The notes below the pieces were generated by a model. It was not told the DNA's origin. It saw only the letters and a program-made list of their open reading frames with translations, and made no database searches. Source: Candidatus Obscuribacterales bacterium (GTDB taxonomy: Bacteria; Cyanobacteriota; Vampirovibrionia; Obscuribacterales; Obscuribacteraceae). From it: a DNA stretch of 46,589 bases. Shown here one piece after another: positions 1 through 46,589 of the stretch (position 1 is its first letter; each line of letters begins with the position of its first letter). The stretch is from NCBI GenBank assembly GCA_019745505.1, contig JAIETE010000028.1, positions 1-46,589 on the forward strand, in the 5' to 3' direction. The translations under genes were made by a program, and so were the position numbers.

Positions 1-138
1 AGAGCTCTCCGATTAAGAGCTGCTGCAAATGCACAGATTTAATGGCAACTAAGATCATAAACTCCGTCCAGCTACCAGAATTATAGCCGCACATCCTGGC
101 GTTTAAGGTCTCGGTAGGAGCAATCACTACTGCGGTTC

Positions 139-203
139 AAGCGTGCACCAATATTGCTTAGAGCGCTATCTGAAAAGAAAATGGTGGAGGCGGCGAGAAT
201 CGC
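139..203. repeat. attL: left attachment-site copy of the tmRNA-targeted island
   Basis: This 65-bp stretch recurs without gaps at 6953-7017 with only two mismatches, offset by 6814 bp and in the same orientation. The last 22 bases are the reverse complement of a tmRNA 3' end (TGGTGGAGGCGGC and onward), but the match stops at 203 and no tmRNA body follows, so this copy is a fragment. It fits the left junction of an element integrated at the tmRNA 3' end. The shared segment also covers about 43 bp beyond the tmRNA CCA end, so the homology is wider than the RNA itself. Positions 1-138 to the left hold no gene I can support. Confidence 0.85.
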
Positions 204-316
204 CTCAGTTGTCATTCTCATTATGCCACATCAATTGATTTTGTTTGATGGTGCGGTTTTCGGGATTTTTCTCGCTTGCGCGAAGTTGCACCAATGGTCC
301 CGAATGGACACATGAG

Positions 317-336
317 GGGCCACAAAATGGGCCACA
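317..336 (+). promoter_or_regulatory. Candidate integrase arm-type site, left end
   Basis: Two copies of GGGCCACA start at 317 and 329, a 12-bp period. The same 20-bp arrangement recurs at 6900-6919 with one difference, also inside the island near its other end and in the same orientation. Paired short direct repeats flanking the core att sites are typical of lambda-type integrase arm binding sites. That role is inferred; only the repeats are seen. Confidence 0.5.
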
Positions 337-436
337 ATTTTCGAAGGAATTTTGGGGTAGCAATACGCGCCCCCGATCGCGAGAGAAGCACATAGGCCTT
401 GCTAAGCTAAACTAGGTTCTTGGTCAGGGTGTTTCC

Positions 437-1216
437 ATGTATTTGATGTAATTTGATGAGAGCGGCGATACTGGATTGACAAACTCTCCATCCAGATATT
501 TTGTTTTGGCGGCGCTCGTCGTGCACGAACTAAGATGGCAAGACACTCTCAACAGCCTCATCCAGTTTCGTCGCGACATGAAGAACCGATTTGGTTTGAA
601 CATGCGCGAGGAGATTCACGCGTTCAATTTCATCAGTAAACCTGGTCCGGTTCTTATGCAAATAAAGAGAAATGACAGGCTTACAATCCTGCGCGCTTTT
701 CTCGATCATCTCGCTAGCCTTCCTGATCTAAACGTTTTCGCTGTTTGCGTCGACAAATCAAACAAGGCCGTTGGCTATGATGTGTTCGACATGGCGTGGA
801 AAGTTCTAATTCAACGCTTCGAAAACACAATCTCGCGACGAAACTTTGCAGGACCGGCTAATTCCGATGAACGCGGCATACTCTTCGCAGACGATACGGA
901 AAGAAAGAGACTTCTGTCGCTGTTGAGAAAGATGCGCTATTTCAATCCCGTGCCTAATCAGGCACAATTCAGCAGGCCCGGACAAGCCAACTTTCGACAA
1001 ATGCCACTTCTGACGCTAGTTGAAGATCCAAGCTTCAGAGATTCTGGCGAATCGTATTTCATACAGGCAGCTGACACCATTGCTTACTTTCTCAATCAGC
1101 ATCTGCAACCAAACAGCTATGCTCGCAGAAAGTCGGCGCACAACTACTTCGGCCGCCTGAAAGCAATAACTGTGACCAAAGTTTCGGGAGCTGGCGACGG
1201 TATCGTCAGGCTCTAA
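437..1216 (+). pseudogene. DUF3800-family protein interrupted by an in-frame stop at codon 5
   Basis: The frame reads ATG-TAT-TTG-ATG-TAA-TTT and then encodes FDESGDTG, the N-terminal acidic motif of DUF3800 proteins (a family of predicted RNase H-like fold common on mobile elements). The TAA at 449-451 sits where the family normally has Tyr or a similar residue before DESGD, so one TAT/TAC to TAA change would explain it. Without that stop the gene gives about 259 residues. The body has further family-like features: SRYFVLAALVV, a conserved HAF, and a C-terminal ADTIAYFLNQH helix. The only usable start after the stop is TTG at 476, which drops the DESGD motif and probably the active site. It is followed by a small hairpin at 1225-1240. 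It could be a pseudogene, a sequencing error, or a readthrough gene. The family call is from memory of the motif pattern. Confidence 0.7.
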
Positions 1217-1224
1217 TAGTAAGA

Positions 1225-1240
1225 GCGCCCTTGCGGGCGC
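1225..1240 (+). terminator. Hairpin after the DUF3800 gene
   Basis: GCGCCC-TTGC-GGGCGC forms a 6-bp all-GC stem with a 4-nt loop nine bases after the stop codon. No T-run follows, so it may stabilise the transcript end or act only weakly as a terminator. Confidence 0.35.
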
Positions 1241-1469
1241 CCGGATGAATCCTACTTCTAGGATAAGCCTAGGTTCAGACTCACATTGATATTATAACAC
1301 CAAACCATACATACGTATGAATCTCAATATTTTCACTTCGAATCCTCATTCGGTTGAGCTGGTTTGAGGCGAGCAAACGCTCATTCTGACGTACTTTCAC
1401 CAATGATACCGAGACAGGCGAACTCAGCCGAATTACTATAGAAGTGGTCCTTAAGGCAATTTGCCAGAC

Positions 1470-2840
1470 ATGTCGAAAAACCCTTACACAGGCAATGCCC
1501 ACTTCATTTCGTTCTTTCGGAAATTCAGTGCATTTCGACTGAATGGATTCGTACCGCTCCTTTATGGCGCTAATCGTGTGCTCCTTCAATTCGCGCTGTC
1601 GCTATGGTTTATCAACTGGCTTTCGAAGGCATGGGAGCGCGTTGGCTGTGCTCAGCAATTCTATGCCGACTGGGGAGTTGCTCTTCAGGATCTAGCTATT
1701 GCGGCAGCAATAGGGGTGCTACTAGCGTTGACCGCTCGGTCCGCTCAAAGAGAGCGTCGCCTTTTTGCACTGGAGGCAGATTGGACAAGACTTCTCCACC
1801 GGAACCGACTCCTATGCGGGTTACATGTCAGTTACTTGCTTGCGAGTTGCACCACGTTGTTGCTATTTTCAGCATTTTTCGCAACATGCATCTTTGACAA
1901 CTGCGCTAAGGGCCTCGCATGTCTCATGAGCGATGTCGGACAATATGAACTCGCAGAACGCATTTACCGAAGCGCTCCAGACTTAAATGAGAACAAGGCG
2001 AGCGGCCGCTACAGCTCTATGGCGGCGTGGCACTCTTCATCAACGCATGAAGACCCTGACACTGTTCGCATGAAGAATGCCGCAGTTGCAGCAGTATATG
2101 GTAGCCAGAGTCGTCAGATGGCTGGTCGGTATTTCTACCTCGGACTCACCTGCGAACAAGGACGAGAGAATCGCGATCCCGAAGCAATTTACTGGCACAA
2201 CAAAGCCCTATCGCTGTATCAGCAAAACCACGCAATCACCAAGTCCATGGACGCAATTGCCCAAATGGCAATTCTCCAAGACGAAAGCAACAAACAAGAA
2301 TCCAAGCGACTCATTGCTGAAGCCGCTCGTCTTGCGCCTTCAATGGACGAAGAACCCTACGTTTGCACACCAATCATTCAGTATCTAGCCCAGCGCAATG
2401 GTGACAAAGAACAATCGGAACTATTCCGCCGATGTTTCGAGAAACATCCAACTTCTGCAGAGAGCAAGCCTTTGTGGCCGGTCGTTTCCCTAACGCTTTT
2501 TGCAATCTTTGGTTCTGGCTTCGGATGCTTCCTCGCGAAGGAGCAGGCAGTGAGCATGCTAAGTAAGCGCAGGGCACGAGACTGCTCAACTGATTCAAAT
2601 CTTCATGCGCTAATGGAGTCGCTGAATGAACTCACTACTCTAAATCTGATCCAACGCAACTTACTGGCGGCTGAGCACAACAGTTTGTTGCTGTTAGCTC
2701 TCGCAAAAGGTCATCGGAAACTGACTGTTGCCCGCCAAGAAATTGCCGCTGTCATTGAAACACGACTGTCTCTAGCCCGCCGATGTGAATTGCTACGGGT
2801 CTTCCTCGCCCTGGCAATTGCTTGGTCAGTCTACTTGTGA
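1470..2840 (+). CDS. Multi-pass membrane protein with TPR-like middle region, unknown function
   Basis: The product is about 456 residues. I chose the ATG at 1470 over the TTG at 1461; AAGG at about 1453 is a distant RBS. Hydrophobic segments are seen near residues 30-50 (LLQFALSLWFINWL), 68-90 (LAIAAAIGVLLALTA), 120-145 (SYLLASCTTLLLFSAFFA), about 340-360 (VVSLTLFAIFGSGFGCFLA) and at the extreme C-terminus (FLALAIAWSVYL). Between the third and fourth lies a soluble stretch with helix-turn-helix pairs resembling degenerate TPR/SEL1 units (QYELAERIYRSAP, YWHNKALSLYQQN). This would place a repeat domain between membrane anchors. It is cargo of the tmRNA island. I do not recognise the family. 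Confidence 0.6.
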   Translation: MSKNPYTGNAHFISFFRKFSAFRLNGFVPLLYGANRVLLQFALSLWFINWLSKAWERVGCAQQFYADWGVALQDLAIAAAIGVLLALTARSAQRERRLFALEADWTRLLHRNRLLCGLHVSYLLASCTTLLLFSAFFATCIFDNCAKGLACLMSDVGQYELAERIYRSAPDLNENKASGRYSSMAAWHSSSTHEDPDTVRMKNAAVAAVYGSQSRQMAGRYFYLGLTCEQGRENRDPEAIYWHNKALSLYQQNHAITKSMDAIAQMAILQDESNKQESKRLIAEAARLAPSMDEEPYVCTPIIQYLAQRNGDKEQSELFRRCFEKHPTSAESKPLWPVVSLTLFAIFGSGFGCFLAKEQAVSMLSKRRARDCSTDSNLHALMESLNELTTLNLIQRNLLAAEHNSLLLLALAKGHRKLTVARQEIAAVIETRLSLARRCELLRVFLALAIAWSVYL

Positions 2841-2960
2841 GAACGCGACTAAGGGCGCCGAACAGATGGTGGCACACCATACGGTAAGATATCGTAAAAA
2901 ATGTCAAGCCCCTGACAGAACCTAATTGTGTAGCAAACGACGCCAAGCTACAATCGCTCT

Positions 2961-3332
2961 ATGCGCCGCTATTTCATTGCTGCTTTCATCGGTCTGTCAA
3001 CAGGCTTAGTCCTGGCTGCCATATACAGTTATTTAGTTGCAGAAACTTGGGCTGAACCTTGGGGAGCGAAGCTAGGCGTCTATGGTGACTGGGGACATGC
3101 TCCTGATGCAGAGTGGATGCGGAGTGCAGATTGGAACAAAGCAGCAAGTCGCGCTCTAAATGAGGGAAAAAACTTGATCATGTTCCAGAATCTGTTTCTG
3201 GAGGACGGTCCCAATATTGTCATCCCAAGCTGCTTGATTGCAGTTTTTATCGTTTATCTCAAAGACCGCCGGAGAGGAAAATCTCTTTGCGAACCTGTGA
3301 AGCCAACAGAAACAGTGTCAGCTCCGCGCTGA
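2961..3332 (+). CDS. Small two-TM membrane protein, unknown function
   Basis: The product is 123 residues. It opens with a positively charged MRRYF and a hydrophobic helix (about residues 4-26), then a Trp-rich middle with three Trp in the GDWGHAPDAEWMRSADW stretch, and a second hydrophobic helix near residues 88-102 (IVIPSCLIAVFIVYL) followed by a basic KDRRRGK stretch, so both ends are likely cytoplasmic. The stop codon (3330-3332) lies inside a perfect 20-bp inverted repeat (3303-3347), so the last eight or so codons are part of that structure. An IS110-type element begins just downstream. No family is recognised. Confidence 0.55.
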   Translation: MRRYFIAAFIGLSTGLVLAAIYSYLVAETWAEPWGAKLGVYGDWGHAPDAEWMRSADWNKAASRALNEGKNLIMFQNLFLEDGPNIVIPSCLIAVFIVYLKDRRRGKSLCEPVKPTETVSAPR

Positions 3333-3347
3333 CACTGTTTCTGTTGG
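3303..3347 (+). terminator. Perfect 20-bp inverted repeat spanning the end of the upstream gene
   Basis: The arms 3303-3322 and 3328-3347 are perfectly complementary (20 of 20) around a 5-nt TCCGC loop. The stop codon of the 2961-3332 gene lies in the right arm. TTGTG follows, with no long T-run. It may be a transcript-end hairpin, or a structured target into which the neighbouring IS110-type element inserted. Confidence 0.6.
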
Positions 3348-3359
3348 TTGTGCGAAAGA

Positions 3360-4346
3360 CTATGCCTCCATTAGATGAAGTCGTTTATTGAAGGCTTTAC
3401 CGGATTTCAAAACTCCAAAAACGATATGTAGAAGTTTTCGCATGGAAGCCCCGATTGCGACCATCTTTGATTTGCCAGAGCCTTCGATTCTGGAACAAAG
3501 GGCGATGATCACCGGGTTGTATCGTTTCGCTGAAACGACAGGCATGTAGAGCAATTTGCGCAGCCTGGAGTTTCCAACTTTTGATAATCGAGTTTTTGCA
3601 TGCAGGGTGCCTGAGCTACTTTCTTTTGGTGCCAGCCCAGCAAAGGCAACAACTTGTTTGGCAGACTTAAATCGAGAGATATCAGGAAGCTCGCCAAGAA
3701 GAGCATGGGCGGTTGTTTCACCAATTCCAGGAATTGTGAGCAACAGTGTTTTCTGCTTTTTCAGTCGCTTGTTTGAGTCGATGATCTGCTTGATTTGCTC
3801 CTCCAAGAGGACGATTTGGCCCTCAAGAAAATTCATGAGAGAAGCAATTGCGTCTTTGACAGCACCAAGATGTGAGCCTGCTTTTGAGCGGCTCTTCTCG
3901 TCCGCAAGGAGGCGTTTGACGTGCTCCAGTTCGCGCGTCAATTCCTGTAGGTCTCTCAAATCTTTTTCTAGAGGTTGCCACAGTGCTGGGTTTTCTTTGT
4001 GGCAAAATTCGGCAATTAATGCAGAATCAATCTTGTCGGTTTTGGTTCTGCGGAGTTTTGAGCGTCCGTAGTTCTTGATGCAACTTGGGTTTACCACGCT
4101 GACCGACTGGAATTGATCGTAGAGAAAGTGGGCAAGACCTTCGCCGTATCTGCCAGTTGCTTCCATGCAAAAGTGTGGCTCGAAAACGAAGAGGTCGAGT
4201 GCAAGCCAATTAGTGAAGGCTGTAAAACCCTCCAAATCATTTGTGAATGTTCTGTGTTGTGAACTGTTGGTTATGTCTAGCACTGTGACATCAAACTTTG
4301 CCTTAGCAATGTCAATGCCAACAGAAGCATCGAACGCATCAAACAT
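3360..4346 (-). CDS. IS110-family DEDD transposase/recombinase
   Basis: The product is 328 residues, full length for the family. The start is the ATG at 4346, five bases after an AAAGGAG RBS. The N-terminal RuvC-like DEDD domain shows SVGIDIAKAKFDV with the first Asp (about residue 12), FCMEATGRYGE with the Glu (about 62), and RRTKTDKIDSALIAEF with the last two Asp (about 103-106). A coiled-coil linker (ELTRELEHVKRLLADEK) follows. The C-terminal Tnp20 domain has the HhH-like LLTIPGIGETTAHALL, FAGLAPKESSSG with candidate catalytic Ser, and SKVGNSRLRKLLYM. Known IS110 enzymes use a bridge RNA made from the element's non-coding end. No frameshift is seen, so it may be active. Confidence 0.92.
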   Translation of the reverse strand: MFDAFDASVGIDIAKAKFDVTVLDITNSSQHRTFTNDLEGFTAFTNWLALDLFVFEPHFCMEATGRYGEGLAHFLYDQFQSVSVVNPSCIKNYGRSKLRRTKTDKIDSALIAEFCHKENPALWQPLEKDLRDLQELTRELEHVKRLLADEKSRSKAGSHLGAVKDAIASLMNFLEGQIVLLEEQIKQIIDSNKRLKKQKTLLLTIPGIGETTAHALLGELPDISRFKSAKQVVAFAGLAPKESSSGTLHAKTRLSKVGNSRLRKLLYMPVVSAKRYNPVIIALCSRIEGSGKSKMVAIGASMRKLLHIVFGVLKSGKAFNKRLHLMEA

Positions 4347-4876
4347 CAAAGCTCCTTTCTTCTTGAGGGGATTGCTGAGCCATGGCTAACCTTACTTAAA
4401 CGCAAGCTCTGGGGCCTTAGATATCGTCCAGCCTTAGCAAACAGCGACAACGATGGGAGACCGAATCTTACTTGGGGAGTCTCTAAGGACTAAGGCAAGA
4501 TGCAAGTTCTTCCCACCGTCGCTAGCATATCGAGCTTCAAATCCGACCGCCGAATTGGCCATGAGGCGGAAGCGAATACCGAAGGCCGACACACGAAAGT
4601 GTGTAAGGCAAGATAAAGAGAAACATGCAAAATTGCCGAATCGCGGTACTGGCTGGACTATTGCGTGCAGCATGGAATGGAAGTCCCTGAAAAATCCCAT
4701 GCAAAAATCCCGCTTCGCAGAACCAGCCAATGTCTTACGTACTGCATGATGTCCCGACTTACCATGCTCATCGGGATCAGTAATTTCCCTAGAGACAGAA
4801 AATCGAAGTGTCGATGACAATGGAAGTACAACTGCGCAAACACAAGCGCAAACGTTGACAGTCATTTCTCTTCTTT
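4347..4876 (-). other. Non-coding stretch upstream of the IS110 transposase; candidate bridge-RNA region
   Basis: These 530 bases have no convincing coding frame. The open frames on either strand here lack recognisable domains and good RBSs. In IS110-subgroup elements the bridge RNA is transcribed from the non-coding end upstream of the transposase, on the same strand, so part of this region nearest 4347 is the place to look. The rest is probably island sequence in front of the xis-int genes. I cannot define the RNA ends or its target- and donor-binding loops by eye. Confidence 0.4.
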
Positions 4877-4909
4877 GATCGCCGAGTTTTTGTTCCGGCG
4901 ATCTTTTTT
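4877..4909 (+). terminator. Rho-independent terminator, plus strand
   Basis: GATCGCCG (4877-4884) pairs perfectly with CGGCGATC (4896-4903) across an 11-nt loop and is followed by a run of T to 4909. This is a textbook plus-strand terminator. It ends transcripts arriving from the left about 70 bp before the excisionase-like gene, insulating xis-int from upstream transcription. No plus-strand gene directly before it is recognised. Confidence 0.8.
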
Positions 4910-4978
4910 GTTCAAAAAGTCGTAATAGGAAGCGACTCTTTCCCGCCGCGAATTCTGATCGCAGGCAAGGAGATCATC

Positions 4979-5203
4979 ATGTCCGAATCACTTCCTAAGC
5001 TTCATTCAGTAGCCGCAGCTGCTGACCATCTCGGCGTGTCACTGAAGACAATGTGGCGGCTCATCAATTCCCGTCAAATATTATTCATCAAAATCAATCG
5101 TCGTGTGCTCATATCAACCGACGCAATGAACGAGTTCATTCAAGCAAACACAGTCAATAAACTCGATCCAAATGATATCGCACGAAATTTTGTCTACCGC
5201 TAA
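4979..5203 (+). CDS. Excisionase-like helix-turn-helix DNA-binding protein
   Basis: The product is 74 residues and the ATG at 4979 follows AGGAG with good spacing. The core AAADHLGVSLKTMWRLI followed by RQILFIKINRRVLIS is the MerR/excisionase HTH pattern: a recognition helix and then a beta-hairpin wing with the usual I-x-I-N-R-R-x-L-I-S line. Such proteins (HTH_17, Xis-type) act as recombination directionality factors or small repressors. It lies 135 bp upstream of the integrase on the same strand, which supports a role in excision of the island or control of int. It could instead be a transcriptional regulator only. Confidence 0.8.
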   Translation: MSESLPKLHSVAAAADHLGVSLKTMWRLINSRQILFIKINRRVLISTDAMNEFIQANTVNKLDPNDIARNFVYR

Positions 5204-5338
5204 CGGAATTGACACACCTCACACTAGCTAGCATCAAGTCCTGATGCTGATTTTCTAACTAGCAAATACTCTCTACACGTACGATCATTAGAGCACCGTA
5301 TATAGCGCCTAGTGAATTGCGCGCCAGGAGGTTTATCC

Positions 5339-6454
5339 ATGGCAGGCGTTAAAGATGGTATCTGGAAACGTGGAAACAATTGGTACATCTCGGTAAAGGT
5401 CAATGGCCGACGCCGAGTGAAATCTTTCGGCCGCGACCGCAAGGCCGCGGAGCTTGCGCTAGCAGAAATCTTGAAGCATCGCGCCGTTGCGAATGCCACC
5501 AATGATTGGTCTGGACTGGCTGACTTTACCAGGCCGAAGACGCGCAAAACGTTCGCAGAAGTTGCCGAAGATTACCTCGCTGAAAGAGCTAGCTTGAAAC
5601 ACGGCACCTTGCGCGGGTACCGCGAAGTGCTGAAGAACTATTTGCTTCCTGCATTCGGAAAAATGGAAGTGAGCGACATCACGGAAGAAGACGTTGCTCG
5701 GTTTCAAGCTGACGTGTCGAAGAATGTTTCCGCCGGAAGGACGAACAACATCATGGGACTGCTCCGCTACATCATGAAAGTGTGTTTGCGTAGAAAGTTG
5801 ATCGCCGAGAATCCAACAGTCGGAGTTCGTCAACTCACAGAAAAGCAGCCGGACATCGATCCGCTCAGCAAAGAAGAATTAGATCTTGCGTTATCGAAAA
5901 TCGTTTCGCATTACGGTCCGCTATTTACTTGTCTTGCATGGACAGGAGCCAGGCCAGACGAGTTGTGTGCTCTTCGCTGGAAAGACATCGATTTCAAACG
6001 CAACGAGATCCGCATCAATAAAGGCAGAGTACGTGGCTCTGAAGACATCCCGAAGACAGCATCAAGTTCGAGAATTGTTCCGATGCTATCCGTCGTGCGA
6101 ATCGCACTCGAGCAGGCAAAGCAACAGAGCGCTGCAAATCTTGACGGCTATGTATTTACGACCAAGAACGGCCAGCCCATCGACAAACACCTGGACCATG
6201 TTTGGCGCACTGCGCTACGCAAAGCCGGACTCCGCCATCGGCCCTCATATCAGCTCCGGCACACCTTCGCTTCACTTTGCTTGGAAAACGGAGTCACACC
6301 CGGATGGCTAGCCATGGTTCTCGGTCACTCGACGTTGCAAACCACCTTCAAACACTATGCGCGATACATCAAAGACAACAAAAAAGAGAACGAGAGCAGA
6401 CTCAAAAGCATGCTCTCACGCACAAAAGAAAGGTCAACGGTTGAGAAATTCTAG
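5339..6454 (+). CDS. Tyrosine recombinase/site-specific integrase of the tmRNA island
   Basis: The product is 371 residues. ATG 5339 has AGGAGG at 5326-5331, seven bases upstream, which decides the start over the in-frame ATG at 5312. Residues 8-45 form an AP2-like arm-binding domain (WYISVKVNGRRRVKSFG). Residues 70-165 are the SAM-like core-binding domain (TFAEVAEDYLAERAS). The catalytic domain has Arg205 (TGARPDEL), probable Lys239, an Arg307 box in which the usual HxxR reads YQLR (Tyr304), His330 (VLGH) and nucleophile Tyr340 (KHYARYI). The YxxR variant is known in related phage integrases. It lies between the two att repeats and near the right end, so it is the enzyme expected to integrate the element at ssrA. 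Confidence 0.95.
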   Translation: MAGVKDGIWKRGNNWYISVKVNGRRRVKSFGRDRKAAELALAEILKHRAVANATNDWSGLADFTRPKTRKTFAEVAEDYLAERASLKHGTLRGYREVLKNYLLPAFGKMEVSDITEEDVARFQADVSKNVSAGRTNNIMGLLRYIMKVCLRRKLIAENPTVGVRQLTEKQPDIDPLSKEELDLALSKIVSHYGPLFTCLAWTGARPDELCALRWKDIDFKRNEIRINKGRVRGSEDIPKTASSSRIVPMLSVVRIALEQAKQQSAANLDGYVFTTKNGQPIDKHLDHVWRTALRKAGLRHRPSYQLRHTFASLCLENGVTPGWLAMVLGHSTLQTTFKHYARYIKDNKKENESRLKSMLSRTKERSTVEKF

Positions 6455-6462
6455 CAACCTCA

Positions 6463-6774
6463 TCAGTTCAAGCTCGTCAGTTCAAGCTCGCAGTCTGCAT
6501 AACGTCTCCACTCTCCTCCAACAGTCTCACGCTCTGCTGACCAACCAGGCGGAAGATCCGCCACTTCCGTTACAGTTGGATCGATTGCGATAATCGTCTT
6601 TATTGCTACTAACTGAGATTCTTCGACAGAGAAAGTTCCGCCCGTTAAGAAGGCCCAGCCGTCCTCACCTGGATAATGCGAAACAAGAAGGATTGGTCTT
6701 TCTTTTCTCGTGATAAAGGCAGAGGTAACTGCTACTGTATCTGGGGTTTCGTTGAAGATTTTCGCATCCTGCAT
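6463..6774 (-). CDS. Small soluble protein, possibly DUF2185/Imm33-like
   Basis: The product is 103 residues from ATG 6774, which has GAGG about 11 bases upstream; a GTG at 6810 would add 12 residues but has a poor RBS. The pattern SAFITRKERPILLVSH, then DGWAFLTGG, then AIDPTVTEVADLPPGWSAER and a late W-R resembles DUF2185-type proteins, some of which are toxin-immunity (Imm33) domains. I hold this loosely. The gene converges on int with an 8-bp gap and is the last cargo gene before the right attachment site. No toxin partner is visible in the window. Confidence 0.6.
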   Translation of the reverse strand: MQDAKIFNETPDTVAVTSAFITRKERPILLVSHYPGEDGWAFLTGGTFSVEESQLVAIKTIIAIDPTVTEVADLPPGWSAERETVGGEWRRYADCELELTSLN

Positions 6775-6899
6775 CTTTTCGATTACCTCGCTTCTGCAAA
6801 CTACGATCACGGTCCTAACACTGTATTCGATTGCCGCTTTGGCTCACCCAAAATTCCGAATGAAAACCTGGTGATTTCGGCTGAGAAAATGATCGTGAC

Positions 6900-6919
6900 G
6901 GGCCACAAAAAGGGCCACA
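6900..6919 (+). promoter_or_regulatory. Candidate integrase arm-type site, right end
   Basis: GGGCCACA at 6900-6907 and 6912-6919 with a 12-bp period. It matches the pair at 317-336 in 19 of 20 positions and orientation, and lies 33 bp inside the right attachment repeat. Confidence 0.5.
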
Positions 6920-6952
6920 CCTGCGCACATCCTCCCTTATTGAGAATGTCAA

Positions 6953-7017
6953 AAGCGTGCACCAATATTGCCTAGAGCGCTATCTGAAAAGTAAATGGTG
7001 GAGGCGGCGAGAATCGC
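6953..7017. repeat. attR: right attachment site overlapping the tmRNA 3' end
   Basis: This is the 65-bp partner of 139-203. Positions 6996-7017 are the last 22 nt of the intact tmRNA, including encoded CCA. Integration therefore leaves tmRNA whole, with the element lying on its 3' side. Strand exchange must occur within the 65 bp; the two mismatches (at the positions equivalent to 158 and 178) could map the crossover. Confidence 0.85.
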
Positions 7018-7394
7018 ACTCGCGTCCAAAGAAGCCGAGAGGCAAGCGTCTACAAGTTTAGTTCAGAAATTTCTACAGTCGCTGATTGCTCAGCCCGCTG
7101 CAGGAAGCCTGAACGGCTACCCGGGTTCGCGATTATGTCTTAGGCAGCACTACTAACCGCTAACTTCGTGCTGCGGCAACCACCGTGGTTTAACCCTTTA
7201 GTTTCGGGTAGTCAAGAAACTATCGAGTTCCGCTTCTAAAAGGTTAGTTTTAGGCAGCGCGCAGAGCGCGCTTAGCAGAGAAATCAACGCTGATTACATT
7301 GGCGTTTGTTGTTTTGCTCAGCTTTTAACGAGGATCCAAGCGACCTCGACCTGCAGCCTACGACCCAACAACCCTGTCGAATCTAAACGCCCCC
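6996..7394 (-). ncRNA. ssrA: Transfer-messenger RNA (tmRNA)
   Basis: This 399-nt RNA rescues stalled ribosomes by acting as alanyl-tRNA and then as a short message. The 5' end GGGGGCG (from 7394) pairs with CGCCTCC before ACCA at 6996, with one G-U pair. The tRNA-like end has a T-arm (CGAGTGCGATTCTCG) and the 5' part has the usual GATTCGACAGGG. CCA is encoded. The tag reading frame is at 7250-7303. A TATACT box at 7482-7487 (minus) could be its -10, but no good -35 is seen. It lies downstream of prmA on the same strand, and its 3' end is the integration site of the island. Confidence 0.96.
7250..7303 (-). other. tmRNA tag-peptide reading frame
   Basis: From a GCC resume codon (7301-7303) the frame encodes ANVISVDFSAKRALRAA and stops at TAA (7250-7252), with a second in-frame TAA two codons later. 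The resume codon is inferred from its AAAC context and from similarity to cyanobacterial tags that begin ANNIV and end in small hydrophobic residues. The frame is open for five further codons upstream, so the true start could be a little earlier. Confidence 0.7.
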
Positions 7395-7573
7395 ATGTGG
7401 GTGTTTGGCAGATATTTCGCTCTATTCGATTTTCAGGGTGCAAAACTCCGCCCAGACGGGCAAAGTTGGGAATCTAACCTAAGTATAGCAGCGCCTGCCG
7501 GCTATCCCCCAAAATAAAGGTTTCCATTAGCTTGGATAACCCGATCCTGGCGTACATATCAGACAATTACCCA

Positions 7574-8485
7574 CTAACCGTTGCAGGCTCCAGTCTTCCG
7601 CATCAGGGTAATACCCGCCCAGCCGTTCGATGTGTCCTCATCGACAATCGTAAAGCCGGTTTCTTCTATGACGGGCAAAAGCCGCTCAAGTTTCTCCAAA
7701 AGTATTCCGGCACAAACAACTCTGCCCGTCGGCTTGAGAATTTTTGCGTATTCCGGCAGAAGAGCCATGTTGTCCTCGCAAGTGAGATTGGAAAGAATTG
7801 TGTCGAACTTTCTGTCCGCCACCAGTTCCAATTCACCAGTGAGCATCTCGATGCGCTTGTCTACACCGTTTAGCTTGAAGTTGTAGCAAGAATTTTCAAC
7901 AGCGATTGCATCGATTTCCACTGCCGTAATGTTTGCCTTTTCGTTCAGAAGCGCAACAGCGATCGCCAGAATGCCTGATCCTGAGCCAACATCTACAACA
8001 TCACCAGGATCATCCAGTCGCTCTACAGCGCCGAGACAATAGCGAGTGGTGGCATGCAAGCCAGTTCCAAATGCCATACCTGGATCTATGAAAAGATGCT
8101 TTCTATCAGGGTTTAGCTCGCTTCGCTTTTCCATCCACCAGGAAGGACATATTTGAAGTTTCTCTCCAATGTCGAATGGATGGTAGCCTTCTTTCCACTT
8201 TGTCAGCCAATCTTGCTCTTCGAGAGCCACTATTTTGAGGGTTTGCAGGCACTCACCCAAATAATACTCTTCGAAGCAGGCGCGCAAATTCTTCAATTCA
8301 TTCTCAGAGAATTTCTCTTTCTCGAATGACGCTACGATTTTTACATTCTTCTCGTCTATGGGCTCAACCTGACAGCCCGTAGCGCCGCATTGAATCATCA
8401 ACCAGCTGCAAATGTCTTCGCGATCCGTGGAAGTTTCAAATTCAGCTGTCGCCCAGACTTTCTTAGGCTTGGTTTCTTTCGTCAT
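7574..8485 (-). CDS. prmA: Ribosomal protein L11 methyltransferase
   Basis: The product is 303 residues. It transfers methyl groups from S-adenosylmethionine to ribosomal protein L11. The start ATG at 8485 has GGAG five bases upstream; an ATG at 8521 in the same frame lacks one. The N-terminal half is the PrmA-specific substrate domain. DPGMAFGTGLHATT (134-147) is the diagnostic PrmA signature, DVGSGSGILAIA (165-176) is SAM motif I, VEID (189-192) is the acidic ribose-binding motif, and LSNL (231-234) is a variant of the usual ANI/NIL motif IV. Length and order match the family. It lies upstream of the tmRNA on the same strand and downstream of the Q/N-rich gene. Confidence 0.93.
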   Translation of the reverse strand: MTKETKPKKVWATAEFETSTDREDICSWLMIQCGATGCQVEPIDEKNVKIVASFEKEKFSENELKNLRACFEEYYLGECLQTLKIVALEEQDWLTKWKEGYHPFDIGEKLQICPSWWMEKRSELNPDRKHLFIDPGMAFGTGLHATTRYCLGAVERLDDPGDVVDVGSGSGILAIAVALLNEKANITAVEIDAIAVENSCYNFKLNGVDKRIEMLTGELELVADRKFDTILSNLTCEDNMALLPEYAKILKPTGRVVCAGILLEKLERLLPVIEETGFTIVDEDTSNGWAGITLMRKTGACNG

Positions 8486-8576
8486 GTTCGCTCCGAACGA
8501 TAAGTTGCCCTGCAAATGCAAGGTTCAAATTTATCAAATCGGGCGCCGACATTACATCAGCACAACCAAAGTGTCA

Positions 8577-9455
8577 CTAGAACTTATTGATCATCTTTCG
8601 AACTTGCTGCTCGAGATTGCCGCTGCCGCCATACTTCATCAACTGCTTGTTCAGCTGCCGCTGCAACTCGGCTTGAATTTTGCCTTGTATACCGCCTGGC
8701 GCGGGTTGTCCGGGCACGAGTGAATTTTGCTGAGCGAGAGGATTCTGGGACGTAAACAAACTAGGCAAAAGACCACCAGCTCCCGCCGGCTGCGGGGGTT
8801 GGTATACGGAACCAGGCGAGGCACCCTGCAGGAGTGGATGACTGCTGGAGTTTGGTGTCGGCAATATCGCCGATGCCGGTGTTTGCTGGGGAGGCAAGAG
8901 CCCGTTCGGCCCAAGATTGCCGGACGAATTACCGGAGCGATAACTGCCGGAATTGTCGTTGTTTGAGCTGGAGTTATTGTTAGAACTGTTGTAATTGTTG
9001 GCGGAATTATCGTAGTCGTTGTAATCACCACTGCTGCGAGAACTTCCACCGCTGTTTTTGCGATTATTCTTTGCAGTTCGAGCAGCGTTCTTGTCGTCGA
9101 TCAGATTCATGGCACGCGCATCCTGGGCGCGCATATCTCCCGAATCGTCGACAATTACCACGAATGCCGCGCCTGTGCTTACATTCGTCATAGCATAAGT
9201 GCCAGCCGGCAAAGAAGTATTTCCAGCTTTGAACATCGATATGCTGTCGCCTCCGCCCCCGCCGGAACTACTGCCGGAGTTGCCGCCATTGTCGAAAGAT
9301 CCTTGCTGTGCCTGAAGTTCTTGCTGCTGTTGCTGCTGTTGCTGTTGCTGCTGATTACTTTTCACTTTCTTTGGTTTTGCCGCTTCAGACGGCATGGAAA
9401 GCGAAGTAGCAAGAAGCACTGCCATCGTCGATGCAAGTATCGAAATTTTCAGCAT
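8577..9455 (-). CDS. Exported low-complexity Q/N/G/S-rich protein, unknown function
   Basis: The product is 292 residues. A signal peptide is clear (MLKISILASTMAVLLATSL, cleavage probably near SEA-A), so the protein is exported. Mature residues begin with Lys-rich AKPKKVKS, then eleven consecutive Gln, a Gly/Ser tract, a short folded-looking segment of about 60 residues (SISMFKAGNTSLPAGTYAM and AFVVIVDDSGDMRAQDA), an Asn/Ser/Tyr-rich tract, a Pro-rich linker and a C-terminal amphipathic helix (IQAELQRQLNKQLMKYG). Composition is prion-like and adhesive-like. It is unlike its neighbours in composition but not obviously in codon choice. It lies 91 bp upstream of prmA. I do not recognise a family. 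Confidence 0.7.
   Translation of the reverse strand: MLKISILASTMAVLLATSLSMPSEAAKPKKVKSNQQQQQQQQQQQELQAQQGSFDNGGNSGSSSGGGGGDSISMFKAGNTSLPAGTYAMTNVSTGAAFVVIVDDSGDMRAQDARAMNLIDDKNAARTAKNNRKNSGGSSRSSGDYNDYDNSANNYNSSNNNSSSNNDNSGSYRSGNSSGNLGPNGLLPPQQTPASAILPTPNSSSHPLLQGASPGSVYQPPQPAGAGGLLPSLFTSQNPLAQQNSLVPGQPAPGGIQGKIQAELQRQLNKQLMKYGGSGNLEQQVRKMINKF
9321..9353 (-). repeat. CAG/CAA microsatellite encoding 11 Gln
   Basis: Eleven consecutive CAR codons on the minus strand inside the exported Q/N-rich protein. Both CAG and CAA are used in a mixed order, so the tract is less slip-prone than a pure repeat. Confidence 0.85.
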
Positions 9456-9621
9456 ATGACGTCCCCGGGAATGGCTACAGTTGTTATTTGATTAACACTT
9501 CTGCACTCTGCTTACCCGTGCAAGAACGTGTTTAGTCACATTGATAAGCAAGTTGGGAATCACCCCATGATGTGGAACATAGAACCTACTGCTTACCGCT
9601 ACGTAATGAGTCTATTGACGC

Positions 9622-10899
9622 TTGAAGCCGGCAAATGTTCTCACTTTGATCCTGTGCGCTGCAATTCCTTTGAATTTGCTTGCGCAAACCGGCTGCAGGG
9701 CGCAATCGAACGGACAGAACTCGTCCGGGGGCGGCAGCCAATATTCACGCCCATTTCCGACGACAAATTACTACCGAAGCCCCTACGCAAGGCCGCCGGG
9801 TTACAAGCCTGGAGACTACGCTCGGCAAGCATACATGCGCCAGATGCAGCAAGAGGAAGAGAAGCGCCACCCGGGAAGCAGCCAGAGCCAGCAGGTTAAC
9901 CAGGGGCAGCAAAGCCAGAGTGCACAGCAGGGAAGGCAGCTTCAAAATGCGGTGCAATCCTATCTTGGAGTGACGCCAAAAGGCGATACGAGCAAGGGCT
10001 ACACCTATCAGGACACCGTCAGCATTGACGGGACGAACAGAACCTACCAGTGCCACTTGCCGCCCGGCTACAAGACCCTGAAGAATATGCCTCTGGTGCT
10101 GGTCTTTCATGGATTGCAGCTCAACGGCTCAATGATGATGTTTTTGAGCCAGTTTAATCCAGTGGCGGACAAGAATGGTTTTGTGGTCATTTACGGTGAC
10201 GGCATCGGAAAGGCATGGGATGACGGGCACGCCGGGCGAGGAATCGACGACGTTGGCTATGTGTGCAAAGTAATCGACAAGATCGCCGGCACAGTGAGCA
10301 TCGACAGAAGAAGAGTCTATGCCTGCGGGATCAGTAACGGCGGCTATTTTTCGCAAATGCTTGCTTGTGCCATTCCGGATCGGCTGGCGGCAGTTGGTGT
10401 TGTCGGCTCAACCCTGATGCAGCAAGCAGCGAAAGGATGCCATTCAAATCGACCGATGCCGATCATGTTCTTCCTAGGTACAAGCGATCCGCTGATCGCC
10501 TGGGGCACTTCAGGCGCCAGCACGGCAAACGGAGAGCTCAATGAACTTGTAGATTTGGTGGGAGCAGGGAAATACGGTGGCGTGGATTCAGTTTTGGCTC
10601 GCTATGGAGGGCTCATGCCGGTGCCTGAGATGATCGAGTTTTGGACCACGCACAATCAATGCGACACACACGCGCATGTCACCAATGAACCGGACAGAGA
10701 CCCGAAAGACGGCACTCGCGTGAGACGAGAAGCCTATGGTTCGGCAGGAAGAGAAGTGATTCTCTATCGCATCGAAAACGGTGGACATACATGGCCGGGC
10801 GGCTTACCATACGCATCTTCCGGTCTTGCCGGCAAAATCAGCCAGGATATAAATGCTTCCGAAACACTCTGGCAGTTCTTCAAAACACACTCCAGATAA
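9622..10899 (+). CDS. Exported CE1-type esterase (PHB depolymerase/feruloyl esterase family, LpqC-like)
   Basis: The product is 425 residues. The start is TTG 9622 because an in-frame stop lies just before it. The N-terminus is a signal peptide (VLTLILCAAIPLNLLAQTGC, possibly a lipobox at the Cys). A Tyr/Pro/Gln-rich linker runs to about residue 120. The alpha/beta-hydrolase core follows: MPLVLVFHG oxyanion strand, nucleophile elbow CGISNGG with Ser238, MFFLGTSDPLIAW with the candidate acid Asp, and NGGHTWPGG with the catalytic His near the C-terminus. This order is that of the esterase/PHB depolymerase family that cleaves aromatic or polyhydroxyalkanoate esters. The natural substrate cannot be read from the sequence. 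It diverges from the Q/N-rich gene. Confidence 0.85.
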   Translation: MKPANVLTLILCAAIPLNLLAQTGCRAQSNGQNSSGGGSQYSRPFPTTNYYRSPYARPPGYKPGDYARQAYMRQMQQEEEKRHPGSSQSQQVNQGQQSQSAQQGRQLQNAVQSYLGVTPKGDTSKGYTYQDTVSIDGTNRTYQCHLPPGYKTLKNMPLVLVFHGLQLNGSMMMFLSQFNPVADKNGFVVIYGDGIGKAWDDGHAGRGIDDVGYVCKVIDKIAGTVSIDRRRVYACGISNGGYFSQMLACAIPDRLAAVGVVGSTLMQQAAKGCHSNRPMPIMFFLGTSDPLIAWGTSGASTANGELNELVDLVGAGKYGGVDSVLARYGGLMPVPEMIEFWTTHNQCDTHAHVTNEPDRDPKDGTRVRREAYGSAGREVILYRIENGGHTWPGGLPYASSGLAGKISQDINASETLWQFFKTHSR

Positions 10900-10962
10900 G
10901 ACGCAGAAGGCGAGCCTATGTACTGAACAGAGGCGTCGCCCAAGCGCCGTGAACGAGCGTTA

Positions 10963-10980
10963 GGCGGCAATGCTGCCGCC
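10963..10980. terminator. Hairpin between convergent genes
   Basis: GGCGGCA-ATGC-TGCCGCC is a 7-bp perfect stem with a 4-nt loop, between the convergent esterase and Spy-like genes. It could serve both strands. No strong T-run follows on either side. Confidence 0.45.
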
Positions 10981-10999
10981 CTTACGATCGTTGTCGCGA

Positions 11000-11560
11000 T
11001 TAGCTAACGGGACCTTCCGAAGCCGGCGCGGCATCGGCAGTAGGTCTAGCTCCTCGCGGTCCGCCATGCCCCGGGCCACCATGACGGAAGTGGCGGTGTC
11101 CGCCGAAGGACGGTGCAAAACGCAGCTTTTGTCTCTGCTCCGGCGTCAGTGTTTCGGCAAAATCCGCCTTGAACGCTATCATCAAATTGGAGATCGAAGC
11201 TTTCAAATCATTGATTTTGCCCTGCGCGCTCATGATTGCCGAACGATCGATAGACGGCTTGGTGAGCAGGTCTTTCAACTCTCTCTGGCTCTTCGCCAGC
11301 TCTAACTTCTTGGGTCCCAGATTATCTTTCAATGAATTCTTCATTGAGTAGAGTTTTTCTTTCTGGGCATCCGTAAGGTCTAGTCCTCCCTTAAAACCGC
11401 GATGATGGCCACCGCACATTTTCCCTTTGCCATCAGCCTTTTCAGCGATGTTGGTTGTAGCAACCGATGTTTCCACTCCGCCCACTTGGGTGTCTGCAAA
11501 CGCAGGAGCCGCAAGGGAAAGCGAGCTTACCGAAAGAACGAAAAGTTTCCTGAAATTCAT
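11000..11560 (-). CDS. Spy/CpxP-like periplasmic LTxxQ protein
   Basis: The product is 186 residues from ATG 11560, which has AAGGAG ten bases upstream. It has a signal peptide (FRKLFVLSVSSLSLAAPAFA). The mature part is helical with two LTxxQ-type motifs, DLTDAQKEKL and TLTPEQRQKL, about 80 residues apart, as in Spy/CpxP/ZraP periplasmic chaperones and metal-stress proteins. It has an N-terminal CGGHHRG and a C-terminal HRHFRHGGPGHGG stretch, so metal binding is plausible. Upstream lies a palindromic TACAACTGTA (11651-11660). The role is inferred to be protection of envelope proteins or binding of metals. Confidence 0.8.
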   Translation of the reverse strand: MNFRKLFVLSVSSLSLAAPAFADTQVGGVETSVATTNIAEKADGKGKMCGGHHRGFKGGLDLTDAQKEKLYSMKNSLKDNLGPKKLELAKSQRELKDLLTKPSIDRSAIMSAQGKINDLKASISNLMIAFKADFAETLTPEQRQKLRFAPSFGGHRHFRHGGPGHGGPRGARPTADAAPASEGPVS

Positions 11561-11650
11561 GATGCAATTACTCCTTAATCGCACTAATACTCACCGACTG
11601 GAACAGCATCCACGTGGAGCTCTCCAAAATTCGGCGCAGCCATTTTTGCT

Positions 11651-11660
11651 TACAACTGTA
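11651..11660. promoter_or_regulatory. TACAnnTGTA palindrome, possible BlaI/CopY-type operator
   Basis: TACAACTGTA matches the known BlaI/MecI/CopY operator pattern TACAnnTGTA and lies about 90 bp upstream of the Spy-like start. CTTAC and GTAAG flank it loosely. A single 10-bp site with eight fixed positions can occur by chance in a window this size, and no BlaI-type repressor gene is present here. Confidence 0.25.
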
Positions 11661-11695
11661 TAGACGTAAGGTTGCGAAAAAAAGTTCAAAGAAAA

Positions 11696-11726
11696 TCGCT
11701 GCCAAAACAAAAAAGTTTGGCAGCGA
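11696..11726 (-). terminator. Rho-independent terminator after the 50-residue membrane gene
   Basis: An 11-bp perfect stem (arms 11696-11706 and 11716-11726) with a 9-nt loop. On the minus strand it is followed by a T-rich stretch (TTTTCTTTG). It lies 132 bp after the stop at 11858 and before the Spy-like gene. Confidence 0.65.
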
Positions 11727-11857
11727 CATATAAATATGAATCTCAGAGGGTCTAAAGTCTCGTTTGACCGCTGTTTCCCGATCAAACAGCCAGACGGAGC
11801 CGGCGTCGCCCCGCCTTAATATTGAATTGTGCCGACCCTTGAATCAGCAGCTTTGAA

Positions 11858-12010
11858 CTAGCCGTTCGAATCTGACGAACCGCCACCGGATGCGGCGGCA
11901 GCTTCAGCTTTCTTGTCTTTGAGACGCTTCCAGGCTTTTGCCAAGCCGATAATTACCAGCGGCATTGCAAGAACGCAAACCAGAACGAGCGGATCTTGAA
12001 ATATCTCCAT
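11858..12010 (-). CDS. 50-residue single-pass membrane protein
   Basis: The frame runs from ATG 12010 to TAG 11858-11860 and has a strong RBS, GGAGGAGCAAC, just before the start. The product has a hydrophobic segment from about residues 7 to 24 (PLVLVCVLAMPLVIIGLA), then a basic KAWKRLKDKK stretch and an Ala/Gly/Ser tail, so the C-terminus should be cytoplasmic. A terminator follows at 11696-11726. The RBS, membrane pattern and terminator together make this a credible small gene. The family is not recognised; small membrane regulators of larger complexes look like this. Confidence 0.7.
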   Translation of the reverse strand: MEIFQDPLVLVCVLAMPLVIIGLAKAWKRLKDKKAEAAAASGGGSSDSNG

Positions 12011-12350
12011 GTTGCTCCTCCACGAGCCAGACTTAATGGTATTGCTACCCCGTACCCTCTATTGACTTCCAACGAGGCAATTGTCTTGGCCTCAGATTTA
12101 TTCCCGGGTCACCGGTACCAAAACATAGTACCTCAATTTTTTTAACTTCCACGAAATACTTATGTACGGTCTGGCAATTCATTCAGACGGGCGCGTGTAG
12201 TTTTCCAAAGACTCGCCGATCAGTCACCATTGGTGGTGCACACATCAGCGCTCACGGCGACACGCTTTTCCAAGATTGCAACAAAGCAGCAAAACGCCCG
12301 GAACTAAATGAAGGCCGACAACTTAACGGTCGGCGTTAATAGATTAAACT
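12011..12350. other. Non-coding stretch with little visible structure
   Basis: No coding frame with a plausible RBS is seen. The only structure noted is a short dyad, GCCGAC to GTCGGC, at about 12313-12334 just before the promoter of the next operon. Confidence 0.5.
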
Positions 12351-12379
12351 TTGACATATAAAGGATGAGTTTCTGATAT
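12351..12379 (+). promoter_or_regulatory. Candidate sigma-70 promoter of the tal-pgi operon
   Basis: A perfect -35 TTGACA (12351-12356) is followed after 17 bp by TGATAT (12374-12379), a weak -10. It would give a leader of about 170 nt before the tal-pgi start. Confidence 0.45.
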
Positions 12380-12394
12380 CTTTGGTCCGTTCTG

Positions 12395-12429
12395 TTGCCA
12401 GGGAATCTAGCGATGTCCCGCGATGGCAA
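12395..12429 (+). promoter_or_regulatory. Leader hairpin of the tal-pgi transcript
   Basis: TTGCCA (12395-12400) pairs with TGGCAA (12424-12429), with an inner GGGA/TCCC helix and an unpaired GCGA. It lies in the long 5' leader. No known riboswitch is recognised. Confidence 0.35.
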
Positions 12430-12557
12430 GGGCGGCCGCTATTGACGCGGTACAACCGTGCCATTTGAGAGCCACCCCTCTTTGCAACCAGTGTCAGAGG
12501 GCAAGCTCAACGTAACCAAGGCAAAGCATCAGACCAGCTGCTCACAGGAGAGAGAAA

Positions 12558-15437
12558 ATGAATACAGCCAAACAGGTAGTCAACCCTTTGCGCGAACTGT
12601 CGTCACACGGGCAATCAGTATGGCTCGATTACATTCGCCGCAGCCTGTTGAACAGCGGCGAACTCAAGCGCTTGGTCGAAGATGACGGGCTGAAGGGCAT
12701 GACTTCCAATCCTGCCATCTTCGAAAAGGCGATCGCCGGCAGCACCGACTATGCCGAACAACTCGTCGAGCTTAAGAAGGACAGCAAGCTCAAAGCGATG
12801 GACATTTACGAGCACATCGCAGTCGAAGACATTCAAAAGGCAGCCGATATTCTCAAACCCGTCTACGAAAAGACTCAAAAGCGCGACGGCTATGTGAGCA
12901 TGGAAGTATCGCCATTCCTGGCAAATGATACAAAAGGCACGATCGAAGAAGCAAAACGCCTCTGGAAGTGGATCAACCGTCCTAACGTGATGATTAAGGT
13001 GCCCGCTACTAAAGAAGGGATTCCGGCAATCAAAGAGTTGATCGGCGAAGGCATCAATATCAACGTCACCTTGCTGTTCTCGCAAGAAGCATACGAAGCG
13101 GTGCACTGGGCATACATCGACGGCTTGGAAAAATTCAAAAAATCCGGCGGTGATTTGCACAATGTAGCCAGCGTCGCCAGCTTCTTCGTCAGCCGTATAG
13201 ATACGCTGATCGACAGCATGATCGAAGAGAGACTGAAAACCGCGCAGGGCGACGAGAAAGCATTGCTCAATAAAGTGATTGGCAAAGTTGCAATCGCTAA
13301 TGCAAAGCAAGCCTATCAAAAGTATTTGAATGTCATAAAGGACGCGCGCTGGAAAGAACTGGAAAAAAATGGTGCGCAAACACAACGGTTGTTGTGGGCC
13401 AGCACCAGCACCAAGAATCCTGCCTTCCCCGACTGCATCTATGTAGACGAACTGATCGGAAAAGACACGGTCAACACCATTCCGCCCAACACCTTCGACG
13501 CTTTTAGAGACCACGGTGTTGTGAAAAACACACTGGAAGCAGAGGTTCCAGAAGCAAATGCGGTTATGGAAAATCTGGAAAAAGCAAAGATTTCAATGAA
13601 AGAAGTCACAGACAAACTGGTAGTTCAAGGTGTAGAACTATTCGCCGATGCATTTAAAAAACTGCTCGCTGCCGTTGAAAAGGCAGGGACGTCCGAAAAA
13701 AAGTCCTCGATTAACGGGATGAAGTACGACCTCAATACCGATATATCCGGGAATGTCGAGCAAGCAATCAAGACATGGCAGAGCGAAGGCCGCAACAAGA
13801 AGCTCTGGGATAAGGACGCATCGTTATGGACTGGCGCTGACGAAGGAAAATGGCTCGATTGGTTGAACATAATCGACGACCAAATTGCTCAGATCGACAA
13901 ACTGAAAAAACTCGCGCAAGAGATCAAGGATGCGAAATTCAAATACGCTCTGCTTCTCGGAATGGGAGGCTCCAGCCTTTGCCCTGATGTTCTGCGCAAC
14001 ACCTTCCCGAAGGCGGACGGCTATCCGGAACTCCACGTGCTCGATTCGACTGATCCGCAGCAAGTGAAGACAGCAGAAAAGTCCATCGAAATCAAAGATA
14101 CGATTTTCATCGTTTCGTCCAAATCAGGAACCACGCTCGAACCAAACATCTTCGAGCAGTATTTTTGGAAAAAGACAGTCGATGCGGTAGGTGAGGCGAA
14201 AGCCGGCGAGCACTGGATAGCAGTTACCGACCCAGGCTCGAAATTGCAGGCCCTGGCCGAAAAGAAAAAGTATCGTCATATCTTCCCCGGCTTGCCAGGT
14301 ATCGGTGGACGCTACTCAGCCCTGTCGAACTTTGGCATGGTACCAGCTGCGGTGATGGGCTTGGATGTGGAAAAATTCCTCACCCGTGCACAAGCGATGG
14401 CAAAGACATGTGCCGCAACTACACCTATAAAAGATAATCCGGGCATCGTACTCGGTCTGATTATGGGAGAAGAGGCATGCGTTAAGAGAGACAAACTCAC
14501 TATCGTCGCTTCACCTAAGATTCAGCACTTGGGGGCCTGGCTGGAACAGCTGATCGCGGAGTCGACCGGCAAATCCGGAAAGGGAATCATTCCCGTAGAT
14601 ACGGAAAAACTGACTTCAGACACGGGCTCTTATAGCCTTGACAGGCTCTTTGCCTACCTGCGTTTTGAATCAGAACCTGATGCGGCACAGGAAAAAGCTA
14701 TAGAGGCAATCAAGAAAGAAGGCTTCTCGGTGGTGACGATTTCCGTGTCCGATATCTACAATCTCGGTCAGGAATTTTTCCGTTGGGAAATTGCCACGGC
14801 TGTAGCCGGAGAGGCATTGAGAATCAATCCTTTCGACCAACCCGACGTAGAAGCAAGCAAAGTTGCCACGCGCGAACTTACGCAGGCGTATGAAAAAACC
14901 GGCAAGCTGCCTGAAGAGACTCCATTCTTCGAAGCTGACGGCATCAAGCTTTATGCCGACCAGAAGAATGCCTCTGAAATCGAGAAAGCAGCAGGACAGA
15001 CCAAAACTCTGTCGGCAATGCTCAAAGCACATCTAAGCAGGCTGAAAGAAAATCAAAGCTACGCAGCTTTGCTTGCATACATTGAAATGACAAAAGCTCA
15101 CGAAGATGAATTGCAGATTGCACGATTGGCAATCAGGGACAAGAAAAAAGTCGCTACCTGCCTGGGTTTCGGGCCCCGCTTCTTACACTCCACTGGGCAA
15201 GCATACAAAGGCGGACCAAACACCGGAGTATTTCTGCAAATCACCGCCGATGATACCGAAGAATTGCCGGTGCCAGAACAAAAATACACGTTCGGCATCG
15301 TCAAAGCGGCCCAAGCGGGAGGAGACCTCAAGGTGTTGAACGATAGAGGCAGAGCGGCACTGCGCGTGCATCTCAGCAAGAACATCGCCAAGGATTTGAA
15401 GACTCTGACGTCCGCAATTAAAGACGCACTCAAATAA
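12558..15437 (+). CDS. Bifunctional transaldolase / glucose-6-phosphate isomerase
   Basis: The product is 959 residues, with ATG 12558 behind an AGGAG. Residues 1 to about 370 are a TalB/TAL-PHASE-type transaldolase: [14 protein letters not shown], Lys147 ([12 protein letters not shown]) as the Schiff-base lysine, [23 protein letters not shown] and [11 protein letters not shown]. From about 390 onward is a complete glucose-6-phosphate isomerase: [14 protein letters not shown], the sugar-phosphate SIS motif [26 protein letters not shown] and the Gln-containing [10 protein letters not shown]. The fusion links the non-oxidative pentose-phosphate branch to glycolysis in one cytosolic chain; such Tal-Pgi fusions are known in several phyla. 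It is followed by gnd and msrA on the same strand. Confidence 0.93.
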
Positions 15438-15482
15438 TCAGTGCGTGGGACGCTTGCGTATAGAACCTAACGAAATCAACAG

Positions 15483-15501
15483 GGCGACGCGTGACGTCGC
15501 C
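15483..15501 (+). other. Intercistronic hairpin between tal-pgi and gnd
   Basis: GGCGACG (15483-15489) and CGTCGCC (15495-15501) form a 7-bp stem with a 5-nt loop, 21 bp before the gnd start. It may tune mRNA processing or gnd translation. There is no T-run, so readthrough is expected. Confidence 0.45.
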
Positions 15502-15522
15502 TCTACAAGAAGGAAGAACTTC

Positions 15523-16542
15523 ATGCAACTAGGAATGGTCGGTTTAGGTCGAATGGGCGCCAATATGGTTCTCCGCCTCATGGACGGGGGACACGAATGC
15601 GTCGTATACGATCGCAATCCGGAGCCCGCAAAGGTACTAGCTAAAGAAGGCGCCACCGCGGCATCCAGCTATAAGGACATGGTCGCCAAGCTGGCGAAAC
15701 CGCGAGCCATATGGGTGATGGTGCCGTCAGGAGAGATTACGGAGGATGCGATTCAAGAACTTTCAGAAGTCCTCGAACCAGGCGACACGATCATCGATGG
15801 CGGTAATTCCTACTTCAAAGACGATGTTAGACGTGCTCACATGCTCAGGGAAAAGGGCATTACCTTTGCTGACTGTGGAACGAGTGGCGGAGTCTGGGGA
15901 AAAGAGCGCGGATATTGCTTGATGGTAGGAGCGGAGAAGCAGGTTTTCGATGGGCTCGAGCCGATCTTTGCGACTCTTGCTCCGGGTGAAGGGGACATAC
16001 CTGTTACTCCGGGTAGAGAAAGCTCCAAGACTAGCGCTGAGAATGGTTACATTCATGCCGGACCGGTAGGTGCAGGGCACTACGTGAAGATGGTGCACAA
16101 CGGCATCGAGTACGGCTTGATGCAGGCGTATGCGGAAGGATTCAGCATCCTCGCCAGCGCCGACTCAGAAGAGCTGCCGGAAGACATTCGTTATGACATC
16201 AATGTCGCAGAAGTTGCAGAGGTGTGGAGACGCGGTTCCGTTGTCGGCTCATGGCTGCTGGATCTGACTTCAATGGCACTATCGGAAGATGAAGAGTTGT
16301 CCTCCTACACGGGATTTGTGCAAGACTCGGGTGAAGGGCGATGGACCATCCAGGCTGCTATAGAGCAGGCTGTTCCGGCCGAGGTTTTGTCCGCAGCTCT
16401 GTACACACGTTTCCGCTCCAGGCAAGAGCAGCCGTTCGGAGAGCGCTTGCTTTCCGCTATGAGATATAAATTCGGAGGACATCTGGAAATGAAATCAAAT
16501 TCCGATATGAATCGCACACCGGCTAATTCAGGAGCTTCGTAA
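15523..16542 (+). CDS. gnd: 6-phosphogluconate dehydrogenase (decarboxylating), short form
   Basis: The product is 339 residues from ATG 15523, which has AAGGAAG upstream; the frame is open to a GTG at 15445 but that part has no domain. It oxidises 6-phosphogluconate to ribulose-5-phosphate and CO2. The Rossmann motif is [13 protein letters not shown] at the N-terminus. [10 protein letters not shown] and the substrate signature CGTSGGVWG are present. [13 protein letters not shown] carries the catalytic Lys and Glu. The length matches the short bacterial form (YqeC/GndA-type), which lacks the second dimer domain and often prefers NAD. It lies 85 bp after tal-pgi and 70 bp before msrA. Confidence 0.93.
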
Positions 16543-16612
16543 GCTCGACCTGAGCGTGATTTACACCATTTGAAGACGATGCGAAAATCGTTCAACAAAA
16601 GAGGATGGAAAA

Positions 16613-17080
16613 ATGGAAAAAGCAATGTTTGGTGCCGGCTGCTTCTGGGGTGTTGAAGAAGCTTTCCGCACAATGGAAGGAGTCAAGGACACCAAAGTTG
16701 GATACAGCGGTGGTGCAACAGAAAACCCGACTTACGAGCAAGTCTGCACAGATCGAACCGGACACGCCGAAGTAATCTACATTGAATTCGACCCGGCAGT
16801 GGTTTCTTACGAACAACTGCTCGACAAATTCTTCACCATCCACGATCCAACACAGCTCAATCGCCAGGGTCCGGACGTGGGCAAGCAATACAGAACAGCG
16901 GTATTCTTCTACTCGCCCGAGCAAGAGAAGTCCGCCAAAGAGAAAATCGAACAGCTGGGCAAATCAGGCAAGTTTCGAGCGCCCATCGCTACCGAGGTTA
17001 CGCCAGCTGCCAAGTTTTACCCCGCAGAGGAATATCACCAACGATATTTACAAAAGCGCGGAGTCAATGTCTGCCATTGA
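16613..17080 (+). CDS. msrA: Peptide-methionine (S)-S-oxide reductase
   Basis: The product is 155 residues, with ATG 16613 behind AGAGGA. It reduces methionine-S-sulfoxide in proteins. The catalytic motif GAGCFWG has Cys10. The substrate-binding residues are in [12 protein letters not shown], and YRTAVFF and [12 protein letters not shown] are conserved family blocks. A C-terminal Cys (VNVCH, residue 154) is a candidate resolving cysteine. It follows gnd on the same strand, so NADPH from the pentose-phosphate pathway and thioredoxin-linked repair may be coexpressed; that link is inference. Confidence 0.95.
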
Positions 17081-17150
17081 CATGGCGACTGTATAATGTG
17101 CACTCATCTGCGGACTAGCTGGGTAGTCCCAACAATGGAGGAAAGAGCTC

Positions 17151-18314
17151 ATGTCGAGCACGGCAAACTGCCAAATGAGACGTTTCAGAAAGCTGGCTTT
17201 GAGTTTTACTCTCGGCTTGCTGGTCACGACAGCAATCGGTTTTGCCCCGACGGTCGCTACTGCCGACACGGTGCAAAATCCGGCTTACGAAAAAGCTGTT
17301 CAATCTATGCAAGCGAAAAACTACAACGACGCAATCAAATCGTTCGACGAAGCGATTGGTTTACAAGAAACCAATGCCAAAGCTTACAACCTCCGCGGGC
17401 AATGCTTTTTTGCACTCAAGCAATACAAACTAGCGGTCAATGATTTCGGTGAAGCAGTCAAATATGATGACGACAATGCCGAGTACTATCTCTGGAAAGG
17501 CTCTGCCGAAGTCAAAATGAACGACCACGTCAGTGCAGTAAAAGACTTCGAGAAAGCAATCAACCTAGATCCGAAGCTTGGAAAAGCATATGCGGGAATG
17601 GGCGATTCTCTGAGAGCACAAGGACAGATCGATCTGGCATTGGCTCAATACAACAAAGCCTTGTCTGCTTCTCCTAAAGACGCTGAAATCCTGACAAAGC
17701 GAGCCGATGCTTATATCGATGCAGGCAACAATGATGCGGCGATCAAGGACTACAATTTCGCCATTCAGATTGCCCCGGATTACGGCACCGCATACATCAA
17801 TCGCGGCTCGGCTTTCAGCGGACTGCAAAAGCCCGAAGATGCGCTAAAAGACTATGACAAGGCTCTGGCCCTGGATCCATCCAATTCTGAACTGCTCAAA
17901 AAGCGCGGCCATGAATATTTCAAACTGAAAAATGCCAAAGAAGCGCTTGAAGACTACAACGATGCCCTAAAGCAAGATCCGACCAGCGCTCAGCTCTACT
18001 ATCACCGCGCCAAGGCTCTAATGCAGTTGGGCTCAGACGGCGAAGCAATGGCAAGTCTCGAAGATGCTTTGAGATTGGATCCCAACCAAGGCAACTTTTA
18101 TCTGGCGCGCGCCTTCCTCTGGCACAAACTGGGCAAGTCGGTGCTGGCGCACGAAGATATCAAACGGGCGCAGTTTTTTGACCCAACCCTGCCCAAGGAA
18201 ATCAAGTTCGAAAATGATCCTAAGAACCCGGACCGCTATTTCGAAGAAACTTTCCTGCAAGACACCAATAAGACAGGCTTGAAAGATACCTCAGAAACAC
18301 TCAAGCCCCAATAA
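17151..18314 (+). CDS. Exported TPR-repeat protein
   Basis: The product is 387 residues from ATG 17151 behind GGAGG-type sequence. The N-terminus has a basic MRRFRK and a hydrophobic core (LALSFTLGLLVTTAIGFAP), then ATA-D as the likely cleavage site. About nine consecutive 34-residue TPR units follow from residue 45 to 350. Typical units contain NAKAYNLRGQCFFALKQYKL and the DLDP/ALDP turn. TPR arrays act as peptide-binding scaffolds. A strong terminator closes the gene at 18329-18359. It lies 70 bp after msrA and may belong to the same transcript. Confidence 0.88.
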   Translation: MSSTANCQMRRFRKLALSFTLGLLVTTAIGFAPTVATADTVQNPAYEKAVQSMQAKNYNDAIKSFDEAIGLQETNAKAYNLRGQCFFALKQYKLAVNDFGEAVKYDDDNAEYYLWKGSAEVKMNDHVSAVKDFEKAINLDPKLGKAYAGMGDSLRAQGQIDLALAQYNKALSASPKDAEILTKRADAYIDAGNNDAAIKDYNFAIQIAPDYGTAYINRGSAFSGLQKPEDALKDYDKALALDPSNSELLKKRGHEYFKLKNAKEALEDYNDALKQDPTSAQLYYHRAKALMQLGSDGEAMASLEDALRLDPNQGNFYLARAFLWHKLGKSVLAHEDIKRAQFFDPTLPKEIKFENDPKNPDRYFEETFLQDTNKTGLKDTSETLKPQ

Positions 18315-18328
18315 CGGGAATGAAATTC

Positions 18329-18359
18329 AAAACGGGGGTGCGCAGACGCCCCCGTTTTT
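18329..18359 (+). terminator. Strong rho-independent terminator
   Basis: AAAACGGGGG pairs with CCCCCGTTTT around a short loop and runs into TTTTT. It lies 14 bp after the stop of the exported TPR gene and ends the tal-pgi/gnd/msrA/TPR run. Confidence 0.9.
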
Positions 18360-18531
18360 CTTTGAAAGCCCCACCAGCGCGAGAGAACCATCAAACCGCA
18401 AGCAAATAGCGGGCGCAATTAATGTTTTGGAACCAGGTGTCTAAAATTTGTTCTTAAGCAGTACTTCCAATTAAGCGCTAAGCCAAGGATAATCTGTAGG
18501 CAGTACCGCGGGAAGCATTGAGGAATTTTCG

Positions 18532-19080
18532 GTGCACGAAAGTGATCGTCAAAGAGAAGCCAGAAAGCGCTGGGAGATTTATAAAACTGCCGGACAGCAG
18601 GCGTATCTGCAAAATCAACTAGTCCAATCAGAATTGAGCTGGCTCAGCTCACTGGAAGAAGCTGAATCACTGGGCGAAAGCAGCCAGCAGCTTGTTGTTT
18701 CGCTGGAAGGACTGTCGGAAATATACTGGGCACAGAGCAAGTATGCGATGGCTGCGCCATTGTGCCGCCGATTGCTGAGAATCTATGAAAACACGCTGGG
18801 AACCGATCACATGGATGTGGCGGTAATCGCAAACAATTTGGCGATGCTCTATCACTCCTGGAAGAAGCATGAAGATGCCGAACGCTTCTACAGGCAGGCA
18901 ATTGCGATCAAACAACAGCATCTGCCTGAAAGTCACCCTGATCTGGTGAATTTGCTTGCCAGCTATGCGCGTCTACTTTACGAAACCAACCGCACCGAAG
19001 AAGCGGAGTTGCTGAAAGCCAATACCGGCGCTTTCGCTCAAACGTGGAAGCGTTCCGGCAGCTGGACTGCAATGAAGTAA
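18532..19080 (+). CDS. TPR protein (TPR_12, kinesin-light-chain-like)
   Basis: The product is 182 residues from GTG 18532, with GAGGAA upstream. No signal peptide is seen, so it should be cytosolic. It has two or three 42-residue TPR_12-type units, for example AAPLCRRLLRIYENTLG, VAVIANNLAMLYHSWKKHED and AERFYRQAIAIKQQHLPESH. This spacing is that of kinesin-light-chain repeats. It probably mediates protein contacts; the partner is unknown. The next gene is convergent. Confidence 0.8.
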   Translation: MHESDRQREARKRWEIYKTAGQQAYLQNQLVQSELSWLSSLEEAESLGESSQQLVVSLEGLSEIYWAQSKYAMAAPLCRRLLRIYENTLGTDHMDVAVIANNLAMLYHSWKKHEDAERFYRQAIAIKQQHLPESHPDLVNLLASYARLLYETNRTEEAELLKANTGAFAQTWKRSGSWTAMK

Positions 19081-19166
19081 CGCCCTGAAAAGATTACATT
19101 TTCGCAACAGTGACAGATAAGCGGTATTGCTCGCATATTGTTGGGCAATCTTACAACAGAGTTCAA

Positions 19167-19256
19167 CACGACCAGCGGGATTGTGGATAAGGCACAAAGC
19201 CGCCCCTCTTAAGCAGCGGGCTTAGCATTCTTTCAGTGCACAGCTCGCTGGTCGTG
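19167..19256. ncRNA. Structured intergenic element closed by an 11-bp stem
   Basis: CACGACCAGCG (19167-19177) is perfectly complementary to CGCTGGTCGTG (19246-19256) and encloses 68 nt with further G/C-rich complementary pieces near AAGCCGCCCC and CAGCGGGCTT. It lies between convergent genes. It may be a bidirectional terminator or a small RNA. No T-run or promoter decides between them. Confidence 0.3.
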
Positions 19257-19320
19257 CGTTTAGGGGTTGGCGGGCGGCATCGCATGTGGTGCTGCCTTCA
19301 ACTTTTGCATGTGCTCACTC

Positions 19321-20511
19321 TTACAATTGAGGCAAGCGAACGTCGCGACGCAACTTATATGGCACATTGATTCTAAGCTCGTCGAGAGAATCATCCAGCG
19401 AAATCTCATTGTTGGCTGCATGTTGCAGAGCACGCACTCCGTCTACAACCGTAATCGCTTTGTGGCGAATCAAGAATTGGCATCTCAGCGCCGCCAGCAA
19501 TGTTGCCTCATCAATAGCGCCGGCAACGACAAGCATTTTTCCTATCAAAGATGGATAGCGCGCCGTCAATTCAATCGCTTTATTTATTTGCGATTCGTCT
19601 ACCAACCCGCACTTTCTCAGCAATTCTCCGATTACAACACGTTGCTCAGGACCGGCTTCATGTTCGTCGGGAAGCTCGGACAGCCCTGCAGCTTTTCGCA
19701 AATCACGAACCCCCGTCTGCAATTCGATATCGCCGCCGAGAATTTTGCCCTGAAGCACGAGCGCCACTTCAAGGACGCTCTCCGTCAAAAGACCGAGTTC
19801 CAGCAAAGCAGAACCGACAGTCAATTGTCGTTCCAAGCCTAGCTCCAGCGCATTCATCAAATCACTTTCAGTTAGAACACCGGCTAGCATGAGAAATTCT
19901 CCCAGCCTGATGGAGCGCTTTTGAAAAGCTCCGCTCTTGTGCTTCGCATTTATCAAACCGGCGGAAGTGCCCGCCTGAGCTCGCAATTCCTTGGCTCCAC
20001 TCACATATGTGAGATTGCCGTCTCGGATCATCCGCTGCACTTCCAGCACTTTCGCTAGCACCGAATGCGATACTATGCCCTTAAGAATCAAAACACGTCC
20101 AAGTGGAAGATTGGAGTTGTATCCTTCATGCTGACACTCATCCAACTGTTCTTTCGAAATCAGCCCGGAATCGACAAGCAAGCCGCCCAAGCTGCTGGGC
20201 GAAGGAGTGTTGTGAACGCGAGTGCGCCAACCCAGTCGAGCCAGCGCATCAGCTATAGATAAGCCCTCTTTGCGCGCAAGCGGTACAGCCATTTTGGCCT
20301 TCGCCAACGGTAAATCCCAGATTTTCATCATAGACTGCAGCGCCACTGTCAAATTGACGTCGGACTCGCTGACCTTATTGGACAAGACCAAAGACCGTCC
20401 CAGCGGCAAGCTGAGTTGCACGGCTTCTCGGATCGAAGCTTCCAGATCTTCAGAGCTGAGAAAGCCGAGTTGGACCAGAAGTTCTCCAAACAAAGGGACC
20501 TTATTCGTCAT
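19321..20511 (-). CDS. Protein made of four GspE-N/MshEN-like repeats
   Basis: The product is 396 residues from ATG 20511, with no signal peptide. It is built of four similar units of about 85-95 residues. Each opens with G-x-L-L-x-x-x-G-L/V-(I/L)-x-x-x-x-L (for example FGELLVQLGFLSSEDLEASI, GGLLVDSGLISKEQLDECQ, GEFLMLAGVLTESDLMNAL, GELLRKCGLVDESQINKAI) and continues with LPLGRxLxxxGxV. This pattern resembles the N-terminal helical domain of type II secretion/pilus ATPases (GspE/PilB/MshE), which can bind c-di-GMP. No ATPase domain is present. A relative of the same design lies at 45874 to the window end. Function unknown. Confidence 0.7.
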   Translation of the reverse strand: MTNKVPLFGELLVQLGFLSSEDLEASIREAVQLSLPLGRSLVLSNKVSESDVNLTVALQSMMKIWDLPLAKAKMAVPLARKEGLSIADALARLGWRTRVHNTPSPSSLGGLLVDSGLISKEQLDECQHEGYNSNLPLGRVLILKGIVSHSVLAKVLEVQRMIRDGNLTYVSGAKELRAQAGTSAGLINAKHKSGAFQKRSIRLGEFLMLAGVLTESDLMNALELGLERQLTVGSALLELGLLTESVLEVALVLQGKILGGDIELQTGVRDLRKAAGLSELPDEHEAGPEQRVVIGELLRKCGLVDESQINKAIELTARYPSLIGKMLVVAGAIDEATLLAALRCQFLIRHKAITVVDGVRALQHAANNEISLDDSLDELRINVPYKLRRDVRLPQL

Positions 20512-20655
20512 CGTAAATGCCTGAATTGATATCGCTACAGCCGGACTCCCGAACCCGGAATATTACCAGTTTCAACTTGTCAAAAGATGAAAAGGCATGG
20601 TTCAGCAGCTGCTTGCAACCATATGACTAATGCGAGCTCATTCGGAACGCTTGAA

Positions 20656-21855
20656 TTAGTGCCCGTTGGCACGCTCCAGACCGGCGATAACGAAATTAGC
20701 AGCCATAGCCTGGCGCAGTCCGATGCCAATAATAGGAGCCGGGTCGGGCAAGTGAAGAGGCAAGAATGGCAAGGAATTATTGTCAAAATGACCGACAAGA
20801 TGAAGTATCTTGCCACGACCAAATGAAAAGGTCACAGCCAAAATCCCCTGTCTGTCAGGATCAAGAGTGGCGAGGTCTCGACTGACCGCGAGCACCTTAA
20901 CTGCGTCCGGTCTGAGCACCCGCACAGTTTGGCTTTCTTCATCCAGTTTCCAACTGGCATTTGAAACCGTGCCTTGGAAGAATTCTCGCTCAGGCAGCAC
21001 GACGTGCGCGTCGACGACATTCCCCTTGCTCTTGCCCTTATTCCAATCAACATAGCCTGGAAATGTCTGCCTGAGCATGTTATCGAGAGCCCAATCCGTA
21101 GTCAAAAGATAGCCGCCGCGCGCAACAAAATCACGAATTGCTTGCAGCGAACTTCGCTCCAGTTTGCCGGCACAGTTGATGACCAGAACCTTGGCTTTCG
21201 CCAGAATGACAGGATTGAGCTGGCCGGCACCAATCGTCGTATGCTGAATACCAAGATTCTTGAGAGTGCGATCAGCTTTATCCCACTGCCCTTTTACTTC
21301 GACAACTTCTGTCGGATCGGTTGACTCTGCTTTGAGTGAAAATTGAGGATGCGCTTTGCTCACCCAGGCGCGATAGACATCTTTTTCGACGCGTGCCGGT
21401 TTAGGCTTCTTCAGCATAACGTCTGTTCTTGCCATACCGGCCGCTGCAAAAGCATCATCAGGAGCAGTCTGTCTCAAGACGTTTCCTTCGAGCAGCGGCT
21501 TATTCAACGCACTGCCGGCGGTGCTCTCGCGAACGGCATTGCCTTGCAATGTCGGCGGTTTTACCTTCATCATCATCGTGCTGTGACCAATTCCCTGGTC
21601 AGCCTGTCCATTGACATTGACGTCGGGAAAAGCTGCATCGACAGAGTCAGCAGTCGAGCCGACCGAGCCGGGCGAAGCATTTTCCGAAACGCCGGAACCA
21701 CCCCGACCGCTCGTGAAAGACGGCGCCACTGTCGGCATGGATGCCGTCTTGGAAGCGCTTTTCGCCAGCGCACTGGAGGACAGACTCGGCAGAGAAGGTG
21801 CCAGCAGCGCAATTGAAGCAAGCGAGAGAACTATCGAAGTACGTCGCCGGGTCAA
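20656..21855 (-). CDS. Exported protein with ThuA/GATase-1-like domain
   Basis: The product is 399 residues, starting at TTG 21855 with GAGG upstream. The signal peptide is MTRRRTSIVLSLASIALLAP. A low-complexity Ser/Gly/Ala linker follows to about residue 150. The C-terminal 230 residues have KVLVINCAGKLERSSLQAIRDF, then FVARGGYLLTTDWALDN and LAVTFSFGRGKILHLVGHFDN, which is the strand-turn pattern of a ThuA-like/DUF4159 class I glutamine-amidotransferase-like fold. The nucleophile-elbow Cys is not obvious, so enzyme activity is doubtful. It precedes no obvious partner. Moderate certainty on fold, low on function. Confidence 0.65.
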   Translation of the reverse strand: MTRRRTSIVLSLASIALLAPSLPSLSSSALAKSASKTASMPTVAPSFTSGRGGSGVSENASPGSVGSTADSVDAAFPDVNVNGQADQGIGHSTMMMKVKPPTLQGNAVRESTAGSALNKPLLEGNVLRQTAPDDAFAAAGMARTDVMLKKPKPARVEKDVYRAWVSKAHPQFSLKAESTDPTEVVEVKGQWDKADRTLKNLGIQHTTIGAGQLNPVILAKAKVLVINCAGKLERSSLQAIRDFVARGGYLLTTDWALDNMLRQTFPGYVDWNKGKSKGNVVDAHVVLPEREFFQGTVSNASWKLDEESQTVRVLRPDAVKVLAVSRDLATLDPDRQGILAVTFSFGRGKILHLVGHFDNNSLPFLPLHLPDPAPIIGIGLRQAMAANFVIAGLERANGH

Positions 21856-21930
21856 AACAACCTCAATTCAGCGCCAATCGGTAACATAATAAACCGACGA
21901 CGTCGAAATCCTTTCGTTCCCAAGAAAAGT

Positions 21931-22008
21931 ATTGTGGGAACCCCTTGTGGGGGCGCATTGTGGGAACTCATTGTGGGGGCGCATTGTGGGAACTCATTGT
22001 GGGGGCGC
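21931..22008 (+). repeat. Tandem array, three 26-bp units
   Basis: Three units (21931-21956, 21957-21982, 21983-22008); the second and third are identical and the first differs at a few positions. Each contains ATTGTGGGAACTCATTG followed by TGGGGGCGC. A partial inverted copy (22015-22025) makes a local hairpin with 21997-22009. It lies between the exported GATase-like gene and the response regulator. Confidence 0.85.
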
Positions 22009-22085
22009 ATTGCATGCGCCCACAAAATGAAGGAGATGCTCATCAGATGACTCCGGAATTATTGGGTCCTTTCAATTTCGGGCGC

Positions 22086-22176
22086 GTGCAACGCGCCCCC
22101 ACGCAACGCGCCCCCACGCAACGCGCCCCCACGCAATGCGGCACCCACGCAACGCGCGCCCACGCAACGCGCACCC
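22086..22176 (-). repeat. Tandem array, about six 15-bp units
   Basis: About six copies of ACGCAACGCGCCCCC, with the inner ones identical and the outer ones diverged (one unit is 16 bp). The core is complementary to the left array's GTGGGGGCGC, so the two arrays face each other. It starts 11 bp after the stop of the response-regulator gene. Confidence 0.85.
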
Positions 22177-22187
22177 ACGAAAAATTC

Positions 22188-22595
22188 TTAGTTCCAGAGC
22201 TCAATAATGGTCGTCAAGATCGGAGCCAGCTTCTGGACGTTGACCGGCTTGTTCAAGTAGTAGTTCATCTTCAACCCGAGAGCTCTGGCGATGTCCTCCT
22301 CGGCTTCAGACACAGTCAAAACAACAACCGGTATCTCTTCCAGCTTCGGGTTGTCTTTGATGACTTCCAGAACCTCATGACCATTCTTCTTAGGCATGTT
22401 CAAGTCAAGAAGAATCAGATCCGGACTCTCGGCATCTTTATACTTACCGCGCTTGCTCAGGTATTCAATAGCTTGTTCGCCATCAGTGACGATAGTCAAG
22501 GTATTCTCGAGTCCACTTTCTTTCAACGCCTCCTCAGTCAAGGCGATGTCGGCAGGACTATCCTCTACAAGTAGTATTTCGACGGGATTTTTCAC
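22188..22595 (-). CDS. Single-domain response regulator (Rcp1-like)
   Basis: The product is 135 residues, a lone REC domain. The acidic pocket is VEDS (Glu11-Asp12), the phospho-acceptor is Asp64 (LLDLNMPKKNG), Thr94 is in VVVLTVS and the conserved Lys is in LNKPV (116). The N-terminal ILLVEDSPADIALTEEAL is typical of cyanobacterial phytochrome-partner regulators. It has no output domain. Its ATG is three bases after the stop of the sensor kinase (22599-24623), so the two are cotranscribed and probably translationally coupled. The kinase is the likely phosphodonor. Confidence 0.93.
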   Translation of the reverse strand: MKNPVEILLVEDSPADIALTEEALKESGLENTLTIVTDGEQAIEYLSKRGKYKDAESPDLILLDLNMPKKNGHEVLEVIKDNPKLEEIPVVVLTVSEAEEDIARALGLKMNYYLNKPVNVQKLAPILTTIIELWN

Positions 22596-22598
22596 AAG

Positions 22599-24623
22599 CT
22601 ATCTCCTAGATTCATCCGGCAATAAAAAGCACAATTCCGAACCCTTTCCCAGTTGGGACTCAGCCCAGATAACCCCTCCGTGATGCTCGACAATCTTCTT
22701 GCAAATGGCAAGACCGATTCCTGTACCCGGGTATTCCGTCTTGGCGTTGAGGCGACTAAACATACCAAAAATCTTGTTGAGATAGCGACTATCCATTCCG
22801 ATTCCATTATCCTTGACGGAAAATTGATAATCGCCGCCTTGATTACGCCAACTGATATTGATCTCCGGCGTCGCCTCCGGATTGCGAAACTTCAAAGCAT
22901 TGGCAAGCAAGTTCTGGAAGAGCTGCACCATCTGCAATTGGTCGGCCACAATCACCGGCAATTCGTCGCAATTAATTATTGCCCCGGTTTGCTCGATGCT
23001 AACGCTCAAATTGTCCTTCACTTGCTGGATCACTTCATTCAGATTCGTAGACTCGAACCGTTTTTCCTGAGACCTGATTTTCGAGTGGCTCAAGACTCCA
23101 CGAATCAACTGCTCCATTCTCACGACCGCATCGTCGATGAAAACGATAAAGCGCCGTCCATCTTCGCCCAGCTGATCCGAATATCGGCGCTTCAAAAGAT
23201 CTACGAAACCTTGAACCGACTTGAGCGGTTCTTGCAAATCATGAGCAGCAATTTTGGCAAACTCCTGCAATTCTGCGTTGGAGCGCGAGAGGTTTTGCAT
23301 TTCCTTAGCCAGCAGCTGTTCTAATCTTTTTCGCTCAACGATTGCGGTTAATTGTTTGCCGATATTTGCCATGACTTCCAGAAATGGAGCGTCCGGTTTT
23401 TCACCGGCGGCAGCGAAAAACTCGACGATGGCGAACAGCCGTACACCTTCGTAAACCGGCACGGCAAGACCGCTTTTAAGTCCTTGATGTTTGCTCAGCC
23501 AGAGACAAAGCGCAGAATCATCGGTGGCAATATCATCGAGCCATACAGGCGCACCCGACTCCCAGGACTTACCGGCAAGACCTACGCCAGACAGCAACTT
23601 TTCGCGCAAAACAGAATCGTCCGCACGGATTTTGAAGTCCTCAGGAAAGTACCAGACTTTGGAGACCTGACACTCACCTTTCGATTCGGTGTCGACAATA
23701 TTGCCGCAACCAATCGTCCATTTTGTATGAGTGCAAACTTCCTTTAACAGCGTGGCTACAGCATCCTCAACAGTTGGAGCAAGGTTGATCGCGATCGTGA
23801 CGGCTTGCAAAAGATCGACAAGTACCATTTTTTGTTCGAGAACAATTTTCTGGCGCAAAGTTTCTTCGGCAATTCGCTTTTCTGTCGTGTCCCTTGCAAT
23901 CCGCGCGTAACCTCTGAGGTTGCCCTCCTGGTCGAACAAAGGCGTGTTGATAAAACTCACCCAGTAACGCGTGCCGTCTTTGCGCTTTCGCCAACCTTCG
24001 TCTTCGTAGCGCCCCTTCAATACGGCTTCGCGCAATCCATGCTGTGGTTCGCCGCGCTCAACCGCAGATTGCGGATAGAAAATTGAAAGATTTTTGCCCA
24101 GAATTTCTTCGCTCGAATAACCTGTAATCCTTTCGGCACCGGCGCTCCACGTGAGAATGTTGCCTTCATTATCAAGCATGAAGATGGCGTAGTCCCTTGC
24201 ACTTTCGACAAGCAACCGAAATTTCTCTTCGCTTTGCCGGACCATTTCATGTGTACGCGCGCGGTCGATGCCATATCGAATCGAACGCTTGAGCAGCTCA
24301 CCGTCGATGCGACCTTTGATCAGGTAATCCTGAGCACCTTCCTTTAGTGCTTCGGCAACCTGCACAGGATCATCAGTTGATGTAAGAACGATAAGAGGGG
24401 CGCTGCGGGCCTTCGCTCGAACTCCACGCAAGGTATCAAGCCCGTCGGAGTCCGGCAGAGAAAGATCCAGAAGGATGCAATCATAACTGGTGTAGTCCAG
24501 GCACGCCAAAGCTTCTCGTAAAGACGCGGCGCTCGAGATTTGAAAATCCTCCGTTCGCAAAATCGCACTCACAGCTTTGAGCTGCGCGCGACTGTCTTCA
24601 ATTACAAGAATCGACTGCGACAT
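22599..24623 (-). CDS. REC-PAS-GAF sensor histidine kinase
   Basis: The product is 674 residues with no membrane segment, so it is cytosolic. An N-terminal REC domain (Asp53, DCILLDLSLPDSDG) is followed by a PAS with PAC (KFRLLVESARDYAIFML through IARDTTEKR, about 130-265), a GAF (about 290-430), a HisKA with phospho-accepting His in AAHDLQEPLKSV, and an HATPase with N-box FQNLLANALKFRNP, DNGIGMD and GTGIGLAICKKIVEHHGG. The HDLQEPL form is common in cyanobacterial phytochrome-like kinases. The GAF lacks an evident bilin Cys, so light sensing is not supported. It is followed by its response regulator. Confidence 0.92.
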   Translation of the reverse strand: MSQSILVIEDSRAQLKAVSAILRTEDFQISSAASLREALACLDYTSYDCILLDLSLPDSDGLDTLRGVRAKARSAPLIVLTSTDDPVQVAEALKEGAQDYLIKGRIDGELLKRSIRYGIDRARTHEMVRQSEEKFRLLVESARDYAIFMLDNEGNILTWSAGAERITGYSSEEILGKNLSIFYPQSAVERGEPQHGLREAVLKGRYEDEGWRKRKDGTRYWVSFINTPLFDQEGNLRGYARIARDTTEKRIAEETLRQKIVLEQKMVLVDLLQAVTIAINLAPTVEDAVATLLKEVCTHTKWTIGCGNIVDTESKGECQVSKVWYFPEDFKIRADDSVLREKLLSGVGLAGKSWESGAPVWLDDIATDDSALCLWLSKHQGLKSGLAVPVYEGVRLFAIVEFFAAAGEKPDAPFLEVMANIGKQLTAIVERKRLEQLLAKEMQNLSRSNAELQEFAKIAAHDLQEPLKSVQGFVDLLKRRYSDQLGEDGRRFIVFIDDAVVRMEQLIRGVLSHSKIRSQEKRFESTNLNEVIQQVKDNLSVSIEQTGAIINCDELPVIVADQLQMVQLFQNLLANALKFRNPEATPEINISWRNQGGDYQFSVKDNGIGMDSRYLNKIFGMFSRLNAKTEYPGTGIGLAICKKIVEHHGGVIWAESQLGKGSELCFLLPDESRR

Positions 24624-24693
24624 GAGCTACAATCCGTATCAGTACTCCTGACGATTTACACACTGAGGGTTTCCGGCGAATTCGCCCGGCATT

Positions 24694-25107
24694 ATGTTCA
24701 AATTCTTGCTAAAGACTGCAGCTACTGCCTTAGCCTTTATGTATGTGCTTCCCGCCCTACCCGGAATCGAATTCAAGGGTGGCTTTCTCGATGCTGCCAT
24801 ATTGGCAATTGTTTTTGCATTCCTCTTATGGGTGGTTGAGGTCGCGGCTATGATGCTTGCAACCGTGTGGACCATTACCACGCTTGGCTTAGCGCTCCTT
24901 ATACTTATCCCACTCTGGATTTTCGGTTTCTGGATATTTCCTGCATTAGCCCTTGAGCTGGTTGCGTTTGTGGCGCCAGATCACCTGTCCATTCACGGAT
25001 TCTTGCCCCCAATTTTGGGCGGATTAACGATGATGATCATTAGTATGTTGACCGGCGGGTTCGCCGCGACTCTCAAATGCTTGGACAAAGCGCGTGGGCG
25101 CGATTAA
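24694..25107 (+). CDS. Four-TM phage-holin-like membrane protein
   Basis: The product is 137 residues, opening MFKFLLKTAATALAF. Four hydrophobic helices are seen, with the family's ILAIVFAFLLWVVE, WTITTLGLALLILIPLW, FPALALELVAFVAP and PPILGGLTMMIISMLTGG. This matches the phage holin 4_2 (YvlD-like) superfamily of small membrane proteins. They are named for similarity to holins, but most chromosomal members are not lytic. It diverges from the histidine kinase with a 70-bp gap. No phage genes flank it. Confidence 0.78.
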   Translation: MFKFLLKTAATALAFMYVLPALPGIEFKGGFLDAAILAIVFAFLLWVVEVAAMMLATVWTITTLGLALLILIPLWIFGFWIFPALALELVAFVAPDHLSIHGFLPPILGGLTMMIISMLTGGFAATLKCLDKARGRD

Positions 25108-25144
25108 TCACCGCCTGACGGCGCTTATGCGGACCCTTCAAGAC

Positions 25145-25624
25145 CTACTCATCTGTAAAACCGGCACAACATCTGAAGTTTAGAACTGCCTGTATCGGTT
25201 GCTCTTCGGGGATATAGGCGTCAAGCAATGAGTCAATCATCGTTTTTATGTTTTTGCAGCCCATAGAGCTTTTTGCGCAAGTGCCATGACAGAGGCGGAC
25301 CGGGCACATGGTCGGGTTGACGAACTCGTTGCGCCATCGAGCGAACAAGCCTTCAGACGGTAGAGAGTTGGTGAGGGATGCGGCTTCAGGAGCATCGACG
25401 CCTGCCGGGGACTCGCAACAGCTGTCGCCTGTGACTGCACTTGCCTGAGTAGAACCAGCCGGCACCTTCTCTACCGCAGCGGATTCGCCGGGAGCGGCAA
25501 CCGGTGCAGTGCGCTGAGGGCGAGAAATCCTCAACGACTGCTCAGCCCATGCAGCGCTTCCTGCCACAGTGCAAAATGCGAGCAGAAACACAGCAAAATT
25601 GAAAGTCGCTCTAATCAAGCGCAT
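25145..25624 (-). CDS. Exported Cys-rich protein, unknown function
   Basis: The product is 159 residues from ATG 25624; a TTG at 25630 is an alternative. The signal peptide is LIRATFNFAVFLLAFCTVAG with AWA-E as probable cleavage site. The mature part has an early SCCES, then an unusual cluster MCPVRLCHGTCAKSSMGCKN and a late RCCAGF. Eight or nine Cys in a short protein suggest disulfides or metal binding. Low-complexity Ala/Pro separates the signal from the Cys part. It lies 10 bp after the next gene upstream on the same strand, which also ends in a Cys-x-x-Cys motif. I do not know the family. Confidence 0.6.
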   Translation of the reverse strand: MRLIRATFNFAVFLLAFCTVAGSAAWAEQSLRISRPQRTAPVAAPGESAAVEKVPAGSTQASAVTGDSCCESPAGVDAPEAASLTNSLPSEGLFARWRNEFVNPTMCPVRLCHGTCAKSSMGCKNIKTMIDSLLDAYIPEEQPIQAVLNFRCCAGFTDE

Positions 25625-25634
25625 TTGCAACTAG

Positions 25635-27404
25635 CTAAAACCTCAGAAGTCCCCGCAGCGCTCCGCCGCCGCCACCGATTCGGCATACCGGGCAGTGCAA
25701 CCCTGCCGATCGTAGCGCATAACTGGTTCCTACTTGTAGAGCGACACCAAGAATTGCTCGAGTGGCAACGCCTGCAGCACTAGGCCCCTTTCTCTGAGTG
25801 GCCTGGGCGGCAGCTTGATTGCGCTGGGTCTGAAGCTGAAACGGCTGAGGCTGATTGGTGTTCGCAACCGGAGTCGACGGAGGCGATACGCTGAGAACGG
25901 GAGCATTGGGATCGTTTACATCAATGAAGGGCGCAGCTTCTTCCTGAATCTCACGAGTGGTCTTGGCCCGGGCTCGATAGAAATTGGGCGCCGCTTGCGG
26001 CCCGCCGTGCGCATTGTGGGCGCTGTGGGTATCCCGTCCGAATCCGTAAGATCCAGGCTGAGAATCATAACGATCAGAACCTTCAAGCGAATCATGACGG
26101 ACGACGGCTTCGCGTCCTCTATCCTCGCGCTCATTCGACCGACCATAGTATTCTCTGATTTCGGCGCGGCGAACCTCTTCTGCTTCGCGCTCCGAAACGC
26201 CGCTAGAAGTAGCGCTGGAGGCAGAAGGGGAAATGCCGGACGAATGTCCGGAACCGGAACCTCTGCTCGTTGCAGCCCCCCCGGCAATTTCTACGCCCAA
26301 CTGCGACTCCACCGATTCCACCGCTTCGCGCAGTTCGCGGTCGTCCGGACTGAGATTGAGGGCGGCTCGATAACTCATCAGAGCTCCAGCCAAATCATTC
26401 TTCTTCTCAGCCAGAGCGCCTAAATTAAAGTACCCATCCGGATTACGCGGCTCGAGCAGAACGACTTTCTTAAAAAGCTGCTCCGCCTTTGCTTCCTCGC
26501 CTCGTTTGTGCGCTTCCATACCTTCTCTCAAGAGCGCCGTTGCTTGACTTACCTTATGCGAAGGACCGCGAGAGATGCGGTTGCTGCTCGATGAAGAATA
26601 AGTCACTGGATTGTCCAAAGCCGTGGGACGCTTCTCGACCTTGCGCGAGTCCAGAGCTGCGGTCTCTGCTGTCAGTGTGACTTCCGGCTTTTTCTCAGCC
26701 GACTTCACTTTCGCGGTCACAGGGCGATTGGAACCTCGTTTTGCCGCCGCTTTGTTTTTGCCCTTTTGACTTTTCCCTTTTGCGGGTTGAGCCGGGGCGG
26801 CAAGTTCGTGAGCGACTTGCGCATCGGTCGGCAAGACAGCATCTTTTGCGAATTCATTGCCGAACTGTTTGGCAATTTCCTTGACGGTTTCTTTGGCGGT
26901 GGTAGCCACCGGCGCGGAAGTCTCCGGCGCCGTCTCAGTAGGTTGGGTTGAAGATGCGGCGACAGGCTCCTGCGCTGCTGATTCCGTGACCTTTTGAGTG
27001 GCAATCTCGGACGGCTTTTCAGCAGCCTTTTCAACCTGACTTTCAGACGGAGTTTCGGCAGCTGGCGGCTTTTCTTCAGCCTTTCTTGCAACCTTCAGTT
27101 TCTTGCGGTCAATAAGCAGAGTCGAAGTGATGCGCTCGACGCGTTCTTCATCGCTGCCGCTCTTCTTCCTGCCAAAAATACGCTTTTCCACACGCACGAG
27201 CCTTTCGGCAAAGTCGCCCTGCTGCGCCTCGTTTCCGAACAAAATCTTCTCGGCATGCACAAGTGCGGCCTCGTCGCTTTCTGCGGCAAAGACCTGCATT
27301 GACGGGCAGACCAAGCAAAATGCGATCGCCAGACTCAATCCTTTGTAGAAGGCGCGAGCTTTTAGAGACGGTAAAAGTCCAGCCTTTTGGCTTTGGGGGT
27401 GCAT
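25635..27404 (-). CDS. Exported TPR protein with Ala/Pro-rich linkers and LFG-type repeats
   Basis: The product is 589 residues from ATG 27404. A signal peptide is seen (YKGLSLAIAFCLVCPSMQVFA). Residues 45-100 contain two related pieces, VHAEKILFG and VRVEKRIFG, spaced about 20 residues, each followed by Arg/Glu-rich sequence. A long charged Ala/Pro/Lys linker follows. Two TPR units lie around 290-370 (AEQLFKKVVLLEP and NPDGYFNLGALAEKKNDLA). The tail is Gln-rich and ends in HCPVCRIGGGGG. It is probably cotranscribed with the Cys-rich gene downstream. A scaffold at the cell envelope is a reasonable guess. Confidence 0.7.
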   Translation of the reverse strand: MHPQSQKAGLLPSLKARAFYKGLSLAIAFCLVCPSMQVFAAESDEAALVHAEKILFGNEAQQGDFAERLVRVEKRIFGRKKSGSDEERVERITSTLLIDRKKLKVARKAEEKPPAAETPSESQVEKAAEKPSEIATQKVTESAAQEPVAASSTQPTETAPETSAPVATTAKETVKEIAKQFGNEFAKDAVLPTDAQVAHELAAPAQPAKGKSQKGKNKAAAKRGSNRPVTAKVKSAEKKPEVTLTAETAALDSRKVEKRPTALDNPVTYSSSSSNRISRGPSHKVSQATALLREGMEAHKRGEEAKAEQLFKKVVLLEPRNPDGYFNLGALAEKKNDLAGALMSYRAALNLSPDDRELREAVESVESQLGVEIAGGAATSRGSGSGHSSGISPSASSATSSGVSEREAEEVRRAEIREYYGRSNEREDRGREAVVRHDSLEGSDRYDSQPGSYGFGRDTHSAHNAHGGPQAAPNFYRARAKTTREIQEEAAPFIDVNDPNAPVLSVSPPSTPVANTNQPQPFQLQTQRNQAAAQATQRKGPSAAGVATRAILGVALQVGTSYALRSAGLHCPVCRIGGGGGALRGLLRF

Positions 27405-27591
27405 GTGTTAAACCACGAGACCGCTTCCGTAATTATCTACATTATGCCCAACGACGTAAAAGCGCGCTTGCGTGTTCCCGATACAAACCAACACAGTTCT
27501 TACCGCCCCTAACAATGCGTCGGTATATGTTTTTACCTCCGCCGCTCAGAATGAAAAAACTCGACTCATATTTCGCCCGGGAGGAAAGCAT

Positions 27592-28383
27592 ATGCTGCGC
27601 AAAATTGCTGTCTCTTTGTTTATGGCGCTCGCCACGGTCACTCCGGCTTTGTCCGCAACCCCATCGACACTCACAGAAACTCAGATTTCAAAAGAGTTCA
27701 AAGGATACACGGGAGCTTTTGTTCTAAAAGATCTGAGCGATGGCTCGATAGTTAAGTACAACGAAAAACTGCTGAAAGAGCGAGACAATCCCTGTTCCAC
27801 CTTTAAAATTGTCAATTCCTTGATTGCAATCGATTCAGGAGTCATCAAAGTGGATGACTCGAAGATGAAGTGGGATGGGAAGAAGCGCGAAATAGAGTCG
27901 CATAATCAAGATCAAGATATGCAGAGCGCGATGACCAATTCTGTCGTCTGGTATTTCCAGAAGGTGGCTGAGAAAATCGGCTCAGAGCGCATGAAAGAAT
28001 ATCTGCATACACTCAAATACGGCAATGAAGACATTTCCAGCGGATTGACCAACTTCTGGTTAGGAAAAGATGGTTCGCTCATGGTTTCCCCATACGAGCA
28101 GGTCGATTTCTTGACCCAGCTTTTCGAAGACAAATTGCCCGTCAAGAAAGAGTCCATGAGCGAAGTGCGCAAGCTCATCAAGCTCAAAACCGAAGGCAGC
28201 AATACTTTGTTCGGAAAAACCGGAACCAGCAGCGGGGCTAAATTCGGCTGGTTCGTCGGCGCAGTGAAACACGGGGACAAAACCTATGTTTTCGCCACCA
28301 ATGTCCGCGCCGATGAGAACGCCTACGGGCGCAACGCCAAGAAGATTACAGAAACCCTCTTAAACAAGTTGGGACTGCTCTAG
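27592..28383 (+). CDS. Class D (OXA-type) beta-lactamase
   Basis: The product is 263 residues. The start is ATG 27592, with GGAGG seven bases upstream; the longer frame from 27472 adds no domain. The signal peptide is LRKIAVSLFMALATVTPALS. All class D motifs are present in order: S69-T-F-K72 (nucleophile and carbamylatable Lys), S117-V-V119, Y143-G-N145, Trp156 in FWL and K209-T-G211. It would hydrolyse beta-lactams in the periplasm by acyl-Ser chemistry. The gene is alone, divergent from the TPR gene, with no integron or transposon nearby, so it looks chromosomal rather than acquired. Its drug spectrum cannot be read. Confidence 0.92.
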   Translation: MLRKIAVSLFMALATVTPALSATPSTLTETQISKEFKGYTGAFVLKDLSDGSIVKYNEKLLKERDNPCSTFKIVNSLIAIDSGVIKVDDSKMKWDGKKREIESHNQDQDMQSAMTNSVVWYFQKVAEKIGSERMKEYLHTLKYGNEDISSGLTNFWLGKDGSLMVSPYEQVDFLTQLFEDKLPVKKESMSEVRKLIKLKTEGSNTLFGKTGTSSGAKFGWFVGAVKHGDKTYVFATNVRADENAYGRNAKKITETLLNKLGLL

Positions 28384-28430
28384 CGAAGTTTTGACGACGG
28401 GCGGGTAGCAGTAGGATAAAAGGGTAAAAA

Positions 28431-28467
28431 GCTGAAAGAGGACTGGTCACACCGGCTCTCTTTCAGC
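28431..28467. terminator. Hairpin after the beta-lactamase gene
   Basis: GCTGAAAGAG (28431-28440) pairs with CTCTTTCAGC (28458-28467) across a 17-nt loop. No long T-run follows, so a terminator role is likely but not certain. Confidence 0.5.
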
Positions 28468-28528
28468 GCTATCCTGTGTTGAAACATCTAAGGTGTATTC
28501 GTAGAAGCCGAGTTAAAAGAGTCTGCTC

Positions 28529-28981
28529 ATGAAGATGAACAAATTGATGGAGCCGCACTGGCAAAAAGTCAGCGGCTGGAATTCGCTAAAACTTACGACA
28601 ATAGCGGAAGAAATCTTAGATTTTCAAATAGGTGATGTTAACGATGAAGAGGATTGCCATGTACACCTCCTCGATCTAGGCATAGAGTCCGATTTTCTGC
28701 GTTACGCCTTGAAGGTGGTCGAAAGTCTGTTCGAGCGTTATTCGCGAACGAAACATTCAGAGTCTCTTGTCGCATTTGTTTCGCTCGATGACGGCAGTGA
28801 GTTGGACGATTTCGAGCCGACCGAAGAAAATCCATGGTTTGATTGTTCAATTCACTTTCACATCGAACATCCCGATGGCACCGTGTTCATGAATCCGATG
28901 ACGATCGAAAGGTGCACGCAACCCGTTTTGATAGTCGACTCAAACGACCCGATGTTCTCAAAAAACCTTGCCAGAGATTAA
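28529..28981 (+). CDS. Small acidic protein, unknown function
   Basis: The product is 150 residues from ATG 28529, with a second Met two codons later. It is acidic, with no signal or membrane segment. Blocks such as DEEDCHVHLLDLG, FVSLDDGSELDD and PWFDCSIHFHIEHPDG suggest an alpha/beta soluble domain. Two Cys and several His could bind metal, but this is speculation. It lies 24 bp before the TPR-membrane gene on the same strand, so the two may be cotranscribed. Confidence 0.55.
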   Translation: MKMNKLMEPHWQKVSGWNSLKLTTIAEEILDFQIGDVNDEEDCHVHLLDLGIESDFLRYALKVVESLFERYSRTKHSESLVAFVSLDDGSELDDFEPTEENPWFDCSIHFHIEHPDGTVFMNPMTIERCTQPVLIVDSNDPMFSKNLARD

Positions 28982-29005
28982 CGCCTAACTGTTTTATCTT
29001 CGGAT

Positions 29006-30868
29006 ATGCCGTTCTTCAAGCCAAAGAAGCCCAAACAGAAATTCGACTTCAAGCCCCCGAGGACGAAGACCACAGAGAAACTTATCTCTGTCGAGGAACA
29101 GATTAGCATCGAAAAATCACGCTGTGCACAGATGGTGGCGGCGGCAGAAGCAGCGGTAAAGGCAAGAAACTTCAATCAGGCGGAAGACTTGTATTCTGCT
29201 TGTTTGCCGATTATGGAACAAGTTTATGCCGGCGACAGCAAAGCGATGGCTGACTGCCTGCTCGCACTTGGCGATGTCTATTACTGGCAAGACAAATTTG
29301 GACTGGCGCTTCCCATTTACCAGCGCCTCCTTGCGATGAGGGAGCGAATGAAAGATTCATCGCCGGCTTCACTCGTCACTGCATATTTCAAGGTTGCAAA
29401 AGCACAGGAGCACTTAGCCAACATAGAAGAAGCTCGAGATACATTCAAGCGCGCCGCCGAGATTGCGCAAAAGACTTTGATGCTCGGGCACCCGCTTCTT
29501 ACGAGCGTTCTAGAATCGTACGCCAATTTTTTGCAGGCAAAAACAACCAATCAGGGATTGGCGGACGACATGAGGCGCAAGGCAAAGACAAGCCGAGACA
29601 CCTATGTTGATCCGGAAGTTTTGAAAAACGAGGCAGAAGGAAGAGTCGGTGAGGCGAAGTGGAAGGATGTAAAAGTCTCACAGACAAAAGATCCCACTCT
29701 TTGGAAAAACGCCGAGGCGCCGGAATCGAAAAATCCTATCGTGCGCGCACTGCGTAAATTGCGTGAACATCCTCGCTTGGCAGTCGCTTTTCTCACTTTG
29801 CCCGTTTCTGTCGGGCTGCTCATAGTCATAATTTCCGCCACGTACTATTTGACTGGAGGTGAACGAGTGCAAACGCCACTCGTTCAGAAGGGAGACTCTT
29901 TTCGCTCCAGCGACGCTCAGCAATCATTGGAGGTGCTGGCGAACAATGAGATGAAGGTCAATACTGGCGATGACGAAACCACTGTTGAATACATTACGCT
30001 TAGCAATCCGTGGAGAGAGTTGAAGTATTACTACTTCGAACCTAACACCCGAGACATCATTCTGTATCCAAGCATCGAAGGTTTGAGAGACGAAGAAGGC
30101 AGAATATTGTCGGCGGCATCAAATCCCAGAACTTCGACGATCATGGAGATGGAGCGATTTTCAAAACAACTGCATGAAGTGAACATCAAGTCCAGCAACG
30201 AGGAGCGAACATCAAAACTTCGAGAATTTACAGCCAAATACCTCTACGAGAATCCATACACTCACGGTAAAGAGCAGCCAAACGTCATCTTCGCCGCTTT
30301 TGAAAATACAAATAGTGCCAATCACTTTGTTGAGTTTCTCCAAAGATGCGGGAACTTTGACCCGAACTTCATCTCCTTTCGTGGCGGAGTGAAGCTGCTG
30401 GACAGTAGGCCTGCAAGAACACGCGCCCTGATAAAGTGCATTGTGATACCCGATAACCGCAGTCAAAGACATGCCTCATTCTTTGTTTGCGCTACTAATG
30501 ACTATGGGCAATTCCTTACGGAGCCGCAGTTGAACAGAGCTCTAGTAATGAGCAGTGTTGACGGGCGCGATCCATCCCAAACAGTTGGTGCCGACGAACA
30601 CACCAGGATCACTTCAACAAGCCGTGTGGTTGTCTCGAAAGTAAGCAGAGAGAGCATCAACACGGCAGCAAACTTGCTGGCATGGGTATTTGTCCTGCTG
30701 CCGATTTTCGCAATTTTCTACAAAGTCTTCGAGCCCCGCTTCAATCGCGCAGCCTACGAAAACAATGATGCATCACTGGAAGTCTACCTGTCCTACATCT
30801 ATATAATCGCTCTTGCAGCTTATATTTTCTTTTTCACCGCGGTAGTTTTCTACGTGATGTGCGTATGA
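29006..30868 (+). CDS. TPR and transmembrane protein, unknown function
   Basis: The product is 620 residues from ATG 29006, with a weak RBS. A basic, Pro/Lys-rich N-terminus leads into a TPR_12-type domain (about residues 45-190; RNFNQAEDLYSACLPIMEQV, FGLALPIYQRLLAMRERM). A transmembrane helix follows near 265-285 (AVAFLTLPVSVGLLIVIISA). A region of about 280 residues without a known domain comes next. Two further helices close the protein (ANLLAWVFVLLPIFAIFYKV and YIYIIALAAYIFFFTAVVFY). The TPR part should be cytosolic and the middle domain outside the membrane. It resembles the general design of other TPR genes in this window. Confidence 0.7.
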   Translation: MPFFKPKKPKQKFDFKPPRTKTTEKLISVEEQISIEKSRCAQMVAAAEAAVKARNFNQAEDLYSACLPIMEQVYAGDSKAMADCLLALGDVYYWQDKFGLALPIYQRLLAMRERMKDSSPASLVTAYFKVAKAQEHLANIEEARDTFKRAAEIAQKTLMLGHPLLTSVLESYANFLQAKTTNQGLADDMRRKAKTSRDTYVDPEVLKNEAEGRVGEAKWKDVKVSQTKDPTLWKNAEAPESKNPIVRALRKLREHPRLAVAFLTLPVSVGLLIVIISATYYLTGGERVQTPLVQKGDSFRSSDAQQSLEVLANNEMKVNTGDDETTVEYITLSNPWRELKYYYFEPNTRDIILYPSIEGLRDEEGRILSAASNPRTSTIMEMERFSKQLHEVNIKSSNEERTSKLREFTAKYLYENPYTHGKEQPNVIFAAFENTNSANHFVEFLQRCGNFDPNFISFRGGVKLLDSRPARTRALIKCIVIPDNRSQRHASFFVCATNDYGQFLTEPQLNRALVMSSVDGRDPSQTVGADEHTRITSTSRVVVSKVSRESINTAANLLAWVFVLLPIFAIFYKVFEPRFNRAAYENNDASLEVYLSYIYIIALAAYIFFFTAVVFYVMCV

Positions 30869-30921
30869 CAAAACCCATCTGAGCGATCCGCAAATCAGGT
30901 TCGAATTTTCCCGGGAGCCGA

Positions 30922-31506
30922 TTAGCGAACGAGTCCCCAGGCGCCTTCCACAGTGTGGTGAGACAAGACCATGCGAAGATGACGGATTACGGAGCGCAAA
31001 CCCTGCGCATCGCAATCAGACGGCGCAGTGAACAGCAACGCCTTCAACGATACGATTGCGGTTTTGAGAACTTCGATACTTTCGGTTTCATCAACCAGGT
31101 CGAGACAGTCAGCAACACGATCGCCCCAGAGGCGCGCACGCCTCTTCACTTCAAATGGCAGTTTCCTGTAGCTAGCCTGACTGCGAGCAGGAGAACCATC
31201 CAGCAAGATGTTATTGATTACCCACTGGCGTTGCTCGTCATACCCATGACCGAGCGCGAACAGATTACGGCTGGGGTCGCCATAAAATAGATATTGCTCG
31301 ACAGCTTGAATAATCTCTTTGGTCGGCTTCGGACCAGCTAGATTGCGAGCGTAATAGCCGCGCCCTTTGCGCCAGGCACCAGGTATGATACCAGGCGGCA
31401 ATCCACCGAATATATCCCTGACCTCTACTAGATTGTCTTCGAGTTCAGAAATCGGACAAATATACTCTTTCAGATAACTGATGTTACTGGGCAGCTCTTG
31501 CAACAA
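30922..31506 (-). CDS. Hypothetical soluble protein
   Basis: The product is 194 residues. The start is TTG 31506 (or the next TTG), because an in-frame stop precedes it; GAGG lies upstream at suitable spacing. It has no signal peptide or membrane segment. A Gly/Pro-rich N-terminal part (FGGLPPGIIPGAWRKGRGYY) precedes mostly helical sequence (YRKLPFEVKRRARLWGDRVA, LKTAIVSLKALLF). It converges with the TPR-membrane gene. No family is recognised. Confidence 0.5.
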   Translation of the reverse strand: MLQELPSNISYLKEYICPISELEDNLVEVRDIFGGLPPGIIPGAWRKGRGYYARNLAGPKPTKEIIQAVEQYLFYGDPSRNLFALGHGYDEQRQWVINNILLDGSPARSQASYRKLPFEVKRRARLWGDRVADCLDLVDETESIEVLKTAIVSLKALLFTAPSDCDAQGLRSVIRHLRMVLSHHTVEGAWGLVR

Positions 31507-31801
31507 CTACCAAATCCTCACAAACAGCAATCAAATTCATTTGAATTCGACTCTCCTATGTTAAGTCGTTGAATGATCATTGTCGAGCAAAGTGAACGAT
31601 TACTTATCGCTTGAAAACCTCGCGTAATCTCCCTACTCTGAGGGGTTTTGTATGAGGGTGGTTGTGAAGCGAGCCGTCGACAAATAGTTTTCAGGAATCG
31701 CATTCAGCAGAATTAATTCACCCAAAAATCGAGTTCAGCGTCGCAACAGAAATTTAGAGTGTGAAATCGAGTTTTGTTTCCTAAACAACACTTTTTCCAA
31801 A
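31507..31801. other. Intergenic stretch, no gene seen
   Basis: No credible coding frame. An imperfect dyad, AAAACCTC to GAGGGGTTTT, lies near 31614-31650 and may terminate minus-strand transcription from the DUF2207 gene. Confidence 0.35.
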
Positions 31802-33613
31802 TTACCAGGAATCAGTGCCGCCGCCGCCAAATCCGCCGCCGCTGAATCCGCCGTCAAATCCACTGAATCCGCCACCGCCGCCGAAGCCACCCCAGCCACC
31901 ATCACCGCCACCACTACCGCCACCGCCGGAATATCCGCCTTGAAAGACCGGCGGTTGCGTGAAGCCTGATTGAATCGAATACATCCCCCGTCCGAGATCA
32001 TCGAAATACCAAACCGGATCGAATGTGGAATAGCTCGCGCCATCGGTATAGGGCTGATACCAATCAGGCGGAGTGACCAGCAATTCTTTGAATTTTTCCG
32101 CCCACATATCCGCACAGCCCAGGACCATGGCATAGGGCAAGAGACGACCAAAAATTGTCGGATCATCTTTTGCAAGCACAGCGATTCTCTGCTTCTCGGC
32201 TTTTTCTACGAATCGTTTGAAAGATAAACATTCAGAAAGCGCCTTCGAGCCCAACTCCGTGCGCGCAGGCATAGCACCTGCAGCTAGAATGGTTATCAAA
32301 CCGGAGAGCACGAGACCACCACCGCCGGCGACACCATCATTCCAGGTATGCACGGCCATATAAAGACCGGCGACGAGAATCAAACCAAGTCCAAGAGCAC
32401 GGAAAAATGCACGATCAGATTCCGGGTGCCGCGTAAAGTAGCCACCATTCAATAGCTGTGTCCAAATGGAATTCTTGATGTCTACGATATGCGGCTGAAA
32501 TTTTCCTTGCAGCGTAGATAAATAGGTCGTATCGCACACATATCCAAAAAGCGCTGCCATGAAAAACGTTTCGTGCTGTTTGAGCGGAATGGCGTTGTAT
32601 GGCGGAGACAACTTCTTGAACTCGTAGTCTTTGTCACTCATCATCAAGATGCCGTTGTAGGGAATCTGACGAATTCTGAGATAGCCTCTTGCAGCAAGGT
32701 CAATAAGTGTGGAAGTCACATCGGGCATGTCGACTTTCTCATCGATTAAGGTTCCGACTTCTGCAGGCGTGAGATCAGACGGAGGAGTAAACTCAACACC
32801 CACAGCGCGTCGAGGCCCCTTGTCTTTGCCCTGAAATAACCAGTATAGATACAACATGATTGAAGTGCCAAGCGGCAGCACAACTAGCGGATACCAGTCC
32901 AAGAACCAATCTTTAGCTTGCTGGACTCTAGTCGGCTGAGGAATCGCAGAAGCCGGCAGCCCTGCAACAATAGTCAGTCCTTCTCCGGGTGCCAAATTCT
33001 TGGCACTGAAAATGATGTTGTTAGAATCACGTGTCACCGACGCATGTTTCTTCGAACCGAAGAAGCCAACATAAGAGGTTGTCTTGATGTCTTTTATGCT
33101 CACGCCGGACGGAAAGGAGAGTTTCGCAGTGGCGGAGTCAACCGGATACTTTCCCTCGTTGCCGTTGACGTTCCAATAGAACTCAGGTCCGCCTTCGAGG
33201 TAATTGATGGCTCGGCGAACATCATAATCAATCTTGTAAGTCATGTATCCAGACACAAGAACATCCGGATCACCTATCTGCAAAATTATCTCGCGGTTCG
33301 CTCTGTGCGTCTCATACCGGTACGGATTGCCTCTTTGATCCTTTACGCCGGTGAAGTTCAGCACCAGGTTGTATAAGCCGCCTTGGCGGTTGTAGACGAT
33401 CGGAATGAAGCGTCGAATGCCATGCCGTCGATTGGTGCCGAAATCCATGACCAGGGTTTCTTCAATGTGCGCTGTACCATCTTTGGCAAGTGTGATGTCC
33501 GCATTGAATGATTTGATTCGCTCGGCGAGCGCAGGACTTGTCGAGACAATAAGGAAGCACGCCAGTAAGGTCAGCCTCGTCAGTCCGGCGACCTTGGAGC
33601 TGAAAAATTTCAT
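31802..33613 (-). CDS. DUF2207 membrane protein with Gly-rich tail
   Basis: The product is 603 residues from ATG 33613 with GAGGT upstream; the frame is open to 33763 but that part has no domain. The signal peptide is LTRLTLLACFLIVSTSPALA. The predicted extracytoplasmic DUF2207 domain follows, with SFNADITLAKDGTAHIEETL and the RRHGIRRFIPI motif. Transmembrane helices lie near residues 240-262 (YPLVVLPLGTSIMLYLYWLF) and in a pair near 430-475. The cytosolic part has the DUF2207 pattern TPAEVGTLIDEKVD and TSTLIDLAARGYLRI. The last 45 residues are Gly/Ser-rich, ending GGGGTDSW. DUF2207 proteins commonly pair with LemA, and lemA lies across the divergent cluster at 39100. Confidence 0.85.
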   Translation of the reverse strand: MKFFSSKVAGLTRLTLLACFLIVSTSPALAERIKSFNADITLAKDGTAHIEETLVMDFGTNRRHGIRRFIPIVYNRQGGLYNLVLNFTGVKDQRGNPYRYETHRANREIILQIGDPDVLVSGYMTYKIDYDVRRAINYLEGGPEFYWNVNGNEGKYPVDSATAKLSFPSGVSIKDIKTTSYVGFFGSKKHASVTRDSNNIIFSAKNLAPGEGLTIVAGLPASAIPQPTRVQQAKDWFLDWYPLVVLPLGTSIMLYLYWLFQGKDKGPRRAVGVEFTPPSDLTPAEVGTLIDEKVDMPDVTSTLIDLAARGYLRIRQIPYNGILMMSDKDYEFKKLSPPYNAIPLKQHETFFMAALFGYVCDTTYLSTLQGKFQPHIVDIKNSIWTQLLNGGYFTRHPESDRAFFRALGLGLILVAGLYMAVHTWNDGVAGGGGLVLSGLITILAAGAMPARTELGSKALSECLSFKRFVEKAEKQRIAVLAKDDPTIFGRLLPYAMVLGCADMWAEKFKELLVTPPDWYQPYTDGASYSTFDPVWYFDDLGRGMYSIQSGFTQPPVFQGGYSGGGGSGGGDGGWGGFGGGGGFSGFDGGFSGGGFGGGGTDSW

Positions 33614-33759
33614 TGAGACCTCTTGTCTTTGAAACAACTTGGGTTTGAAAAAACGACTTGGGTTACAAATCAGGTGGGCGTATCTTTTACTAAGCGACTG
33701 ACGATGTTGAAAACTATTACCATTCTTATCGTTCGGACGCCTGGCAACCCCTTCTTTAA

Positions 33760-35997
33760 TCAAACAATTATATATGAGTCTTCCTGCAGAGCTGAAAGTT
33801 CAACACCCACCCAGGCAGCAGTTTCGAAGCGCTCATCTAGGGCATTGGCAGTGAGTTTGGCGACGATCGCGTCGAATTTAGGTGACAGGCCTGCCACTTT
33901 TTCAGCAGGATGCAACTGAGTAATGGGCGGCGGGTCGGAGCCGACAGTCAAGAAGTAGAGCGTAGCGCCCAGGGCATACAAATCGCTTTGCGGACAAGGC
34001 TGTCCTCGGAATTGTTCGGCGGGGGTATATGAATGCTTGCCTACGCAATCTCCGTCTTTGACATTAATGGAACTGCCGGCCACGCTGAAGTCAATCACTT
34101 TGATGCTGGCGTCCGGCATCAAGATAATGTTGTCCGGCGTGAAATCGCGATGAACAATCGGCGGAACGATCGAATGCAAATAGGCGAGCACCTTACACAT
34201 CTCACAACCCAGGCGTATCGCTTCCGCCTCAGAAATTGGTCCTTTGGTTGCGACTAGTTGACGCAGCGATTGTCCTTCCACGTGCTCGAGAACCAAATAG
34301 ACACGGCGGTCCTCAGTGAAAACGTCTTGAAGCTTCACGATATTTGGATGATCGAGCCGGGCGAGAATCGAGCCTTCGTTCTCAAAGTCAGCGGCGGATT
34401 CAATCAAGTTGCCCATGTCGTCGTCACCAGTCAAAATAAATTCTTTGATGACGACCGATTGATCATCTGCATTGCGCGCCAGATAAACATTCGCCTGTCC
34501 GCCCGATTCAAGCTTGCCGGTGACTGTAAGTTTTCCGCCCCTCAGAGTATCTCCAGCCTCCAGCAATTCTCTGCGTTGACGATCAGCATTAGAAGTGAGC
34601 AAATCAAACCAAATCTGCGTGTATCGAGTTTCGGCAAGAACACTCGAACCCAAAAGCACTTGCTGTACTCCATCAGGAATCACCACTAACGGTGCCCATT
34701 TTCTTACCGCATAGAAAACTCGAGCTCGATCGTCCTTATTCATTTGCCAAAGACGCAATTTAATTGACTGCCCGACAGAACCCGACGTGCGGAATTCAAG
34801 ATAGTCACATCGTCCGACTCTGTCGACAATGGCATCTGTGAATGCCGCTACTCGGTTTAGAACTCGGTAGACTACACTTTCTTTAGAAAAGAGTGAATCC
34901 GGCAGAGGATACAAACGGCCGAATCCTCCTTGCGTTACCTTGACCTGGTCCAAGTCTTTCCACTTGATTTTGACCGGCAAATAGTCCGGATAACAAAACC
35001 ACATCAGCTCGGCAAACCAGCCTTTTATATTCTTCTTTTCGATGAATTTCTCGTCCAGCACGACATCGTATGCAGTGCTGCTGAAGTTGAGGGGATAAGT
35101 AAACCAAGCACGAAAGAAAAGTGCACTCATACACCAGCCGATGCTGGAGATGTAAAAGCCAATCAAAATGATTACTTTTGTGAATTGCGGATCTCGAGAC
35201 GGATACCCAAGTAGCGCATCGATTCCGAAGAAGTTATACACGCCGATGGTGGCTGCTGCTGGAATGCCCAGGGTAAATATAGCCATGAGGGTAATCGCGA
35301 ACGCCGGAGAATGGTAGAAGTTGGCTTCCTCATCCTCGACAGGTTTTGAGACTGTCTGCTCGATGATGATCTTGTCGGGTGAAAATAGATCGGCACGAAC
35401 GTAATTCTCTCTTTTCGAGAACATTTTTCCGACGAACGTGACGAACATCCAGATAACAATTAGTGGTCCAAACCAGAGCGCGACACCCGCCATCAAAAAT
35501 GGGCGGATCTGTCCGACACCCTCGTAAAAGTAGCCCCCGTACTTGTTTACATATCTCAGGCGAGCGACCAACCTCTCAAATTTTTGACGCGGTCCGGCGG
35601 GAAGAAATTTGCGGAGTTCTTGATACGCGAATACAGTCAGCACCACCAGCATAATCGGCAGAAGAACTTTTGGCAGAAGGAACAACGTCACAGGCACAGC
35701 GAAAATCATTGATAAAACCAGCCAGGGCTTCTCTTTGATCAATTGTTGAAACTCTAGAACGAATTTATGCGCGCCAATGAAAGTCGTCCACGGCTCAGAC
35801 GCGGGCGCACTCAACAATTCGCAAACGGCCTCAGCAGTGGCTTCGGGCGCATTTTTCGAAACTGGTTCAGCGGCACCATCAGATTGCACCGAGACAATTA
35901 GATCGGAAAATTCCTTCACGACAAGCTCAGGACTCTCTTCGAGAGTGGTTGCAGGCTCGACGTGATTGCCAATTCCCTTGCGCCTTTTCGTAGTCAT
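33760..35997 (-). CDS. Membrane Ser/Thr protein kinase with C-terminal kinase domain
   Basis: The product is 745 residues. The first 470 contain two pairs of membrane helices (PWLVLSMIFAVPVTLFLLP, ALWFGPLIVIWMFVTFVG, FAITLMAIFTLGIPAAATIG, ILIGFYISSIGWCMSALFF) and a PH-like segment with KIKWKDLDQVKV. The kinase domain, about 480-740, has a Gly-rich loop ESGGQANVYLA, Lys in VVIKEF, Glu in FENEGSILARL, and HRD at 616-618 with TPDN. The usual DFG reads DFS (636-638). TPAEQ replaces APE. It should autophosphorylate or phosphorylate cytosolic or membrane partners; the DFS variant may alter Mg handling. It overlaps the upstream kinase gene by 1 bp and lies upstream of DUF2207. Confidence 0.9.
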   Translation of the reverse strand: MTTKRRKGIGNHVEPATTLEESPELVVKEFSDLIVSVQSDGAAEPVSKNAPEATAEAVCELLSAPASEPWTTFIGAHKFVLEFQQLIKEKPWLVLSMIFAVPVTLFLLPKVLLPIMLVVLTVFAYQELRKFLPAGPRQKFERLVARLRYVNKYGGYFYEGVGQIRPFLMAGVALWFGPLIVIWMFVTFVGKMFSKRENYVRADLFSPDKIIIEQTVSKPVEDEEANFYHSPAFAITLMAIFTLGIPAAATIGVYNFFGIDALLGYPSRDPQFTKVIILIGFYISSIGWCMSALFFRAWFTYPLNFSSTAYDVVLDEKFIEKKNIKGWFAELMWFCYPDYLPVKIKWKDLDQVKVTQGGFGRLYPLPDSLFSKESVVYRVLNRVAAFTDAIVDRVGRCDYLEFRTSGSVGQSIKLRLWQMNKDDRARVFYAVRKWAPLVVIPDGVQQVLLGSSVLAETRYTQIWFDLLTSNADRQRRELLEAGDTLRGGKLTVTGKLESGGQANVYLARNADDQSVVIKEFILTGDDDMGNLIESAADFENEGSILARLDHPNIVKLQDVFTEDRRVYLVLEHVEGQSLRQLVATKGPISEAEAIRLGCEMCKVLAYLHSIVPPIVHRDFTPDNIILMPDASIKVIDFSVAGSSINVKDGDCVGKHSYTPAEQFRGQPCPQSDLYALGATLYFLTVGSDPPPITQLHPAEKVAGLSPKFDAIVAKLTANALDERFETAAWVGVELSALQEDSYIIV

Positions 35998-38906
35998 TAC
36001 AGCGTCTCTTGGTTGATTTGCCTTTCGACCTTAACTTTCTTCTTCTGTCGCGCGCTCACCTTCAGTGTTTTCTCCGGAAGCGCATCGGCCAACAATTTAA
36101 TCGTTCGTGCCGCGTCTGCTGCATCCGACTCATGCTCATTCGAAGAATTATCGGCTTGCTCGACAACGGTTATCGGCGCAACCTCCGACACAAGCCCGGG
36201 GTGCGTTTCCGGCACTGGCACTGGACTTTTATTGAGCACGGACAGCAAAACCTGCCTTACAACCTGAATATTTTCAGGTCTCAGCTCTTCCTCGAAATCG
36301 GTCATGGACTTGATCAAATTGCTCATCAGTTGAGCCGAAGTGCCCGAGCCCAATTCCGGCTGGCATTGCATTAGTGCGACCGGCTCTTTTGCGGTCAGCA
36401 AATAGTTCATCGTCACTCCCAGGCTGTAGATATCACTGCGCTTGGAAGCTTTGCCTCGCAACTGTTCCGGAGCGACGTAGCTCTGTTTGCCGATCAAAGT
36501 TCCCGTAATACCCTCAATGAATTGGTGGGCGGCACCGAAATCAATCAAACGGGCCCCATCGTACTCACCGACAACGATGTTCTCGGGCGTCACATCTCGA
36601 TGAATGATGTCCTTCGAGTGCAGATAGTCGAGCACATCGCAAAGACTCAGTGCCCAGGTGGCAACATCTTCGATGCTTCGCGCACCATAAGTATCGACAA
36701 TAAATTTCAAATCATGTCCCTTGAAATGGTCGAGAAGCAAGAAATGATTGTTGTCCTTACTGAAGGCATCGATCACGCCGGCAATGCCCACATGATTCAA
36801 TGCCCGCATAACTTCGCACTCCCTTTGAAAAATGCGCAGATGCTCTTTGGACGCTTCATCGTCTTTCGGCATGACCAATTGTTTCAGTACCGCCAGCTTG
36901 CCAGTGGCGAGCCGCACCAGATAAACAGCTGAAAGCGGCTTATTAGCAAGCACTTTCACGATACGAAGGTCGTGGCTCTCCAGTTTTTCGCCACCTGCAA
37001 ATGGAACGAAGATAGAGGACTTGAATTTACCGCGCCGTACATGAGGGTCGGATGATGACTTAGCCTCAGCGCCTTTCGATAGTTTTACTCTCAGCTCCAC
37101 AATATCAGCGCTTAGTTCACAGTCTTCGGCATGCTCGTCAACGCGCTCGAGCAACAGGCGCAAGTCTTCGGGAGGCATGTCCATCACTCTGAAAGACAGC
37201 GAGCCGCCGGTGCGAAAACAAATTTTGACGCGACGCTTATCTTTTGCATATTCGATATCGGGAACGCACTTGCCTTTGAGCGTGACTGACTTTATGTCCA
37301 CATATAGCCTGAAAGTGCGCAACCACATCGAAGCAAAGGGCCCGTCAGGAGCCGAGATACCATCTTCATTGACGATGATTCGACGTCCCGCCCGGTGTGG
37401 CAGGAATACGCAACCCGTAACAGCCAATGGACCTGATGCGTACATCGCCAAAACGGCAGCCATAAAATAGCGCATGTTCAGATTGTATTCAGTCGAGACG
37501 TGCCGCAGCCCACTGTCGACAATGGAGAAGTCCAACCAATTGCGAATGGCAATACCGAGTCCGCCGCCAGTGAATGCGACCAGAGAAAATACCACCGCAT
37601 ACCAAAAGAGCAACCACCAGAATGTGCGAGCCGCATGGGCAAAAAATCTGCTCTCATATTTAAGGCGCAACTTGTCGCCGGTCGCTCTCACCGCGGCAAG
37701 AGTAGATTCGGCCAGGCCTAACTTACCGGCTGCCCCCATCAAGCGGCGCATCAGCGCGGCATAAAATGCAGCACCCCGCATGACCAGCGAAAAGGGCAGA
37801 ACAAAGAGTCCAATTGCCACCAAGCACTTAACTATGAAAGTGACTACGCTTTCTTCTTTCAGCGCCCCAGATTCCTCTGTGGGAAGACCTGGAGGATCCC
37901 TCAATGCCGGCAACAGACCAGATTGATTTTCGCCCGTTCCGGGCGAGTTGGCAAAAGCGTCACCGCCATTGAATTCAGATTCCATAATGGTGACCGCTGG
38001 ATTGTCCACACCGTCGGCAAACGGATCTGCTGCAGGCGCCAAAAGACGGCTGTGTTTGCTGTAGACCGCACTTTCTTGCAAAGGATAAATATTGGCATCC
38101 CGAGCAGAAATTATGAATTGATTGGCCAACATATCTCCCACACTGCCCTGTGGAAAGCTGAGAAAGAAGACAATTCCCGCATACCAGACCAAAAAAGCGT
38201 ACACAGGCAATTCAGCTACGCATTGTTTAGTCGCCCGCCGCAAATAACTTGCAAATCTGTGCATCAATGATTGGCGAGAACGACCCGCTAATGTTTCACT
38301 CTTAGCGCTCCAACATCTGGAAAGTCTTCCAATTCCTATGAGGGGAAGAGAAATCAACGCCAGAGCAGAGAGCGCATAGGTGTTGAACATAATTGGAAGC
38401 GCAGCTTGCATGCCTGTGGGGCGGACGAATAGAGGCGTATGCAAAAACATGTCGCCCGCAACCGTGGCGATGTATCCGAATGAAATGCTCAACGCGCCGA
38501 TAGTTATCCAGCGCCACTCTCGTGACGTGAATTTTGTCACCGTGGACACCAGGCAAAACAGCAAGGCCCAGGATGCCAGATCTTGCATACAACTGGCTAT
38601 GCCGTGTTTTAAGAACTGATAGACCATCGAACCGGCGGCTAACGAAAGAAAAAATGCGTTGAAGCTGAAGGGAGACTTCTGACAAATCTCGGTAATACGA
38701 GCAGACAGCGGAGAATACAGCTTAGCGTACCGTATGAAAAATCCGCAGGCACAGAGAAGCATGCACGTCACAGAAACACCGTGCGTCCCCTGAAGCAAGA
38801 AACCGACAACCAGGGCAGTCGAAGTTATCCACTGGATTCGGCTTTCGAGCTCACGCGGCGACAGAGATCGGAGTCGACCGGTTTCTTCTTGCGGCAGTTG
38901 TAGCAT
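35997..38906 (-). CDS. Large membrane Ser/Thr protein kinase with C-terminal kinase domain
   Basis: The product is 969 residues. About 640 N-terminal residues carry many helices (ITSTALVVGFLLQGTHGV, SLAAGSMVYQFLKHGIAS, LFCLVSTVTKF, FLVWYAGIVFFLSF, LVAIGLFVLPFSLVM, WWLLFWYAVVFSLVAFTG) and a PH-like stretch near IIVNEDGISAPDG. The kinase domain (about 640-895) has Lys in AVLKQL, HRDVTPEN (769-776) and DFG (789-791), plus APEQ. The Gly-rich loop is replaced by VLANKPLSAVYLVR. A tail rich in Pro/Lys follows. Its TAA and the next gene's ATG share one base (TAATG), so they are translationally coupled. It is the first gene of the leftward arm of the divergent cluster. Confidence 0.9.
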   Translation of the reverse strand: MLQLPQEETGRLRSLSPRELESRIQWITSTALVVGFLLQGTHGVSVTCMLLCACGFFIRYAKLYSPLSARITEICQKSPFSFNAFFLSLAAGSMVYQFLKHGIASCMQDLASWALLFCLVSTVTKFTSREWRWITIGALSISFGYIATVAGDMFLHTPLFVRPTGMQAALPIMFNTYALSALALISLPLIGIGRLSRCWSAKSETLAGRSRQSLMHRFASYLRRATKQCVAELPVYAFLVWYAGIVFFLSFPQGSVGDMLANQFIISARDANIYPLQESAVYSKHSRLLAPAADPFADGVDNPAVTIMESEFNGGDAFANSPGTGENQSGLLPALRDPPGLPTEESGALKEESVVTFIVKCLVAIGLFVLPFSLVMRGAAFYAALMRRLMGAAGKLGLAESTLAAVRATGDKLRLKYESRFFAHAARTFWWLLFWYAVVFSLVAFTGGGLGIAIRNWLDFSIVDSGLRHVSTEYNLNMRYFMAAVLAMYASGPLAVTGCVFLPHRAGRRIIVNEDGISAPDGPFASMWLRTFRLYVDIKSVTLKGKCVPDIEYAKDKRRVKICFRTGGSLSFRVMDMPPEDLRLLLERVDEHAEDCELSADIVELRVKLSKGAEAKSSSDPHVRRGKFKSSIFVPFAGGEKLESHDLRIVKVLANKPLSAVYLVRLATGKLAVLKQLVMPKDDEASKEHLRIFQRECEVMRALNHVGIAGVIDAFSKDNNHFLLLDHFKGHDLKFIVDTYGARSIEDVATWALSLCDVLDYLHSKDIIHRDVTPENIVVGEYDGARLIDFGAAHQFIEGITGTLIGKQSYVAPEQLRGKASKRSDIYSLGVTMNYLLTAKEPVALMQCQPELGSGTSAQLMSNLIKSMTDFEEELRPENIQVVRQVLLSVLNKSPVPVPETHPGLVSEVAPITVVEQADNSSNEHESDAADAARTIKLLADALPEKTLKVSARQKKKVKVERQINQETL

Positions 38907-38936
38907 CTTTAGTAAGCGCCGTAATGGTGCGATTTA

Positions 38937-38966
38937 AGGGTATGTCACCGCAGCCATGGTTGTCAA
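38937..38966 (-). promoter_or_regulatory. Candidate promoter of the kinase operon
   Basis: On the minus strand TTGACA (38961-38966) is followed after 18 bp by TACCCT (38937-38942), a weak -10. It would start the kinase-kinase-DUF2207 transcript about 25 bases before the ATG at 38906. Confidence 0.35.
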
Positions 38967-39070
38967 GAGAAGAAATGATGAAGGCAGACAGGGGTTTAAC
39001 CTGTTGACAAAGAGCCGAAAACCGCTAGCAGGGGCGTTGCCAACCGGCAAAACCCTGTTCTATTCGGAGG

Positions 39071-39076
39071 TATAAT
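39071..39076 (+). promoter_or_regulatory. Candidate -10 element of lemA
   Basis: A perfect TATAAT on the plus strand 24 bp before lemA. No good -35 lies 16-18 bp upstream, so it may need an activator. Confidence 0.35.
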
Positions 39077-39099
39077 CGAACCACCATCTGGAGGTTCGT

Positions 39100-39729
39100 A
39101 TGTACATCGCAATCGGAATGCTGGTTTTCCTGGGAGTCATAGCCCTCTGGATGGTCGGCACATACAACCAACTGGTCATGCTCAGACAGAGCGTCAGGGA
39201 AAGCTGGTCGGCAATTGAGACCGAGCTGCGACGACGTTATGACTTGATTCCCAATCTTGTCGAAACTGTCAAAGGTTATGCCGGACATGAGAAGGAGACT
39301 CTGGAGGCGGTTATCAAAGCGCGAAACAGCGCCGCCGCTGTTTCCGGCGCACCGGAAGCTCAAGCACTGGCAAACAATGCTCTGACCGGCGCCCTGACAA
39401 AGCTTATGGCGCTCAGCGAAGCTTATCCGCAGTTAAAAGCCAACGAAAATTTCAATCAGTTGCAAAACTCGCTGAACGATACCGAAACAAGAATTTCTCA
39501 GGCCCGCCGTTTTTACAATGCGAACGTGCGCGAGATGAATACGGCGGTCGAAACCTTCCCTTCCGTTCTAATTGCCGGTCCCATGGGATTCAAACCGCAA
39601 ACTTATTTCGGAATCGAAGATCCCAATGCCTTCGATCCAGTGAAAATAAGCTTTGGCGGCAACAACGCCGCGCCGGAAACGGGTGGAGTAATAAAGCTCA
39701 ATTCTGCAATCGAAGAGAAGAGGAATTAG
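39100..39729 (+). CDS. lemA: LemA family membrane protein
   Basis: The product is 209 residues from ATG 39100, with GGAGG at 39090-39094. One N-terminal membrane helix (IAIGMLVFLGVIALWMVG) is followed by the LemA signature: YNQLVMLRQSVRESWSAIET, RRRYDLIPNLVETVKGYAGHE, ARRFYNANVREMNTAVETFP. The rest is a four-helix bundle on the far side of the membrane. The biochemical role of LemA is not settled; pairing with DUF2207 and TPM-type proteins is common. It begins the rightward arm of the divergent cluster and lies 30 bp before the response regulator. Confidence 0.93.
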   Translation: MYIAIGMLVFLGVIALWMVGTYNQLVMLRQSVRESWSAIETELRRRYDLIPNLVETVKGYAGHEKETLEAVIKARNSAAAVSGAPEAQALANNALTGALTKLMALSEAYPQLKANENFNQLQNSLNDTETRISQARRFYNANVREMNTAVETFPSVLIAGPMGFKPQTYFGIEDPNAFDPVKISFGGNNAAPETGGVIKLNSAIEEKRN

Positions 39730-39759
39730 CCGAGAGCAAGGCTCCAGGCTCTAGAAAAC

Positions 39760-40446
39760 ATGGCAAAAATACTGATAGTTGAAGACGACCTGGATCTTCG
39801 TCAAATCGTCGAAGATTGGCTCAAACACGATCATCATCTTATCGAAACAGCCTCAAAGGGCGATGAGGCGATGGAACTGATCGGCATCTATCCATATGAT
39901 TTGATCATTCTCGACTGGCAGCTGCCGGTGTTCGACGGCATTCAGATTTTGAAGAAGTTTCGCCAGGATGGCGGAAAAACGCCGGTGCTGATGCTGACCG
40001 GTCAAGATCTGGCCGAACAGATCGAGCAGGGGCTCGATTCAGGCGCAGACGATTATTTGACCAAACCATTTCACATGAAAGAGCTTTCTGCGCGCATTCG
40101 AGCATTGCTGCGACGACCGCAAACAGTGACCGACAATGTGCTCAAGGCAGCCGATATAAGCTTGAATCCTCGCACCTTTGCAGTCACCAAAGGTGGTGCC
40201 GACATTCGCCTTTTGCCTAAGGAATTTGCCTTGCTGGAATTTCTGATGCGCCATCCGAATCAAGTCTTCAGCGCAGAAGCTTTGCTCGACAGAGTCTGGC
40301 GCTCGGAGAATGACGCCGCGCCCGAGACTGTTCGCACCTGTATCAAGCGGTTGCGCAGAAAAATCGACGCCGACAGCGAGGAATCCGTGATTCAAACATT
40401 GCATGGAGTCGGCTACAAACTCCATGCGCCGGAATTGAAAACCTAG
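39760..40446 (+). CDS. OmpR/PhoB-family response regulator
   Basis: The product is 228 residues. The REC domain has the EDD acidic pocket at residues 8-10, phospho-acceptor Asp52 (ILDWQLPVFDG), Thr in LMLTGQD and Lys in LTKPFH. The C-terminal winged-helix domain shows LLPKEFALLEFLMRHPNQVFS, and PETVRTCIKRLRRKI is the recognition helix, with the GVGYKLH wing. It should bind DNA as a dimer when phosphorylated. The partner kinase is the next gene (40579). Confidence 0.95.
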   Translation: MAKILIVEDDLDLRQIVEDWLKHDHHLIETASKGDEAMELIGIYPYDLIILDWQLPVFDGIQILKKFRQDGGKTPVLMLTGQDLAEQIEQGLDSGADDYLTKPFHMKELSARIRALLRRPQTVTDNVLKAADISLNPRTFAVTKGGADIRLLPKEFALLEFLMRHPNQVFSAEALLDRVWRSENDAAPETVRTCIKRLRRKIDADSEESVIQTLHGVGYKLHAPELKT

Positions 40447-40538
40447 TCGCACAGCCTGTACGCTGGACCGAATTAGCAGCCGGCAGCGGACTTGCGGGCA
40501 CTATCGGGGTATAACACCTTTGGATGCCTTAACTAACG

Positions 40539-40559
40539 CGCCCGTCCGAGATTCGGGCG
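40539..40559 (+). other. Hairpin between the response regulator and histidine kinase genes
   Basis: CGCCCG (40539-40544) pairs with CGGGCG (40554-40559) with a 9-nt loop, about 20 bp before the kinase GTG. No T-run, so it is more likely a processing or translational feature than a terminator. Confidence 0.35.
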
Positions 40560-40578
40560 GCAAATAAATCGGTACGCT

Positions 40579-42474
40579 GTGAGACTTAAGCTCTCCCACA
40601 AAGGTTTAATCCTTGTAGCCATCCCTCTCATTTTCGAGTTGGGATTCGTAGCGACGCTTTACCAGATGCTCAATGAGACGGAAAAGGAGGTACAGCGCGA
40701 GGCGCGAGCGCGTGCCATATCGAAAGAGCTGAATAAACTGCACTCATTGATGACCCAGCAAGCTGCCGGTATTTCGGGCTATGGGCTGATTGGCACTTTC
40801 AGCATGGCAAAACGTTATCAGCATGCCTCAGAATTGATACCGGAAGTCTTCAAAGAATTGAAGCGGCTGGTAGCGGGAAACAAGGAGGAGGAAAAGAAGG
40901 TTGACGACCTGGAAGCCTTCCTCAATAGCGCAGTTTCGGACTTTCGCTCCGTCAAACAAATGATCGACTCGGGAGAGCAAGCATCGGCTCGCAGCTACCT
41001 CAACTCTATGCGCAGCAAGATTCCCATGCTGGCGGCAAAATTCGACACGCTTGCAGTCGAGGAGCGCAAGATCGAAGACCTCAGCCCCAAGCTTCAGGCT
41101 GAATCACGAGACAAAACAAAACAGCTTCTGCTCGCCGGCGTGGCGCTCAACATCATCATTGCGGTTTCCCTTGCCGTCTATTTCAACCGCGGCACAGCTC
41201 GCCGTCTCAACGTGCTCATGGACAACACTTACAGGCTGGCGAGCGGTCTGCCTCTCAATCCACCGCTGCCTGGAGGAGATGAAATCGCCCACCTCGACAA
41301 GGTTTTCAACAAAATGGCGGTGGCATTGAAAGACGCCGCAGAAAAAGAGCGCGCCGTTTTGGAAAATTTGCAGCAATCGGAAAGACGAGTGCGAACGATC
41401 GTAGAAACAATGCCTACCGGATTGGTCATCATCAACAAAGAAGGCTTAATAGAATCGATCAACCCGGCCACCGAAAGGATGTTCGCTTATGATATCGCCG
41501 CGCTCGCAGGCCAGCCGGTGCAGAAGTTGTTTCCCAAAGAAGTGGCATCTGGTGTGGAGGACATACTGCAAAAGCTTCTCACAAAAGGACGCCAGCACAT
41601 CTTGGATCTGGAAGCTGAAAAGGCTGACGGGCAATCATTTCCGGTCGAGGTTTCGGTGAACGAATTCGAAGCATTCGAAGGGGCGCGATACATGCTCGTC
41701 ATCTTAGATATTTCCGAACGTCGCGAAGTGCAGCGTATTAAACAAGAGTTCGTATCCATGGTCAGCCACGAATTGCGCTCACCGCTAACATCCGTGCAAG
41801 GTTTTCTCTACATGCTGGCGGAGGATATTTACGGCAGCCTCAACGAGCAAGGCAAGAAGAACGTTCTTCTTGCAGAGCGAAATGTCACTCGACTAATCAA
41901 ACTGATCAACGATCTGCTCGATATTGACAAACTGGAAGCCGGGCGCCTGCGAATGAATTTCAAGCACACCGATCTCGATCAAGTGATTGAACGCGCTTTC
42001 GACGCTGTTCACAACCTTTCGCAGATGGAGCAAATCAAGCTTGAAAAATCAGGAATGTCAGTACAGCTGATCGCAGATCCGGATAGACTCGTTCAAGTGC
42101 TCGTAAATTTGCTCTCCAATGCAATCAAATACTCGCCGCCGAAGAGCAAAATAACCGTCGACACGTCGGTCACTGCATCGCTTACTGAAGTAAAAGTAAT
42201 AGACAGGGGAGCCGGAATACCTGAAAAATATCATCAATCGATTTTTGAGCGCTTTGAACAAGTAAACACCCCGGACCGCTCTCAAAAAGGCGGCAGTGGC
42301 TTGGGTCTGGCGATTTGTAAAGCAATAGTAGAGCAGCACGGCGGGCAAATAGGGCTCGCATCAGAAGAGGGCAAAGGCAGCACGTTTTGGTTTAAACTAC
42401 CGGAATCTCCGCCCGGCTACGATGACCTCGATGACGAGGAAGACGAAAAGGATGGAGACGAAAACGAAAATTGA
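40579..42474 (+). CDS. CHASE3-like membrane histidine kinase with HAMP and PAS domains
   Basis: The product is 631 residues from GTG 40579. TM1 is near residues 8-28 (GLILVAIPLIFELGFVATLY). An extracytoplasmic helical sensor of about 150 residues (QQAAGISGYGLIGTFSMAKR) looks like CHASE3. TM2 is near 180-200, then HAMP, PAS (VRTIVETMPTGLVIINKEG), HisKA with His397 (SMVSHELRSPLTS), and HATPase (LLSNAIKYSP, DRGAGIPEK, GSGLGLAICKAIVEQHGG). The last 16 residues are acidic (Asp/Glu). It follows its response regulator by 132 bp. Its coding region overlaps the next gene by about 23 bases. Confidence 0.93.
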   Translation: MRLKLSHKGLILVAIPLIFELGFVATLYQMLNETEKEVQREARARAISKELNKLHSLMTQQAAGISGYGLIGTFSMAKRYQHASELIPEVFKELKRLVAGNKEEEKKVDDLEAFLNSAVSDFRSVKQMIDSGEQASARSYLNSMRSKIPMLAAKFDTLAVEERKIEDLSPKLQAESRDKTKQLLLAGVALNIIIAVSLAVYFNRGTARRLNVLMDNTYRLASGLPLNPPLPGGDEIAHLDKVFNKMAVALKDAAEKERAVLENLQQSERRVRTIVETMPTGLVIINKEGLIESINPATERMFAYDIAALAGQPVQKLFPKEVASGVEDILQKLLTKGRQHILDLEAEKADGQSFPVEVSVNEFEAFEGARYMLVILDISERREVQRIKQEFVSMVSHELRSPLTSVQGFLYMLAEDIYGSLNEQGKKNVLLAERNVTRLIKLINDLLDIDKLEAGRLRMNFKHTDLDQVIERAFDAVHNLSQMEQIKLEKSGMSVQLIADPDRLVQVLVNLLSNAIKYSPPKSKITVDTSVTASLTEVKVIDRGAGIPEKYHQSIFERFEQVNTPDRSQKGGSGLGLAICKAIVEQHGGQIGLASEEGKGSTFWFKLPESPPGYDDLDDEEDEKDGDENEN

Positions 42475-44095
42475 CTCTGCAAAGCAGTCGAAAAACGCGG
42501 CGACCATTATGGCGAGAAAGATAACAGCAACAAGACTTGTTTCGGACGTTTCATACAAACGTCAATTCTCCGCAGCGCTGGCAACGGTACTTTTTCTTGC
42601 TGCGACCATACCTGCCAATGCTGATGAAAGCCCAGCCGAAAGCAAAGCAATTAAGAGCTTTGCCGTAGACAGCGAAACAACAAGACAAGACAAACCAGTT
42701 GCCAGCAACGTCACGCATGCCGCGTCGGCATCGCTCAACCAACCGGTTCCGTCGAACGCCAGTATGTTCGACCGCCTTATGAATGCCGGTTTAAAAGCAT
42801 CTGCAATCAGAGCCGATGAAGAAGCGGAGAGCAAACTATTGGAGGCGATCAAGGAAGCCAAAAAGCTGTTCGCCACTACCGATCAGTTGATTGCCGCGCG
42901 CCTGGCACTCGCAGACACTTATCTGCATGAAGAGAAGTACATTTCAGCAAACGAGCTGTTTCAGCAGAGTTGCGATCTTTCGCGCAAACTGTACGGCACT
43001 GAGAGTCGAGAATATGCTCACGCATTGTACGGACTTGCCGCAGCAGCGTATCACCAGGGCAAGTTCGCCAAAGCAGAACCATTGATCAAAGAAGCGCTGG
43101 AAATCAGAAAGAGATTGCTGGATCCGCACGACCACGATTTAGGCGAGAGCTACATAATCCGAGGAGCAATTGCAGGAGCAAAGGGATGGACAGAAGAAGC
43201 CCATGCCGATTTTCAAAAGGGTCTTGAAATTTTAGAACAGAGCCCCGGCCAGCGTTCGCTCGATCTTGCCGACGCACTTCGCGAAGCGGCTGTGTTTTAT
43301 CATTCGATCGGCAAGCGCAGTCGCTCACGCGATTATTTTGAGCGCAGCTACAGCATCAAGGACAAATCGGTAAACTTTGAGCAACCTCCGAAAATCCAGG
43401 GTTGTGTGCGCTTCAAGTGGGAAGATGGCAGCCCTCGCTCTCAAGAATTTGCTGACGCCGATTTTCCGCTCAAGTATTTAGCTACCAATCAAGTGCGCGT
43501 TGCATGCACGATTGTCGATTGCTGGGAAGTGATTGGCGTTTTGATTTGCATTACCAACATCGCAGACAAGCGAGTCGACCTGGGTTTAGGCAAGGCAAAC
43601 CTGACCGAACTTGCCGAGCCGCACAAGCCGTTTCTCCTGATTCCGGAAAACACATTTGATTACCGGCGCCGCGAACGAACAATGTGGGACTATACATACA
43701 ATCGCCCCTGGTTGGCTAACATCCAAAAGACACGCGTAGTTCGCGGTTTCGTGCCGTCAAAGGGACACGATATGTTCCGCGGACCCAATATATTCGGCAT
43801 CTACGGAAAATGGGGCGGCACACAGCGTATATTGCCGCCGGAAAAATTCATGCTCAATCGCTCGCCCGAAGAGCTGGAAGAACAAGCACAAGCCGTTGTC
43901 GAGGAAGATCTGGTTCGCTCACGAAATCAAGGCGCATTTGGACTGGTACCTGTGACATTAGAACCTTTCGAGTCAAGAACGGGCCAGCTGTTTTACCTGA
44001 ATACACGCAAAGAAGAAGTGATGATTACTGTTCCGGTCGGCAATACGATTTTTACCTTCCCGTTTCACGCGCCCAAGCGCCGTTTTCCAGGTTAG
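42452..44095 (+). CDS. Exported TPR protein with unknown C-terminal domain
   Basis: The product is about 547 residues from ATG 42452 (RBS GAGGA about 11 bases upstream); ATG 42422 and ATG 42509 are in-frame alternatives. It overlaps the kinase gene in another frame. A signal-like hydrophobic stretch follows a basic N-terminus (FSAALATVLFLAATIPANA). Residues about 100-300 hold TPR_12-type repeats (YISANELFQQSCDLSRKLYG, EYAHALYGLAAAAYHQGKFA). The C-terminal 240 residues have no family I recognise but contain conserved-looking aromatic motifs (TMWDYTYNRPWLANI). Cotranscription with the two-component genes suggests a sensing or envelope partner. Confidence 0.8.
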   Translation: METKTKIDSAKQSKNAATIMARKITATRLVSDVSYKRQFSAALATVLFLAATIPANADESPAESKAIKSFAVDSETTRQDKPVASNVTHAASASLNQPVPSNASMFDRLMNAGLKASAIRADEEAESKLLEAIKEAKKLFATTDQLIAARLALADTYLHEEKYISANELFQQSCDLSRKLYGTESREYAHALYGLAAAAYHQGKFAKAEPLIKEALEIRKRLLDPHDHDLGESYIIRGAIAGAKGWTEEAHADFQKGLEILEQSPGQRSLDLADALREAAVFYHSIGKRSRSRDYFERSYSIKDKSVNFEQPPKIQGCVRFKWEDGSPRSQEFADADFPLKYLATNQVRVACTIVDCWEVIGVLICITNIADKRVDLGLGKANLTELAEPHKPFLLIPENTFDYRRRERTMWDYTYNRPWLANIQKTRVVRGFVPSKGHDMFRGPNIFGIYGKWGGTQRILPPEKFMLNRSPEELEEQAQAVVEEDLVRSRNQGAFGLVPVTLEPFESRTGQLFYLNTRKEEVMITVPVGNTIFTFPFHAPKRRFPG

Positions 44096-44248
44096 TCAGG
44101 CGACGCCCCATATCCGCCACACATAAGCCACGAGTCCACCACCGCCGATGCGTAAGTTGTTGAGGCACAGCGCAGCTCAACTCCACTTGCTTTAGCCCCG
44201 GTGCAAACTTTGGTGAGCTGATTAGCCTATCCAATAGAGGTCTTACCG

Positions 44249-45013
44249 ATGGTCAATGTCAACAACTTTGAAAACGCCTCTCAGCTCAGGGAATTGATGG
44301 ATAAACCCCGAGCGGATTTCTCGCATCTTTTTTCAGAACTGAAAATGTCCGAGATGCAGACTTTGAGCAGCAGTTATCAAAATACGAGCAAAGACTACCT
44401 GCCGGGCCTGCAATTGACTCCCGACAGAGGGGATGCAGCACCTGCCAGAAGGCAAACCTTGGAGGACCGCTCGGCTGCATTCGCTCCCTCCATGGCGCAA
44501 CGAATTCCCTTCATAAGCGAGATTACACCGGAATTCATGAAGAGCGTGAAGGAGCAATTGAACAGCATGGTTCAGATGTTTGCCGGTGATTCGAAAGCGC
44601 CCCAGGAAAGGGCAGCGGAAAAACCTCAGTTTGGCGATTACGGCAGCAAGGGGCAAGCGCGAGAAGCGATTCTGTCAACAACCATCAGGCCGAGCGTAAA
44701 TAACGGATATAGAGAAATAAACACACTGAAGGGCACAAACGACGTAGTCTCTACTGTCGATGTCTACCTTGATCCGAAAACTCAGTCGATTACAAGGCTG
44801 ACGCGCATGGCGGATGGAAAAATGTTTTCCATCGAGACTGAAAACAAGGACAAAAGTCGCGAGGTGATCACATTTGACGAGAATGAAAAAAAGATGTCTA
44901 CGCAGTTATTGCTTCCAAACGGAGGATACGAGTGGAGAGATGCCAACGATAAGGTCGTCTTCTCGAACATCAGGCAGAAGGATGCGGAGGTATCGGCGAA
45001 AACTCGCAAATAA
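44249..45013 (+). CDS. Hypothetical soluble protein
   Basis: The product is 254 residues from ATG 44249 with GAGGT nine bases upstream. There is no signal peptide. The N-terminal half is polar and disordered-looking. The C-terminal half has alternating strands (VVSTVDVYLDPKTQSITRL, KMFSIETENKDKSREVITFD, YEWRDANDKVVFSNI), resembling a small beta-rich domain. No family is recognised. It converges with the next gene. Confidence 0.55.
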   Translation: MVNVNNFENASQLRELMDKPRADFSHLFSELKMSEMQTLSSSYQNTSKDYLPGLQLTPDRGDAAPARRQTLEDRSAAFAPSMAQRIPFISEITPEFMKSVKEQLNSMVQMFAGDSKAPQERAAEKPQFGDYGSKGQAREAILSTTIRPSVNNGYREINTLKGTNDVVSTVDVYLDPKTQSITRLTRMADGKMFSIETENKDKSREVITFDENEKKMSTQLLLPNGGYEWRDANDKVVFSNIRQKDAEVSAKTRK

Positions 45014-45030
45014 AAATTGCGACCAGGAGA

Positions 45031-45867
45031 CTAGCTCGATTGCGAATGCAATTCATGCTCGTAGCCTTCTTTGTAAGACGGAAATCTCAGATTCACCGAC
45101 AGTTTCTCCAGAGATTTTGCAGCATCGACTTTTCTATTGCCACGCTGCGTGTAGTGACATTGCTCCAGAGGTATGGACTCCGGAAAAGGCAATTCAAGGC
45201 GACTCACAAGCCATTCGACGATTTCTCTGTGGGTTGTCGGCTGAGTATCGCCACTCAAAAAAACTTGCCCTCTCTGATTCGTATTCAGCGCCATCATAAT
45301 CATTTGAGCCAGATCATCCACATGGATACGTGAAACATAATTGCTGCCGTCACCAGGCAGTCTATAAGTGCCACTTCTCAGCCTCTGGTGCAGCCCGCTG
45401 CCTCTTCCATAAATTCCGGGCGCTCGAATTATGGAGGCGCCAACTTGCAGCCACTTATTCTCAGCATCCAGGCGAGCCCTTGCTTGGGGGGATTGCGCAT
45501 CGACTTCCGTCTTCTCATCTACCAAGCCCTCGGTTTTTCCGTAAACTGCTGTGGACGAAATATACACGATGCCTGACGCACCTGCGGCAACGCTGCAAGC
45601 CACATCATCAGACACAGGATCGGGTGGGAATGAAACTACAACAAAGGCATCGGCGAGCAGATTTCCAAGGTTTTCAAAAGAATCGATGATTACCGGCTGT
45701 ATCCCTAGCGAACGAATTTCATCTGCGCGCTCTGCACTACGGGTAGTACCATATAGCAAATATCGATATGTTGCATCATCAGCCGAGCTCTGCAATGCAA
45801 TATCGGCCAATGCGCGCGCCACCTGGCCAACACCAAGAAATACAAGCTTTCTATCTATAATCGCCAT
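45031..45867 (-). CDS. NAD(P)-dependent epimerase/dehydratase family protein (YeeZ-like SDR)
   Basis: The product is 278 residues. The N-terminal Rossmann motif is VFLGVGQVARALA, an atypical GxGxxA form. ISSTAVYGKTEG holds the Ser/Tyr pair, with Tyr-x-Lys rather than the normal Tyr-x-x-x-Lys. IIRAPGIYGRGS and VSRIHVDDLAQMIM are typical of the extended/atypical SDR NAD-dependent epimerase family. Such proteins bind NAD(P) and act on nucleotide sugars or related ligands; the substrate is unknown. The start lies 6 bp after the upstream gene's stop, so they are probably one transcript. Confidence 0.82.
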   Translation of the reverse strand: MAIIDRKLVFLGVGQVARALADIALQSSADDATYRYLLYGTTRSAERADEIRSLGIQPVIIDSFENLGNLLADAFVVVSFPPDPVSDDVACSVAAGASGIVYISSTAVYGKTEGLVDEKTEVDAQSPQARARLDAENKWLQVGASIIRAPGIYGRGSGLHQRLRSGTYRLPGDGSNYVSRIHVDDLAQMIMMALNTNQRGQVFLSGDTQPTTHREIVEWLVSRLELPFPESIPLEQCHYTQRGNRKVDAAKSLEKLSVNLRFPSYKEGYEHELHSQSS

Positions 45868-45873
45868 GTGAAG

Positions 45874-46589
45874 TTATGGTCTGTCCCAACCCATTTCTTC
45901 TACGGCGTCATCGAAACTCACACGCATACGTTCGCAGTAATGCAAAGCGATAATTGCCTGCTCGACTTTCAGACGTTTTTGCTCAATCAGATCGTGACAC
46001 TGATTGGCAGCACCGAGTAAGACCTTATCGAGCTTGCCCGCCGCTGTAAGAATTTTCACAATATCACCGCCATGCTTCTTCTTCACGGTTTGTGCCGTTT
46101 GCACATCTTGCTCGGTCAGCAAGCCGGCCTTGACGAGCAGCCCGATCACTTTCGAATCCATTGAATTCTTCGCGATAGCTTTGCGTGCACTCTTAGCATC
46201 GACACCGTAATGCTCACGTATAAAGGCTTCAAGTGCCTCTTCTCGAGTGAGAGCACCGGTACGCACGACCTCCTGCAAGTTGAGTGCGGCTTTCAATACC
46301 GGAACACTGATAAGACCAGCCTCGATGAGCACCTGACCAAGGGGAGGCGCGGTCCCTTGAATATCGGAAGAATCGATTTTCTTAGCCGGGGTGGCAGTAA
46401 ATGTATTAGTGTCCACCTTACCGCCACGAGTATGGGCGCGACGAACAGCCTCACCTGCTTGTTTGGGATTAAGCGCACCGGCTTTTACCATTCCCTGCAA
46501 CTGCAAAGCAGCGTCAAGAGTCGGCTCGGGGATCAAACCAGCTTCTACAAGAAAATGTCCAAGCAAGAAGTTTGGACGCTTCTCGATCA
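45874..46589 (-). CDS. GspE-N/MshEN-like repeat protein, 5' end beyond the window
   Basis: The frame is open to the right edge: IEKRPNFLLGHFLVEAGL runs in from 46587, so the gene is cut or begins with an edge codon ending in TG at 46588-46589. At least 230 residues are present. Units LGHFLVEAGLIPEPTLDAAL, LGQVLIEAGLISVPVLKAAL and IGLLVKAGLLTEQDVQTAQ repeat the pattern of the 19321-20511 protein. Each is followed by VRTGALTREEALEAF-like or related sequence. It appears to be upstream of, and cotranscribed with, the SDR gene. Function unknown. Confidence 0.7.
   Translation of the reverse strand, partial: IEKRPNFLLGHFLVEAGLIPEPTLDAALQLQGMVKAGALNPKQAGEAVRRAHTRGGKVDTNTFTATPAKKIDSSDIQGTAPPLGQVLIEAGLISVPVLKAALNLQEVVRTGALTREEALEAFIREHYGVDAKSARKAIAKNSMDSKVIGLLVKAGLLTEQDVQTAQTVKKKHGGDIVKILTAAGKLDKVLLGAANQCHDLIEQKRLKVEQAIIALHYCERMRVSFDDAVEEMGWDRP

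Follow-up and report, generated by a model that had tools for sequence, protein, structure and literature searches.

Layered architecture of a LemA-DUF2207 envelope locus and its twin membrane kinases in Candidatus Obscuribacterales

The LemA locus described here appears, from comparison with related genomes, to consist of three layers of differing age and not of one conserved system. The explanation that we favor, with moderate confidence, is a layered and modular envelope cluster, in which a DUF2207/LemA core was joined by a two-component insertion and by a twin-kinase cassette acting as an A-B complex. The feature of the locus that goes beyond chance is the DUF2207-LemA core, which is conserved across genera. 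LemA and DUF2207 are widespread but unexplained proteins, and the natural gains and losses observed here provide a comparison series (with and without the two-component system, with and without the kinases, and with one deletion relic) that can reveal the core parts.

Organization of the locus

The window, i.e. the whole stretch of 46,589 nucleotides that was analyzed, is one complete contig of a 6.73-Mb MAG (84% complete) from an uncultured member of Candidatus Obscuribacterales (Obscuribacteraceae). The first-pass annotation had described two kinases and DUF2207 in one arm and LemA, a response regulator, a CHASE3-like kinase and a TPR protein in the other, separated by 193 bp. Every open reading frame named in it was found in its place in the ORF list, and Pfam confirmed all these parts with matches above the gathering cut-offs (N- and C-terminal domains of DUF2207, two Pkinase proteins, LemA, Response_reg plus Trans_reg_C, CHASE3/PAS/HisKA/HATPase_c, and TPR). 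The divide between the arms also proved exact (38907-39099). The features are as follows:

31802-33613, minus strand: DUF2207 membrane protein, 603 aa (Pfam PF09972 and PF20990; AF2 model; 18-row alignment)
33757-33775, minus strand: ATATATAATTGTTTGATTA element, last codons of K2 and start of the putative DUF2207 leader
33760-35997, minus strand: K2, B-type twin kinase, 745 aa (Pfam Pkinase, E=5e-33; motifs)
35997-38906, minus strand: K1, A-type twin kinase, 969 aa (Pfam Pkinase, E=3e-34; motifs, junction)
38907-39099, no strand: divergent 193-bp region (sequence comparison across congeners)
39100-39729, plus strand: LemA, 209 aa, one N-terminal TM segment (PF04011, E=5e-55)
39760-40446, plus strand: OmpR/PhoB-type response regulator (PF00072 and PF00486; orthologues at the equivalent position in seven genomes)
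40579-42474, plus strand: sensor histidine kinase, CHASE3-PAS-HisKA-HATPase_c (Pfam)
42509-44095, plus strand: exported TPR protein (Pfam; adjoins lemA or the two-component system in 15 genomes)
44249-45013, plus strand: orf254, protein without assigned function (also 3' of the TPR gene in G004 and G006)
45031-45867, minus strand: epimerase-like gene, closes the syntenic block (PF01370; synteny)
45874-46566: orf230, truncated at the contig end (about 560 aa in the intact homologues of congeners)

The starts of two genes were corrected. DUF2207 probably starts at ATG 33613 and not at TTG 33763, because this start gives a signal peptide and agrees with the relatives, and the TPR gene probably starts at ATG 42509 and not at 42422, because this start yields a signal peptide and lies 34 bp after the stop of the histidine kinase gene. 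Next to DUF2207 lies ORF194 (30922-31506), which is without a Pfam match but adjoins DUF2207 in all seven readable congeners with 86-97% identity and is thereby more conserved than most genes at the locus. Proteins similar to orf230 were found again near several signaling loci.

The DUF2207/LemA core is conserved across the order

LemA was searched in 60 relatives, and the kinases and DUF2207 in 50 genomes of the family, after which the neighborhoods were read. Both families of the order have the divergent DUF2207/LemA pair, with 20 genomes in total (17 genomes, with kinase-split pairs included and G021 left out, plus G064, G070 and G071), so that the previously proposed co-occurrence of the two genes extends to a conserved divergent pair. 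An exported TPR gene lies 3' of lemA, either directly or after two-component genes, in 15 genomes (in G014 as a partial match), and in five genera the block is rounded off by an epimerase-like gene together with an orf230 homolog. TPM or DUF3137 proteins take the place next to LemA in other families of the class. Since the pair recurs in 20 genomes across both families, the core is most probably an old and largely vertically kept envelope pair. The ancestral core would have consisted of the divergent DUF2207/LemA pair, with the TPR gene 3' of lemA in the genus of the window and in related genera. One locus of the order (L110 of G060, 8231-14449) has retained the DUF2207-TPR-epimerase-orf230 block while lemA is gone from it.

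The two-component genes are restricted to two sister genera

In seven genomes from only two sister genera, namely G000 (the genome of the window), G002, G004, G006 and all three sampled genomes of g14, genes for an OmpR-type regulator and a histidine kinase separate lemA from the TPR gene. The proteins have the domains of an OmpR-family two-component system (receiver and Trans_reg_C; HisKA and HATPase_c). The regulators of the two genera are orthologous, with 68-97% identity compared to at most 59% for the best paralog. Two-component genes are absent at the LemA locus of G001, G003, G007, G010, G019 and G064 and at the equivalent position in other genera, and a search for scars of them in G003 and G007 found none. 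The insertion of the two-component system behind lemA would thus date back to the ancestor shared by the two sister genera.

The histidine kinase of g14 (L040, L107) has two PAS domains but gives no match to CHASE3, which suggests that its sensor part was swapped, while the regulator and the position were retained. Kinases of the WalK/PhoR/PnpS type likewise combine PAS-HisKA-HATPase_c with an OmpR-family regulator; however, the histidine kinase described here reaches no equivalog cut-off and its sensor part varies between the two genera. The genes for the regulator, the histidine kinase and the TPR protein lie close behind lemA in the same orientation, which makes transcription of the lemA arm the most likely target of the two-component system.

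A scan of the divergent region (38907-39099) for sigma-70 promoters and terminators gave nothing. It contains the sequence GTTGCCAACCGGCA (39036-39049; inverted repeat TTGCC-AACC-GGCAA) upstream of lemA, which is invariant in the three kinase-bearing species and is possibly a binding site of a regulator. The kinase-free congeners have CGTTGCCAGG nearby on the opposite strand. The -10-like sequence GGTATAAT (39069-39076) before lemA has a wider distribution than GTTGCCAACCGGCA.

K1 and K2 belong to a large family of twin kinases

Both K1 and K2 consist of TM segments, a middle domain and a kinase domain. The latter has a glycine-free P-loop (NKPLSAVYL), HRDVTPEN, DFG and APE in K1, and a GGQ P-loop, HRDFTPDN and DFS in K2; the K1 stop codon TAA and the K2 start codon ATG have one base in common (TAATG). 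The two proteins score 119 and 115 bits against the Hanks-type family PF00069 (cut-off 31.7), and the best Foldseek match of the K2 kinase domain is PknB. The catalytic Lys, the HRD Asp, the Asn and the DF Asp are present in both, but K1 lacks the P-loop glycines and K2 has DFS in place of DFG. With a deviating catalytic motif in each twin, their kinase activity must be regarded as uncertain. An identity as PASTA kinases of the PknB/Stk1 type (NF033483) was rejected, with 133.1 and 116.2 bits compared to an equivalog cut-off of 450. The middle domains (K1 about 500-610, K2 about 305-440) gave no Pfam match, and a PH-like fold suspected from the order of strands and helices was dropped in view of a K2 model confidence of about 60-87 and of 50 listed Foldseek matches that were all kinases.

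We define twin kinases as an adjacent pair of an A partner (DFG, aberrant P-loop) and a B partner (GGQ P-loop, DF[N/S/D/T/M]), both with HRDx[T/S]P[D/E]N in place of the canonical HRDxKPxN. By this definition K1 is an A and K2 a B partner. Pairs of neighboring genes with these non-kinase parts were found in 11 genera, for the most part at a distance from LemA. The genome of the window alone possesses about nine twin pairs and one further partner at a contig end, within about 109 kinase matches. Scanning public genomes with an alignment of B-type kinases yielded at least 80 loci, and together with the earlier loci at least 96 distinct A/B pairs were obtained (33760-38906 of the window, L090-L103, L112-L132 and L142-L221).

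Among the pairs listed, the A partners all have DFG and a P-loop that in nearly all of them lacks the third glycine (GGLSA as the commonest form, KPLSA in the K1 group), and the B partners always have DFN, DFS, DFD, DFT or DFM and nearly all the GGQ P-loop. The genes of these pairs overlap by exactly 4 nt in 38 of 96 cases and by 1 nt in 12. Among the matches listed, an adjacent A gene on the same strand accompanies 100 of the 104 B genes with enough context, and a B gene lies beside 100 of 101 A genes. The A and the B sequences each form a clade of their own in a FastTree phylogeny of the listed pairs (support 0.88 and 0.92), and a mirror-tree comparison of the two distance matrices gives a correlation of r=0.76 (maximum of 999 permutations: 0.19), a value to which a shared species history contributes in part. 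A and B therefore seem to be separate clades that are near-obligately adjacent and co-evolving. In one locus (L095 of G015, 7944-12117) catalytic motifs have been lost in both twins (HGG and AFG in K1; LRS and DLS in K2), which decayed together.

Of 53 genomes of the order, 50 have the signature HRDxTP[D/E]N, with up to 31 copies, whereas elsewhere in the phylum only five of 291 sampled genomes have it, with one or two copies each; a control read backward gave zero. The best matches of the B-type kinase of the window in named genomes, among the matches listed, belong to MAGs of Candidatus Obscuribacterales/Melainabacteria. Two apparent occurrences outside the order, labeled 'Actinobacteria bacterium' (L189) and 'Proteobacteria bacterium' (L159), were ruled out: equal match counts, and for L189 also equal coordinates, identify them as the Obscuribacterales genomes G010 and G014.

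In the literature searched we found no published description of such a family, and nothing relevant on a LemA/DUF2207/kinase system or on kinases of Obscuribacterales or Melainabacteria. The twin kinases thus represent a large and apparently undescribed family of coupled membrane kinases. Mycobacterium has a neighboring pair of Hanks-type membrane Ser/Thr kinases, PknA and PknB. K1 and K2 resemble them as two neighboring Hanks-type membrane kinases, but differ by their complementary deviations in catalytic motifs, the lack of PASTA domains and the many pairs per genome. A more far-reaching proposal, which we put forward tentatively and with somewhat less than even confidence, is that the twins are obligate partners from two anciently split lineages, of which about nine pairs per cell would work only as A-B complexes, each in a different membrane process, the pair of the window being plugged into the LemA-DUF2207 module. 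If biochemically confirmed, the family would be a bacterial kinase architecture with catalytic competence apparently split over two coupled genes, and it would open the signaling of a large uncultured non-photosynthetic order to tests with heterologously expressed pairs.

The kinase cassette, a probable later addition to the locus, was lost again in one species

Only G000, G002 and G004, three of the seven members of the genus with a readable LemA locus, have K1 and K2 in the space between lemA and DUF2207. The tree of DUF2207 plus LemA places G006 and the pair G003/G007, all without kinases at the locus, among the kinase-bearing genomes. G006 (L035) has a 52-nt relic of the 3' coding end of K2 in the spacer between lemA and DUF2207 (from about 10286; score 44-49 compared to a shuffle maximum of 26). 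The relic shows that the cassette was once present in G006 and later deleted, with LemA, DUF2207, the two-component system and the TPR gene retained. Since the rest of the locus stayed when the cassette was lost, the kinases seem to be dispensable add-ons. A kinase scar was also looked for in G003, G007 and G001 and none was found, which fits loss as well as primary absence.

The full set of LemA, DUF2207, kinases and two-component genes is confined to three congeners. Outside the genome of the window it was thus found in two congeners, but nowhere beyond the genus. The first-pass interpretation is supported insofar as the two-component system stays with the core in two genera; Ser/Thr phosphorylation as an integral part is not supported, the kinases being present at the locus in three species only, lost in G006 and represented by relatives of the K1/K2 pair elsewhere in 17 further genomes, which often are without a LemA match. 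The coupling of Ser/Thr and His/Asp phosphorylation at this locus therefore looks like a recent and partly reversed stacking of modules and not like a conserved design.

It is conceivable, although we consider it unlikely, that the twin kinases landed beside DUF2207 by chance and serve an unrelated process, and that the functional unit is confined to the LemA/DUF2207/TPR core. The genome contains about 109 Pkinase matches and at least 59 close matches to OmpR-type regulators, and two kinases within 12.3 kb are expected at approximately 2.3% of positions; in a genome so rich in both, the co-location of kinases and two-component genes is weak evidence when taken alone. Twin pairs have moreover expanded through the order in varied neighborhoods, and the loss in G006 also fits a chance arrival. 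The same is true for the element ATATATAATTGTTTGATTA, which comprises the last codons of K2 (SYIIV, stop) and the bases after them: since it also occurs 119-160 nt upstream of DUF2207 in the kinase-free congeners (in a shorter form in G001), DUF2207 appears to retain its own putative leader beside the K2 junction. However, the cassette lies immediately upstream of DUF2207 in the same direction, and this position is kept in all three species.

Even less probable is one integrated membrane-stress system kept across lineages, in which LemA, DUF2207, the kinases and the two-component system form one circuit with converging Ser/Thr and His/Asp phosphorylation: the adjacency of all parts in two divergent arms, the full set in G002 and G004 with K1 and K2 still in place at 59-75% identity, the 84% conservation of the 193-bp region among the three kinase-bearing species, and the defects in stress tolerance and biofilm formation of a mutant in the Streptococcus mutans DUF2207 protein SMU.243 (PMC10457818) would agree with it, but most LemA-DUF2207 genomes have no kinases at the locus, G006 deleted them and kept the rest, and two-component genes occur in seven genomes only and are missing from the six listed above.

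In the layered cluster that we prefer, the twin cassette (K1 as A, K2 as B) would have been placed between lemA and DUF2207, just upstream of and co-directional with DUF2207, and at least one species would have lost it since. Most likely, K1 and K2 would assemble into a heteromeric membrane kinase that phosphorylates a membrane neighbor, with the two non-canonical kinases complementing one another. The first candidate substrate is the cytosolic part of DUF2207, because the kinases are encoded upstream of it in the same direction. A coupling of the kinases to LemA, or a stress signal as the input, might be further elements of such a mechanism.

Properties of the DUF2207 and LemA proteins

LemA clearly belongs to its family (185.8 bits compared to a cut-off of 26.2, covering positions 1-149 of 149 of PF04011), is a helical protein with a single TM segment and has no second copy in its genome (one match). 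An identity as the magnetosome protein MamQ (NF040966) was discarded at 86.9 bits, compared to an equivalog cut-off of 250.

DUF2207 scores 94.5 and 110 bits against PF09972 and PF20990 (cut-offs 24.4 and 33). It is composed of a signal peptide, an exported beta-sandwich domain, a TM segment, a cytosolic part, further TM segments and a Gly-rich tail that ends in W. In the AF2 model (mean pLDDT 79) the exported domain mostly reaches 80-94 and would suit a role in sensing or ligand binding, and in segment 283-334 of the cytosolic part two helices are followed by two strands, an order that resembles a winged helix, as read from the secondary structure of the model only. In this model DUF2207 joins an exported sensor-like beta-sandwich domain via a TM segment to a cytosolic part of winged-helix-like layout. 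Foldseek matches to the beta domains of ribophorin and M1 aminopeptidases have TM-scores below 0.35 and say little on function, and a search of PDB sequences with the DUF2207 profile gave no match below E=0.05.

A LemA-DUF2207 gene pair has been noted in Proteiniphilum saccharofermentans and Pseudalgibacter, where the two genes are likewise encoded together and likewise without known function (PMC12631010). The locus described here differs by the divergent orientation of LemA and DUF2207, the TPR gene and the lineage-specific insertions of two-component and kinase genes. SMU.243 of S. mutans, which is tied to stress tolerance and biofilm formation, shares with our DUF2207 protein an exported N-terminal domain, a cytosolic part and a Gly-rich stretch, and thus a common topology; its neighbor, however, is uppP, and the respective paper discusses no LemA, kinase or two-component genes (PMC10457818).

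A second DUF2207 paralog (43%) is encoded elsewhere in the genome of the window (G000:C15:23332-24846; L111, 9146-11089). No LemA is encoded in its neighborhood, which is kept in G006 and partly in G070 and comprises proteins similar to orf230, a kinase-like protein of divergent sequence and a large protein with a receiver domain.
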